This document shows positions 1 to 64,000 of a stretch of 64,000 nucleotides of DNA, piece after piece. The notes under the pieces were generated by a model, which ran no database searches, was not told where the DNA came from, and was given only the letters and a program-made list of their open reading frames with translations. Source of the DNA: Zopfochytrium polystomum (lineage: Eukaryota; Chytridiomycota; Chytridiomycetes; Chytridiales; Chytridiaceae); NCBI GenBank assembly GCA_025765615.1, contig JAIVFJ010000128.1:1-64000 (forward strand). The letters run 5' to 3'. The stretch's first letter is position 1. Every line of letters starts with the position of its first letter. Position numbers and translations under genes: made by a program.

Positions 1-3000
1 TCTGTCATCCTGGGATTACCATGGCTGCAAGCCCAGAACCCTGCCATTGATTGGGTCACTGGTCAAGTCCAACCTCCACCAATCGGAACAGTCACCCAAA
101 ACTCAAGTCAAGCCCCCAAGTCTCATGCTCCCAAGTCCTTGATTCAAGGTTCACAGCCAGCCAAGACTCAAATGCCACAGTTCACAGTTCACAGTCAAGA
201 TTCAAGTAGAGCTCATAGAGCTCACAGTCATGGCCATGACTCTTGTTCACAGAACCCACAGTCAAGGATTCAAGTACCACAGTTCACAGTCCACATTCAA
301 GATTCAAGTTCCACAGCTCACAGTCTTTGCCAAGAACAGAACTCTCAGTCAAAGATTCAAGAATCACAGTTCCCAGTCAAGAATTCAAGCCCCACTGCTG
401 AGGAGCACGACAACCTGGACCCATCAGACCTTTTGCTGGCATCCAAGCTACCAAAAGAATATCTCCCTTATGCTGATGTGTTTTCCAAGACCAAGGCAGA
501 CCTGCTACCAGCTCAGAGGCCTTATGACTGTGAAATCCCACTCAAGGATGAAACTTGCAGCCCACCTTTCAAGCCACTGTACCACCTCTCTCCACCAGAA
601 GCCAAGGCCCTCCAAGAATACATTGAAGAAATGCTGAACAAGGGATTCATCCAACCTTCCAAGTCACCAGCTGGAGCTCCCATCTTTTTTGTCAAGAAGA
701 AGGATGGGGGACTGAGACCCTGTGTGGACTATAGAGATCTCAATGAGATGACAGTCAAGAACCGCTATCCACTGCCTCTCATCTCTGAATTACTGGACAA
801 ACTGAGCCATGCAAGGATATTTTCCAAGATTGACCTCAGAGGTGCCTACAATTTGGTCAGAATTAAGCCCCAGGATCAATGGAAGACTGCCTTCAGATGC
901 AAATACGGTCACTTTGAGTACTTGGTTATGCCCTTTGGACTTACCAATGCTCCAGCTATTTTCCAAGGCATGATGAATGACATCTTCAGGGATATTCTGG
1001 ACCTTTTTGTCATTGTCTACCTGGATGATATCCTGGTATTTTCATCTGACACTGCAAGCCATATGGGACATGTCAAGACTGTCTTGGAGAGACTCAGACA
1101 GCATCACCTCTATGCAAAGCTGGAGAAGTGTGAATTCCACAAGACCTCCATTGAGTTTTTGGGGTTCATTGTGTCTGACAAAGGGATCTCCATGGCACCA
1201 GACAAGATCCAAACTATTCTTGAATGGAAGGCTCCAAATTCCATCAAGGATGTTCAAAGCTTCCTTGGATTTTGCAACTTCTACAGAACCTTCATTGCCA
1301 ACTATTCTGCCATAGCCAAGCCTCTCACTGATCTCACCAAGAAGACCACCAAGTTTGAATGGACCCCAGCAGCAGTGCAAGCCTGGCTAGCTCTTAAGAC
1401 AGCAACCACAAGTGTACCACTCCGTAAGCATGTGGATCCCTTGCTTCCCTTCACCTTGGAAACTGATGCCTCAGACTATGCCCTTGGCGCTGTTCTGTCC
1501 CAGCCAAGCTCTCAGGAACCCTCTGCTCCTCTGCATCCAGTGGCATATTACTCCAGGAAGCTGAACAGTGCTGAGTGTAACTACACAGTCCATGACAAGG
1601 AGTTGCTTGCAATTGTGGAAGCATTCAAATTCTGGAGACACTACTTGGCTGGTTCTAAAGGCATCTCTGTCTATTCTGATCACAAGAACCTCACCTTCTT
1701 CAGGGCAAGGAGGTTGCTCAAGCAGAGGCATGCCAGGTGGGCTGAACTGCTCTCTGAGTATGACTTTAAGCTGTGCTATTCTCCTGGCCACCTTAACACT
1801 GTGGCTGATGCCCTGTCAAGAAGAACAGACCTTGCACCTGAAGGGGGAGATGGTTTCACCCCACCATCCAAGACACACCTTTCATTGCTTCCTGACAGTG
1901 TGTGGGCCCATGCTATTTCCAAGGACCCCAAGCCTCACAAGATTCAAATCAGCCAAGAAGAGGAAAAACTTGAGATACTCAAGACAAGGCATGATGCAGC
2001 AACAGCTGGACACCCAGGAGAGCACAAGACATATGAGCTTGTTTCCAGAGACTTCTACTGGCCAGGCATGAGGAAGTACATCAAGAACTATGTCAGCAGC
2101 TGTGAAACCTGTCAAAGAAACAAATCCAGCAGACACAAGCCCTATGGACTTCTGGAGCCCCTCCCAATTGCCATCAGCCCTTGGTCATCAATATCCATGG
2201 ACTTCATTGTGAAACTGCCCCCATCCCATGGATTTGACTCTATCCTTGTTGTCATCTGCAGAAGGACAAAGTTGGCCCATTTCATCCCCTGCACTGAGAA
2301 TATAGATGCACAAGGAACAGCAGACCTGTTTTTGCAGCACATATTCAGGCTCCATGGGCTGCCTCAGTCAATCGTCAGTGACAGAGGACCACAGTTCAGA
2401 TCTCAATTTTGGAAAGCACTCACAGCAGCCCTTGGAATCAAGTCTCAACTGTCAACTGCTTATCACCCTCAGACTGATGGACAAACAGAAAGAACAAACC
2501 AGACTCTGGAGCAGTATTTGAGGTGCTATGTCAGCTATCAACAGGATGATTGGCCCACCCTCCTTCCACTGGCAGAATTTGCTCTCAACAATTCTCTCCA
2601 CTCAAGCACCCAGCTATCTCCTTTCTTTGCAACCTATGGCTTCAATCCAAGAGGAGATCTTCTGGGACAAGAGACCCTATCCAATGTCCAAGCTCCTGCT
2701 GCGGCTTCACACTTACATAAGCTTAAGATCATCAACTCCTTCCTGGACTCCACCCTGAAGCAAGCCCAAGAAGATGCCTCAAGATTTGCCAACACTCACA
2801 GAATGGACCATGACCTTGCTGTGGGTCAGCAAGTTTGGCTTCTGAGGAAGAACTTGCAGACCAAAAGACCAAGTCCCAAGCTAGACAACCTCAAGTTGGG
2901 TCCTTTCAAGATCTTGGAGCAAATCAATCCAGTCACCTTCAAGCTGGATCTCCCTGCATCCATGAAGATCCACCCAGTTTTCCATGTCAGCCTTTTAGAG

Positions 3001-3270
3001 AAGTTTGTGGCCAATTCCATTCCAGGCAGAGTTGTTCCTCCTCCTCCTCCAGTTGAGGTAGAAGGTGAAGAGGAATTTGAGGTTGAACAAATCTTGGATG
3101 CCAAGTGGTTTGGAAGAACACTCAAGTTCCTTGTTAAGTGGAAAGGTTACTCAGATGCTGACAACACCTGGGAGCCTGAGTCAAACCTCACTCACTGCCA
3201 AGACCTTCTGCTCGAGTTCAAGACCAGGTACCCCACCAAGTTGCAGAAGAGGCCTAAAAGGGGGAGATGA
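1..3270 (+). CDS. Element A polyprotein: protease end, RT, RNase H, integrase, chromodomain
   Basis: The frame is open from base 1, so the 5' end is cut by the window edge. It begins with the protease tail ILGLPWLQAQNPAIDW. A Ser/Gln/His-rich linker follows, built from imperfect repeats of PQFTVHSQDSS. RT is at about 480-1300, with the KKKDGGLRPCVDYRDLN block and catalytic YLDD near 1019. RNase H starts at TDASDYALGA near 1465. Integrase has an HHCC zinc module (GHPGEHK to CETCQRN, about 1990-2120) and the D, D, E core in SMDFIVKLP, VSDRGPQF and TDGQTERTN. A GPF module lies near 2900 and a C-terminal chromodomain (FLVKWKGY, NTWEPESNL) at about 3077-3235. Chromodomains of this class are known to steer integration to marked chromatin. 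The stop codon touches the LTR start. Confidence 0.95.
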   Translation, partial: SVILGLPWLQAQNPAIDWVTGQVQPPPIGTVTQNSSQAPKSHAPKSLIQGSQPAKTQMPQFTVHSQDSSRAHRAHSHGHDSCSQNPQSRIQVPQFTVHIQDSSSTAHSLCQEQNSQSKIQESQFPVKNSSPTAEEHDNLDPSDLLLASKLPKEYLPYADVFSKTKADLLPAQRPYDCEIPLKDETCSPPFKPLYHLSPPEAKALQEYIEEMLNKGFIQPSKSPAGAPIFFVKKKDGGLRPCVDYRDLNEMTVKNRYPLPLISELLDKLSHARIFSKIDLRGAYNLVRIKPQDQWKTAFRCKYGHFEYLVMPFGLTNAPAIFQGMMNDIFRDILDLFVIVYLDDILVFSSDTASHMGHVKTVLERLRQHHLYAKLEKCEFHKTSIEFLGFIVSDKGISMAPDKIQTILEWKAPNSIKDVQSFLGFCNFYRTFIANYSAIAKPLTDLTKKTTKFEWTPAAVQAWLALKTATTSVPLRKHVDPLLPFTLETDASDYALGAVLSQPSSQEPSAPLHPVAYYSRKLNSAECNYTVHDKELLAIVEAFKFWRHYLAGSKGISVYSDHKNLTFFRARRLLKQRHARWAELLSEYDFKLCYSPGHLNTVADALSRRTDLAPEGGDGFTPPSKTHLSLLPDSVWAHAISKDPKPHKIQISQEEEKLEILKTRHDAATAGHPGEHKTYELVSRDFYWPGMRKYIKNYVSSCETCQRNKSSRHKPYGLLEPLPIAISPWSSISMDFIVKLPPSHGFDSILVVICRRTKLAHFIPCTENIDAQGTADLFLQHIFRLHGLPQSIVSDRGPQFRSQFWKALTAALGIKSQLSTAYHPQTDGQTERTNQTLEQYLRCYVSYQQDDWPTLLPLAEFALNNSLHSSTQLSPFFATYGFNPRGDLLGQETLSNVQAPAAASHLHKLKIINSFLDSTLKQAQEDASRFANTHRMDHDLAVGQQVWLLRKNLQTKRPSPKLDNLKLGPFKILEQINPVTFKLDLPASMKIHPVFHVSLLEKFVANSIPGRVVPPPPPVEVEGEEEFEVEQILDAKWFGRTLKFLVKWKGYSDADNTWEPESNLTHCQDLLLEFKTRYPTKLQKRPKRGR

Positions 3271-3288
3271 TGTTATGAATCACCCTCT

Positions 3289-3353
3289 GGAAACCTCTGG
3301 AACCTTCTAGAACATTCCTTCATGGAACCTTGTGGAACCTTCTGGAACCTTCT
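3289..3353 (+). promoter_or_regulatory. Array of heat-shock elements in the LTR
   Basis: Thirteen successive 5-bp units read in phase as nGAAn or its complement. The best four, at 3299-3318, are GGAACCTTCTAGAACATTCC. A second run at 3334-3353 is GGAAC CTTCT GGAAC CTTCT. Alternating nGAAn pentamers are the established binding site of trimeric heat shock factor. The array ends about 110 bp upstream of the TATA box. Confidence 0.75.
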
Positions 3354-3462
3354 TTGCTTTCCTGACTTGTCTTGTTGTCATTGGTATCATTGGTATCATT
3401 GCATTACTAATTGCTCTTTCTGGAACTTTCTTGGAGTCTTGACAAGGAACACTCTCAAAAGG

Positions 3463-3470
3463 TATAAAAG
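3463..3470 (+). promoter_or_regulatory. TATA box of the element A LTR
   Basis: TATAAAAG sits in the second half of the LTR and is conserved in the solo copies. Transcription would be expected to start about 30 bp downstream, near 3495. This defines the end of U3 and lies downstream of the heat-shock-element array. Confidence 0.7.
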
Positions 3471-5309
3471 GGGGATGGGGGACCTGTCCCATCCCTCAAG
3501 TGAATTATTGTTTCCAATACAATCATCACTCCTCTCAGTTCCTTGTCTGCCTTGTCCTGTCCTGCCCTGTTCCTGACAGATACCTTTAACCCCACCGACT
3601 TTAATTTACTCCGGTCTGCGTCACCTTTACCTATCTCACTGGTGTTGCCTTATGGCGTCAAGGTCCCCTCGCCCGCCCGTGACATGGGGTTTACACTAGC
3701 CAGCATTTTCACAGATCGCATGGACTTAGTGAAACCACAATGGCTTGTTTACCATTTTCCTGCTCAAGCACCATCTGTGCAGCACATCAACCTCCCGTAC
3801 CTGTTGTTTCTTCAACCTGATGGCTCGTGGCGCTTCTGTGCTGACTTCAGGAAACTGAATGAAATCACAATCAAGGACCGATATCCACTCCCCCGAATTG
3901 AGGAAGTCTTTGATGCAATTAGTAACAAATGCATCTTTAGTGCCATGGATTTGCTCAGTGGCTTTTGGCAAATCCCTGTTAAAGAAGAGGATCGCCACAA
4001 AACGGCGTTTATATCTTCGCAAGGCCTCTTTGAGTTTAAAGTCATGCCCTTCGGCCTTTGTAATAGTCCCCCAACTTTCCAAAGAGCGATGGATCATGTT
4101 CTTGCTGGCATCAAGTGGTTATACTGCATGGTGTATGTAGATGATGTTGTTGTGTACTCCAAAACACTCAATGAACACTTTGAGCACCTTGAAGGTGTCT
4201 TCGCGCGTTTCTCAGAGTACAACCTGAAGTTGAAACCCTCCAAGTGCAATCTGTTCCACTTGGATCTCCCATTCCTCGGACATCGTGTCTCCCAGGCAGG
4301 TCTCCGCAAAGACCCTGCTAAAATGGTTGAACTCGACCAGTACCCGGTGCCGAAGACTTTGAACCAGCTTCAGCAGTTCTTGGGATTCGCCAACTACTTT
4401 AAGCGTTTCATCCCAAACTATTCAGATAAGGTTCAACCTTTAACGATCTGTTATCCCACAAACTTCCATTTGTTTGGACAGAGCGTCAGGACGAGGCCTT
4501 CAACCTTGTCCGCAACGAGTTGAAAGTCAATACAATTCTCTCTATCCCACAGAAAGGGGATAAGCTCCTCATTGAAGTCGACGCCTCAGGCTACGCCCTT
4601 GGCGCTGCCCTTTACATTGTGGACCCACAGGAACCCCATAACCGAGAGAAGCGAAAACCTGTTGCTTTTGCTTCCCGCGTTCTTGCTGATGCTGAGACTC
4701 GCTATTGGACTCACGATCGTGAAGGTCTTGCTATTGTGTGGGCTGTTGACACCTTTGAGCGCTACCTGTTTGGTCAGTCATTCATTGTCGAAACAGACCA
4801 CGCACCACTCCTGCAGCTGTTTAAGAAAGCACCACTTACTGGACGCTTTGCCCGCTGGGCTTACCAGCTCTCTGACTATGACATCGAACTTGTTCATGTC
4901 TCTGGTAAAAAGAACGTCGTAGCTGACGCCCTCTCCCGAGTCTTCCTTGGGCCTGCTGCTCGTTCTCACGAAAATGTCCCTCCAGAGGAGGACCACACAT
5001 CTATTTTGCCTACCCCACAACCAGAACAGGGGGATGGAGCGAAAAAAGAGGTACTCAATAAGGAGCCTTCTCCCCTTGCCGACCCTGAGTTCCCTGGCTT
5101 GGGTCACCTTGATACTATGTACCAATCTCTGTTTATGCAACAGCACCAGGAGATGGAAAGTCTCCGTGCAGCTGCTGATGCCCTGCCCTGCAAACATTGA
5201 ACCAGACCCGGTTATCAAGAAGAACCTGTTACGCCATGCTCTCACTCGCATTCGACGTGCACCACCAAAACCACCTGTGTTTGTAGAGCCCAAGTGGAAG
5301 CCTTCACTG

Positions 5310-6165
5310 AACATCTCCACCTGGAATGTGAATGGAATTAATTCCTGGCTCAAAGTTGCCCGCAAGGCTGGTTTACCTTATGCCCAGGACCCGGATCTTG
5401 GTCGGTGCCTTGAAAACTATTTGAACTCTCAGTCTTCAGCCATTGTCTGTCTCCAGGAGACTCGCCTTGGCCCAAAGAGCCAGAAGCTCATCGATCACCT
5501 CAGTAAAATGAAGGATTGGAGATGTATCCTCCGTGACCCCCGTACCGGACGGAACGGAGTAGCTATCTTTTATCGCTCTGACCTTAACGGTTCAGAATAT
5601 GAAATAGCAGGGGATGCCCAGCACTATGCAGAAGGTCGTGTTGCAGCCCTCGTGGTGGGAGAATATGCAGTGATGACCTGGTATGCACCAAGTGCTTTTG
5701 GTGACGATACTGGTCTCCGTCAGTCCTACAAGATGAAGTTTCTTAACGAGATGGCAGATAATTGTTCTGACCTTCTTGCACGCAGTTACAAAGTTATTAT
5801 AGCTGCTGACCTCAATATTGCTCATACTGACATTGATGTGTATTCACAACTCCGGAAAGAGATGGAAATTGCGAAACGGGACCTTCCCAACTTGCCTTAA
5901 CGAAGAAAGGACTTGGCTCTCTCGTTTCCTGGACTTGGGTTTCACTGATGCTTTTCAGGGCCCATCATCCTACCGAGCCTGGTTTGACATGGACCAACAA
6001 GGCCCGTGACACGCCTTATTGGTTCCCTCTACTCCGTGTAGACTACTTCCTTGTGAGTAACAACATCCCTCCTTCTGTGTATGATGTTCGTATTCATTAT
6101 GATATACCTGCCGACTCAGAACGAGTTGCTAGTGACCACTATCGCTTGGAGTTACTCACTGCACT
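5310..6165 (+). other. ExoIII/APE-type endonuclease domain inside element B
   Basis: It matches the exonuclease III/AP-endonuclease branch of the endonuclease-exonuclease-phosphatase fold. In order: STWNVNGIN (the Asn of motif I), CLQETRLG (metal-binding Glu), RNGVAIFY, TWYAPSA (Tyr), AADLNIAHTDIDV (catalytic Asp and Asn), EERTWLSRFLDLGFTDAF, LRVDYFLVS (Asp) and ASDHYRLEL (Asp-His pair). All residues needed for catalysis in the family are present. The DLNIAH..ID motif is typical of cellular AP endonucleases; LINE endonucleases usually read GDFN. Two 1-base shifts, near 5880 and 6000, fall inside the domain. Upstream is the RNase H tail, downstream the integrase zinc module, so it sits within the pol reading order. 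Confidence 0.88.
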
Positions 6166-7229
6166 GGAAGCACCCCTGAGGGTACTCCCCCCTGATGTCA
6201 ATGAGCTTCGAGAAGCCTTTACCTTTTTAGATGAACTTAAGTCAACCAAGACTGAGGCCGACCGAGTGGTCCAGTTGTTGGACAACAAAGTTGCCCTTCG
6301 TGACCTCCAACTTCGAGACCCGTATTTTGGGCCCATCCTCCGCTTCCGTGAGGAAGGAACCATACCTGACGACTCAGATGCTAAGGCTATGAGCGCTCAG
6401 GCTGCCCTGACCATTGTGAAGGATGGAGTCCTTTATGTTATTAGGAACTCCTTTTCGTACCTGGCCCGAAAGTCCCCACTGAGGCTTGCAGTTGCTGTCC
6501 CCGATGGGCTCCGACGCGAGGTGCTCCGACTCATGCACGATGAGCCTTTCTCTGGCCACCTTGGCTCTAGAAAGGTCCTAGAAACCATGTCTGATCGTTT
6601 CTACTGGCCCAACATGTCCAGAGACTTACGCAACCATGTCGCCAGCTGCCATGTTTGCCAGAAGAGCAAGAGTGTTCCAGCCCGAATTGGAACTCTCCAT
6701 CCCATACCTATTGGAAACGCCCCCTGGGAGCGTGTCGCTGTTGATTTTGCAGGACCACTTAAGGAAACTCCTGAAGGTCACAAGTACATCATGATTGTCC
6801 TTGATTACTTCACCCGATGGGTTGAGGCTATCCCTGTCCCTGAAATTACTGCTGAGACTGCTGCCCAGGCTCTTGTGGAGCAGGTATTCTGCCGACATGG
6901 AATTCCTGTTTACCTTCATTCTGATAGAGGTCAACCCTTCACAAGTGCCCTGTTTGGTGCACTTGGAAAGGCCCTTGGCTTGAAAAAGTCCTTTACGACA
7001 CCACGATGGCCTCGTGCCAACGGAGCTGTCGAACGGTCTATACGAACTCTGAAGGCAATGATTCGTGCTTACATTGACCAGCAAACCCATGATGACTGGC
7101 CTTCTGTACTCCCGTATGTCCTCTTTTGCATACCGAACCCATGTCCATGCTTTGACTGGAGAAACGCCGTTCTTCCTGATGCATGGAAGAGATGCACGTT
7201 TACCTGTTGACTTGTTCACTGGTGTTGAT

Positions 7230-8150
7230 CGAGAAGACTTTGCCTACACTGTAGATGACAGTGACACTGACGAGGACAAAGAAACTGCCCTCTCTATCTC
7301 ATCTACTCCCCAAGGTGAAACGGAGAAAGAAGCTCCTTTGCTGGATGCTGGTCTGCTCTTGGATCCATATGAGCCTCTCACATTTGTTGAAGAACGAAAA
7401 CGAGTGAGGTTTACAACCTCACTAGAAACCCCTTCTGAAGAAGCTGAAGAGGAGTCCTGTCTCTCTTCTGTTCAAGATAACAAAGCTCCGGCAAGTTATG
7501 TTACTAAGGCTGTGTATCCTTCCAAGGCTTTGCCGCTCTTTGCAAAAACGCCTGTCAGTGGTTCTGACCAGTTGCGTATTGTCTTCATTCGAGTAACAAG
7601 CCTCCGAGCGACACTCATGCAGCACTTGCCAAGACGCCTTTGGCCATACCCAACGCAGTACCGGCTTCATGAGATACTGAGTGAGTTGATTCGACAGTTC
7701 TCTATCGATGTTCTCTACATTTGGCGTGAAGCTCCACCTCCCCCACCTCCAGGAGTGAGACCTGAGAAAATCCCGAAGTTCTCGATGCCTAACTTCCTGC
7801 AATGGAGCCTCTCTGAGCCTGCTCTTGCACTTATGCTCCACCGTTCTGCCATGGATGGCAGCGCGTTTTACCTCTACTCCAGCTCCAACTACGTTCGCAG
7901 AGCAGAGTTGATTTACCCTGAGATCATGTCACGCTTCTCAAATGGCTTGATTGGATACTCGAACAATGGAAGTCTTTCACACTTCCATCTCGACAAGCAG
8001 GGAGAACTGAAGTCGGTTGATATCCTCCCTGAACCATGGAATAGGGAAGCACCTATTAATGGGACCAAGCTCTGGCCTGGTCTTTCCGCACCAATCCTGT
8101 TGGATATCCCCAAACCTAGTGGCTTGGAGGAAGAACCACTCACTTGCGCA
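7230..8150 (+). other. Unassigned segment inside the element B integrase C-terminal region
   Basis: After the integrase core end (GETPFFLMHGRDARLPVDLF) the frame continues for about 300 residues before the GPF/Y module. Normally about 60-100 residues separate the two. The first part is acidic (SDTDEDKE). A predicted folded part follows (RIVFIRVTSLRATLMQHL, then EILSELIRQFSIDVLYIWRE), then a proline run, then SMPNFLQWSLSEPALALML and later residues. I recognise no known domain. It is open throughout, which argues that it was under coding constraint until recently. Confidence 0.55.
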
Positions 8151-9179
8151 GTTGAGTTGATTTTGACAGAACCTTATGTTGCTGAGGTTCTCAACCGGTT
8201 GAAGGCAGCGCAAGAGACTGTTATTTCCCGCTCTGAGAAATACAAGGAGGCCCTTCGACAGGCCTCCCTCGATAGAGACAAGGATCCCTACTTTTTCCGA
8301 CTTGGAGAGAAAGCATGGATGGCTGTCCCCCTTGACAACCCTGGTGACATTGGTGGCAAAAGCCGTTCTCTTATTTTCCGGTGGGTCGGACCTGTTCGAG
8401 TCGTCGCCATCACCGGCGAGGACACAAAGACACAGTATAGCATTGTAGAAACATTCCCTGCTGGACAGATTGTGGTACGAACTGTCCATATCTCCCGTCT
8501 GAGACCCTACACCGAGCGGGCTCCTGTAGACTCTGCGGAAGATGCCGTTACCAATAGTCTTGACGACTTTGAGAAAGAGCTTGAAGAGTGGAAGACTGCC
8601 ACTCGGCTCATGAAGAAACCTGCCTCCAAGACCACGACGGCCCCTGGAGTGCATGTTGACTTCCTTAAGAAGTACACTTCGGAGGAAACCGAAGATCAAA
8701 CTGCTGATGTAGAGTATCCTATTGAGAGGATCAAAGGTCATACCTTTGACGGAGAAAAGTATTACTATCTGACCAAGTGGTTAGGATTCTCTACCAAACA
8801 CGATTGGTACCAACTCGAAGAAGATCTTCACCGCCTTGCAGTGCGCGACTACTGGGAATTGGTGAAGACTGATGATCCTGAAGAATATCAGAAACGATTG
8901 AAATGGTCACGGCTTCCAAGGAGCCGCAAGTTCCGTGCGCCAACTGCGAGGGTGGCCACACAGATGATAATGGAGAGAGATCAGCGCTTGCTTCATCCTC
9001 TCACCCCACCAGATTCCAACCCCACCACACAGGCTAGTGCACTGTCTGTACAACCTGCCCCAAGTCAGCCTGTTGCTGGCCTGCCCACACCACAAACTCA
9101 ACCTGTGCCCCTGAGGAGGAGCACACGGTCGAAACCTTCTAAGTAAGAAGTACTCCCTTTGTCACACCTGTGGGTGTGA

Positions 9180-9196
9180 GATTAAAAAAGAGGTAC
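9180..9196 (+). other. Polypurine tract of element B
   Basis: The purine-rich run AAAAAAGAGG stands a few bases before the first base of the 3' LTR at 9197. That is the expected position for the plus-strand primer of an LTR retroelement. It supports the LTR boundary chosen here. Confidence 0.6.
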
Positions 9197-10651
9197 TGTG
9201 AGACTACACCGAGGTCTCAGTGATAAAGTCTAGGATTTTATTCGCAAAAACAAGCGTACCTGTCATAAAACCGCAAGGATCGGGACCCCTATTATTGCTC
9301 CCGGTTCTTTAGTTTCCAAGGCGTTATCAAAGTGTATTTGCGGCTAACCCGTCTTTATTATTGGGTCTGCTTTTACTACTTTCGTCTTAACAGTTTCCGT
9401 TGCACCAGGGTTTTCTCAACATATTTTCTTTTTCGGTGACTAACGGAGACTGCCCGACTGCCTAGGGATGGGGTGCCTGACAGGCTGTACCCCAAGCCCG
9501 CCTAATTTATTATTTATTTTTGGCACTTGTACATACATGCATAGGGTTGGGGGGGACTTAGAGCATTTGTGGTGGATGCTCCAAGTCAGGGGGGTTGACT
9601 TGTCAATTTTCTCTCTCTCTGTTTTTGGGCCATTTCTCTTTTTCCTTTTTTCTTCAATCTGATTTCTGTCCATTGGCACCAATACAGAGTCCCTTCAAAT
9701 CCATCTGGCTTGCAAAGGTGAGGGTAGTGAGAGATGGTACACACCCGGGTGTGTACATGGTCCCTTCGTGGGGCTCCTCTTAAGGGGCCGTGGGTGGGGA
9801 ATGCAGCTGGCCCCACCAGCGACTGTGTGACATTGCCGGCTCTGTGTTGGAGTGAGGATCCCTGGCGCTTGCCCGCCGCGACGACGGTGGTGGTGGTGGT
9901 GGCGACGACGGCGTCGTTGTCCCCCACCTTCCCGTCCCCGCGAGGGTGTTGGTGGCTGCGCCCTGGTGCAGCCCCCGACGCCTGAGAGTTCGATCTACAA
10001 GCGCCTGCCTCGGTCCTATTGCTGTGAGGGCGAGATGTGTGAGTACGAGTGCGATGCGATAAAGCCCGTTGGTCGAGTGATCGTGCCGACGCAGCCCGGC
10101 GGGGTGCGTGTACGATCGCAGGTGTTTCCGCGTGCGAGTTCCCTGCTGGCGACCTTCCGACCCCTACATAGTCGACTCCCTTCTCTCTCTCCCCCCCGTC
10201 GCTGGCGACGACGAGGGCTCCCGCAGCACTGTCCGCGACGAGGGGCGCTAGGTCGCGCCCTGTCCGTCCCGTCGCTATTAACCGCTCCTGTTGTATTTGA
10301 GATTAGGTTCCTGAGATAAAAACCCCCGTTTCCCTCTTCTCTCTCTTTATTCTGCGGTTGTGTTGCGCCCTCGGGAGTGCCCTTCCGTTTCCCCTCGCAT
10401 CGGCCCGCGGCCACGCGAGTAATCGGTGCTCCAGCACCGATCCTTCAGAGGATTGTCCCTCTGAATGTTCATTCTTTGTGTTTGAGACCCCTGTTAGACA
10501 GATCAGTAGGGATACTTCGTGGACTAGGCAAGTAGTAGGGTTGAAACACCCCCTAGACAACAGCCCAATAAAGTTAGTTTTAGCCTATTATTTGCTTTCC
10601 CTCACTCTAGGGCCCAGATCCCAGGGTCAAAGGAGTGAGTATAGTCTCACA
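9197..10651 (+). repeat. 3' LTR of element B (1455 bp)
   Basis: The ends are TGTGAGACTA and TAGTCTCACA, a perfect 10-bp inverted repeat. A second copy at 42699-44137 aligns over its whole length. No ORF inside looks coding; those present are GC-rich and unlike any family. AATAAA occurs at 10567, close to the 3' end. The flank after the LTR is CATTC, the predicted target-site duplicate. Confidence 0.9.
10567..10572 (+). terminator. Polyadenylation signal in the element B LTR
   Basis: AATAAA lies about 80 bp before the LTR end and is conserved in the solo LTR near 44053. It probably marks the R region end for element transcripts. Confidence 0.45.
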
Positions 10652-11576
10652 CATTCACAGTCTTCCACGCTGAGTGAATCTCTTGTCTCAAGGGCTTCCT
10701 GGTCTCTGCAAGTTTCTTCTCATACTGGACTTGTCTCAGCATCAGCCTGCGCACATTCAGTCTCTCAAAGGGTGGTTTCATGGTCAGGTGTGTTCGAAGC
10801 TCAAAAGTGAGCATCCTGTGGTCTGTGAAAGGCAAGTGTTCCTCAGGTGCGTCATGGACAACCAAGTTATGCACAGCTCCAAGTCCAGCTCGATTCACAA
10901 GGAGCAAGTCAGTGACTCCCCTGCCTACAGGGCCAGCAATTCTAGGTGAGAAGGTGGTCCACTGGCCCCGAACTGGATCAACCCTGCTCCATCCTGAACC
11001 ATCAATCCAAGCGCGCCACCAGTCTACCCTCAGCCTAGGCTGCGAGTGAGCACAGCCATACTCCTGCAGTGAAGTGTTGAAATCTCCAATGATCAGAAAG
11101 GGTGCCTGGGGATTAGCCCTGGCAATCCTGTCTGCTGTTGCTGAGAATGACTGAAGCACCTCCAAATCCGTCGAGGGTGCAAAGTACACCACTGCCATGA
11201 TAATCTCTGACATCCTCGCAATGACCCACTCCCCCTTCGCGTCCTTCTCCAGAGTCTGCACCACCAAGTCCTCCTCCATCCTTCTGCCCTTATGAATGGA
11301 CACCCCCTTCTTGCCCTTGTGCCCAAGCCGTTCCTCAAACTCCAACGCTGGCCCCCGTGAGTCAGCAACCAATCCCCTCAATGGGTTATTCTCCACCACA
11401 GTGATCCCAGTGTCCGCCAACAAAATATAATCTGAATGGAAATCTGAAAATGCTTGGTCTATGTTCTTGACATGTCCTGAGAGCGAGCAGTTCAAGTTCA
11501 CAAATCCAAATCTAAGTCCATCAATCATCAAGCATAGCATCGGCACCACTGGAAGCTCCTGTGTCTTCAGCCCCAC
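10652..11576 (-). CDS. LINE ORF2, endonuclease domain (truncated)
   Basis: The product begins near MIDGLRFGFVNLNCSLSGH and has the endonuclease-exonuclease-phosphatase order of LINE endonucleases: VNLNC, HSDYILLADTG, VVYFAPSTD, LIIGDFNTSL, GRGVTDLLLVN and the terminal TDHRMLTFEL. The GDFN form is typical of LINE nicking endonucleases. The frame runs into the element B LTR at 10651, where it is cut. An ATG overlapping the ORF1 stop (ATGATTGATGG) is the likely start, suggesting stop-restart translation; the first ATG of the frame is at 11576. Confidence 0.82.
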
Positions 11577-12885
11577 GAGGCTTGGGTGTCTCTAAAGGTT
11601 CTGCCCCCGTCTCCGGCTCCTTCCCCTTGGCGGGAAAGTGTGACGGGTCGCGAAGCTTCACCTTCAGGTCAGCCACAAACCGGCGGGGCACAAATTCACA
11701 GATAGACTTTGCCAGCAGCACAGAGGGACGGAATGTCGGGTGGTTCAGAATTCCAGCAATACGGCTCAGATATGCACGCACAGCAGCAGCTTCAGCCTCA
11801 GCCCCTGATCGAAGGCGCAAGGGTTTCCAGGGTTCACACTCATCATCCACCACAACCTCAGCCTTTTTACAAGCTGCCACAAACTTGGCCTTCTCAGATT
11901 CCAGAACCCAGCATTCCATCAGCGACGCATGCTTGCCAATCACAGAAATCTCAGGAACTCGGGGGAATCCATTTGCAGCAGTGAATAGCAGTCTCAAACT
12001 GTGGCGGGGTGCAGCCCGGCCAACATCCGATAGATTGGGTCTGACATAAACTGGAACATACTTCGCTCCGTCAAGGGACCACGCAGGCGGGACATAGTCT
12101 GGCGCTGCGCGGCGCGCCTCGACAACGGAGGATCTAGGTCTGAAAATCTGCTTGAGCTTGGTCTCAGTATCAACCTTCGGGTCCGTAATCATCTTGATGC
12201 CCTTGCGGAAATTGTTAGCGAAAAGCGGTTCTGGTGCTTTGGCTGCCGCGATGGCAGCAAAACTTAGCGGGAAACGGCTGTTGGGGGGGGCGCCCCCACC
12301 TCTCCTCAACTGCGGGTGGCCGTGCGACCCCTTCCGCAAGTTCCGCTGCTCAGCCGCCGCCTTCGGCGGCCCTCCTACATCGTCGGCCTCGTCCCTATCG
12401 CTCTCCTCCTCCTCAACGTCATCGTCATCGATCCTCCTCGCCCGTCGGGCGCTCCGCATGTGCTCCAACTCCTCCTCAAGCACCCGGATACGCTCATTCT
12501 TTGCTGCGATGGTGTCCTCCAAGTCAATGATCCTTCCACGAAGTGTGTCGAGGGTCTCCGTAAAGTACTTGCTCTTATCACTCGACTGTCGGTTGAGGCG
12601 CTCCTGCGCCTCCCATCTCCGCTGTTGATTCGCGATGAAGTCAATAAGCTCGGCCGTGGTCGGGGGCACAATGGTATACGAGCTCGAGCCAGTAAGTGTC
12701 GTCTGTGTTTGAAGCGGGGAAGTAGGCGAGTGGTGAGACATAGTGGCGGTGTCGATTGGCGCGGGGACTGTTGCGTCGTGCGGTGCCGGGTTTGCGTCGC
12801 GCGGTGCAGGGTTGGCGTCGCGGGAGTCCACGTCTTCCGAGTTGTCGGAGTCGCTGTCCAAAGGATCACGGAAGGCCGAAGACAC
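11521..12885 (-). CDS. LINE ORF1 (gag-like, coiled coil)
   Basis: The protein has 454 residues. An acidic, Pro/Ala-rich N-terminus leads to a heptad-like coiled coil (about residues 95-150, LEDTIAAKNERIRVLEEELEHM). An Asp/Glu-rich stretch and a conserved-looking C-terminal half follow (KMITDPKVDTETKLKQIF, HSLRLLFTAANGFPRVPE). No zinc knuckle is visible. Position before and overlapping an ORF2 endonuclease is the evidence that this is ORF1 of a LINE. ORF1 proteins are RNA-binding chaperones of the element RNP. A later ATG (MSHHSPTSPL) is a possible alternative start. Confidence 0.72.
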   Translation of the reverse strand: MSSAFRDPLDSDSDNSEDVDSRDANPAPRDANPAPHDATVPAPIDTATMSHHSPTSPLQTQTTLTGSSSYTIVPPTTAELIDFIANQQRRWEAQERLNRQSSDKSKYFTETLDTLRGRIIDLEDTIAAKNERIRVLEEELEHMRSARRARRIDDDDVEEEESDRDEADDVGGPPKAAAEQRNLRKGSHGHPQLRRGGGAPPNSRFPLSFAAIAAAKAPEPLFANNFRKGIKMITDPKVDTETKLKQIFRPRSSVVEARRAAPDYVPPAWSLDGAKYVPVYVRPNLSDVGRAAPRHSLRLLFTAANGFPRVPEISVIGKHASLMECWVLESEKAKFVAACKKAEVVVDDECEPWKPLRLRSGAEAEAAAVRAYLSRIAGILNHPTFRPSVLLAKSICEFVPRRFVADLKVKLRDPSHFPAKGKEPETGAEPLETPKPRGAEDTGASSGADAMLDD

Positions 12886-13076
12886 AGAAGGGGCAGCAGT
12901 GGGGTCGTGAGACGCCGCGCGACCCGCGTTTCGCTGTCGTTGCGTCGATCGAAGGGGGAGTACGGTGTTTCGGGTTACGGGGGGTCCGATCAGGGGTTGT
13001 GGGTGATTCGGTGGAAAGGCCAGTTGCGGTAGCGGTCTGCCAGATCTGACGATTGGCGGCTTCGAGGGCGGCTGCC

Positions 13077-13140
13077 GTACCTAGGAGGGAGTTGAACCCT
13101 CAGGCCCCCCAACTGGGGCTCAACTTTATTCACTAGGCAC
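13077..13140 (-). other. tRNA-like fold lacking a D arm, upstream of the LINE
   Basis: An 8-bp closing stem (GTGCCTAG with CTAGGTAC, one G-U) encloses two hairpins on the minus strand: a CCCC/GGGG stem, and a perfect T-arm-like hairpin GAGGG TTCAACT CCCTC. The TTCAA loop is B-box-like. It resembles a tRNA without its D arm. Function is unknown. Confidence 0.4.
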
Positions 13141-13407
13141 CGTGAAACCTTGAGCATGCTTAGCACACCGGTAGCCGCTCTCATCAGTCGCGCCGGTCAG
13201 TATAGTCTCCTTAGCTGTCCTTATGGGGAGCTGTCATTGGAGGACATCACTCAACTTAACCGCGACGGCCCAGTACCTGGGTAGCGTGCCAGGTACCTTC
13301 CCGTTATTTGAGCTACCTCGCACGGCTTTCACCGTACTAACCACCAGGGGCTACCAGAGGAGGGTCGGGGTGTCCTTATCGGATGGTTTTTAGACGCTCT
13401 TCCCCTC

Positions 13408-13486
13408 TGACCTTTGCCGGGATCGAACCGGCGCCCCTCACCAGCAAACCCAGAGGTGTTAACCAACTGAGCTACTGGGCTCCTCC
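13408..13486 (-). other. tRNA-derived block with A box and B box
   Basis: On the minus strand TAGCTCAGTTGG is a perfect A box and GGTTCGATCCC a perfect B box, about 34 nt apart. The T arm GCCGG TTCGATC CCGGC pairs fully, but the acceptor ends do not pair. It is therefore a degenerate or recruited tRNA-like sequence, possibly an internal RNA polymerase III promoter, and not a working tRNA. Confidence 0.5.
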
Positions 13487-13501
13487 TAACCCTAACCCTA
13501 A
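13485..13501. repeat. Telomere-like CCCTAA repeats
   Basis: Nearly three units of CCTAACCCTAACCCTAA abut the tRNA-like block. TTAGGG is the usual fungal and animal telomere unit. Shorter traces occur near 35745 and 55900. Confidence 0.6.
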
Positions 13502-13739
13502 TCCATTCGAACCTTCAAAATCTTTAATGTGTCTGTCACTTAATCTTGAAAGCTTACCAAGGCTAAAGTTGGGAAACTCATCTTTTGCATTATTTCTCCA
13601 GTTTAAGCGGTCTATCAAATGTATTCCAAGCGACCCAAGGGCACATCACAGTGAATCCTTGTGGGGCAAAGCAGCAATAAATCGAGAGTGCGAAATCTTC
13701 AGCGAATGCATCAGTTTGACATCATCAACTTTCAAGTTA

Positions 13740-15102
13740 TTGGTACCTGGTCTTGCCTTTTCGTTTTCCATTCTTGAAGAAGCATTACTAATGCATTTAC
13801 CGGTCCACAGGCAGGAATGAGATATTCGTATTGACCCAAGCAGTTGAAATTCGTGTTGAGGGGCTCATTCGCACGAGTGGCAGTTCCGTGGGTAAAGTTG
13901 CACATTGTCGACGTTCGTATTCCTCTTTGCTTTCGTCCAATTTCTCTCCAGCACCCTCGCAGCTGCTGCTCAAACTTCTCGGGATCAACTTCGGCCTCAA
14001 ATAATGTTCCCGCCATGACATCAGGATTTTCACTGCCACAAAATGTAAGAACAAGCAAATGAGGGAAGCAATAACCTGGATGATTGTTTGTTTGAATTGA
14101 AAACAAAGCTGCGCATTTTGGTCTTCAAATGCGCTGAAGATGTTGGTGGTTCAAGCTCAGGCTCAAAGATTAAAATGAAGCTGTGGAAAACAGCATAAAA
14201 GGCAAACATTTTTTGTGCATTGACTTTGTTGCATAAGTACACAGCACTAAAAAAAAAGCAGTAATCGATAACGAGAAAGTAGGCTTACAATTTTTTGCCC
14301 AAGGAGTTCAATCGACTGGCCGCTTTTTTCATCCTTGCGTCCGCCTGCCCATTTGCTGGAGTTTCGTAGTTGAACTGGACTACTCTCAACGAAATCCGAT
14401 ATGAGGCCGCAAGTAACCGGATCCATGAGAATCCAATTCTCCAGCTCTGATTGGTTGTTCTCAAGAAACAGCTGAGCTTTAATTAGTCGATCATACTTTT
14501 CATTTCGCTGCTTACCCTGACAAAGTTCATTGCAAGATTATCTGCCCGGAGTGTAGTTTGCCGTCGCCGCATGATCCTACTCGCAATATCCTTCAGTTTC
14601 TCTGACCGATCAAGTCTCAGCTTCTTATATCCAGGTTTGACAATAGCTAGTTCTGGGCCATAGTATTCCTTGTTCTTCTTCGCTATGTAGTCAAAAAGCT
14701 CGTTTCGCAAGACAGTTCCAAGCTTTTTAAAATAGTTCCATAGAATTGCGTAAGTAGTAACCATACTCTTTGCATTGCGATGCCTTGTAACTTTTGCAAA
14801 TGACGGCGAGCTTGCTGGGTTGAACTTCTCTTCTCCAGACACGCCTCGCCTGCCTCCAAGTGTTCAATTTCATCCTCATCATCATCGCTTGACTGCGTTT
14901 CGCAGTCGGATTGATGGTCACGATCGCCATCATCATAGTCCTCGTCTTCGAAGGCTGCGTCCCTGAACACTTCAACACAGTCATCCACAAACGAGGAGGC
15001 AGCCTGCCGTTCTACATTTACACGTTCCTCTCGCAGTGAGATGTCAGCATGTTGAAGGGCCAACTTCACCAACGAGCCTATGTCCTCATTCACTGAGCTC
15101 AT
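13740..15102 (-). CDS. Multi-exon gene of unknown function, possibly broken
   Basis: I do not recognise the family. The first exon starts MSSVNEDIGSLVKLALQHAD at 15102 and has an acidic stretch. The frame then changes near 14840 to a well-structured part (WNYFKKLGTVLRNELFDYIA, YYGPELAIVKPGYKKLRL). A GTAAGC donor near 14514 and a CTCAG acceptor give a 44-nt intron and join to LENNQSELENWILMDPVTCG. A second GTAAGC intron with a T-rich acceptor follows near 14290. Later pieces (FAFYAVFHSFILIFEPELEP; FCGSENPDVMAGTLFEAEVD) are in different frames. The 14840 shift has no splice signal, so this is either a decaying gene or a base error. The gene end is not clear, and telomere-like repeats and the LINE follow. 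Confidence 0.5.
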
Positions 15103-15209
15103 ATTGCTAGGGTGGAAGTAATTTTTCGCGTTTTGCTATTACACGTAAAATAGGTCATGGGTTGCCGCCCCAGTCGCGACAAAATCTCATTTGCGACGCT
15201 CGCCTCAGA

Positions 15210-15289
15210 GCTGTCTCTCTCTCTCGTCTCTATCTCTCTCTCTCTCTCTCTCGTCTCTCTCCTCTCTCCTCTCTCTCTCTCTCTTCTCT

Positions 15290-15342
<53 letters not shown>
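15210..15342. repeat. CT/GA microsatellite
   Basis: An interrupted run of CTCTCT with TCGTCTC variants. Ser-Leu and Glu-Arg reading frames across it are artefacts of the repeat. Confidence 0.9.
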
Positions 15343-15362
15343 ATCTCCCTCCAAAAATATTA

Positions 15363-16130
15363 ATGGACACCGACAGCGAGGGCCTGCTCCACTGTTTCCC
15401 TGTTTCCACAGCGCAGTCTTCGTCGTCAAGCTGGGCAGTCCCGTCACCACTCCCCGCCGCACCAAAGCCCCAGGCAGAGCAGATCCCGCCGGCTTCCATC
15501 GAGGACGCTCCAACTTCCCTCCTCGCGCTTGAGCTAGAAGACGCCCGCTTCCAACCCTGTCTTCGACGACGCAAACACAATCAAAGCACGCCGCGTCGTC
15601 CGCCGCACCCTCCGCACCTCGCCGCGGTTCAACACCTACCACATCGTCCCATTCTTCGCTACAGCACCAACTGCGCATCTACCGCGACGCTGAGCTCCGC
15701 AAAACCGAGGGCTGCGACAACGAACCAAGCCGCCGCGGCCGCAGACGCAACAGAGAAGCCATGCAGCTGCTGCGCACACTCGCGACGGGAACTCACGCAG
15801 CCAGACTTGATTCACACCCTTGACGCGTGGCGGGATAAGGAAAACTACTACGTCGTCGGTAGCAACTGGCTCTTGCCTTCGACAACCACCCGCCGACAAG
15901 GACTCGCTCACCTTTGTACACCACGCACCGTCAAAGTCCACGTCCACCGCCCCCACGTCTTCCCCAGTGGGCCTGGGCTGTCGCGCGCGTCCCAGACCTG
16001 TGCCACTTGCAGCAGATATTTGCTCAGGTCAAAGAAAGGGAAAACAACGAAAAAGAAAACGAGAAAGCCACCGCCGCATGGTACCACCCGCAACCCGCTA
16101 TGCGCCACACGGCTGAAGGGCTGGAACTGA
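15363..16130 (+). CDS. Possible GC-rich coding block, unknown function
   Basis: An ATG after the microsatellite opens 255 residues (MDTDSEGLLHCFPVSTAQSS...). Plausible protein sequence changes frame several times: ANTIKARRVVRRTLRTSPRF, then LQHQLRIYRDAELRKTEGCD, then DAWRDKENYYVVGSNWLL. That pattern would fit a host gene with introns or 1-base indels. No domain is recognised. The call rests only on local sequence texture. Confidence 0.25.
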   Translation: MDTDSEGLLHCFPVSTAQSSSSSWAVPSPLPAAPKPQAEQIPPASIEDAPTSLLALELEDARFQPCLRRRKHNQSTPRRPPHPPHLAAVQHLPHRPILRYSTNCASTATLSSAKPRAATTNQAAAAADATEKPCSCCAHSRRELTQPDLIHTLDAWRDKENYYVVGSNWLLPSTTTRRQGLAHLCTPRTVKVHVHRPHVFPSGPGLSRASQTCATCSRYLLRSKKGKTTKKKTRKPPPHGTTRNPLCATRLKGWN

Positions 16131-19100
16131 GAAGAAAAAAAAAAAAGGGAGAAAGGGGAAAGTGGGAAAGGGATCAAGGAAATGGGAGGTTAGGGTCGAG
16201 AAGGAGAGGTGGAAGAGGAATAACAAATGCCCACCACCGTCATCACAACACGTCCGCCATATCATCACTGCACACACCCACCTTGGGGGAAGAGGGAGCC
16301 ACATGGGCATCACTCGGCTGCTGTTAAGTTACGTGACGTCGCTCCCTTCACGCACCCGAGGAAACACCAACACAGGAGAATGCTGTCCCTGACTGACCGA
16401 AACTGCAACAACTGTGTATCAGCAATGGTGGCAGCCGCCTGCCTAGGATAGGAAAACAGCACAGTCAGCAGGATGGAAAAAAAAAATAAAAAGAGGACAA
16501 CTGGAAAGTGGCAGCTTACTTCACGAGGCTGACAGCGAGTACCCCTGACTAGCCAATTGGTGGACAAAAGCATGAGAAAGATGATGACAGCAACAGCCAC
16601 GCCGCTGCAGGGTCCCCTATGGTGGGTGGACTTTCATCTTGGGTGAAGAGAGAAAGTGAGAGGGTGGTGTGTATGTGTCCAATCAACGAGAAGGGACCCC
16701 CCCTCTCCCCTAGCCCAACAAGCCACAGCATGAGAATTGCAGATGGGGGAGCAGGCAGACAAAGGAGATGCACGCTGCAACTTTCAAGTCGTCCCACAGG
16801 CCCTTAACGTATCACACTGAAAAGCCTGCGAGCGTCCCGTCTACAGCTGCGTCGCACCTCCTCTATCCAACAACCTTCCCAAGAGCAAACTCATATGTGT
16901 TTCGTGGGTTTCGTGGAGAATCCCGAAGAGCTCAAACTGGGAAGGAAAAAAAAAAAAAAAAAAAAAAAGGCGAACTTTGCCCAAACGAGCAGCAGCCCGA
17001 CCCAGTGTTCTGGATCGATGCATTCCATGCGTGGAATGGTGCTGGAAATCAGCTTGCTGTACCGGGCTGCGTGGTGGGCACGCTTTGCGAGCACAGTGTC
17101 AAGGCGGAGGCAGAAGCATTCGCACGCTCTGGAAAGGCAGGATGACACAACGAACTGGATATGAGGGGGGGGGGGGTGAAAGAGGAATGAGTCCCAGTTA
17201 GTTCTTTGTGTGGGTTGGGAGTGTTGTCCTCCGGAATCGATCAGAAAGGGGGCACGAATGGGGATTGGGAAGGCATGTGGAGGGGGAGGGACATGGGTTT
17301 GAGAGTGTTGGTAACCCCGACGCAGGGATGATATGTCGCGTCATCAGGTCACCATCAGCGGCTTCCCTTTACTCCTCGCGGTATTTGTCGGAGGGGGGTT
17401 CCTCCACACGCACCAGCCCCCGTCGCCCGGCTTGTTCACCCAGCTGGCGATAAGAGTGAACCGACGCCAAGACAAGTTGTCATTGTTAGCAAGGTCTTTA
17501 CGGAGAGCGCGGGGCGTCCGCCGGGACCTCGTTTTGGACAGAGAGCGGGGATGTGGGGAGACGAAGATAATACGACAGCGGCGACGGCAGCGGCAACGAG
17601 GGGAGTAGCCAATTGTGGGGGTCTGAGAGATCTGGGAAGGGGCTGGGCGTGGCGCAGTTGGGGGCATCACCAACCAGTGTTGCAGCAAAGACCACCTGAG
17701 AGCAGCGCGGGTGGCGGAGTCAGCGGTTGCGAGGGTGGGCGGCCATCGTTGAGAAACAGGGCGGCGGCTGCATTGAACACTGTTGTTGGCCAAGTTGCTG
17801 CCGCCGCAGCAGCTTCCGCTGCAACGTGCTGCCGTTCGACGGCAGTGTTGCAGAGGCAGCTCCGGACGCAGCGGTGCAGTCTCGCAACTGCTCGCGTCGG
17901 TGCTGTCAGGTAGGCAGGCGGGGCGCTTGGGAAGCTGCAGTAAGCTGAATGCAAATGGCAATTATGGGGTGGAGGCGAATGGCGTCGTTGTGGACAGGGA
18001 GGTCGCCATTTGAACTTGAGAATACAGTTCGTTCGCGGGCACGTTCAGCTGTTGTTCTCGGCCAGTTCTCGAGGACCAACAAGATAATCGCCGTGGCTTC
18101 GCTGTTGCTCATCATTGTCATTATTGTTGGATCCTAGGCGGCGGCAATCGTTATCCAACAGGGAGGGAGTGTACATCCAGGTGCCAGCTCCCAACAGTCG
18201 TCCAGGCAGAACTGGCAGATAACCATGCGTTCTAAGCAGAGCTTGTGGTGTCAATGACGGTTGATTGAGCACGTAGCTCTTTGTGGGTCTTGGTTGGTTG
18301 GAGATCGTCAGTTGTTGTGGGATGGCGAGTGTGGCAGTCGCAGTAGTTGAGGGTGGTTGTGGCAGGTGGCGGTTGGGGGCGTAGCAGGCTACACTTGTGT
18401 GGACGTGGGTGAGGCCTAGTCGGCGGATGTTTTGTTGAACGGGAGATGGCTGCGGTCGTTGTTGTGGTGGGACGAAAACCCTTCTCGACAGCACCCACTC
18501 AACACGCCCTGGTAGGACAACTATCACTTCTCTGCAGCAAGATGGCATGTAAAGAGCGGCAATCAGTGGTTGATTTCACGGGGTAATTGAACAGCAAAAA
18601 GGAGTCAAACAAGCTGGAAAAGGCCAGCAGAAGCAGCCCGCAGCCCCCAGAACTGGAGCGGCGATCGTAGTTGTGAACCATTGATTCAGGTCTGGGCAAC
18701 GAAAAGAGACTGCAGCCAATGGGCACCAACCCACAAGAGCGTCCTGCAAAACGCCAATACAACCACTACATTGGGAGTGCAACAACTGGTGCAGGAAAGA
18801 AGGAGATCGGGTACCTGTTTTTCCCAAGTCAAGAAGCGGGCGTGACTGCTGCTGTATGGAGGCGGCGACGGCGCCGGGAGTGGGGCGGTGGTGGTGTGTG
18901 GCGTTTCCATTTTTCTGAAGAGGAAGTCTGAGTGTCAATTCGTCTGTCTGTCTGCCAATCAGTTTTGGCTTACTTTTATTCTGCCCGAGACAATCAAGCT
19001 CCCAGTGCGGTCGTGGAAACCTGATGTACGGCCCTCATCTACTTCCCCACGCTCGCAAATCTGCGGTTCATGATCGAGAGCGCCTGGGGAATGTTGTTGG

Positions 19101-20400
19101 AGAGCCACCACCGCCAAATAAACCACCCACAAAACATCAGCCCCATCGCGCTTGGCTGCCAAATCCTGCGGTGGAAACAGCAACAGCAACGGGCTTCTAA
19201 CTTTGACGGTCACCGCCGCCGCCTCTGTTGCCAACGCGCCGGTGGGGGGGGGCGGAGGTGGAGCCGTTGCGCGGGACGCGGCGAAGTTGGTGAGGACGAG
19301 GCAAGGCGGGTGGCGGTGGCAGTGGCAGAACAGCGGTCGCTGTTGGCACCGATGGTCGCTCGGTGCAGACATACCACAGGAGTCCTGACGAGGGGAGGGC
19401 GCCGCCGTTACTGTCATCCGGGAGGGAATGGAAACTGGTGCGCTGGCGGCGGCGGCGGTGGCGGCGAGGAGGAGGAGGATGATGAGAAGGATCGGCGCCG
19501 CCGCACCTCCCTCTCCTCAACCACCATCATCTCCACCGCACCGTCCCCATCGCCGTTCTGATTTCTCCCCCCGCCTCCTTTGGCGCTCTACTCCCCATCC
19601 TTCACCTCTCCCTCTCGCGACGCCTTCTGGCGCTGGTGGATCTACAACTTGTGCGCACCACACGCGCTTGTGCCAGAACGCCGATCGATGGGGGTGGGCG
19701 AAAGAAGCGGGGGGGCAACGAGGACTACCAGCCGGTGGGTTGAACGCGCCCTCAACGAGGTGTCGTCTGTGTGCGAGAGCGAGAACGTGCGTGCTTGAGA
19801 GGCGGACCTTCTCTGTGTTGATGAAGCTGCAAGGTTTGGACGAGTTGCTCGCCACTGGCGCTGCTGCGTTAATAAAATGGAGGAAAAAGTCGTCATATCA
19901 GTCTGTCCAGATTTACCTGCAGATCTGCTCTCCTCTTCCGGCCCTGACTGGCAGCCGCTTCTCCACCATCATCGACCTACTTGCCAACCACATGCAGTAG
20001 GCAACGTCATAATCACACGATCGCTCTGATCTACTGCGCGCGGCCCACGAGGGATGTCATCGCACAGCCGGCGCCGTCTCCACCGCCCCGCGTTCACCAC
20101 TTGCAGCTGCTTCATGTAGCGTTCTCTGTCTTGGGCATTGCAGCGAATGACAGCAGAGCCTCGCGTCCTCCAAACACCACCTTACCCCAGCTGACGCAGC
20201 TGAGCACATTGACGCAGCCCTGAGTTTCAGCAGTGTAGTTGAGATCAATTGTGAGGCAGCGGGCCGTTCGAGCGATGGCAGGGTGGCCATTCTGACTAGC
20301 TGAGTGGATGGGACAATGCCACGGGCCACGTTCCGGCCGGCTCTGGTGTAGTGGCGCATTGCTGAATAGTTGCGCGTTGTAGTGCGTCAGTGCCTCCAGC
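16131..20400. other. GC-rich stretch without a confident gene
   Basis: Many overlapping frames exist on both strands, but most are compositional. A poly-A run of about 23 bases is near 16946 and a G run near 17167. One short plus-strand frame at 17949-18137 ends with a strongly hydrophobic segment (IIAVASLLLIIVIIVG) that could be a membrane exon. A plus-strand stretch near 19050-19190 (FMIESAWGMLLESHHRQINH) also looks protein-like. Neither can be joined into a gene by eye. Confidence 0.4.
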
Positions 20401-20756
20401 AGGCAGGACTGACGAATCGACAGAGGAAAGGCTATTGAAATAAGTTTATTATGAGTTACGAGCTGAAACCAACAGCCGCTCGGGTATTGAGCTCTCGCTC
20501 GAGAGCTGCAAGAATGTTGAGCTCAATTCTGGGATTGAAACGCTCGTCCCACTCTGCACCAAGCTCGCACCAATACTCTGCCGCAGAAAGGCGGGCATAG
20601 TGACGTGGACTTGTTTAGGAGTCGTGCTGGTGCATGATTAGTGAAAGGTTGTCAACTGCATCACTGCCTGAAGAAAGAAATGAATCTGGGGCCAGTAGCT
20701 GTTGGGGCCCTTAAGGCAAATTTGTAGAAATGTGTTTTACTTTCAAATGAGGCGGA

Positions 20757-20810
20757 GGGTTTGTGGTCTAGTGGTATGATTCCTCCTGGGTTCAATCCCC
20801 AGCAAGCCCC
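20757..20810 (+). pseudogene. tRNA-Pro remnant without anticodon arm
   Basis: The acceptor halves GGGTTTG and CAAGCCC pair (one G-U). The D-arm region TGGTCTAGTGGTATGATTC and T arm CTGGG TTCAATC CCCAG are those of eukaryotic tRNA-Pro. The anticodon arm and variable loop are missing as a clean block. The rest is intact. Confidence 0.6.
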
Positions 20811-21111
20811 AGGGTCGCCCACTCGTGCAACAATGGCTAGGACATAGGGAGCCACATTTCCTTTATTTTCTGATGTCTTTGGAAAAGCAGTCAAGCAGAA
20901 AAATTAAAGCAAAAGTGCATGAAAAATCAAGATTTTTGTTGCACACATGTTACACAAGAAGTCCAAAATTCTCAATTGAAAGAAAGGACAGAATTCCAGT
21001 CCTCCCATAACAGATATCAGTGAGCAGGTGTTTGCTTATTTTTCCTGATTTCTATAGAAACATTCAATTTTTTCCTGCAGAAAGTGTGGTTCCAAAACCT
21101 CAATTTTTGTC

Positions 21112-21250
21112 TAGTGACTGGGGCTGTGTGACAATCTGCCACCCACCTGGAGGATCTCCACCAGCTTGCTGCCAGCCACTAGGGTTTCAAATTGATACTA
21201 TAGCCCAAAATATTGCGATACTTTTACTAATAAAATATCATGACATATAT
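21112..21250. repeat. Dispersed repeat, copy 1
   Basis: The segment from GGGGCTGTGTGACAATCTGC to CATGACATATATCACAA recurs with few changes at 33938-34073. It has no coding signal and the family is unknown. Confidence 0.75.
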
Positions 21251-21702
21251 CACAATACTTTTGAAACCTGAAATAATTTTTGAGCCAGAATAATTTCTTT
21301 GCACATAACAAAGCAGCAGGAAAAATTTCTGCTGTGAATTCCACTGATTGAATACACTTTTGTGGCCTCAAATATTGACAATGTTTTTACCAGCCACTGC
21401 AATTTGCAGTTTGCTGACAATGACTCGCTTTGGTTTTGTCGACCTGCAATTTGACTTCTTGCTGTTTGTCGCCTACGCCTCCTAGCGCATCTGACGACGT
21501 CCACTGCCATTGCATCTGGTGCCTGCTAAACCAGCAACCAGACCACCAACAATTCTTGGTCTCAGTACTTTGCGCTAAAACCAGATCAACAATTCAAACT
21601 AGCTCATTCTTTTGGAGTTAAGGAACCAAGGGCAGCTTAAGCTCATGGTGTGCTGTTCAAGAGAATCAGTCACCTGATTTATCCACATGGTCTGTACAGA
21701 GA

Positions 21703-21770
21703 TTGAGACTTTAGCGTACCTCCAGTCACAAGAGGGCGCATTAGCACTACACTCTAACCAACTGACTTAA
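21703..21770 (-). pseudogene. Possible tRNA-Ile-derived remnant
   Basis: On the minus strand TCAGTTGGTTAGAGTG and GTGCTAAT resemble the D arm and anticodon arm of tRNA-Ile(AAT). The acceptor and T arm are not recognisable. It may be a tRNA pseudogene or a SINE head. Confidence 0.3.
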
Positions 21771-22162
21771 CAGAGCTTCCCCATGAGGACAGCCTACTGC
21801 TCTCTCACACCAGCAGAATTTTTTTCAAGGGTGATTGAGGGGGTCCAGGGCTTTCAAAAGGTTAATTGTGTGGTGTATAATGCAATGTCAGAGCGATTGG
21901 TTGGGTGAGATTCTCGTAAGGAAACAATTCCTGAAAGGCCAAAAATTGTGGGTCAAAAGGTGCAGAAGCCTGCAGCCATTGGACCTCATTGGTGCTCTGC
22001 CCATTCCACAATTACTTCAATTGTTCTTCCGATTTTCCCTGAAATTTATTGGTGTGCTCAGCAATTGGGAGATAGAAGTCCGATTACATTCAATTGTCAA
22101 AACTGGGCCGAAAGGGCAGATCATCAAGGCTCAGGGTTGAAAGGTGATTCTGGCAGTATAAT

Positions 22163-22245
22163 TGAGCAGAGTGGGATTCGAACCCACGCCTCCGGAGAGA
22201 CCAGAGCCTTAATCTGGCGCCTTAGACCAACTCGGCCATCTGCCC
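22163..22245 (-). tRNA. tRNA-Leu(AAG)
   Basis: An 83-nt cloverleaf with a long variable arm, as in class II tRNAs. The acceptor GGGCAGA pairs with TCTGCTC (one G-U), discriminator A. The D-arm region is GGCCGAGTTGGTCTAAGGC. The anticodon stem is CCAGA/TCTGG with loop TTAAGGC, so the anticodon is AAG. The T arm is GTGGG TTCGAAT CCCAC. No intron. Confidence 0.88.
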
Positions 22246-22512
22246 TTCATATAGTGTAAACACATTCAGCAACCACAAAATTTTTGCACAACTTCCTGGC
22301 ACTATTGCTAAATTGAGGACTCTCAACTATCAGACAGGGTGCTCCAACCAGAACCCAATGTGCACAAACTGTTGATCTGACCAGGCTAGAGGGGCTTCCT
22401 ACCTTACCCAACCTGCCAAAGCTGGATTTTACATGTTTTAGGTTTAAATCTGTTGTTGGACAGAGCTGGTACTAAAAGCATAACACTGGCACTTAGCATG
22501 TACACCACCTAC

Positions 22513-22971
22513 TGACCAGTGTGCTACTGTGACTGTAGTAGTACTCAAATGGTCTGGACTATGAACAAATAGTACACTTTCTGTGTCTGCTCCATTTGTC
22601 TATGTGTTGTTTCTTAATTTGAATTTTGTCCTTTGTTGTCTGCCTAGACTAGTAGATTGTTTTTGACCCTGTCTGTTGTAGTCAATCCAAATTTCCTCGG
22701 CAAAGCTGCTTCCTCCTGCTAAAGTTGACTTGGTGAGGTAGGGCAAGAGGGTCTGAGTCCTGACAGGCAGCATTCCCTTGACTTGAGCTGGGAACAGGAC
22801 AGACACTTCCCGCCTCCCCACCTCCTTTGTAGACAACTGCTCCACCTCCCATAGGTACAGAGACAGATGTACAATTGTCTGTCCCTGGCGGTCACTCACA
22901 AATCCTCTGCCACACCCAAGGGTATCCCCCTCAACCGGGCCAGCAGCACAGCTGGTGGGCTGAGAGACAGG
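22513..22971 (-). repeat. LINE-derived repeat, copy 1 (inverted relative to 31854-32317)
   Basis: About 460 bp are shared in inverted orientation with 31854-32317. Each copy carries an open frame of 99 codons beginning MSDRQGQTIVHLSLYLWEVE, with only two residue differences. On the minus strand it directly continues the LINE RT remnant to its right, so it is probably the C-terminal part of that LINE. The 99-codon frame itself is not recognised. Confidence 0.7.
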
Positions 22972-24067
22972 AGCATACTCTTCACCTGTCCCCTGCAGTC
23001 GTTCCTGTCACGCGGAACTGAGAAAACGAAACCGGTGGTACAACGATCAAGAACGCAAAGAACAGGGTCCCAAAAGATACGCCAATCAAGGGGTCCCTCA
23101 AGGGAGCCTTGCTGAATCATAGTGCCAATGGGGAAAGAAGGGGATGGGCCAAAAGCTGTGATGACAGAGGAACGAAAACGATGTTGGGAATTCACAGGCA
23201 TGCGAACATAAGAAGAGGGGAGGTGAATACGTTCCCAGGAGGCAATGAGGCCAGCAACAGGGGGCTGTCAAAAGCTTTCTTAATGTCATTGAGGAGAAGG
23301 TATAAGGGCTGTTTAGTGGAATGGGCAAGGTCAAGGGTGTAGCGTACAAGGTGGAGAGGCGGGTCAGGAGGGGAGCCAGGGAGGGCAGAGAAGTTGCGAA
23401 CAAGGAGTACATTGTGAGAAGAGAGGATGGAAGAGATACGAGAAAGGCGGATGGATTGAACAACTTTGGCAGCAAGTTTGCAGAGGCTGATAGGATGGAG
23501 GTTAGTGATGTCACCACCCCACGCAGCTTTCTTGGGTATGGGGAAGATGGAGGAAGATGCCCAAGAGTCCGGGATGTCAAGGAAGAGAAAAGAGCGAATG
23601 ATGAGGGAGGAGAAGAATGCAAGAGCATCAGGACCAGCTGCAAGGAGAAGCTCTCTGGAGATTTGGGAGGGGCCTGGGGCTTTGTTTGAGGCAAGAGATG
23701 TGAGAGCGTTTTTGACATCGTTGACAGAAGGGGGCAGCATAACGTTGGAGAAAAGATCTGGGGGGATGTGGGGACGGGGTTGCATCTCAGAGTGAAATGG
23801 AGAGGATGGTGGGAAGGGAGTGAGGGTACAAGGGCGAAACCAGTGTTCAACCTGTTGTTGGCAGATACCAGGGACAAGGTCAGGATTGTGGGTGATTGAG
23901 GGACCTTCAGCAGTAGTATAGCGAATGTGGTTGATGCTAGTGTTGCTGCGTGTACGGTTGAGGATGTTGTTGAGGACAACAGTCTTTATAAGAGAAAAGG
24001 TCAAAGAGTCACTATTCAAAAGGCTCCAAAAGAAGTCACAGTTAACTGTCTTGCTTGAAAATCCCAA
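22972..24067 (-). pseudogene. LINE ORF2 reverse transcriptase fragment
   Basis: On the minus strand the frame reads through RT blocks of non-LTR elements: DVKNALTSLASNKAPGPSQI, then SSSIFPIPKKAAWGGDITNL, HPISLCKLAAKVVQSI and YLLLNDIKKAFDSP. A later block in another frame (QQGSLEGPLDWRIFWDPVLC) corresponds to the (I)PQGDPLSPLLW motif. The region that should hold YADD is missing. It is truncated at both ends. About 60 bp of the same LINE remain at 35640-35700, next to receptor copy 2. Confidence 0.82.
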
Positions 24068-24210
24068 TGCTTGAAGAGCAATTTCGGGACCATTCTCACA
24101 TCACAACCAGCCCTTCAAGTGATCCAAGCTACCCTGTGAAGCTGAAAGGCATCACAACCACAACCTCCAAAGTCTCATAACAAAACCACACTTTCTGTAA
24201 AAAAACACAA

Positions 24211-27200
24211 TTAAAACTGAATGACAGAAGAAAAGCCATTGCCAAGAAGAAGAATTGAATGTTTGGAGAGAAGTTGCTGGTTGGCACGAAATTCAGGAGG
24301 GAGCCAGCAAAAGACTTTTGTGCTGGTGGGGGAGAACCAAACACCATTACTAATAAAAGACACAGAAGCAGTTTGGCCGTCCTGCAGTTTCTTCCCTGAC
24401 ACATCACGAATGCAAAAACTTGATTTCTGGTTGGAAAAAATGGTTCCAAAGGGCTCAGCACCCTCATGTGATTGGAGTGCAGTTGCAAGATCGATGCAAT
24501 ATGCTTTTCCATCCCAGTCCCTCAAAACAACAGACCGCCCATCAGCACTGAATCCATCAGACATTCTGAAAGAGAAACCACCAAACTCGTGCATCAACTG
24601 CCAGTGGGCTTTGGTTGACTTCTCAGACGAGCTTAAATAAGCTCCGCCAGATGATGCTTTCCAAATCCAGACTCTCTTGTTATGACTTTCAGACACAATA
24701 AACTGCCCATCAGGACTGAATGCTGCAGAAGTCACCTCTTCAGTGTGTCCCACCAACTTGTGCATCTCCTGGCCGGTGGACGCATTCCAAATCCTGACTG
24801 TCTTGTCATAACTTCCAGACACAACAAACTGCCCGTCAGGACTGAATGCTGCAGAAGTGACCCGATCGGTGTGTCCCACCAGCTTGTGCATCTCCTGGCC
24901 TGTGGATGCATTCCAAATCCTGACTGTCTTGTCACTACTTCCAGACACAACAAACTGCCCATCTGGACTGAATGCTGCAGAGTTGACCCCATTGGTGTGT
25001 CCCACCAGCTTGTGCATCTCCTTGCCTGTGGATGCATTCCAAATCCTGACTTTCTTGTCTAAACTTCCAGACACAACAAACTGCCCGTCAGGACTGAATG
25101 CTGCAGAAGTGACCCGATTGGTGTGTCCCACCAGCTTGTGCATCTCCTGGCCTGTGAATGCATTCCAAATACTGACTGATGCATAATCATTTCCGGACAC
25201 AACAAACTGCCCATCAGGACTGAATGATGCAAAAGTGACCCAATCGGTGTGTCCCACTAGCTGGTGCATCTCCTCGTCAGTGGACGCATTCCAAATCCTG
25301 ACTGTCTTGTCCCAACTTCCAGACACAACAAACTGCCCATCAGGACTGAATGCTGCAGAAGTCACCTGTTTGGTGTGTCCCATCAGCTTGTGTATCTCCT
25401 GGCCAGTGTATGCATTCCAAATCCGGACTGTCTTGTCATAACTTCCAGACACAACAAGCTGCCCATCGGGACTGAATGCTGCAGAAGTCACCTGTTCGGT
25501 GTGTCCCACCAACTTGTGCATCTCCTGGCCAGTGGATGCATTCCAAATCCTGACTGTCCCGTCGTCACATCCAGACACAACAAACTGCCCATCAGGACTG
25601 AATGCTGCAGAGTTGACCCGATTGGTGTGTCCCACCAGCTTGTGCATCTCCTCGCCAGTCGATGCATTCCAAATCCTGACGGTCTCGTCAGCACTTCCAG
25701 ACACAACAAACTGCCCATCAGGACTGAATTCTGCAGATAAAACAAAATCAGAGTGTCCCTCAAGAACACCCATGCAAGCAGGCCACACTGTTGGCTGCCC
25801 CTTCACAACTCTTGGGAATGACAAACTGCGTGGCAACTTCTCTACAAATTTCTTGTGAAATTCAGAACCACTTGGAGAGAAAGGAATGGCAGTGAAATAA
25901 ACCTGTAACGCTGATGCCTTGAGTGGAATGAGAAACTTTTGCAAAACTCTTTTCATGTCTGTCATCAACGTTCCCAAGGTTTTCTTTCCAGAATTGTTCA
26001 ACAAAGTCTGTAGCTTCGTCATGGCAGGAATCACCAGACTGAGTGAGTCCAATAAGCTGCAGGCCTCGAGGAAGTGATGTCCGTGATTTTCAAGAAAAGT
26101 TTGCATCTCCATCAAGAGACTGTTTGAGGTTGTCTGATACTCCGCTGAAAATCTCTTTGGGGAGAGTTTCCTTGAGTCATGAAAGCAGTGCTCCCAAAAA
26201 TGCTTCACTACATATCTGACATGGTCAGGGAGCCCATTTGCAACTTTTTCATTGAAATCAGGGACCTCAGTGTGAAACTTGTCAAATGGTAGATCACACA
26301 TGTTGAACTTTAGATTCTTGTTCAGTGCACTGATGCAGAGTCTTGCAAATTGTTCATGACCATCATTCAACTCAATCCTGACAGACAGCCCACATCGGGA
26401 TGGGTCAGTCAGGTAATCCTTTACAGACTTGTGGAAAATCCTGATCTTCTTTGAGGAAGCATCAAGCACAAGGATGGGATCAATCATGCGGATGCATCTC
26501 TTCACATTTCCAGGGCTCGTCCCATCCAGCAGCGACACCATGGCTGCTGCAGTCAGTGGTTCATATGCAAGGACAATGATGGACAGCACAGTGTGAAGCA
26601 AGGGCTCCAATTGGCTCAAAATGGCCAAGTCCAAAGTGCCAGCAAAGATCCTGTCATACATCTTATCAATGCGGCCATTCATCTTGTCTCCCTCTGGCAG
26701 AGCATTGATTTCATCAAGGGTAATGACCTCAGCATTGGAATCCCTCAGGTAGGTGCAAGCAGTCACAAGCCAGACAAAAATCCCAGATGACTTTGACACA
26801 AGAAGCTTGGATCCATCGTCCACCACAGATTGCTCAGCGTTCAACGTTATCAAAAAATTCTGCGTGTACTCAATCTGATCCTTGATGTTGTCTTCAGCAG
26901 TTGGCTCAATTTCAGTGACAGGAATCATCTCAAAGGCCTTTGAAATGTCTACTTCAGGGCGTCCAGTTACCAGCAACTTCACATTTGAAGGAAGCAGCCT
27001 GTTCAGCTCCTGAAACAATGACAGAATATCACTCCTTTTGCCAACAGCACCACACTCGTCCAGGGCATCCACAACCAGCACAACTGGCACATCTAGCTGC
27101 TTGGCATCAACAACGCTCTGCAGCGGCTGAACAAGCAGCACCTTCATCATCTCAAACACAGGTCTGGACAAAATATCTGGATTGTCTTGCTTGATGTGAA

Positions 27201-29019
27201 GAAGAATTTCTCCATACCGAAAGCTGAACTTTGCAAGACTGAATACCAGGGTCAGAACCAGGTTGCAAGCGCTGTTGCGACGTTCATCGTCATGCTTGCA
27301 AAAGAACATGCCACCAAGCATGCCAAAAGCCTCCAGCTCTCTGGAGACCATGGCAGCCATCACAGACTTGCCCACTCCAGCCACACCCTTCAACCACATC
27401 ACCCTGTTGGTGCTGGCTGCTGAGGGTTTGTCTGGTGACAGAAACTGAAACACTCTATTGAGGAGCCACTGTCTGGAGCCAGAAAGCACATTCTTCAGAA
27501 GGGCCTGCCTTTCATCATCCATGATGTCAGACAGGGGAGTCAGCCACATTTCCAATTCATTCAATCTGGGTCTGGAGAGTGAAATATCTGAAAATGCATT
27601 GGTAGTCTTCTTCTCAGCCTTCCTTCGACTGTACACGTTCCTTGCAGCAGTGACAACTCTGTTGTACATCCAAAGTTGTGTGAGAAAGGTTCAAGAAACA
27701 CAACAAAAACAAAAAAATGCAATTGCATTACTTGAGAACATCGCTGTCAGGATGGGCAAAGGGCCCATTCAGCTCCAGGACCATCTTGACAGTTTGAGAT
27801 ACAGTGTGGCGGCGAGGGCTCAAAGGATGAGCATGAAGTGAGTCAGGAAACTTGGAGTGATCAAATGTGCTGAACTTTTTCTCCAACAACTCCTTCCTCC
27901 CATCTTCGAGAGTGGCAGCCACCTGCCCCGAAAGAAGAACAGGCAGGATGTCGACTCCTCTCTCTTCCTTCATCTGAAGTGCAAGTTCCCACTAATGATC
28001 ACATTTAGCAACCAGAAAATCAGATCAACAGGCTCACCTCCAACAAGCAATTGTCCAGCTTTTTGTCAGCCTCAAGCATCCGCTTCATGCTCAAATCAGA
28101 ACACAGCAGAATAATAACTGAAGAGTGATACAAGCCTGACATGAAGTTGACATCCCACTTCTGGCCAAAAGCTTGGCACTTTGCATCCCAAAAAGTCTGG
28201 AGACCGCTCCTTTTGGTCTCTTTGTTGAAATCATTCAGTGGCACTGTTCTTCCCAAAGCTTTCTCCATTTCATGGAAAAGGTCCTTCGCAAACACCGTTT
28301 CTGATGCCTGGCGGTGGCTGTTGGAGGGTCAGATATGATTGTCGGAACAAACATGCAGCACAGACCTAATAATGAAAGGATGCTTTTGAACACTGGGCTC
28401 ACACTCCCAATCTCTTGGAATCAACCCCATCCTCTTATCTGATGGAGAATTGGAAACAACACAGGTTAGTCTCTGATGATCATTCCTAAACTTCACGACC
28501 CACCCTTGTCAGGCACCAGGCTCTCATCAAAGTTATCACCATTACCTGCAGGAGAAGTGGTTGTGCCAGCTCCAGATGAAGTGGGAGCAGTGTGGGTTGC
28601 TCCAGGAGAGTGAGCAGCTGGAACAGTGCTATTCCCACCACCAGCAGCAGCAGCAGTGGTTGTGCTTGCTGCAGGTGATGCAGTTGGAACAGTTTGGGTT
28701 GCTCCAGAAGGGTTCAAAACTGGCTCAGCAAGCACCTTAAAAATTTTAAGAAAGAAATGAAAAAGCAGATGAGAAGTAAACTTACTTTCCACTTGAAGTT
28801 CTGAGAAAGAAGGCTTGCCAGGTCGTCTTTCACATCAAGGATCATTTTACCACCAGTTGCAGAGTCCACGTACACCAATTCAATGGGACCAGCCATATTC
28901 CAGTGTGAAGCCACAAGCTGGTGCAGATCGTCAAAGCCAGTGCTGGCAGGAACTTCAATCTTCCTTCCAGTATTGCCAAGCTCAAAAACCACAGTCCAGG
29001 AATTCACGTGGCTCGCCAT
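24211..29019 (-). CDS. TIR-NACHT-WD40 receptor, copy 1
   Basis: The inferred exons are 29019-28786, 28735-28504, 28438-28366, 28317-28038, 27991-27732 and 27658-24211. They sum to 4527 nt, giving 1508 residues in frame. Residues 1-78 form an unassigned domain (WTVVFELGNTGRKIEVPAST). A Thr/Ala/Gly linker follows to about 155. A TIR-like domain covers about 177-340: FIISHR, FWDAKCQAFGQKWDVNFMSG, and LLEWELALQMKEERG, whose Glu fits the TIR catalytic position. The NACHT has P-loop GVAGVGKS near 450 and Walker B VVLVVDALDEC near 560. Nine WD40 repeats fill about 990-1370. The family acts as STAND-class ATP-dependent receptors. The fifth intron is absent from copy 2. Known fungal relatives mediate incompatibility or immunity; the function here is inferred. 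Confidence 0.82.
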
Positions 29020-30357
29020 AATTCTTCAAAAGCACAATCAATCACAGATACTGTGAAATGGAAATCACAGTTAGATTGGGAGGCAACAAGAGAAGAGAGA
29101 GATTTGGAAAACAGGGCATTGGGAGGGTGAGACAGTTTCAAGGAGAGTGTTTGCGTTAGCTTTAGCACCGGAACAGCTACTATTCAGAAGTTTCTTTGAA
29201 GCATGTTGAAATTGAACAAAGTTAGCAGCATGGACACTCTTGACAGAGTCTCCTTCCTGAAGCGGATGTGGCGCATTGCTGACGATCCTGACACAAACAC
29301 TATTCATAATGTCAGAGGGGAACTAGCAAAGGCAACACTGCCCAAAAGGAGGGCTTGCAGTGACGGCGTGTCCGTTGCACCTCTTGTGGTTTGCTGCTTC
29401 ATTAACGCCATGGTCCAGATCTGGTGTGAAGCACAAACGAAATGTGCTTGCTTAGGGAGGGGGGGGAAGGTGGCTGTCTCGTCACTAGCCCTGTATCGCT
29501 ATCGCCATAGACGGTCTCGTGACACAAATGTCGCGATAATTGTCGGTATTGACCTATCAATTTGAAACCTTACATGGGAGCCTGTCCCACAACATCGACG
29601 TCGTGAATGTCGTTCTGAGTGAAGTGGAGTACGTGGTCAGCAGCATTTCCGATCATTACGAACGGCAGGAGAAAGAACAGGTCCATAAACAACAGAGCAC
29701 GTACAATGAAGCTGGCCGGCCAGCCGCCCCGAGGAGAAGGGGTTTGCAGCCGACAATCCATGTCTTGGCCAGCCCGCTGGCATCGCGATTGGAAGCCCGT
29801 GCGGCGCATCGACTGCCTTACGCCGCCCGCCGTCGCCACATCGCTGAGGATCGAGAGAATCGATGATGGATCCATCCGCAGCCTTGGCGGAGCGGATCCG
29901 AGGAAAGCGCCTGCTTTGGGGGGGCGGAGGAGGAAGGCGATCGGGCGTGGGTCGATCGGCGCTCACCTCTTTGGTTCGTCCTCCGTCGTTTTCGTTTTTG
30001 CTTTGGGGTTTTTTATTTTTCACAGTCTGCCTGTCTCTCTGCCTCTCTGCGTATCTGTCCCTCTGGTTGCCTGTCTGTCTATCCCGTCCATCAATCTATC
30101 TCCCCGCCTCCTCCTTGCGATATTGGTTGCAACAAACATTATTGCATGACGGAGTAGTCTGACGGGTACCGGACACCGATGGCCACCCCTACGTATCCCT
30201 GGAGGACGGGGACAAACGAAAACAGGGGGCAGAGGGGGAAGTAAAAAAAAAAGAAAAGACGGATTTAGAAACACAAGGGTCATACGCGGTAAGCATGGGT
30301 AACAGAGAAAGAGAGAGAAAGCTAGAGTCAGACAAACAGACAGAACTAGCCACTGCG
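29020..30357. other. 5' flank of receptor copy 1, no confident gene
   Basis: The first 300 bp and the part at about 29866-30200 are alignable with the flank of receptor copy 2 (40859-41150 and 42278-42540), so the duplication unit includes them. Minus-strand frames near 29100-29300 (GDSVKSVHAANFVQFQHASK) are partly shared with copy 2 (GDSVKSVHAANSVQFQHASK). They might be an upstream exon or a neighbouring small gene. Nothing else is supported. Confidence 0.4.
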
Positions 30358-31560
30358 TCACGCCACGTACGACGACATGGTCCCCTGCGACTCGGTGTGC
30401 ACCGTCCCGCGGTTATTATCGTACCGTCCATTGTGGCCCCCCCACCTCCGCGCACGACGCTGCTCGTCCACCGCCCGACCGTGCCCCCCCGAATACTCTG
30501 TCGCGCTGCCCGCCGCCGCGACCACCTCGTCTCCCCAACCCCCCCGCCCCTCCAGCATCGTAAGAAGAAGACGCCCCGACCAGCCCCAAACACGACATTG
30601 GGAACGCGCTCGCCTCTTGTGGTCGTGTTATCGTCAAACTGAGCGCGCACTTGCACAACGTCGCCAGGGTACAGGTGGACCTCGTCCGACATGGTCGGGA
30701 TGTCGTGAACAAGACCGGACTTGGCGTCCGTCGCGCCCCTGCCCGCAAACACGCCCGCAGCCGCCGCCGACGCCATTTGCTGCTGCTGCTGCTTCCGGCG
30801 GCAGCCTCCTCGCACCACCACCGCCGCCGCCACCAAGGAGACGTGGCGGCGGCCGTCACCGCCGACGCCGCCGACGGGAACGGGTTCCTCAACACCGGGC
30901 CCGCCAAATCCGCCGACGCGCTACCGGCGACGCGGAACCCCTGCTGTTGCTGCTGCTGCATCGACTGCATCAGCATCTGCTGCAGTTGCGTCTGCTTGAG
31001 GTACCCCGCGGCCGCGGCGTTGAACGCCTTTTGCTCCTGCTGCTGGCGGCGCGCGGCCGCCGCAGCGCTCGAGCGCCGGCGGAGGCAAATGACCAGGACA
31101 AAGATCAGCAGCAGCAAAATGACGGCGGCCGCGACCACGACGCCGAGAAACACGGGGAGAGAGAGGCGCAGCTTTTTACTGTTGTTATTGTCATTGCCGC
31201 CTCCGCCGTCCGGGGCCGGCCGTTCGTCGCCGTGCCCGTTCCGTTGTGGTGGTGGTAGTGGTCGCTGTGCCGCCACCTGTTCCTGTCGTCAAGGTGGTAG
31301 TGGTCGTGGTGGTGCCGGACGTCAAGCCCGCTTCGATTCCGATCCTCCATCGACCCGGGGTCGGCGACGTTCAACGTCGCTAAAAAAAGGTGTCGACTGC
31401 ACCACAATATCGTTCCTCCTCACCTTGGCCGCGAATGGCGTCTTTGTCATCGCCGCCCGGTGACGCCAGCACCACCGCGCCCGCGACGATTGCCGCCGTC
31501 GCCGTCGGCAATCGGAACCTCCGCCAAGTAAAACGAGCTTGCCGCAAATATTGCCGCCGC
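30358..31560 (-). pseudogene. Membrane protein with Thr-rich ectodomain and SH3 domain, frames broken
   Basis: On the minus strand pieces in changing frames make a coherent protein. First comes a possible exon (RLPTATAAIVAGAVVLASPG) and an intron with a GTGAGG donor. A Thr-rich stretch follows (SGTTTTTTTLTTGTGGGTAT), then one membrane helix (LSLPVFLGVVVAAAVILLLL) followed by RRR. A Gln/Ala-rich cytoplasmic stretch (QTQLQQMLMQSMQQQQQQGF) leads to an SH3-like domain (VHDIPTMSDEVHLYPGDVVQ, then AFPMSCLG) and the C-terminus ESQGTMSSYVA. At least three 1-base shifts are needed, so it is either decayed or affected by errors in GC-rich DNA. Fungal SH3 membrane proteins of this layout usually link the cell surface to cortical complexes. 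Confidence 0.55.
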
Positions 31561-31853
31561 TGCGCGTCTGGACCCGCCCGCGGTGCGCTGAAGCTGGTCC
31601 TGCTGACGACAAGCAGCGGCGACGACGGCGCGATTTCGTCAACGACCCTGATGAATTAAGAAAACTCAGTGACTTGATCATCCAGATCGTTTTGTCTCGC
31701 AAAAAGATGTGCGCCAGAATCGTCACTAATAATTCAAGGAGGTGGGTTGAAGCAATTCAAAAGTATCCGGGTCTGACTCTTTAGGGTGAAGGACTGCCAA
31801 GCGACGTCCAGGCCCAGGAAAGAAGTCCTCCCAACAAGATTCCTCATCGTCTT

Positions 31854-32317
31854 CCTGTCTCTCAGCCCACCAGCTGTGCTGTGCTGCTGGCCCAGTTGAG
31901 GGGGATACCCTTGGGTGTGGCAGAGGATTTGTGAGTGACCGCCAGGGACAGACAATTGTACATCTGTCTCTGTACCTATGGGAGGTGGAGCAGTTGTCTA
32001 CAAAGGAGGTGGGGAGGCGGGAAGTGTCTGTCCTGTTCCCAGCTCGAGTCAGGGGAATGCTGCCTGTCAGGACTCAGACCCTCTTGCCCTACCTCACCAA
32101 GTCAACTTTAGCAGGAGGAAGCAGCTTTGCCGAGGAAATTTGGATTGACTACAACAGACAGGGTCAAAAACAATCTACTAGTCTAGGCAGACAACAAAGG
32201 ACAAAATTCAAATTAAGAAACAACACATAGACAAATGGAGCAGACACAGAAAGTGTACTATTTGTTCATAGTCCAGACCATTTGAGTACTACTACAGTCA
32301 CAGTAGCACACTGGTCA
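31854..32317 (+). repeat. LINE-derived repeat, copy 2
   Basis: This is the inverted partner of 22513-22971, with the same 99-codon frame at 31931-32230. No LINE RT precedes it here, so it is an isolated fragment. The 290 bp before it (31561-31853) hold nothing I can identify. Confidence 0.7.
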
Positions 32318-32529
32318 CGCAAGCCAGTTGACGTGCATGAAGAAATAGGAAAAGTGATTGTTGGTGCAAATTTCAGACCCTGTCCATCCCACAATCAACC
32401 CACCTCTGCAGTATTTCACCGGGCGCACCCCATGGATCCTTACTCAGATGCCTGCTTGAGAAGCAGGAAATGTAAAGCCACCTCTGAATCAGTCTCATCT
32501 GGACCTGTTGCATGCACTCTCTGGCATAG

Positions 32530-32815
32530 TGTCAGGAACAGGGCAGGGCAGGACAAGGCAGACAAGGAACTGAGAGGAGTGATGATTGTATTGGAAACAA
32601 TAATTCACTTGAGGGATGGGACAGGTCCCCCATCCCCTTTTATACTTTTTGAGAGTCTTCCTTGTCAAGACCCAAAGAAAGTTCCAGAAAGAGCAATTAG
32701 TAATACCATGATACCAATTATACCAATGACAACAAGACAAGTCAGGAAAGCAAAGAAGGTTCATGAAGGAATGTTCTAGAAGGTTCCAGAGGTTTCCAGA
32801 GGGTGATTCATAACA
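32530..32815 (-). repeat. Solo LTR of element A, minus orientation
   Basis: The ends are TGTCAGGAAC and GATTCATAACA, the reverse complement of the element A LTR. At 286 bp it is shorter than the 308-bp LTR because part of the heat-shock-element array is lost. The flanks are CATAG and GGCAC, which do not match each other. Confidence 0.88.
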
Positions 32816-32952
32816 GGCACTACGATTGTGCTGGTCAACCTGCCACCCACACAACTTTATGCGCTACTAAGGCAATAACTGCGACAGAGGAGTCAAGCAA
32901 GCTGGTTTTGCAACACTCGGAGCTCGACCAACAAGGAACTGCTTTCCTTCTT

Positions 32953-33034
32953 CGACAACAGCAGGACTCAAACCTGCGCACGGAACCCGTAACAGATTTC
33001 TAGTCTGTCGCCTCAACCGCTCGGCCACGTTGTT
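32953..33034 (-). tRNA. tRNA-Ser(AGA)
   Basis: An 82-nt class II tRNA. The acceptor AACAACG pairs with TGTTGTC except for the first position; discriminator G. The D arm is TGGCCGAGCGGTTGAGGCG. The anticodon stem is ACAGA/TCTGT with loop CTAGAAA, so the anticodon is AGA. The variable arm is TACGGGTTCCGTGC and the T arm GCAGG TTTGAGT CCTGC. It closely resembles fungal tRNA-Ser(AGA). The first-pair mismatch is the only irregularity. Confidence 0.85.
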
Positions 33035-33584
33035 TGTCCCACCTGTCCTATGGGCCACTTTCAGTTGGTACTTACAAGAGCCACTTGCACGCAGCTCCAA
33101 AACTGGATGTGCAGCAGCAGCCTGATATTGCACTGAACCACAGACAACTTCAGTCCCTGGCTTTGGCTTGCCAATGGCCCAACACAAAATTTGAATCATT
33201 CAAAAAGGTGTTTCTCCTGGTTTGTTCTCATGAAAAGAAATGGTGCCAATTTGGAAAGCACCAGCTTGCCTGAATGTGTTTGTGCTTTTTGTCAGTTTGG
33301 GAATTTTAAGTGGCAGAGGGGAAAGGGGTGTCCAAAAATTTGAGCCCATAGAGAGCATCCCTGTCAGCTCAAGGAGGATTTCTGTTGCCGCATCACTTCT
33401 GCTTTGTCATTGCATTTGCCACAACACCATTGCATCCTGCTAGATTGCTGCCACACACAGTGCTGCTTCCTCCCACCCAGCCGTCAAGCTCCACACTTTG
33501 TCTCGACCTGTTCTCCAGAGGGATTGTCCTGGAGCGCCACGCTCCATGGTCTGCCAGGAGAAGTAGGAGATTATCACACCTATG

Positions 33585-33937
33585 TGTTATGAATCACCCT
33601 CTGGAAACCTCTGGAACCTTCTAGAACATTCCTTCATGGAACCTTCTGGAACCTTCTGGAACCTTCTAGAGCATTCCTTCATGGAACCTTGTGGAACCTT
33701 CTGGAACCTTCTTTGCTTTCCTGACTTGTCTTGTTGTCATTGGTATCATTGGTATCATTGTATTACTAATTGCTCTTTCTGGAACTTTCTTGGAGTCTTG
33801 ACAAGGAACACTCTCAAAAGGTATAAAAGGGGGATGGGGGACCTGTCCCATCCCTCAAGTGAATTATTGTTTCCAATACAATCATCACTCCTCTCAGTTC
33901 CTTGTCTGCCTTGTCCTGCCCTGCCCTGTTCCTGACA
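33585..33937 (+). repeat. Solo LTR of element A, plus orientation
   Basis: It is 353 bp, identical in layout to 3271-3578 but with an extra 45 bp. The extra sequence is exactly nine more 5-bp units of the heat-shock-element array. TATA box and ends are intact. The flanks are CTATG and ACTTG, so there is no direct target duplicate. Confidence 0.9.
33603..33712 (+). promoter_or_regulatory. Expanded heat-shock-element array (22 units)
   Basis: Twenty-two in-phase pentamers, most of them perfect nGAAn or complement, compared with thirteen in the 3' LTR of element A. The expansion duplicates the segment from GGAACCTTC to TTCCTTCAT. Confidence 0.7.
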
Positions 33938-34073
33938 ACTTGGGGCTGTGGGACAATCTGCCACCCACCTGGAGGATCTCCACCGGCTCGCTGCCAGCCA
34001 CTAGGGTTTCAAATTGATACTATAGCCCAAAATATCGCGATACTTTTACTAATTAAATATCATGACATATATC
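33938..34073. repeat. Dispersed repeat, copy 2
   Basis: It is homologous to 21112-21250 and starts exactly where the solo LTR ends, so the LTR inserted in or recombined into this repeat. Confidence 0.7.
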
Positions 34074-34390
34074 TGTTGAAGTTGCAGTGCAGAAGGCAAC
34101 GTTGTGAAGAAGGTGGAAGGGTCGAGGAACCGAGGCTTGAATTGAGAGCTTGTTCAAGTGAGCGATTGTAGCAAGCGACCAAGGGCAAGTGGGTAAAGAG
34201 AGCTTGTTTTAGACAGGGACTGGCAAATTGGAGTGAGAGTGCAATTTTTTCAATTGGAAAACTCTGCCCAATTTATACTCCTGCAGGGAGGTTGACCAGT
34301 TTTCCTGTTTGCCCATCTGAACAAGTTGCAAACTTCTTCAGACAGGACTTTGCTCTGGGGAGGTGTTGTAAACACCTTCCCACAGAGGGA
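34074..34390 (-). repeat. Partial LTR of the copia-like element C
   Basis: It matches 54698-55029 over about 317 bp. It retains the TTCAACA end (TGTTGAA on the plus strand) but lacks the tandem hairpin part of the full LTR. No gag follows. Confidence 0.75.
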
Positions 34391-35852
34391 GGGCGCTTGT
34401 AAAACCCCAGCCAACTACTGACCCATGAGATTAGAAATGTCATAGGCCACCCAAAGCTTTTGGGTTGCATTTACACCCCTAGCAGGCACCAAATGCCACT
34501 GCCGCAATACGGATCCTCACACTGGCTGCCAGCAACTGGCAAACCACAGGTTTTGTTTGCTGGTTGTATTGCAGTCATTTCTAAGGATCTAAATCAATAG
34601 AATATAGTGACATTTGGACCCATATTGGTGTTGTATGGCTTGGTCCAGTGGCTATTTACCTGGCTATTTACCTGGCTATTTACCTGGCTATCTATATTGA
34701 TATCAGGTTGTAGATTTGATTTCCTCCAGAACAAATGAAAGTAGACTTGATGCCAATAAATACCAGAGTTTTGCTATTGTCACCTGGGAGAGTCTCTGCA
34801 GTTTTTTCACACATTGCTATCACATAAGGATTTTTGTGATGTGATCTATGCGATATTTCTTGGGTATCAGGATATCAATTTCAATCCTTAGTTACTTCCA
34901 GCAGCCTCCAATTATTGGAGAACAACCATGCACCTGTGGCAAAGTTCATTGGCAAAGTCCAAATTCAGGTTTTGTTCAAGTTGAGATCAAGTTCATTTCA
35001 AGCTCATGTCATTTCTCTCCAACAATGAAAAACGCAATGCTCTCAGCTGATTGGTGTTGTTGTTCTGGTGTAGTTAATCCAGAGATTGTGTGTTACAGTC
35101 TGGTGGAAGTTGGTGCACCTGAGGCAAATCTGTGAAGGACATTGAAAATGTAATGCACAACAATATAAATCATTGATGACTGGGCCTAGTGAGGGTGGGG
35201 GTAGGGTGCGTGTGTCTGATGGTGGGGGTGGCGCATAACTCTGTTGCTGATACCAATCAGCAACACCCATTTGTTTCAATGGATAATTGCCCATTCAAGC
35301 ATGCTTGCTTGGGCCAGAATGAAAAACAACTGTGACATCAGTGACAAACTGACTGGTGCATTGCGCACAATACCAAAAGAGCAGATGATGTTGCCTGGAT
35401 GTGAGAAAGCAACCTTGACTGTGACATCTTCCAACAGGCTGTTGGATTCTGGCAAGATGAAAAATATAGTGTGTTTGTCAAGGTTGTCTTTAGTGTCTCT
35501 GACCACCTACTTTAATTGACTAAAAGAGAGGAACAAATTTGTGGAAAACTTCAAATTGGTGTTCTGAAGCCTGACTCAATTGATTTCAGCTATATGAGCG
35601 AGCTCCAAGGAAAACGAAAAAAAAAGCCTGGAAAAGAAACTAAGAGTCTTTTTTCAAAAGGCTCCGACTGTTATCTGACTTTCTTGAAAATCCCAATGCT
35701 TTAAGACCAATTTTGGGGGCATTCTCACATCACGCCCACCCAACCGTAACCCTAATCCAAGTGATCCTTGCGACCCTGTGAAGCTGAAAGGCATCACAAC
35801 CACAACCTCCAAAGTCTCATAACAAAACCACACTTTCTGTAAAAAAACACAA
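34391..35852. other. No gene seen; minisatellite and duplication border
   Basis: A 12-bp minisatellite TGGCTATTTACC is repeated about 3.6 times at 34649-34692. At 35640-35700 a short LINE remnant matches 24000-24060, and from about 35690 the sequence becomes alignable with the 3' flank of receptor copy 1. A telomere-like TAACCCTAA is at 35743. Otherwise there is no coding signal. Confidence 0.5.
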
Positions 35853-38800
35853 TTAAAACTGAATGACAGAAGAAAAGCCATTGCCAAGAAGAAGAATTGA
35901 ATGTTTGGTGAGGAGTTGCTTGTCACCTCGAAATTCGGGAGGTAGCCAGCAAAAGACTTTGGTGCTTGTGGACGAGAACCAAACGCCATTTATCATAACA
36001 AACACAGGAGCAGTTTGGCAATAATGCAGTTTCTTCCCTGACACATCACGAAAACAAAAACTCGATTTCTGGATGCAAGAAATGGTTTCAGAAAGTCCAG
36101 CACTCTCTTGTATTTGGATTCCAGTTGCAAGGTTGATGCAAATTCCTTTCCCATTCTGGTCCCTCAAAACAACAGACTGCCCATCAGCACTGAATCCGTA
36201 AGATACTCTGAAAGAGAAACCATCAAGCTTGTGCATCAACTGCCAGTGGGCTTTCGTTGACTTCTTAAACGAGCTTAAATAATCTCCGCCAGTGGATGAA
36301 TTCCAAATACTGACAGTCTTGTCTCCACTTCCAGCCACAACAAACTGCCCATCAGGACTGAATGCTGCAGATTTGACCACACCATTGTCTCCCACCAGCT
36401 TGTGCATCTCCTGGCCAGAAGATGCATTCCAAATCCTGACTGTCTTGTCGCTACTGCCAGACACAACAAACTGTCCATCAGGACTGAATGCTGCAGAGTT
36501 GACCCGTTTGTTATGTCCCACCAGCTTGTGCATTTTCTGGCCAGTAGCCGCATTCCAAATCCTAACTGTCTCGTCATTACTTCCAGACACAACAAACTGT
36601 CCATCAGGACTGAATGCTGCAGAGGTGACAAAAGAAGAGTGTCCCACCAGCTTATGCATCTCCTGGCCAGTGGATGCAGTCCAAATCCTGACTGTATTGT
36701 CATTACTTCCAGACACAACAAACTGTCCATCGCGACTGAATGATGCAGAAGTGACCCAATCAGTGTGTCCAACCTCCTCATGCATCTCCTTGTCAGGAGA
36801 TGCATTCCAAATCCTGACTGTCTTGTCATAACTTCCAGACAGAACAAGCTGCCCATCAGGACTGAATGCTGCAGAGGAGACCGAATTGGTGTGTCCCACC
36901 AGCTTGTGCATCTCCTGGCCAGTGTATGCATTCCAAATCCGGACTGTCTTGTCCCAACCTCCAGACACAACAAACTGCCCATCAGGACTGAATGCTGCAG
37001 AAATGACCTGTTCGGTGTGTCCCTCCAGCTTGTGCATCGCCTCGCCAGTGGATGCATTCCAAATACTGACTGTCCCGTCTCCATTTCCAGTCACAATAAA
37101 CTGTCCATCAGGACTGAATGCTCCAGATTTGACCACATCGTTGTGTCCCACCAGCTTGTGCATCTCCTGGCCAGTGGATGCATTCCAGATCCTAACTGTC
37201 TCGTCATTACTTCCAGACACAACAAACTGTCCATCACGACTGAATGCTGCAAAGTTGACCCAATCAGTGTGTCCCACCAGCTTGTGCATCTCCTTGCTAG
37301 TGGATGCATTCCAAATCCTGACTGTGTTGTCCCAACTTCCAGACACAACAAACTGCCCATCAGGACTGAATGCAGCAGAGGAGACTGGATAGGTGTGTCC
37401 CACCAGCTTGTGCATCTCCTGGCCAGTAGATGCATTCCAAATCCGGACTATTGCGTCTCCACCTCCAGACACAACAAACTGCCCATCAGGACTGAATGCT
37501 GCAGAGGTGAGCGAATCAGTGTGTCCCACCAGCTTGTGCATTTCCTGGCTTGTGGATACATTCCAAATCCTGACTGTCTTGTCCCAACCTCCAGACACAA
37601 CAAAGTGCCCATCAGGACTGAATGCTGCACATGAGACAGATCGAGAGTGTCCCTCCAGAACATTCATGCAAGCAGGCCAGACTGTTGGCTGCCCCTTCAC
37701 AACTCTTGGGAATGACAAATCAGGTGGCAGCTTCTCCACAAATTTTTGTGAAATTCAGAACCACTTGGAGAGAATGGAACAGCAGTGAAATAAACTTGCA
37801 ATGCTGATGCCTTTAGTGGAATGAGAAACTTTTGCAAAACTCTTTTCATGTCTGTCATCAACGTTTCCAAGCTTTCTTTTCCAGAACCATTCAGCAAAGT
37901 CTGAAGTTTCGTCATGGCAGGAATCACCAGATTGAGTGAGTCCAACAAGCTGCAGGCCTCCAGGAAGTGGTGTCCGTGATTTTCAAGAAAATCTTGCAAC
38001 TCCGCCAAGAGACTGTTTGAGGTTGTCTGATTCTCCACTGAAAATATCTTTGGGGAGCGTTCCCTTGAGGCATAAAAGAAGTGCTCCCAGAAGTGCTTCA
38101 CTGCATATCTGACATGCTCAGGGATCCCTTTTGCAACTTTTTCATTGAAATCAGAGACCTCGGTGTGAAACTCGTCAAAGGGCAGATCACACATATTGAA
38201 CTTTAGGTGCTTTTTCAGTGCACTGATGCACAGACTCGCAAATTGTGTGTGTCCATCATTCAACTCAATCCTGACAGAGAGCCCACATTGGGATGGGTCA
38301 GTCAGGTAATCCTTCACAGACTTGTGGAAAATCCTGATCTTCTTTGAGGAGCCATCAAGCACAAGGATGGGATCAAGCGCGCGGATGCATCTCTTCACAT
38401 TTCCAGGGCTCTCCCCATCCAGCAGTGACACCATGGCTGCTGCAGTCAGTGGTTCATACGCAAGGACAATGATGGACAGCACAGTCTGAAGCAAGGACTC
38501 CAACTGGCTCAACTTGGCCGATTTCAAAATGCCAGCAAAGATCCTGTCATACATCTTATCAATGTGGCCATTCATCTTGCCTCCCTCTGGCAGAGAATTT
38601 ATTTCATCAAGAGTAATGACCTCAGCATTGGAGTCCCTCAGGTAGTTGCAAGCATTGACAAGCCAGAGAAAAATCCCAGATGACTTTGACACGAGAGTCT
38701 TGGATCCATCATCCACCACAGATTCCTCAGCATTCAATGTTATCAGGCAATTCCGCGTGTACTCAATCAGATCCTTATTGTTGTCTTCAGCAGTTGGCTC

Positions 38801-40858
38801 AATTTCAGTGACAGGAATCGTCTCAAAGGCCTTTGAAATGTCTTCTTCAGGGCGTCCAGTCACCAGCAACTTCACATTGGGTGGAAGTAGTCTGTTCAAC
38901 TCCTGAAACACTGCCAGAATTTCAACTCGCTTTCCAATGGCACTGCACTCATCCAAGGCATCCACAACCAGTACCACAGGGTCATTCAGCTTCTTGGCAT
39001 CAACAACACTCTTCAATGGCTCAACAAGTAGCAGATTCATCATCTCAAACACAGATCTGGACAGAATATCTGGATTGTCTTGCTTGACTTGAAGCAGAAT
39101 CTCTCCAAAGTGGATACTGACCTTTGCAAGGCCAAACACCATGGTCAGCACCAGATTGTGTGCACTGTTTCGATGATTGTCGTCATGCTTGCAGAAGAAC
39201 AAGCCACCAAGCATGCCAGAAGCCTCAAGCTCTCTGGAGACCATGGCAGCCATCACAGATTTGCCAACTCCAGCCACACCTTTCAACCACATCACCCTCT
39301 TGGTGCTGGCTGTGGACGGATCTGATGGAGACAGGAACTCAAATACTTTTCTGAGAAACCACTGCCTGGATCCTGAAAGCACATCCTTCAGGAGAGCCTG
39401 CCTCTCATCATCCATGAGCTCAGACAGGGGAGTCAGCCACTTTTCCAATCCATTCAATTCAGATCTGGAGAGCGAAATTTCTCTACTTGGGTTGGGTGTC
39501 TTCTGCTCAGCCTTCCTGCGACTGTACACTCCTCTTGCAGCTGTGACAATCCTGTAGTGATACAAGCTTAGTGTGAGAGAGGCGCTTATGAAAGGTGCAT
39601 ACTTTGGGACATCACTGTCTGGATAGGCAAAGCAACCATTCAGTTCCAGCACCATCCTCACAGTATCAGAGACATTGTGGCGGCGAGGGCTCAGAAGATG
39701 TGCATGAGGCAAGTCAGGAAACTTGGCATCAAAAGTGCTGAATTTTTTTATCAACAACTCCTTAGTCCCATCTTCGAGAGTGGCAGACACCTGCCCTGCA
39801 AGAAAAACAGGCAGGATGTCAATGCCTCTCTCTTCCTTCATCTGAAGTGCAAGTTCCCACTAATAATCACTTTAAGCATCTCAAAGTCAACTCAAAGAGA
39901 TCACCTCCAACAAGCAATTGTCAGGCTTTGTGTGAGCCTCATGCATCTGCTTCATGCTTGCATCAGAGCAAAGCAGGATTATGACTGAAGAATGGAACAA
40001 GCCAGACATGGAGTTGATGTCCCACTTCTGGCCATAAGCAAGGCACTTTGCGTCCCAAAAAGCATGTCGACCAGCCATTTTGGTTTCTTCTGGAAGAATG
40101 TTGCCAGTGTAAGAGTTCACCAAAGCTAAAGCAATTTCATGGAAGAGAAATCCTGCAACAACTTTCTCTGACACCTGGCGGTAGCTGTTCAAGCGTCAGA
40201 TTCTGTGGTAACACAATCACCCAACACAGACCTAATAAAGAAAGGATGCTTTTGAACACTGGTCTCACATTTCCAATCAGCTGGAATCAACCCCATCCAC
40301 TTATCTGATGGAGAATTTGAAACAACAAGGGTAAGTCTCTGATGATCATTCCTAAACTTCACAACTCACCCTTGTTGTGCACCAGGCTCTCATCAAAGCA
40401 ATCACCGTTAGCTGCAGCAGTAGTAGTTGTGCCAGCTCCAGATGCAGTGGGAGCAGCATGGGTTACTCCAGGAGAGTGAGCAACTGGAACAGTACTATTC
40501 CCACCACCACCAGTAGCAGCAGTGGTTGTGCTTGCTCCAGATGATGCAGTTGGAGCAGTTTTGGTTGCTCCAGAAGAGTTTGAAACTGGCACAGCAAGCA
40601 CCTTGAAAATTTTCAGAAAGAAATGAAAAAGCAGAGCAACTGATGAGAAGCAAACTTACTTTCCACTTGAAGTTCTGAGAAAGAAGGCTTACCAGTTGCA
40701 GAGTCCACGTACACCAATTCAATAGGACCAGTAATATTCCAGCGTGAAGCCACAAGCTGGTGCAGATCGACAAAGCCAGTGCTGGCAGGAACTTCAATCT
40801 TCCTTCCAGTATTGCCAAGCTCAAAAACCACAGTCCAGGAATTCACTTGGCTCGCCAT
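35853..40858 (-). pseudogene. TIR-NACHT-WD40 receptor, copy 2, two lesions
   Basis: The inferred exons are 40858-40660, 40601-40370, 40304-40232, 40184-39905 and 39859-35853. Exons two to four are exactly as long as in copy 1. The TIR-like part reads FLISYR, FWDAKCLAYGQKWDI and LLEWELALQMKEERG. The NACHT has GVAGVGKS and VVLVVDALDEC. The WD region has eleven repeats against nine. Two defects break it: a 35-bp deletion at the end of exon 1, and a missing A near 37742 that splits NACHT from WD40. Adding 36 bases back to the count would give a length divisible by three, so no other indel is present. The fifth intron of copy 1 is absent here. The 1-base gap could be a base-calling error; the 35-bp one is unlikely to be. 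Confidence 0.82.
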
Positions 40859-42698
40859 AATTCTTCAAAAGCACAATCAATCGCAGATTCTGTGAAAAGG
40901 AAATGACAGTCAGATTGGGGGGGCAACAAGAGAAGGGAGAGATTTGGAAAACAGGGCATTTGGAGGGTGAGACAGTTTAAAGGAGAGTATTTGCGTTAGC
41001 TTTAGCAACGGAGCTAATATTCAGAAGTTTCTTTGAAGCATGTTGAAATTGAACTGAGTTAGCAGCATGGACACTCTTGACAGAGTCTCCTTCCTGAAGC
41101 AGATGTAGAGCATTGCTGAAGATCCTGGCACAAAGTTCTGTGCATAATGTCAGAGTGAAACTCATCACCGCAATCTCTGCCCTGCAACAGAAAAGAGATA
41201 TCTTATGAATCACCGTCGTAAAACAGACACCCATTGACGTCGATGAGAGGCTTTGCAGATTGTTGACAAGGTCAGATGGGGCTGTCGGGGCTGGAGCAGC
41301 CGACGATGTCGTTGTTGCTGCAGTCGGAATGGTCTCGACCGACGCCGAAAAGAGGCAAGACAGAGCCACCACCGGATGGGCGATTGTTGCAATATAAGCG
41401 AGGAAACGGCCGCAGCGGCGGCGGTTTTGATGAGGGTGGATGGGCGACGGGAACGATGGTGGCACCTGGATCTCACGTGTGAGGCAGCTGCGGCTGGGGT
41501 TGCAGCGTCTACAGCTCCGTTGGCGGGGTTCCTCCTCATATTCAACCGAAAGGGCAAAAATGAGATCTGCTAGGTCCGCAGCTCGACATATCGCTGCCGA
41601 CGCCGCGCTGAAGCTGAGGCCAATCCGCGGTCAACCAGACGCTGAGGGTGGCCCACCCCACAGCTTGCGGAGAGGAAGGCGGCTGGGCAGATGCTGAATC
41701 TGTCGTCCCCTTGTACTCGACATTTCTACTCCTCCGGCTGCCGCCGAGGTTGCGCCGTGCGTGCAACCGCGTGGGTTGGACCGTCCGGCTCGCTCACTCC
41801 GTATGAACGTCCAATTTATGCCCGCCTCAGGAGGGTGTTCCACCCCTCTGCTTGCTCGTCCTAGTCTGCTCCGTCTCGTGCTCGATTGCTACCTCGTCGA
41901 TTGACAGCCGAAGCGCTGGAAAACGGCCGGAGAGATCCCTTGTGATTTACGGTGATCCTCGTCAGGTCAAGTAATTTCGCAAGAAAAGTGAAGCAGCCAC
42001 TCGCAACACTCACCGAACAGCCGCCGGCTTCTCGTTCGCACGACCATTACGATAGTGGCAAACGAAGGAACTTGTTGGTGGGCCGGAGATCTTGCAAAAG
42101 CTCGCGTCGAGGGCGTTGCTCAGAGCTGGCGAGGGTCTGAAAAGGGGGATCGCCAAGGTGCAAAGCGGTTTCTGAGGACTGTGAGGAGAAGGATTTTTGG
42201 CCTACTGCATTCCTTTTGATGCGCTTGCTCGACAGAAGGCAGTAATTCTTATCGAATCGTCCCTTGTCCTGGCCGATGAGGGATCCATCCGCAGCCTAGG
42301 CGTATCCGCGGAAGCGCCTGCTTTGGGGGCGCGGGGGGGCGAGGGAGGCAGGCGGTCCTTCGTGGGTCGTCCGGCGCTCACCTTGTTCGTTCGTTCTTTC
42401 GTTTTTGCTTTGGGGTTTCTTTATTTTCTCTCTGTCCATCCCGCCGCCCTTTCTTGCGTCCGACGCGATTTTGGTTGCTATTAATAAATTGCATGACTGA
42501 GTTGTCTGCCTGGTACCCCCCACGGTACGTATCCCTCCCTCCCTCCCTCCTCCTCCTCCTCTTCTTCGCCCTATCTCTATGCCCCTGGTTCTCGTACAGC
42601 AAACCAACATTTTCTTCTTTTTCTTGTTCTTCTTCTTTCTCCCCTCTCAACTGCCTCGTTCATCCCATCGATTCCGCCACCCCCGTCCACCTCTGCTC
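40859..42698. other. 5' flank of receptor copy 2, no confident gene
   Basis: It is shared in part with the flank of copy 1. A minus-strand frame at 40977-41465 may be two exons: one ending near SDLVNNLQSLSSTSMG, then an intron with a TTGCAG acceptor near 41185, then AEIAVMSFTLTLCTELCARI and GDSVKSVHAANSVQFQHASK. It could be a small gene divergent from, or upstream of, the receptor. The segment 42278-42540 matches 29866-30200. The remainder is GC-rich without a gene. Confidence 0.4.
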
Positions 42699-44137
42699 TG
42701 TGAGACTACACTGAGGTCTCAGTGATAAAGCCAAGGGATTTGATTCGCAAAAACAAGCGTACCTGTCATAAAACTGCAAGGATCAGGACCCCTATTTTTG
42801 CTTCCGGTTCTTTAGTTTCCAAGGCGTTATCAAAGTGTATATGCAGCTAACCTGTCTTGATTATTGGGCCTTTTTTTACTACTTTTGTCTTAACAGTTTC
42901 CGTTGCGCCAGGGTTTTTTCAACATATTTTCTTTTTTGGTGACTAACAGAGACAGCCCGACTGCCTTGGGATGGTGTGCCTGACAGGCCATAAACCACGC
43001 CCGCCTAATTTATTATTTATTTTTGGCACTTGTACATACACGCATAGAGTTGGGGACTTAGAGCATTTGTGGTGGATGCTCCAAGTCAGGAGGGGTTGAC
43101 TTGTCAATTTTCTCTCTCTCTGTTTTTGGGCCATTTCTCTTTTTCCTTTTTTCTTCAATCTGATTTCTGTCCTTTGGCACCAATACAGTGTCCCTTCAAA
43201 TCCATCTGGCTTGCGACGGTGAGGGTGACAAGAGGTGGTACACACCCAGGTGAGTACATGGCCCCTTTGGGGCTCCTCTTAAGGGGCTGTGGGTGGGGAA
43301 TGCAGCTGGCCCCACCACTGACTGTGTGACACTGCTGGCTCTGTGTTGGAGTGAGGATCACAGGCACTTGCCTGCTGTGACGACGGTGGTGGTGGTGACA
43401 GCGACGATGGTGTCGTCATCCCCAACCTTCCCGACCCTGCGAGGGTGTTGGTGGCCATGCCCTGTGCAGTCCCTGACACCTGAGCGTTCGATCTACGAGT
43501 GCCTGCCTCGGTTCTATTGCTGTGAGAGTGAGATGTGTGAGTACAAGTGCGATGCGATAAAGCCTGTTGGTCGAGTGATTGTGCCAACGCAGCCCGGCAG
43601 GGTCTGTGTACAATTGCAGGTGTTTCCGCGTGCGAGTTCCCTGCTGGCAACCTTCCAACCCCTACATAGTCAACTCCCTTCTTTCTCCTACCCCTGTTGC
43701 TGGCGACGACGAGGGCTCCTGCAGCACTGTCCGCAATGAGGGGCGCTAGGTTGCGCACTGTCCGTCCTGTCGGTATTAACCGCTCCTGTTGTATTTGAGA
43801 TTAGGTTCCTGAAATAAAAACCCCCGTTTCCCACTTCTCTCTCTTTATTCTGTGGTAGTGTTGCGCCCTTGCATTTCCCCTTGCATCGGCCTGCAGCCAC
43901 GCGAGTAATCGGTGCTCTGGCACTGATCCCTCAGAGGATTGTCCCTCTGAATGTTCATTCTTTGTGTTTGAGACCCCTGTTAGACAGATCAGTAGGGATA
44001 CTTCGTGGACTAGGCAAGTAGTAGGGTTGAAACACCCCCTAGACAACAGCCCAATAAAGTTAGTTTTAGCCTATTATTTGCTTTCCCTCTCTCTAGGGCC
44101 CAGATCCCAGGGTCAAAGGAGTGAGTATAGTCTCACA
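42699..44137 (+). repeat. Solo LTR of element B (1439 bp)
   Basis: Full length, with ends TGTGAGACTA and TAGTCTCACA as in 9197-10651. The flanks TGCTC and TTCCT do not match, so there is no target-site duplication. On its left is the receptor duplication, on its right a broken unknown gene. Confidence 0.92.
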
Positions 44138-44880
44138 TTCCTGCGGTCTTCCTCTTCATCTGCTTCAAGGGCAGTCAAGACAGCAGTAAGCTCATCCATG
44201 ATATTCTGTAGATAGTTAAAGCAGGTGTCATTGTTTTGAAGTGCTGCCAAAAATGGTCCAAAACGACTATGAGCTGAGCTGCGCGCGAGGTCTGTGTGCA
44301 GTTTGCGTACAAACTCATCAAGTCTGTTCTGGCCATGACCTTGGATGAACAGTCGCTGAAGTCGCTCAATCTCGCGCACATAAGAATTCAGGTCTTGGTA
44401 ACGCAAGGGGCTTTGAGTGTCTGTGTGTAGCTGCAGCCCTGACCATCCGTTTTCAAAATCATCAATCGAGCTGGATGGGCGGGCATTGTTGAATGTTTGG
44501 CGAATGGCAGCCACACAGTCTCGATGGAGGTGAATGTTGCAGCAGAGCTCAAACAAAGTGCGAGGTCTCTGGAAGCCTGATCATCAAAGCTGACCAAGCT
44601 GTTTCGTTCTCCTTGATGAAGGTGGCATGCATCTTCAGCATGGCATTCATGAACTCTGATGAAGTCATGATGTGATGCTGAATCTGGTACTTGACAGTTG
44701 CTTCGACAGCCACAACTGGTCCAGCATTAGCTTGCTCAGTGACAGTCGGTACATGGAGATGGTTGGTGAGAGTGTTTCACCAGCTGGTGTGCTGTGCCCA
44801 CCATTTTGACAGTGCAACCAGAAATGCCGTCCATCCCACTGATCCTTGGGTAGCATTGAAATAAATTGTTTAAGCGTTTT
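44138..44880 (-). pseudogene. Remnant of an unknown protein gene, cut by the LTR
   Basis: On the minus strand two frames give helical-looking sequence: MTSSEFMNAMLKMHATFIKE, then FELCCNIHLHRDCVAAIRQT through DLNSYVREIERLQRLFIQGH to LTALEADEEEDRRN. There the element B LTR begins. An earlier piece (PKDQWDGRHFWLHCQNGG) may belong to it. Frame changes occur near 44570 and 44700. I do not recognise the family; a gag-like or host origin are both possible. Confidence 0.4.
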
Positions 44881-45158
44881 GTCGAAACAAAAAAAAATAT
44901 AAAAATAGTAAATTGGCTGAGTCTGGAGAAAGTGCCGATTCCTCGATTCTTCAAAAAAAAACTTTCCACCACCTACCCCCCAACCCTGCCTGCTCCTCCT
45001 CAAAAACCCCTCTCCCCACGCCCCACCACTCCCCACAACCCCTTTTCCACACCCCCGCACCATCACCACAACACTCAAAACCAGTACCAAACCACCCTCT
45101 GGGATCACTTCCACAACCAATTTTTTTATTCAAGCGCACCCGCCCTTCCCCCAACACC

Positions 45159-48132
45159 TCACCGCACCTCAATGCCCAAAATCTTGACGTCCTCGACCGG
45201 CCTCTCCTGCTTGTCGACGCGCACCTTTTCGATGCGCGTCACGACGTCCATGCCGGCCGTGACGCGGCCAAAGATGGTGTGTTTGTTGTCCAGCCAGGGC
45301 TAGATTGTGTTAGAGCACGGTTAGTTCACATACCATTAGTAGGATAGGAGGACGATGGGAGGTGGCGTGGCGGGGGAAGGTTCGCACACACTCAACTGTG
45401 GGGACAGTGGTGATAAAGAACTGGCTTGCGTTTGTGTTTGGGCCGCAATTTGCCATTGAGACGGTGAAGGGCCGGTCGTGCTTCAGTGCCCTAGAATGCA
45501 GATACATCGGAAAAAGAAAAAAAAAAAAGGCGGAGAACGTCAGAGACCACAAGGTCAACCAGAAAGCGCATAAAAAGGAACAAGTTACAATCGCAACGAT
45601 CCACTCCACTCACCTCACAAACTCATCCTCAAAATCGTTCCCCCAAAGGCTCTCCCCACCCGTCCCATCGCCCAACGGATCCCCCGTCTGCAGCATAAAC
45701 CCCGAAATGACCCTATGAAAAATGACATTATCGTAATACCCCTTCCTCGCGAGCCCGACAAAATTCTCGACGGCTTTCGGCGCGTGCTCGGGGAACAGCC
45801 GGATGTGGACGTCGCCCATGGAGGTGTGGAGGACGGCTTGGGAGCCGAGGGAGGCTTTGAGGGTTGTGGAGGAGATGGCGGCGACGGTTTGCTCTTCCCG
45901 GGAGGGCTTTTCGTTGAAGACGTCGCGCGAGGCGGTGCTGGAGGCGCCGGCGGCCGGGTCGCTGGTGATATTGTGAAGGTTGGAAGGAAGATTGCGTAAT
46001 TGATTCAGAAAACAGCAAAAGGAATACTGAACAAAACGGGGGGGGAAAAACCAAAAAAAAAAAAAAAAAAAACGATCACACTCACGAGTCTGGTTCTCGG
46101 CGCGAAAACATGTAAAATCTATTCCGCTTGAAAGCAGTTGCAAAGATGGTGGGATCGCTTGCCTCGCTCTCACGGATGACACTATTGTCAGACGACGCCA
46201 TTGCCTAATTTCGTTTTAGAAGCCAAGGGAGGAGACAAAGAAAGGAAAAAAAACTCCCCGTCCGGACGCACCAGTGTAACCAAATTCTTCTTCTTCGGCG
46301 CGCCCTGGTACAACGCAATGTTCATGAAGCGCTGGTTCTCCATCTTGCCGACGAGCTGGGCAACGCGGTTGGTCTCAATGTTAAGGATCTTGATGCCGAG
46401 CAGCGTCGCGTAGATGATAAAGTGGCCTGTTTCGTCAAACACTGTTTTTCATCGGTGTGAGTAAATATGTGTACAGGATAAATCTCAACCATTGCGCGAA
46501 ACACTCACCGACATTCGCGGTGCTCCCCTGCCCGCCGCCCTTCAGCCGTTCAATATCCCTCTCAACAGCGAGTCGCCTTCCAAACTCCATGTCGTCGAGG
46601 GTGTGGACGGCGGTGCCGGCCTGCTGCATCTCGGACACGACGGTCAGCGACTCATCGTACTTGCGCAGCAGCTTGCCCGAGCGGAAGCCAAAGACGCGGA
46701 CGTGGCGGTCGGCAAAGCCGAAGGTGGCGAATTTGGTGAAATCCGGGGAGAAGGTTAGGGTGGTGGGGACCGTTTTGCACTGGACGCCCCGAGGAAGGTT
46801 GTTTGAAACAAATACGAGGTTGAGTTTTTATCACCTATCCGCAAGTTGATAATATGACCACACGCACACACCTTTTTAAACTCGTACAAATCAGTGTCCG
46901 CTTTAAACTCCCACGCGACGTGCGGCTGTTTCGGCGTGGGGAAGCCCGCGTCGGGGTCCGGACACCAGTACTCAACCATGCCGCCAGCGTCGACGCTGAC
47001 GACGGTGTGGGCGACGGGGTTGTACTGCATGATGTGGACGGGGGCGGTGTGGACGGACGCCGCGGTGGCGAGGGGCGGGTCGTTTTTGCGCGGGGCGGGG
47101 ACGGTTGTGCGGAGGGCGGGTGGCACGGTGGAGTCGTCGTCGTCGGCGGTGGGGTTGGCGCTGCCGGCGTCGGCGATTGTGTCGCGGCCGTCAAAGAGGT
47201 GGATGTTGGGGGACTCGAGGTCGGAGCTTTGGTGGGGATAAACGATGAGAATTTAAAGTGAATGGTGTGCAACGAAAACTCACCAAGCAAGAAGCGCCTT
47301 AGGGTCGCCCTTCTTGAAGCACCAGCAGAGCGCATTTGGCAAGAACGAAATCTTTATAATATTAATCATATCTTTTGCAAGCGCCTCGCACGTTAGCAAA
47401 AAACCCCCTTCCAACAGAAAAAAAAAAAAAAAAAAAATTCCACACACACATACCAAAATTCACCACATCAAAGATCTTGACTGCCTTATCCGCGCCGGCC
47501 GTCGCAAACAGCGCGCCATCACAGGACGCGGCGACCGCGACGACCGGTCCCAAATGGGCCCGATAGTGCTTGACAAACTCGACGCCGACCCTGTCGGTCT
47601 TTTTCCAAAACTTGACGTGGCCGTCGACGGAGGCGGTGAGGACAAAGTCGGAGGGGTGCGGGGTGACGGCAACAAAGGCGACGACGTCGCGGTGCATGAG
47701 GGAGCGCTCGTACATGTCCGCGTTCGGGAGGCGCGCGAGGAAGAGGCGCTCGTGGTGGAGGACTGGTGGGTTGTGTTTTTGTGTGCGCGAGGAGTTAGTG
47801 TCCGGAATGATGAATGAGAATAATAAAGAGGACGGCGCACCTCGAGCGCGCTTCCGCTTGCGTCCGGCCTGCGCGTCGATTTCGGCGGCCGACGCAGGCA
47901 TTGGTCCGACGTCGTCATCGTCGTCGCTGTCGCCGCCATTGTCGTCGCCACCACCGCCGCCAACCCGCACTCGCACATCCGCATCACCCTCGCCATCGCC
48001 GCCATTGCTGTCTTCATCCCCGGTGCGCGCCTCGCCCGCAGCATCCGCGCGTCGATCGCTGGCATCGCCGGCATTACCACCGTCGTCGTGGCCGTCGTCG
48101 TCCTCGTCGTCCGGTCGCGGTCTCTTGGCCAT
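45159..48132 (-). CDS. PPWD1: Spliceosomal cyclophilin with WD repeats, PPWD1
   Basis: Ten inferred exons: 48132-47841, 47762-47454, 47371-47284, 47226-46872, 46779-46509, 46441-46272, 46204-46086, 45961-45614, 45490-45397 and 45299-45159. They sum to 2187 nt, giving 728 residues in frame. After an acidic, basic-rich N-terminus come WD repeats ([54 protein letters not shown]) and RDVFNEKPS. The C-terminal cyclophilin domain follows. Its active-site residues are kept: [22 protein letters not shown] and [16 protein letters not shown] is followed by Cys where human PPWD1 has Ala. The human protein (646 residues) is a peptidyl-prolyl isomerase found in late spliceosomes, hence nuclear. The order and spacing match PPWD1 throughout. 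Confidence 0.95.
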
Positions 48133-48231
48133 GTCTGTGGTCTGAGCGATCAACGTCCACCTTGTCACGAATCCCACACAAAAGAGAAAAAAAAAAAAAA
48201 AAAAAAACGAGAAACTCCCACACAGATCAGG
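48133..48231. promoter_or_regulatory. Bidirectional promoter region of PPWD1 and NAA50
   Basis: Only 99 bp separate the two divergent start codons. The segment contains an A run of about 24 bases near 48188-48212, a sequence type known to exclude nucleosomes. No TATA box is visible. Confidence 0.6.
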
Positions 48232-48948
48232 ATGGCCCCCTCCGCGACCCTCACCACAACGCGCGCCGCCCGCCACCACCGCACGCAGCTCGACGACATA
48301 ACCCCCAACAACAAGGCCGTCCCCGCCCTCATCCTCTCCTCCTCCTCCTCCTCTTCCTCCACGCCCTCCCCGCACCTCACCCCCTCCATCGCGGCCGCCG
48401 CCGCCTCCTCCTTCGCCACTCAATCCACCACCTCGTCCGCTTCGTCAGCCCCGACCCCCGCCGACCTCTGCAAGGTCGCTTACTTTAACGATCTGCCCGT
48501 CGGCGCTGTCGTGTGCCGCAAGGTGGTCGCGGAGCCGGCGGCGTCGAAGCCCGCGAAGAAAGGTGCTGCGGCGGCTGCGACTGCTGATGCGGGGTCCGCG
48601 ACGGTGTGGGTGGAAGGAGTCGGGGTGTTGGAAAAGTACAGGCGGCTGGGGATCGGTGAGCGCTGCTTTTTTGTTTAATTTTTTTTTTTTTTTAGGTGTA
48701 TGTGCCCGTTAACCCCTTCCCCCGTCACGCCAGCCACCCAGCTCCTCGAACACGTGGTATCCGTCTGCACCGCCGAGGTGGGCGGCAAGCGCCCCGCGGT
48801 CAAGGCGATCCTCGCGGAGCTGCCGGCGGGTGACGACGCCGCGGTGTCGTTATTCCGCGACAAGCTCGGCTTCGTGGCGGCGTCGACGGTTGCTGCGGCG
48901 GGGTCGTCGGGGAGGGAGGGGTTTGTCGTGTACGAGAAGGCGCTGTGA
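48232..48948 (+). CDS. NAA50: N-alpha-acetyltransferase, NAA50-like
   Basis: Two exons, 48232-48655 and 48734-48948, sum to 639 nt, giving 212 residues. A GTGAGC donor and CCAG acceptor join LGI to ATQLLEHVVSVC. Recognisable parts are LDDITPNNKAV near the N-terminus, CKVAYFNDLPVGAVVCRK, and the acetyl-CoA loop YRRLGIA. Near the end, AAVSLFRDKLGF matches the Naa50 block around the catalytic region, then FVVYEKAL. Naa50 acetylates N-termini in the NatA/NatE complex at ribosomes. Where Naa50 normally has its VIFPVxYxxxFY substrate loop, this protein has a Ser/Thr/Ala-rich run of about 50 residues. That is unusual, and there is also an Ala/Lys insertion before the acetyl-CoA loop. Confidence 0.85.
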
Positions 48949-49377
48949 AGAAGGGTGGTAAGAAGAAGGGTTTTTGAAATATGAACTAGGCTACGAAGCG
49001 GGAGTTTCATTTCTTGTATTTCGACTCTTTTCGCCACTGGTGTTTATATTGCTTTTTAAAGGGGGAGCGCGTGGTGCCCATCCCCGTGTATCTTCATATC
49101 AGAGCAGTCCATCCCAAAGAAAACAGAAACTCGACTATAGACGCGAGGGGATGGAAGGGTGGGGTGGGGATTCTTTCGCATACACACATAAATCGCCGAA
49201 ACAGGAGAAAGAGGAAAAAGGAATAGAAAAGGGAGACGCATTCGTCCCTTCCTCGCGCTCGATATGTTTAGCCCGCGGGGGGAGGGGAGGGGAGAGGACG
49301 GGTAAAGAGAAGTAAAGGTCGGTGGCGGTGTTTTGAAGACAAGAAAAAAAAAAATAAAGAGAAAAGCAACCTCCACT
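48949..49377. other. Intergenic, nothing identified
   Basis: Convergent 3' ends of NAA50 and the Thr-rich gene. The sequence is G/A-rich with short poly-A runs. No conserved frame is seen. Confidence 0.5.
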
Positions 49378-50628
49378 TCACACCGTCACAACGATCAGCG
49401 ACACCGTCGGCGCGACGGTAATCGTCACAGTCGTGATCGTCGGCGCCCCCGTCGTCGTCGCGGTCGCACCCGCGCCCGCCGCACCAGCCGCAGCACCGCC
49501 CGCACCCGCGTTCGCCCCCGCGTTGTTTCCGCCGGCGTTCCCAACAGCCCCTGCGCCGCCGCCTGTTCCCGTTCCAGCTCCAGCTCCGGTGCCGGTCGGC
49601 GTGGCGGTCGGCGCGGGCACCGTGACGGTCGTAAACACGGTCGTGAAGACGGTCGTCGTCGTCGTTGAGCCAACGCCGCCCAAATTGTTCCCCGCGGCCG
49701 TCGTCGTCGTCGTCGTCGTCGTAGGCGGCTGCGTCGGTTGCACGGTGACCGTCGACGTGACGAAGACGGTCGTAAACACGGTCGACGGGCCGCCCGCGGG
49801 GTTCCCAGTCGTAGTCTGCTGCTGCTGGGCGGCGGCGGCGGTGGTGGTAGTGGTCGCTGGCTGCGGGTTCGGCGCCGCGTTGCCTCCTCCACCGTTCGCG
49901 GCGACGAACGCCGCGGGCAGCTTGTTCACCAGCGTCGGCACGCCCGACACGGCCGGCACCGGCGGCCCGCCGTCCGCGCCGTTCGGCAGCCCCTGCCCAT
50001 TGATAAAACTGGTCGTTGCAAACGCTGCCGACACCGCGGGCAGCGCGGCTCCCTGGGTACAGCTATCGAACTGTATAATGCCCCCCGGGTGCGGGCAGTC
50101 GTCGCACAGCGTAAACCTCCACACATTGTTCTGCACCACCTCGCTCTTGCCCACGTTAAACGTGCTCGGCGCGGCCAAGGGGCCCTTTGCCGGGTTCCCG
50201 TTGACGAAGAAGGACATGTCGATGGTGGGGAGGCCGGTTTCGCCCATGGGCTGGTAGTCGTGGATGCCGTTGACGTTGGTGGAGACCTGGAGGTTGACGG
50301 TGGCGGTGAGCTTGCCGTTGTCGCAGCGGAGCTGGTTGATGCCTTGCCCGCCGTTTTGGCCGGGGTCCGCGGCGAGGGTGATTGTGATGGTGCCTGCCGT
50401 TTGGCGGCGGGCGAGGACCCGGAGGGGGTGGTGAGGGTCGACGGGGGCGACGGCGTTGATTAGGTTGTTGGCGCCGTTGGCGGTGCTGCCGGGGTTAGTG
50501 CGGAGGGCGGTGGCCCCCGAGGTTGCGGTGAAAGCGGCGGCGGCGAGGGCTAGCAGCGTGGCGGTGGCCGAGGTGAGGAGGCTGCGGCGAGGGGTGCCGC
50601 GCGAGGACGGCTTGGTGGTGGTTGTCAT
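49378..50628 (-). CDS. Secreted Thr/Gly/Ala-rich surface protein
   Basis: A single frame of 416 residues. The N-terminus has basic residues and a hydrophobic stretch (LLTSATATLLALAAAAFTAT), a plausible signal peptide. Residues about 75-215 form a globular part (TITITLAADPGQNGGQGINQ, VWRFTLCDDCPHPGGIIQFD) with a CDDC motif. The remainder is low complexity: Thr runs, TVFTTVFVTSTVTV motifs and Gly/Ala repeats, like mannoprotein or mucin stalks that carry O-glycans. The end (ITVAPTVSLIVVTV) is hydrophobic but short of a clear GPI signal. No family name can be given. A wall or surface role is inferred. Confidence 0.65.
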   Translation of the reverse strand: MTTTTKPSSRGTPRRSLLTSATATLLALAAAAFTATSGATALRTNPGSTANGANNLINAVAPVDPHHPLRVLARRQTAGTITITLAADPGQNGGQGINQLRCDNGKLTATVNLQVSTNVNGIHDYQPMGETGLPTIDMSFFVNGNPAKGPLAAPSTFNVGKSEVVQNNVWRFTLCDDCPHPGGIIQFDSCTQGAALPAVSAAFATTSFINGQGLPNGADGGPPVPAVSGVPTLVNKLPAAFVAANGGGGNAAPNPQPATTTTTAAAAQQQQTTTGNPAGGPSTVFTTVFVTSTVTVQPTQPPTTTTTTTTAAGNNLGGVGSTTTTTVFTTVFTTVTVPAPTATPTGTGAGAGTGTGGGAGAVGNAGGNNAGANAGAGGAAAGAAGAGATATTTGAPTITTVTITVAPTVSLIVVTV

Positions 50629-52122
<1,494 letters not shown>

Positions 52123-53377
52123 TCAAGGCCCGCATCCCGTCCGATAGCATGAAAAGACGCCCATGAGCCGCCCCGTCCTTCGACCGACCGCCAGGGCGTA
52201 AACGTGACGTGGGAAGTCATCCAGCCCCGCGTCAAACTGCTCCGAAACGCCGTACAACATCACCGTTTTCCCGCCGTCGCCGACCTCCGACTCGAGAAAC
52301 CGCGCGCAGTGCCTCGACATCGTTTCCACCGCCCACGCGCCGTCAAACGGTTTCGCCGCCGCGCGGTCGCTCGCCGGCGCGCTATCATCGTCCATCCGGC
52401 GGACGGCTTCCACCGTGCGGCCGCTCCAATCAAAGTACGAGTCCGCCAAGGGGTCCGCGCAGAACGAACAACGCCCGCCGCCGGGGCACAGGTCGACCGC
52501 CGGGACGTAGCATTCAGCAGGGTCAGCCGACGACCGCGAGAAAGCCGCCTCGTAACGGGCCAAGAACCGTTTCTTGCTGCGCGGCGGCCGCCGCCGCCGT
52601 TCGTCGTCGAGCGGTTCCACCCTAAAGGGGTACTGCCCGTCGTACGCGCCGCCCGTGGCGAGGGTCAAACACCTCGCGGTCCACCAACACGGCGGCAGCG
52701 TCCCGCCGCGTCCGCTCGAGGACTTGCCCGCACTGGTTCGAAAACATGAGCGGCATGGCCGCGCTCGAGTGGTACCCGCCGACGCCGTCGTCCAGCAGGC
52801 TGCGGCCCATCTTTGCGCGGCACCACGCCACGATCGTCGCGTCGACGAGCAGCGCGAACCAGCCGCCGGGCGGCGCGCAGTCGCCGTCGTGCCGCAGCGG
52901 GCCGACGGCGTCGTCAGCGGCTGGCGCGACGCGGCCGCAGCGCCAGTGTCGGACTTTGGGGTCGCGGAACGTGGTGCGGAGCATAGGCCCGAGGTGTTCG
53001 CCGTGCAGCTCGGCGATGGCGGCGGGATCGACCAGGCTGTGCCAGGCGGCGACAGGCTCTGCGCCGTCGGCGAGATCAGACAAGTACTCTCGGCGGCGGC
53101 GGCGTGGGGTCGGCGGCGGGCTGCCGTCGTCGTCGTCGGTGGTGGACGAGGGGTCGGCGGGGGCGGCGGCGGGGGCAAGGCGCTCGCCGAGGGGCTTGCA
53201 GGGGCCAAAGGCGTGGCGGGCGACGGGGTCGGAGTGAACGGCGTCGCGCCAGGGTTTGCAGACGAGGCGGAGGCGGAGGAGGGCGCGGACGGCTTCGACG
53301 CGGCAGCGCAGGGGCTCGGGCGTGCCAACGAACGATCGGAGGACTGCGGCGAGGATCTCGGGGGGGAACACTTGCAT
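52123..53377 (-). CDS. F-box protein, one extra base
   Basis: The start MQVFPPEILAAVLRSFVG leads into an F-box (RCRVEAVRALLRLRLVCKPW, RDAVHSDP). F-boxes bind Skp1 and present substrates to SCF ubiquitin ligases. The remainder is unassigned (GWFALLVDATIVAWCRAKMG, AAMPLMFSNQCGQVLERTRR, then TGGAYDGQYPFRVEPLDDE). A C-rich CxGxxC-type pair lies in LCPGGGRCSFC. The frame shifts once, at GACCCTCGCC (52657-52666). With two Cs the two halves join and the length becomes 418 codons including the stop. The extra C is either a homopolymer error or a recent mutation. Upstream, the same frame as the second half runs on into a retroelement gag, which is not part of this gene. Confidence 0.7.
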
Positions 53378-53589
53378 CGGCGCGAAGTCGTGGTCGCTGG
53401 TTTGGTCGTGGTCGGCTGGCGGCGGCGGCGGCGGCAGACGACGACGTCGTCGTTCTCACGAACAGTGAGCAAGCGTGACGATCGGGTGTAAACAAACAAA
53501 CCGTTCCTAACCAAACGGGTCAATGGGCAGGAGACAGAGGCTGCATTCGCAGGAACATGCGAAGGAAACATTAGTGGAATAAAGCTTGG

Positions 53590-54613
53590 AAGGGTTGCCA
53601 GTACCAGAGGGGAAATTGTTGCATTTCTCAGGTGTGGTTGACCCAAAATCCATGTCAGTCGCACATCTGTGGGCGCCGGCCGCTTTGGGAGTCCAGGGAT
53701 GTGCTTTGACTTCTCAGTCCTGTCAGCCTTGCTGGCTGGCTCGGGTGCAAGACGCTTGGCTGGCATGGGTTTTGGCTGTGAGGGAGTGTCCCTCACTGCA
53801 GCTGCAGTCTCTGATGCTTTGCCTTTGCCTCCTGGCCAGGACTGCTGGTACAGCATGTGAGCATTATTCAACTCCTTGACTAGTGTAGTCAAAGTGGAAT
53901 AGCCCTGCTTCCCTTTCAACAAGGCTTGGCGCACACCAGAGAAGTGATCATCGGAGGGGAGAGTGTCTTGTGCCTTGAAAATCACCAGGGACAACAGAGT
54001 GTCAGTCACCCCCATGCAGGTAGCTGCAGTGCATTTGAAGTGTTTAGGCCAGTCATTGACGAGTGTCGTCAGGGTAGTGTACCACAACTGGATGCTTTGC
54101 CTTCCGTGGGTTGGCTTAGCAAGACTGTGGAAAGCTGACCACCACTTCTCCTGCTCAGAACCAGTGCGGTCCTCACACTGGTAGTGCGAATTGAGCCATT
54201 CAAAGCGATCATAGCAGAGCTCAATCCCCTCACCATCCTCCTCGCAGCAGTGTTGATTGAGGGCAGCAACAGCGCGTTGGTTGTCAGGGCTAGTCTTGGA
54301 CCAGCGTTCCTCCACCTGGCAACCCTGGTTGTTGTAGTCACATAGCTCTGTCTGGTAGATGGACCTTTCCGCCAGGTAGACACTGTACTGTGGTGAGGTG
54401 CGCTCTGGGGCTGCTGGCTCCACAGGCGCCGGACTGCCTTTCGCCTTCGACGTCCAGTAGTCCTCAAAGTCGGCCTTGCATTCGTCCTTGTCCAAGTAGT
54501 GGGGCAAGCCCCATTGACATGAGGTAGGCTCGAATGTACATGGACTTGTGGAGGTCCCAGGCCGAGAGGTTGAAGGCGTTGAAGCGAACTGGCTTGAGGT
54601 TCGAAGAAGACAT
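53590..54613 (-). pseudogene. Gag of element C
   Basis: It starts MSSSNLKPVRFNAFNLSAWD and continues HKSMYIRAYLMSMGLAPLL, the pattern at the head of Ty1/copia gag proteins (element-specific loop, then W, then RAYLMSMGL). The frame changes near 54500, then runs open: FEDYWTSKAKGSPAPVEPAA, CYDRFEWLNSHYQCEDRTGS, KWWSAFHSLAKPTHGRQSIQ and GGKGKASETAAAV. No zinc knuckle, protease or pol follows. The frame shift and the missing pol make it defective. Confidence 0.6.
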
Positions 54614-54697
54614 GGTAGCTGGTCTTGTTGAGAACGACAAGAGTAGGTTGGACGACTTGAAAGTAGCTGACCAAGGTAGACAGCATGATAGCTTTGT

Positions 54698-55261
54698 GTT
54701 GAAGTTGCAGTGTAGAAGGCGATGTCCTGAGTGGAGGCAGTGTCGCAAGAAGGTGGAACGGTCAAGGAACCAAGGCTTGAATCGAGAACTTTTACGAGGG
54801 AGCGAGTGTAGCAAGCGACCAAGGGCAAGTGGTAAAGAGAGCTTCTTTTAGACAAGGACTGGCACATTGGAGTGAGAGTGCCTTTTTTCAATAAGAAAAC
54901 TCTGCCCAATTTATACTCCTGTAGGGAGGTTGACCAGTTTTCCTGTTTTGCCTATCTGAACAAGTTGCAAACTGCTTCAGACAGGACTTTGCTCTGGGGA
55001 GGTGTTGTAAACACCTTCCCACAGAGGGACAGTGATTTGAAATATTCCGAGCATTTCAAATCAACCAAGCTCTGTGTGGTGCCTAGTGTGCAAGCACTGG
55101 TCTCCCCACCGAGAGGGGAAAATGATTTGAAATCTTCAGGAGCATTTCAAATCAACCAAGGTCTGTCCAGTGGTCTGTGTCCAGTGACCAGTCTTCCCAC
55201 AGAGGAAAGATGATTTGAAATCATCATGGGCATTTCAAATCAACCAGTCCCTGGTTCAACA
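54698..55261 (-). repeat. 5' LTR of element C (564 bp)
   Basis: On the minus strand it begins TGTTGAACCAGG and ends CTTCAACA, so TGTTGAA/TTCAACA are inverted ends. The first third holds three tandem hairpin repeats. A copy at 34074-34390 shares the other two thirds. Confidence 0.6.
55013..55245. repeat. Three tandem units with GATTTGAAAT hairpins
   Basis: Each unit of about 75-95 bp begins with a CTTCCCACAGAGG-like motif and contains GATTTGAAAT, a short spacer, then ATTTCAAATC. The arms are perfect inverted 10-mers in the first unit and nearly perfect in the others. They lie in the promoter-proximal part of the element C LTR. Confidence 0.75.
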
Positions 55262-55291
55262 TTCGTTCAGACAACAGTCAGCTGACCTGGA

Positions 55292-55740
55292 GCTGCTGTG
55301 AGCTGCCCTGGTTCAACATTTCTCTGAACCCATTGAATGTGATTCTAATTCCTCGCCGGCAAAGCCTAGGAAAGCAAACCTAGAATCACTGCCGTCTTCA
55401 CCTAACTCTTTCGTTGGATTCAGATTAGGCCTTCAGCTTACCCGACTTAGGGTAAGTTGCATCAGCAGCAGCGACGAGCCTGCTGTCGACCTAGGAAGCT
55501 GGCTTCCTAGTCAATCTCAACATGCCTCGCCGGTTCCTGTCAATACATCGCTTCAAATCCAGGTCTCTCAAGGTGATATGAATGAGTTGGCTGGTCAGGG
55601 TGGTCTGGTCTCTCTGGCATTCCGTCCTGTCCCTGGTGATGGTTTTGGTGGGCCTGGTTCACTGGGTTCAGACCCTCTTCCTTTCATGCTAATACCTGTG
55701 GTTGTCTTTGGTGTCTTCCTTGTGTGTGGAAGTGGGTAAT
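55292..55740 (+). CDS. Open frame fragment of unknown origin
   Basis: About 145 codons are open without an upstream ATG: FSEPIECDSNSSPAKPRKAN, SFVGFRLGLQLTRL, DEPAVDLGSWLPSQSQHASP, then FMLIPVVVFGVFLVCGSG and a stop. The upstream end runs into the element C LTR flank, so the start is probably lost. It could be the head of a retroelement ORF1/gag or a host exon. Not recognised. Confidence 0.3.
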
Positions 55741-56305
55741 GACCTTTCTTGCTTCTAAGACATTTTATTCTCTCTGGCCTGGTGAGGCAGAACAGTGTTT
55801 TCCACCGCGTTTTTTTGGCAAACAAGCAGGTAAAGGCGTACTTTATGATATGGTGAACCCACTAGTGGCATTCAATCATAGTGTTTGGCGGAGCTGACTG
55901 GGTTAGGGTTCAAGTGCCAATGGGTAGCTGCCAATGTGGAGAAAAATAGCGTGAAAGTATCAATATTGATGTGTGCCACCGTGGGCACAAAGGGTTAAAA
56001 TCACGCCGAGAGCAAAAATGGTGGCGAGGGCGGTCGGCTTCTCTGACAGTAACAAACATAACATCAACCGGAAAAATGGCTCAGAACCCGCCGCTTCTCA
56101 AAGGCCTCAACGTCGCTTCAGCGTCACTAAAAAGACCAAACAGCGCTGCGAACTTCCTCCCGCCTTGCGCACCCCAAGCTCCAGAACGAAGACAGGGATA
56201 GCGGAAAAATAAAATGCCAACTTGGGGTGCCCTCAGGACGCTAGGATGTCATGGATTACGATGGGTATCGCACGGTAGAAAGAACTAACTAGAAAACAAA
56301 GTTTT
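55741..56305. other. Intergenic, nothing identified
   Basis: A telomere-like GGGTTAGGGTT occurs at about 55899. Short plus-strand frames around 55970-56210 overlap one another and look compositional. Confidence 0.4.
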
Positions 56306-57110
56306 TCACACGCCAGAATCTGTCTCCGTAGTATTTGTTGCCGGCGATCTTTTTTTCTCAGAAGAAGCTTGGCGGATCCGTATCAGCACCTCTGCTATCG
56401 CTGGCTCGTCGGCGAGGGGCAGAAAGGAGCTTCTGAGGATTTCCATGGAGGACACAATCCTGTCCTTCTCAAGACCTGTTTTCTGAGCAAAGTTTGAAGG
56501 GGCACATGTTGAGCAGTTTGTTTGCCTTACAAAAGACCGCAGAAACGAAGAATAAAGTGGGGGGGGGGCGAAGCAATTCACTAACCAATTGCTCCCTCTC
56601 GTTCCCAAGCCCGACCTTGCACATTTGGTTTCGCAAGGACTGTTCCAAGGCGCCCGTCACGTACGGAAACTCGAATCGCAACTGCGGGACCGGGCAAAGG
56701 ATTACCAAAGACAAAGAAGCAGCTAAAAGCCGGTAACAGAGAGAGCATACCTGGTCAAAGTCGAAAGCAGAACACCCTATTTGGGGGGAAGCAGGGGTGC
56801 CTTGATGAGTTGAGCTGCACTTCGTGGATTTCCACGCCAGCAGGAAGAAAAACTCTCACCGATCAGGTTACTGACAACGCTGTCATATGCAATGCAGTTG
56901 ACCGACTCCGCGCCTCGTGCTAGAACCATCTACCCCGTGGGAGCAAGTAATCTTCAGCCTGGCATCTCCGCCCCTCAAAAACCACTCACAGGCAACATAT
57001 ACGACCCGTCCAATTTACTCGGCCTCTTGCATTCATCGCAAAAGAAGCGCGCCCCGCACACCGACACCGACGGATCCAGATGAGCCTTGGCTTTGCAGTG
57101 TTTGCAAAAG
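56306..57110 (-). CDS. Zinc-ribbon/OB-fold-like protein (RPA1 C-terminal type), 5' end unclear
   Basis: Inferred exons from a start not found: about 57110-56990, then 56929-56860, 56776-56751, 56681-56586 and 56482-56306. Phases agree and introns have GTGAGT, GTGAGA, GTATGC and GTTAGT donors. The first visible exon has SRFCKHCKAKAHLDP, then CGARFFCDECKRPSK, a four-cysteine ribbon. Next come SYMLPMVLARGAESVNCIAY and DSVVSNLIG, which resemble the OB strands after the zinc ribbon in RPA1-type DNA-binding domains. The C-terminal part (RFEFPYVTGALEQSLRNQM, ILRSSFLPLADEPAIAEVLI) is helical. A single-stranded-DNA role is a guess. An upstream ATG at 57241 (MSVYIVASLDC) might begin the gene. Confidence 0.5.
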
Positions 57111-57861
57111 CGGCTGCTATTTGTTTTTTTTTTTTTTTTTTGTTTTTTTTTTTTAAGAGCAGTCAGGTGGGGAAGGTGCATCTTGAGGAGAACGAACACG
57201 ATGTTTTTACAATCGAGGGATGCGACGATGTAGACGCTCATGGCCCCCACAGAGTTTTTTTCCTGTGAAAAAAGATTGGAACAGGCCTGAAAAAGCAAGA
57301 GGCGGTTGGCCAAAGTGGGCGGAAAACGCGTCGCGCGGAGGTTGTGCAGGTGGGAAAGACAAGGGTGCGTGCGGGTATTCATTTGGTGCCGGTCTCTCTT
57401 TTCACCAGCGAGGCGATCCGCGATCGCGTTTTTCCGTGGCTGCGCCGTGCAGAGGCAAAGAGATCCGATCGTCGGCAGACGGACGAAGATCTTCGTTGCG
57501 CTGGCAAGCGCCGCTTGAATCGGGACGGTGTTTTGAGATCGATGGGCTGGAAATTGGATGGGAGGAAGGGTTTGCCGTGGCTAGTTTTGTGGATCGTGTC
57601 GATTGGGTTGGTTGTGCGAAAGTTCGGACTTTTTATTTTTTTTTTTTTCCCCCCTCGCCAATCCGGATAGGAGACGAGAAAACACAAGGTGGGCAACAAC
57701 GACTTGACTCTAACCTACTGCAAAAAATGTATATATTCATCCGCACTCCTATAACAATTCTCATCTTTTCCCCCGACCCTCATCCATTTCCCTCATCCTC
57801 TCCCCCGCCCTCCCACCTCCGTCCACCTCCCCTCGACCCTCACCCTTCCCTCAACACACAC

Positions 57862-58293
57862 TCACTTCACCACCCTCCCACACGCAAAAAACCAAATCGC
57901 ATGCGCCCTCGCGGCGCTCAGCTCCTCCCTCACCACCTCCAACAGCACCCGAAACCCGAAGGGCGGCGCGTCCGACTTCTTCCTCTTTTTCTTGTTCTCC
58001 TCCTTCTTCACCACCTCGCCGCCGCCCGCCACCTCCCCCACCTCGTCGTCGCTCTCGTTGTCGTCGCCCTCGTCGGCGACCGGGATCGCGTCCGCGTCCG
58101 GGTCGGTGAGGTCGGCGATGGACGCGCGGGGGAAGAGGTGTGTGAGGCGCTGCCAGGAGGCGGCGAGGGACGCGACGAAGGCGGGCCACTCGAAGTCGCG
58201 CGGGGCGGGGGCGGGGGAGTGGGAAGGGTTTGGTGGGCGCCAGCCGATCTGAGTAGTTTAAAGAGAGGGGAGGTTAGGTGTGTTGCAAGGGGT

Positions 58294-58327
<34 letters not shown>

Positions 58328-59380
58328 GGTGTGTGTGTGGGTTTTTTACTTTACCGGCACGGCGCGGCTTCCCTCGACAATGTCGACGAGGCCGAGGTCC
58401 ATGAGGTACGCGTCGAGGTTGACGGCGGTGTCCGGGTCCATGCCGGCGGCGACGTAGCCGCGTTCGACTTACATTTTTTTTTTTTTTTTTTTTCTTTGCG
58501 TGTTAATTTCTTTTGCGTGTAGGTCCACTAGCGAAACCAAGGTAACTCACGAGTGCGGTACACTTCCAAACCGACAGGGCCGGTTCCACGGAACCTATGG
58601 TTTTTGTGTTTTTCGTTTCGGTCAGACACACACACGCTCGTTCGGTCATTTCCAACCCCGAAACACAAACCTCCAATGCGGCTCGACCAGCTGGACGAAC
58701 CCGCCGTCCTTTGCGACGCGCTTCAGCTCCTCGAGGACGGCGGGCCTCGCGTCTTTTGTGATTTTCAGCGAGACGCCGCGGACGTAGACGAGGTCGAAGG
58801 TGTTGTCGTCGACTTTTTGAGTTGTTGTATTTTGTTGTTAATTTTCATGAAAAGAGGCTGGTGTCAGCTTTCGGGCGGGTGCAAGCGCGGTCGAGGGGCG
58901 CAACTACTCAACAGGGCAGCCTGGCTCGGAGGTCGGCTTTCGCTTTGCGGACGTTGGCGGGGGAGCGGCGGGGCGTCGGGGCTGTCGACGGAGGGGTCCT
59001 TGTTACCACAGAAGCAAAACAAAAAAAGGAACAGGCGTCAAAGTCGTGCCGCGTTTTTTCTTTCTGTAGTTTGGGTTACACTCTCACCATGGCGACGATC
59101 TGGATGCCTGGGTACTCGCGGGCCATGCAGCGCGCCCATCGGCCTTGGTGTGACGATGCGTCGAGAACGACGATAGGTGGAGGGGGCTTCGTTTTCGACG
59201 AGGGCGTCGCCGTCGCCGGAGCAGTGGAAATGGCGGCGGAAGCGGAAGCGGCGGCAAAGTAGCCGTCCAGCGGGGTGTGGTGGAGGCGGCCGTCGATGCG
59301 GTAGCGGAAGTCGTCTTCGTCATAGCCGTTATCGTTATCGTTGCTGTTGTTGTTGTTGTTGCTGTCCTCGTGGCTCTTCG

Positions 59381-59413
<33 letters not shown>

Positions 59414-60467
59414 GTGTGTTTGTGTGTTTGTGTGTTTGTGCGGGGAGTTTGTGAGGGTTATTACTGGGGTTAGTTTTGGGTTCATAAGCATTGGTGGGCA
59501 GGAGGAGACACAGGCACATGGAACTAAAACGAAATCATAAAAAGACAAAGTTTCCCAAATTTGGAAAGTGTGAAAGACACAAAAATCGATAAACAAGAAG
59601 AAAAACAAGGTTTGTCATGTCACCAGCTGTTGCATTTGACCGCCTTTGCTTATCGCAGCTTGTTTGTCTCTTGCTCCGAGCAAACGCTGCTGCGCCCGCG
59701 CATTCACGGGCGGCAGCAGCAAACCCGCCGCTGCCGCCTTGTGGACTTCGCGCACGCCGGCCTCGCCGCCGCCGACGCCAAACACAACGCCGCGCCCAGC
59801 GTCCGCCACATCGCGGCCGTCGTCGACGGAGGCGAGAATGTCCTTCTTGGCGGCGCGCCATCTCGCCTGTTGCTGTTGTTGCAGTGCGGACTGCATGGCG
59901 GCGGCGGCGGCGACTGGGGCGAAGGAGGCTGGGAGGGACGAGGGCGAGGCGGCGGGGGAGGAGGACGGGGACGAGTTAGGGGTGGACGTTGCCGACGCCG
60001 GGAAGGAGGAGGAGCGGTGGTGGCTGTGTTGGTGGTTATGCTGCTGGTATCGGTGGTGGTGGCGGTGGTTGTTGTGGTTGAGGATCGCTTGCGGGAGGAT
60101 CCTTGCCGTCGTCGTCGTCGAAGTTGTTGTAGGAGGCACGTCGGTGGTTGTAGCGGTGGACGTTTTGGGCAAAAGTGAAGGAAGGGGGGGGAACGGGGGG
60201 AGCCGGTGCGGCGGCGGCGATGGCGGCGGCGACGGCGCCGAACGAGGCTTTGCGCGGCGGGATCGCCGGGCTGTGGTACTTGCGCCTCGCGGAAGTGGTT
60301 GGCGGTGGTGTCGATGACGTCGGAGTTGTTGCTCTTGGTGTTGCTGTTAGTGTTGTTGCTGATGAATGTTCATGAGGTGCGGTCGCGCCTCCGGCGATCT
60401 CTGCCGTTGCGACGCGGTGTGCCGGCGACGGCGGCGTCGGGGTTGAGGACGGCGTGGTCATTGTCAT
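57862..60467 (-). CDS. LaeA-like SAM methyltransferase, 5' part uncertain
   Basis: Clear exons are: one ending at 59088, 58812-58671, 58594-58551, 58467-58355 and 58248-57862, with matching phases. They read DDFRYRIDGRLHHTPLDGYF, then PIVVLDASSHQGRWARCMAR EYPG, then DNTFDLVYVRGVSLKITKDA and GGFVQLVEPHW. These follow the order of fungal UMTA/LaeA-type methyltransferases: GR.YH, VLD....G.W, A.EYP, FD.V..R, GG...L.E. Motif I is degenerate, with ASSHQG where VLDxGxGxG is usual. The last exons carry ERGYVAAGMDPDTAVNLDAY, VDIVEGSRAVP and an acidic/Lys insertion. A low-complexity frame beginning MTMTTPSSTPTPPS at 60467 and running to about 59615 in two frames may be the N-terminus. The link is unproven. 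LaeA relatives are nuclear regulators of secondary metabolism. Confidence 0.55.
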
Positions 60468-61994
60468 CGCCGCGGTGGTCCTCAATTCGGAGTGGCGGAT
60501 TGTTTGCTTGCTGTTTGTTGTTTGAACAGGGCGATGGAGAGAGAGAGAGAGAGAGACAGAGAGAGGGACAGGGACAGGGACAGAGACAGAGAGAATCGCC
60601 AAGACAGTTATCATTGAAGCGCAGCCGACCAGGAAAACAGACAGGAAAAACAAACAAGCAAGCAGACAGACAGACAGACAGACAGCAGGGGGGTGCTTGC
60701 ATGAAGGCTTCACGGGTGCAGGCGGAGTTGACTTTCCAAATTATCAATCAGAAGCTCCTCTTCGGCCCCGCTCCACACGGCGCCAAACAATGCCATCTGG
60801 TCTCGGTACGCTGTGAATTAAGACGGCCAGGCGTTAGTTAGTCAGGTGACGGGGGCCACCGCGTATTTGCATCGAGCCACGACCGAATTGCTTTTCCACG
60901 CTCGCTCGGCCCCCGAAAACGAAAACGCTCGCTTCGTCCTCCACTCCGTTCGCGTTGAGCATGATGATAAAAAGCGACTGGAATGGATTGTTCGTTTCCT
61001 CTTCCTATTTAAAAATTAGTAATGTTTGATGGTGCGGGTGTTGACTGAGTGGAGGCGCGTTTCGAAAGCTTGCCGAAAGCCAACAATCGAAAGCATCAGA
61101 GCAACGCCTTTTTCGCAAAGTTCTCCAAAAGTATACGCACACGCATGCCTCCTCCTCCTCCTTCCTCTTCTCGCCTCATAAATGCGCATCTCTCGGAAGC
61201 GGCGATGTAGAGCCGCGAACCCGCAGAGATCGGGGGTCGGAACTTGCAGTCACAGAAGGCGGACACTAGTTTCGCTGTCGCCACACTCTGTGATTCGTCT
61301 GCTTCGCGGTGGCCGCTGCTAGCTCGACCAAACGGAATGGAAGTCCAGAAGAGAAGATCATCATAACAAGGTTTCGGTTAAATAACTCCTTCCGCTCCAG
61401 CGTCATGTCACGGTACCGCAGGAGGAACAACATTCTTGACTGTCGTCGTTTACGAGTGAGCGTTTGGACGTGATAAAGTCGGGAATGGGTCCATCTTTCA
61501 GTGTTGCAAGGAACAAATCACAGCTTCGTAAATGGTCTTCAATCCGTTTGACTTCTGTGCTTGACGACTTTCTGGCAGTGCATGCATGCTGGCGCCGGCA
61601 GTTTGACTGGTGGAAAAGTGCTTCCACACTTCGCTAGCAGGTCGCCCCATGGCCTTTTTCTCGCCGGTTGATGAGCGTACGAACGATTACCAAGGGGATG
61701 CAGGAATGTGCCTTTTGGTGGGTCGCGCAGAGCTTCGTACGTGTGCTGGCGAGGCAAGCGTGCGGCTCCACAGAAAATGTTTTTTGAACCACCGAACGTA
61801 CGAGGGTTGCCCAAAACTTTGCCTGAAAGTTCAGAAAAAGGCAACCTTGTCCGAAAGTCCAAAACCAAGGCTGGCTTTTGTTTGCTCAGCAAGCGGTCAG
61901 CGAACCCCCCCAGAGCTTTTCGCGCACCCTTCTCAGCGACTCGCCCCATTCAAGACCGCCAGACAACTGCACCGAATCAGCCAGCGAACATAAT
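60468..61994. other. No confident gene; short microsatellites
   Basis: A GA run is at 60537-60560, a GGGACA/AGAGAG stretch follows, and a CAGA run lies at 60664-60685. From about 60780 to 61990 short frames on both strands overlap and none resembles a family. Confidence 0.5.
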
Positions 61995-62483
61995 ATGCCC
62001 GATCTGACCTTCATCCACTGCGACCCCGACGATCCACGCGCGCAAGCCCTGCTATCCCAACTCGGCGAAACGCTCGCGCGCATCACCGGCAGCAGCGGCA
62101 CCGCGTCGTTCGACAACGCAGACGTGCGGGTACCGCGCGCGCGTTTCGTCGTCGCTGTCGATCGCGAATCGTGCCCGGTCGGGTGCGGCGCGCTCCGTCC
62201 GCTCTCGGAGGACGTGGCCGAAGTCAAGCGGATGTTTGCGGTTCCCGGCAGCGCGGCGGGAGTCGGCGCGGCGCTGCTGGCGCACCTGGAGGCCGAGGCG
62301 CGGGAGATCGGCTACCGCGCGATCTGGCTGGAGACGCGGGCGATCAATTCGAGGGCGGTGGGGTTTTACCTGCGGAATGGGTACGCGCGGATCGAGAACT
62401 ATGGGAAGTACGCAGGACGGCCCGAGGCGGTGTGTTTCGGGAAGTCTATTCAGCCGCCAGCATCAACGGCGGGATCCGAGTAA
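61995..62483 (+). CDS. GNAT acetyltransferase, bacterial-like, intronless
   Basis: A single frame of 162 residues starting MPDLTFIHCDPDDPRAQALL. GNAT order: CGALRPLSEDVAEVKRMFAV (motif with VKRMFV-type strand), then the acetyl-CoA loop SAAGVGAALLAHLEAEAREI in place of RxxGxG, then WLETRAINSRAVGFYLRNGY and NYGKYAGRPEAVCFGKS. The wording LETR.....A..FY...GY....NYG.Y matches small bacterial GNAT enzymes far better than eukaryotic ones. No intron is present, while the neighbouring host genes have several. Third codon positions are GC-rich but this is also true of the host block. Substrate unknown. Horizontal transfer is inferred. Confidence 0.75.
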   Translation: MPDLTFIHCDPDDPRAQALLSQLGETLARITGSSGTASFDNADVRVPRARFVVAVDRESCPVGCGALRPLSEDVAEVKRMFAVPGSAAGVGAALLAHLEAEAREIGYRAIWLETRAINSRAVGFYLRNGYARIENYGKYAGRPEAVCFGKSIQPPASTAGSE

Positions 62484-62730
62484 TACGAAGTGTGTTTCGG
62501 GGAAATCTTTCCATTGAAGCAGACAGCCTGAAATCGAATATCCTCGTTGCAACACAAGCGCCCCGCGGACCTCCGGCAACCCTGCTTCAACTTAGCTCAA
62601 CGATCTTGCCATCTATCTCCATGGCAGTTTTTTTTTTTTTTTTATTACAGTGGAGACAGTCCGGACAGCACAATTGAACAACACTGCACATCCTTCAACT
62701 TCAAACTCCAACTCTAACGAGTCGGACCCG
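62484..62730. other. Short intergenic stretch
   Basis: It contains a poly-T run at about 62629-62643 and no supported frame. Confidence 0.5.
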
Positions 62731-63210
62731 GCTGGCTGCAGCTGCGAGACGGGAGATCTGAGACAACACAGGCTGTTCCGTTCACACGGCGCTGCTTGTG
62801 AGCTCAAGGCAGTTTGGACTCGCACCAAGGATGAGGGGGGAAACCTGTTTGTCTGTGGAGCGAGGAAGAACAATGGCTCCGTGGACCGTTCATCGCGCTC
62901 CAGCATCCCGCCTCGGCTGTCAAAATCCCATCTCCAGCAACCAGGACCTGGCTCGTCGCAGCTGCGAGACGGGAGCTCTGAGACAACAGAGGCTTTTCCG
63001 TTCACGCGGCGCTGCTTGTGAGCTCGCGGCAGTTTGGACTCGCACCAAGGACGAGGGGGGAAACCCGTCTGTCTGTGGAGCAAGGAAGAACAATGGCCTG
63101 GTGGATCGTTCATTGCGCTCCAGCATCCCGCCCGGGCTGTCAATTTCCCATCTCCTGCAACTAGGACCCAGCTTGCTGCAGCTGCGAGACGGGAGACCTG
63201 AGACAAGACG
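62731..63210. repeat. 220-bp tandem repeat, about 2.2 copies
   Basis: GCAGCTGCGAGACGGGAG recurs at exactly 220-bp spacing, near 62738, 62958 and 63178, with high identity between units. The period is not a multiple of three, so the long minus-strand frame over it changes frame between units and is not a real repeat protein. It may be a minisatellite or a tandem of a mobile fragment. Confidence 0.85.
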
Positions 63211-64000
63211 GGCTGTTCACATCGCAAAGGGTTGTCCTGACACGCCCTTCCCCTGCGCACGTGTCAGTGTCCAGGTGCAGTTTCTCTGCTGGAAGGTGAC
63301 GGGTGTTGTTCATGTTGGTGGTGGGGAAGATGATTGGCTGACTGAACGTTTCTCTGCTGAAAGGGCTTCTCGTCGGCGACGAAGTGCAAAATCGTGCCAG
63401 AAGTACTTCTGTAGAACGGCTTGTGGGCTCTACACAGCTTGGTACCAACTGGATTCACGGTTTATTTCCTCGCTGCTCCTTCCCCCAGTTCTCTTTTTTT
63501 TATCCTACATCACTCAACACGAATGTAAAGTGGCAAGGAGATGGATGGGGACCAATTTAGCAACGTTAAAACGTTACTTATCACCTTTGCCTTGCAGTTG
63601 AACATGAATGTAAAGGGAAGATTGCAAACCCGGACGCTCAACTCCTTCCGTCGGACCACATCATAGCATCGTCCAACGCCCAAACGCGCGAACGCTCGAA
63701 CGCCCGAACGCCCGAACACCCGAACGCCTGATCGCTCCGCCTCAAGAGTTGAGATGGGTGGTTTTCTCCCAGTAAGCCTTAACAATCGCCAGATTACCCT
63801 CGTTTATTGCAACCAGTTCTTTTGACCTTGTAACCGTTCCTTTTCGTCCCCCCCCCCCGGTGCGCGTGTGTGTGTTTGTGAGGGAAAGAAAGAGTTCCCC
63901 CCCCCAATGGTTTGTCCCCCACTTGCGTCGCAGGCAGAGCAGTCTCTCGCTCTCTCTTTGCGTTTGTCGTATGTTCTGCTTTTGCGTTCTGCCTGGCCCC
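63211..64000. other. Window end, no gene seen
   Basis: An 8-bp CGAACGCC-type repeat lies at 63690-63731, and C runs lie near 63850 and 63898. Frames on both strands are short and unsupported. Confidence 0.5.
63690..63731. repeat. CGAACGCC microsatellite
   Basis: About five units of CGAACGCC with single changes (CTCG, ACCC, CCTG). Confidence 0.85.

Follow-up and report, generated by a model that had tools for sequence, protein, structure and literature searches.

A Ty3-type retrotransposon lineage of Zopfochytrium polystomum with an ExoIII-type nuclease domain between RNase H and integrase

Why should a retrotransposon that encodes an integrase also carry a nuclease of the ExoIII/AP-endonuclease type? 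The question is raised by a locus in the chytrid Zopfochytrium polystomum. It lies in the window, the whole stretch of 64,000 nucleotides that was analysed (positions 1-64000, part of contig C128, JAIVFJ010000128.1); the genome searched comprises ~80 Mb in 761 contigs. Chitin synthase, expected of a fungus, is represented in this genome by 21 PF01644 matches. On the plus strand, at window 3504-9146, the Pfam matches follow one another as RVT_1, RNase H, Exo_endo_phos, Integrase_H2C2, rve and, weakly, a chromodomain (Table 1). A preliminary description had placed the nuclease (EN) domain between the RNase H and the integrase of a Ty3-type element, and this placement is borne out by the Pfam order in the window, by open frames elsewhere in the genome and by four database proteins.

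The window copy is truncated at its 5' end, and its reading frame is interrupted where RT meets RNase H, where RNase H meets EN, at two points within EN and once more downstream of the integrase core. The contig begins at window position 1, and no 5' LTR was found in the stretch compared; only the 3' LTR is visible. The number of LTR candidates of the window family scored in the genome, 40, is a lower bound.

Table 1. Features of the EN-bearing copy, in window coordinates
Feature	Position	Strand	Evidence
Reverse transcriptase, 5'-truncated copy	3504..4523	+	Pfam RVT_1 ~3816-4289, E 3.6e-35
RNase H, in a frame different from that of RT	4430..5200 (domain ~4475-4879)	+	Pfam RT_RNaseH E 1.5e-29; 79% identity to L032 query
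ExoIII-type nuclease domain, N-terminal three quarters, single frame	5319..5852	+	Pfam PF03372 E 1.6e-12, profile positions 2-167 of 225; AlphaFold model
ExoIII domain, middle piece, shifted frame	5875..5955	+	Three-frame translation compared with L033
ExoIII domain, C-terminal part, same frame as integrase	5963..6139	+	Pfam PF03372 positions 175-225, weak alone, E 0.0079
Integrase: H2C2 zinc domain 6497-6673, DDE core 6719-7006	6497..7018	+	Pfam E 7.5e-22 and 4.1e-12; 72% identity to L032 query
Chromodomain-like region, Pol C-terminus	8721..8858	+	Pfam Chromo E 0.0014, 18.9 bits, under curated cut-off 25.1
Polypurine tract AAAAAAGAGG, then TAC, then LTR	9184..9193	+	Sequence reading
3' LTR, 1,455 bp, TGTGAGACTA...TAGTCTCACA	9197..10651	+	40 genome candidates scored, most bounded here within a few bases; ends read

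The surroundings of this copy contain other elements and genes. Directly upstream, at window 1-3270 (+), an ordinary chromodomain Ty3 element encodes RT, RNase H, integrase, SH3_Tf2-1 and Chromo in a single open frame (1,089 aa) and has no ExoIII domain. Beside the LTR, two overlapping frames at window 10647-13080 (−), one with a LINE-type Exo_endo_phos match of 23.7 bits, just under the cut-off, are probably the remains of a non-LTR element. Farther along, WD40 repeat frames lie at window 24211-27690 (−), 35853-39859 (−) and 47362-48444 (−). A NACHT/NPHP3_N frame at 37697-39859 (−) lies directly upstream of the WD40 frame 35853-37754, an arrangement that we take to resemble fungal NACHT-WD40 (NLR-like) genes.

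A search of the genome with the EN domain gave 93 matches, a lower bound in which pieces of broken copies are counted separately. The lineage of the window element, here called class A, has 17 copies other than the window's with a complete, stop-free domain (PF03372 profile positions 2-225 in one frame). By identity to the window domain three sub-groups are distinguished: Ia, to which the window copy belongs, with up to 97%, Ib/Ic with 55-59%, and II with 42%. Open frames reach 3,741 codons on C40 and C61 and 3,604 codons on C251. The stretches read from two of them, 3,300 aa of the C40 frame (L031) and 2,368 aa of the C251 frame (L032), run from RT through RNase H and EN to integrase (RT-RH-EN-IN) uninterrupted, with the integrase D, D, E residues and the RT YVDD box legible by eye. 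The protease is less clear by Pfam: L032 matches Asp_protease_2 weakly (E 0.048), and L031 has no match; a D-S-G motif is readable. The chromodomain scores under the Pfam cut-off in the window, in L032 and in the database protein P0136, above it in P0123 and P0130, and is not listed for P0124.

The constancy of the domain is seen in the interval between RNase H and integrase. Searching the genome with both regions of L032 and keeping only loci collinear for both queries yielded 23 class A loci; loci with a single match or a rearrangement (for example C182, C98, C338, C22, C131 and C492) fall outside this count. The interval measures ~1.46 to 1.81 kb and contains EN matches in 22 of the 23, in some cases interrupted by stops or frameshifts, and the one remaining locus (C158) has a shortened interval that keeps EN fragments. 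Copies of the family lacking the domain, which the preliminary description had named as grounds for regarding it as a private insertion, are thus absent among these loci. An ordinary and abundant Ty3 family of the same genome, ~34-37% identical and often in 1,255-codon frames, has an interval of ~168 bp in the pairs inspected (for example C61:109813-110256 and 110425-110928), too short to accommodate EN; that interval occurs in none of the 23 collinear class A loci. Since these abundant elements have no room for EN, the domain is dispensable for Ty3 transposition as such. In class A, the ExoIII-type domain is confirmed as a real and fixed part of the element.

In a sequence comparison with the PDB, the best match of the L032 domain is ExoIII (9.9e-26); APE1 is matched at ~1e-16, and none of the 54 matches is a LINE endonuclease. 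The domain of a second lineage, class C, described below, matches ExoIII at 5.1e-23. A LINE-type endonuclease of the same genome (L042) reaches only ~2e-5, for APE1 and LINE-1 alike. The LINE-type rows used here (L041, L042, L043, L047 and window 10647-11591) were named from sequence, and Pfam found no RT domain in the two that were scanned, whose stretches end soon after EN. By these comparisons the class A domain is assigned to the ExoIII/AP-endonuclease type and not to the LINE type. The AlphaFold model of the window's 220-aa fragment (mean pLDDT 78.8, ends disordered) finds its best matches in AP endonucleases, with query TM-scores of 0.50 to 0.60 among the best 50 matches listed; it was built on an alignment with ExoIII homologues, so the fold is not independent of that family.

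The active site is preserved. In what we take to be the residue numbering of APE1, positioned by alignment, the equivalents of N68, E96, Y171, D210, N212, D283, D308 and H309 are unchanged in 22 of 22 domains; these were chosen as intact, 18 from the genome (three of them class B or C) and four from database proteins. The full ExoIII domain with catalytic residues claimed in the preliminary description is therefore found in one frame in each of these 22 domains, but not in the window copy, where it is split over three frames. Two substrate-contact positions differ in part from APE1. In the copies from the genome, Ser or Ala stands at the N174 equivalent and Leu, Phe or Met at the W280 equivalent; N174 is retained in all four database domains and W280 in three of the four. 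Because of these differences strict specificity for abasic sites is not assured, and a broader role as 3'-phosphodiesterase or exonuclease is possible.

In the EN tree, built with 13 proteins from 120 listed (3,938 found), the EN clade has 99/95 support, and the best tree sets the element domains within the ExoIII/APE family on a branch of their own, apart from the host APE1-type gene. AU tests reject none of the alternatives of kinship with host APE1 (p 0.10), host APN2 (p 0.42) or LINE endonucleases (p 0.27). The tree with APE1/ExoIII and LINE endonucleases that had been proposed as a check thus gives the domain its own branch in the ExoIII/APE family, but it leaves all three kinships standing. 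Capture of a host repair gene, as suggested earlier, is possible.

The fusion is also found outside this genome. With the part of L032 that runs from RT to the C-terminus as query, 991 proteins were found. PF03372 is present in four of the 120 listed, and PF14529 in a fifth. The four fusion proteins are P0123 (3,338 aa), P0124 (3,585 aa), P0130 (3,286 aa) and P0136 (1,710 aa, without RT). EN lies between RNase H and integrase in all four, in the order RT-RH-EN-IN in the first three and RH-EN-IN in P0136. Their sources are jgi or ena records, probably metagenomes, in which the longest contigs measure 6 to 18 kb. The EN region alone, used as query among large proteins, gave 677 candidates, none significant at the low word sensitivity of that search, and viral contigs scanned with the EN alignment gave 32 pattern matches, none of which was confirmed.

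The phylogeny of RT and RNase H places these proteins with class A. In a tree with 27 EN-free reference proteins, taken from the same 120 listed, the genome's two class A rows and P0123, P0124 and P0130 form one clade with 100/100 support and a long stem. These three are also the only ones of the tree's 30 database proteins with more than 50% identity to L032 in the RT-RNase H region. Within this sample, the class A lineage had EN by its base, and no member has lost it. Class A itself lies in a weakly supported RT group (81/54), apart from the clade that unites the window's ordinary chromodomain element with plant and algal rows; the tree contains no labelled chromovirus references.

Two other, distant Ty3-like lineages of the genome carry an ExoIII-type domain. 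Class B has an RT very different from that of class A. Its copy on C104 reads RT-RH-EN-IN in a single open frame, and its copy on C20 has RT, RNase H and EN in a common frame and the integrase core in another. Class C was read on C55, and C79 and C143 are assigned to it by equal match score. One of its frames encodes a gag-like region and a protease; in another, of 1,416 codons, EN is followed by RT, RNase H and the integrase H2C2 domain, so that EN stands before RT. By Pfam, RNase H and H2C2 are present, RT is weak, and no DDE core is detected. Classes B and C would be LTR elements judging by their Pol; no LTRs of either were found in the stretches searched.

Classes B and C have sister EN domains (100/99). 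These group with class A in a second EN tree (95/93), from which two long-branched LINE-type rows had been removed, and not in the first. A single capture followed by movement within Pol is plausible on these trees. A broader scenario is put forward tentatively, with doubt somewhat outweighing trust: LTR retrotransposons would have captured an ExoIII-type nuclease once, kept it under strong selection in several lineages and shifted it within Pol, so that it stands either ahead of RT or between RNase H and integrase. It would serve as an on-board module for base-excision repair of the cDNA and for cleaning of its ends.

Other frames with this fold occur elsewhere in the genome. Contigs C44, C253 and C515 of the genome (G000) contain clustered EEP-domain frames, many of ~1,270-1,300 codons and spaced a few to tens of kb apart, which are probably LINEs inserted in clusters. 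A further frame with an EEP domain (L036, G000:C66:173600-175800) has beside it what looks like a nucleotidyltransferase.

The LTRs and their flanks record how class A elements insert. The C40 element (C40:100622-115299) is 14,678 bp long; its two 908-bp LTRs are identical, and its target duplication is CGGT. Elements on C61 and C13 have identical 1,097-bp LTR pairs and the duplications GCCT and AGCA, respectively. On C49 (G000:C49:54463-83481), two EN-bearing elements share LTRs in a tandem LTR-internal-LTR-internal-LTR array, whose LTRs are identical save for one gap and which is flanked by one 4-bp duplication, TTCT. A solo LTR on C442 is flanked by AAGG. Nine window-family solo LTRs, picked from the 40 scored candidates before their flanks were inspected, all have exact 4-bp duplications of differing sequence. 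Exact 4-bp target duplications are thus found in 14 of 14 cases: the insertions on C40, C61, C13 and C49, the C442 solo LTR and the nine solo LTRs of the window family. These duplications and the complete LTR ends are the marks of insertion by a DDE integrase in class A.

Further details of the ends come from other copies. The sub-group Ib element on C117 (G000:C117:95596 onward) has an LTR longer than 5.4 kb, whose two ends agree at 5,404 of 5,405 positions compared. In C117 and in those clade II copies that were read, the 3' LTR is likewise preceded by AAAAAGAGGTAC, and TAC lies between polypurine tract and LTR in the class A copies read, across three sub-groups. For C251 no LTR pair was found in the stretches compared. 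The primer-binding site gave no convincing match to the element itself or to a tRNA, the comparison covering the window's two tRNAs. At G000:C442:1740-20360 one insertion flank is found twice, after the element's 3' LTR and after the solo LTR; this is a duplicated or joined-allele region.

Comparison of dN/dS across copies, named as a check in the preliminary description, bears on whether the domain is used. By the Nei-Gojobori method, EN has a dN/dS of 0.046 between C251 and C461 (dS 0.65) and 0.087 between C251 and C136 (dS 1.5), the two measurable pairs of seven; dS was saturated in the other five. One close pair each gives 0.050 for RNase H (C251 and C136) and 0.046 for integrase (C40 and C24), and two deep pairs give 0.115 and 0.136 for RNase H. 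The EN domain is under strong purifying selection, and so low a dN/dS is not expected of a passenger. Such selection implies that the domain is used and is silent on what for.

The reading preferred here is of a Ty3-type lineage whose single polyprotein includes an ExoIII/AP-endonuclease-type nuclease predicted to act on the element's own cDNA before integration, a prediction for which trust and doubt are about evenly balanced. The EN domain would be cut free by the protease and packaged alongside RT and integrase, and it would be enzymatically active on cDNA and not on the target site. There it would repair abasic or blocked sites and trim the 3' ends before integrase inserts the cDNA. The domain keeps a constant place next to RNase H and integrase, its active site is conserved, and the insertions are of the integrase type, all of which suggests a role between synthesis and joining. 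The most likely function would be to mend abasic or 3'-blocked sites and to clean 3' ends, and a repair role on cDNA is our best guess, with a supporting analogy in the dUTPase of fungal Ty3 Pol and the DEDDy exonuclease of bdelloid LTR elements. The function of dUTPase is to keep DNA free of uracil. In L032, L031 and L034, Pfam lists no dUTPase or glycosylase that could be a partner in uracil repair, and the genome has one dUTPase match only, a 129-aa frame on C11.

Other explanations have to be set against this one. A close rival to repair is that the nuclease processes cDNA ends, removing extra 3' nucleotides after primer removal or degrading primer remnants and so replacing part of the 3' processing by integrase. 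ExoIII enzymes are 3' exonucleases, and the TAC between polypurine tract and LTR means that plus-strand priming at the end of the tract would leave extra nucleotides. This argument presumes, however, a plus-strand start at the tract end; integrases normally carry out 3' processing alone, and the primer-binding site has no convincing match to the two tRNAs compared or to the element. End processing as the domain's main task is unlikely, though it deserves serious weight. An action of the nuclease on host DNA or host repair, rather than on element cDNA, is improbable. It has an analogy only, in orchid Ty3 elements with an RNA demethylase, an accessory enzyme proposed to act against RNA or host factors (PMC9289625), whereas embedding in Pol between RNase H and integrase would suggest joint action with them.

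It is slightly less probable still that the nuclease acts on the target, by nicking DNA or opening abasic sites as LINE endonucleases do or by serving a route independent of integrase. Endonuclease activity is expected of the fold, and class C has the LINE-like order EN-RT, but the complete LTR ends, the integrase domains and the 14 exact 4-bp duplications of varied sequence all point the other way. They disfavour the opening of abasic or nicked sites for integration, one of the roles proposed in the preliminary description. An integrase-independent route, also proposed there, is unlikely because open polyproteins contain integrase domains and because of the duplications, which speak equally against target-primed insertion as the normal route. 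That the domain is a passenger or an artefact is refuted and has next to no probability. The frameshifted window copy might suggest a private insertion, a nested element such as a LINE, or an assembly chimera; intact copies on separate contigs and the same fusion in four database proteins rule these out and make a chimera untenable, and the strong purifying selection argues likewise.

A comparison with known systems sets the element in context. Class A shares with Ty3/Gypsy elements (Metaviridae), including chromoviruses, the LTRs, polypurine tract, protease-like motif, RT, RNase H, H2C2-DDE integrase, C-terminal chromodomain-like region and short target duplication of fixed length. It differs in adding an ExoIII-type domain of ~280 aa between RNase H and integrase, in its very long frames (3,604 to 3,741 codons) and in the length of the element, as measured on C40. 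With the ExoIII/APE1 family (PF03372) the domain shares a full-length match and a core of Asn, Glu, Tyr, Asp, Asn, Asp, Asp and His that is invariant in the domains checked; unlike that family it lies inside a retroelement polyprotein, forms its own clade and has changed N174 and W280 equivalents in the genome's copies. LINEs likewise join an EEP-fold endonuclease and RT in one protein, and class C shares their EN-RT order. In contrast to LINEs, class A has LTRs, an integrase, 4-bp duplications of fixed length and its ExoIII-like score.

Among elements with acquired enzymes, PosPlaTy3 and other fungal Ty3 elements that carry dUTPase within Pol are alike in having captured a DNA-hygiene enzyme, at varying positions (PMC2864245); their dUTPase prevents uracil incorporation, whereas the nuclease here would come into play once damage has occurred. 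The LTR elements of bdelloids that encode a DEDDy exonuclease have also acquired a nuclease found in other retroelements (PMC5408684), but theirs is a separate ORF3 and of another nuclease family. Exo_endo_phos is noted in some Kuafuorterviruses, which are LTR elements as well (PMC11673190); there it is sporadic and perhaps host-derived, and the RT motif is IADD, VADD or LADD, compared with YVDD in L032 and L031. Complex elements with added domains are mentioned in PMC3248453, with no ExoIII in its text. Other papers name PF03372 in the legend to a figure of Symbiodinium LINE and DIRS elements (PMC5890265), ascribe Exo_endo_phos to LINEs (PMC10799480), report it in locust non-LTR elements (PMC3391268), or include Exo_endo_phos_2 and rve only within a list of enriched domains (PMC5374152). 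Among open-access PMC papers, judged by title or abstract, none was recognised that describes an ExoIII domain in this position of Pol; a relative may have been published or catalogued elsewhere, in subscription papers, preprints or repeat databases.

An ExoIII-type nuclease kept beside integrase in a deep Ty3 lineage with young copies suggests that cDNA damage or unfinished ends limit the success of retrotransposons. The EN-bearing Ty3 lineage is a natural system in which to test whether they do.
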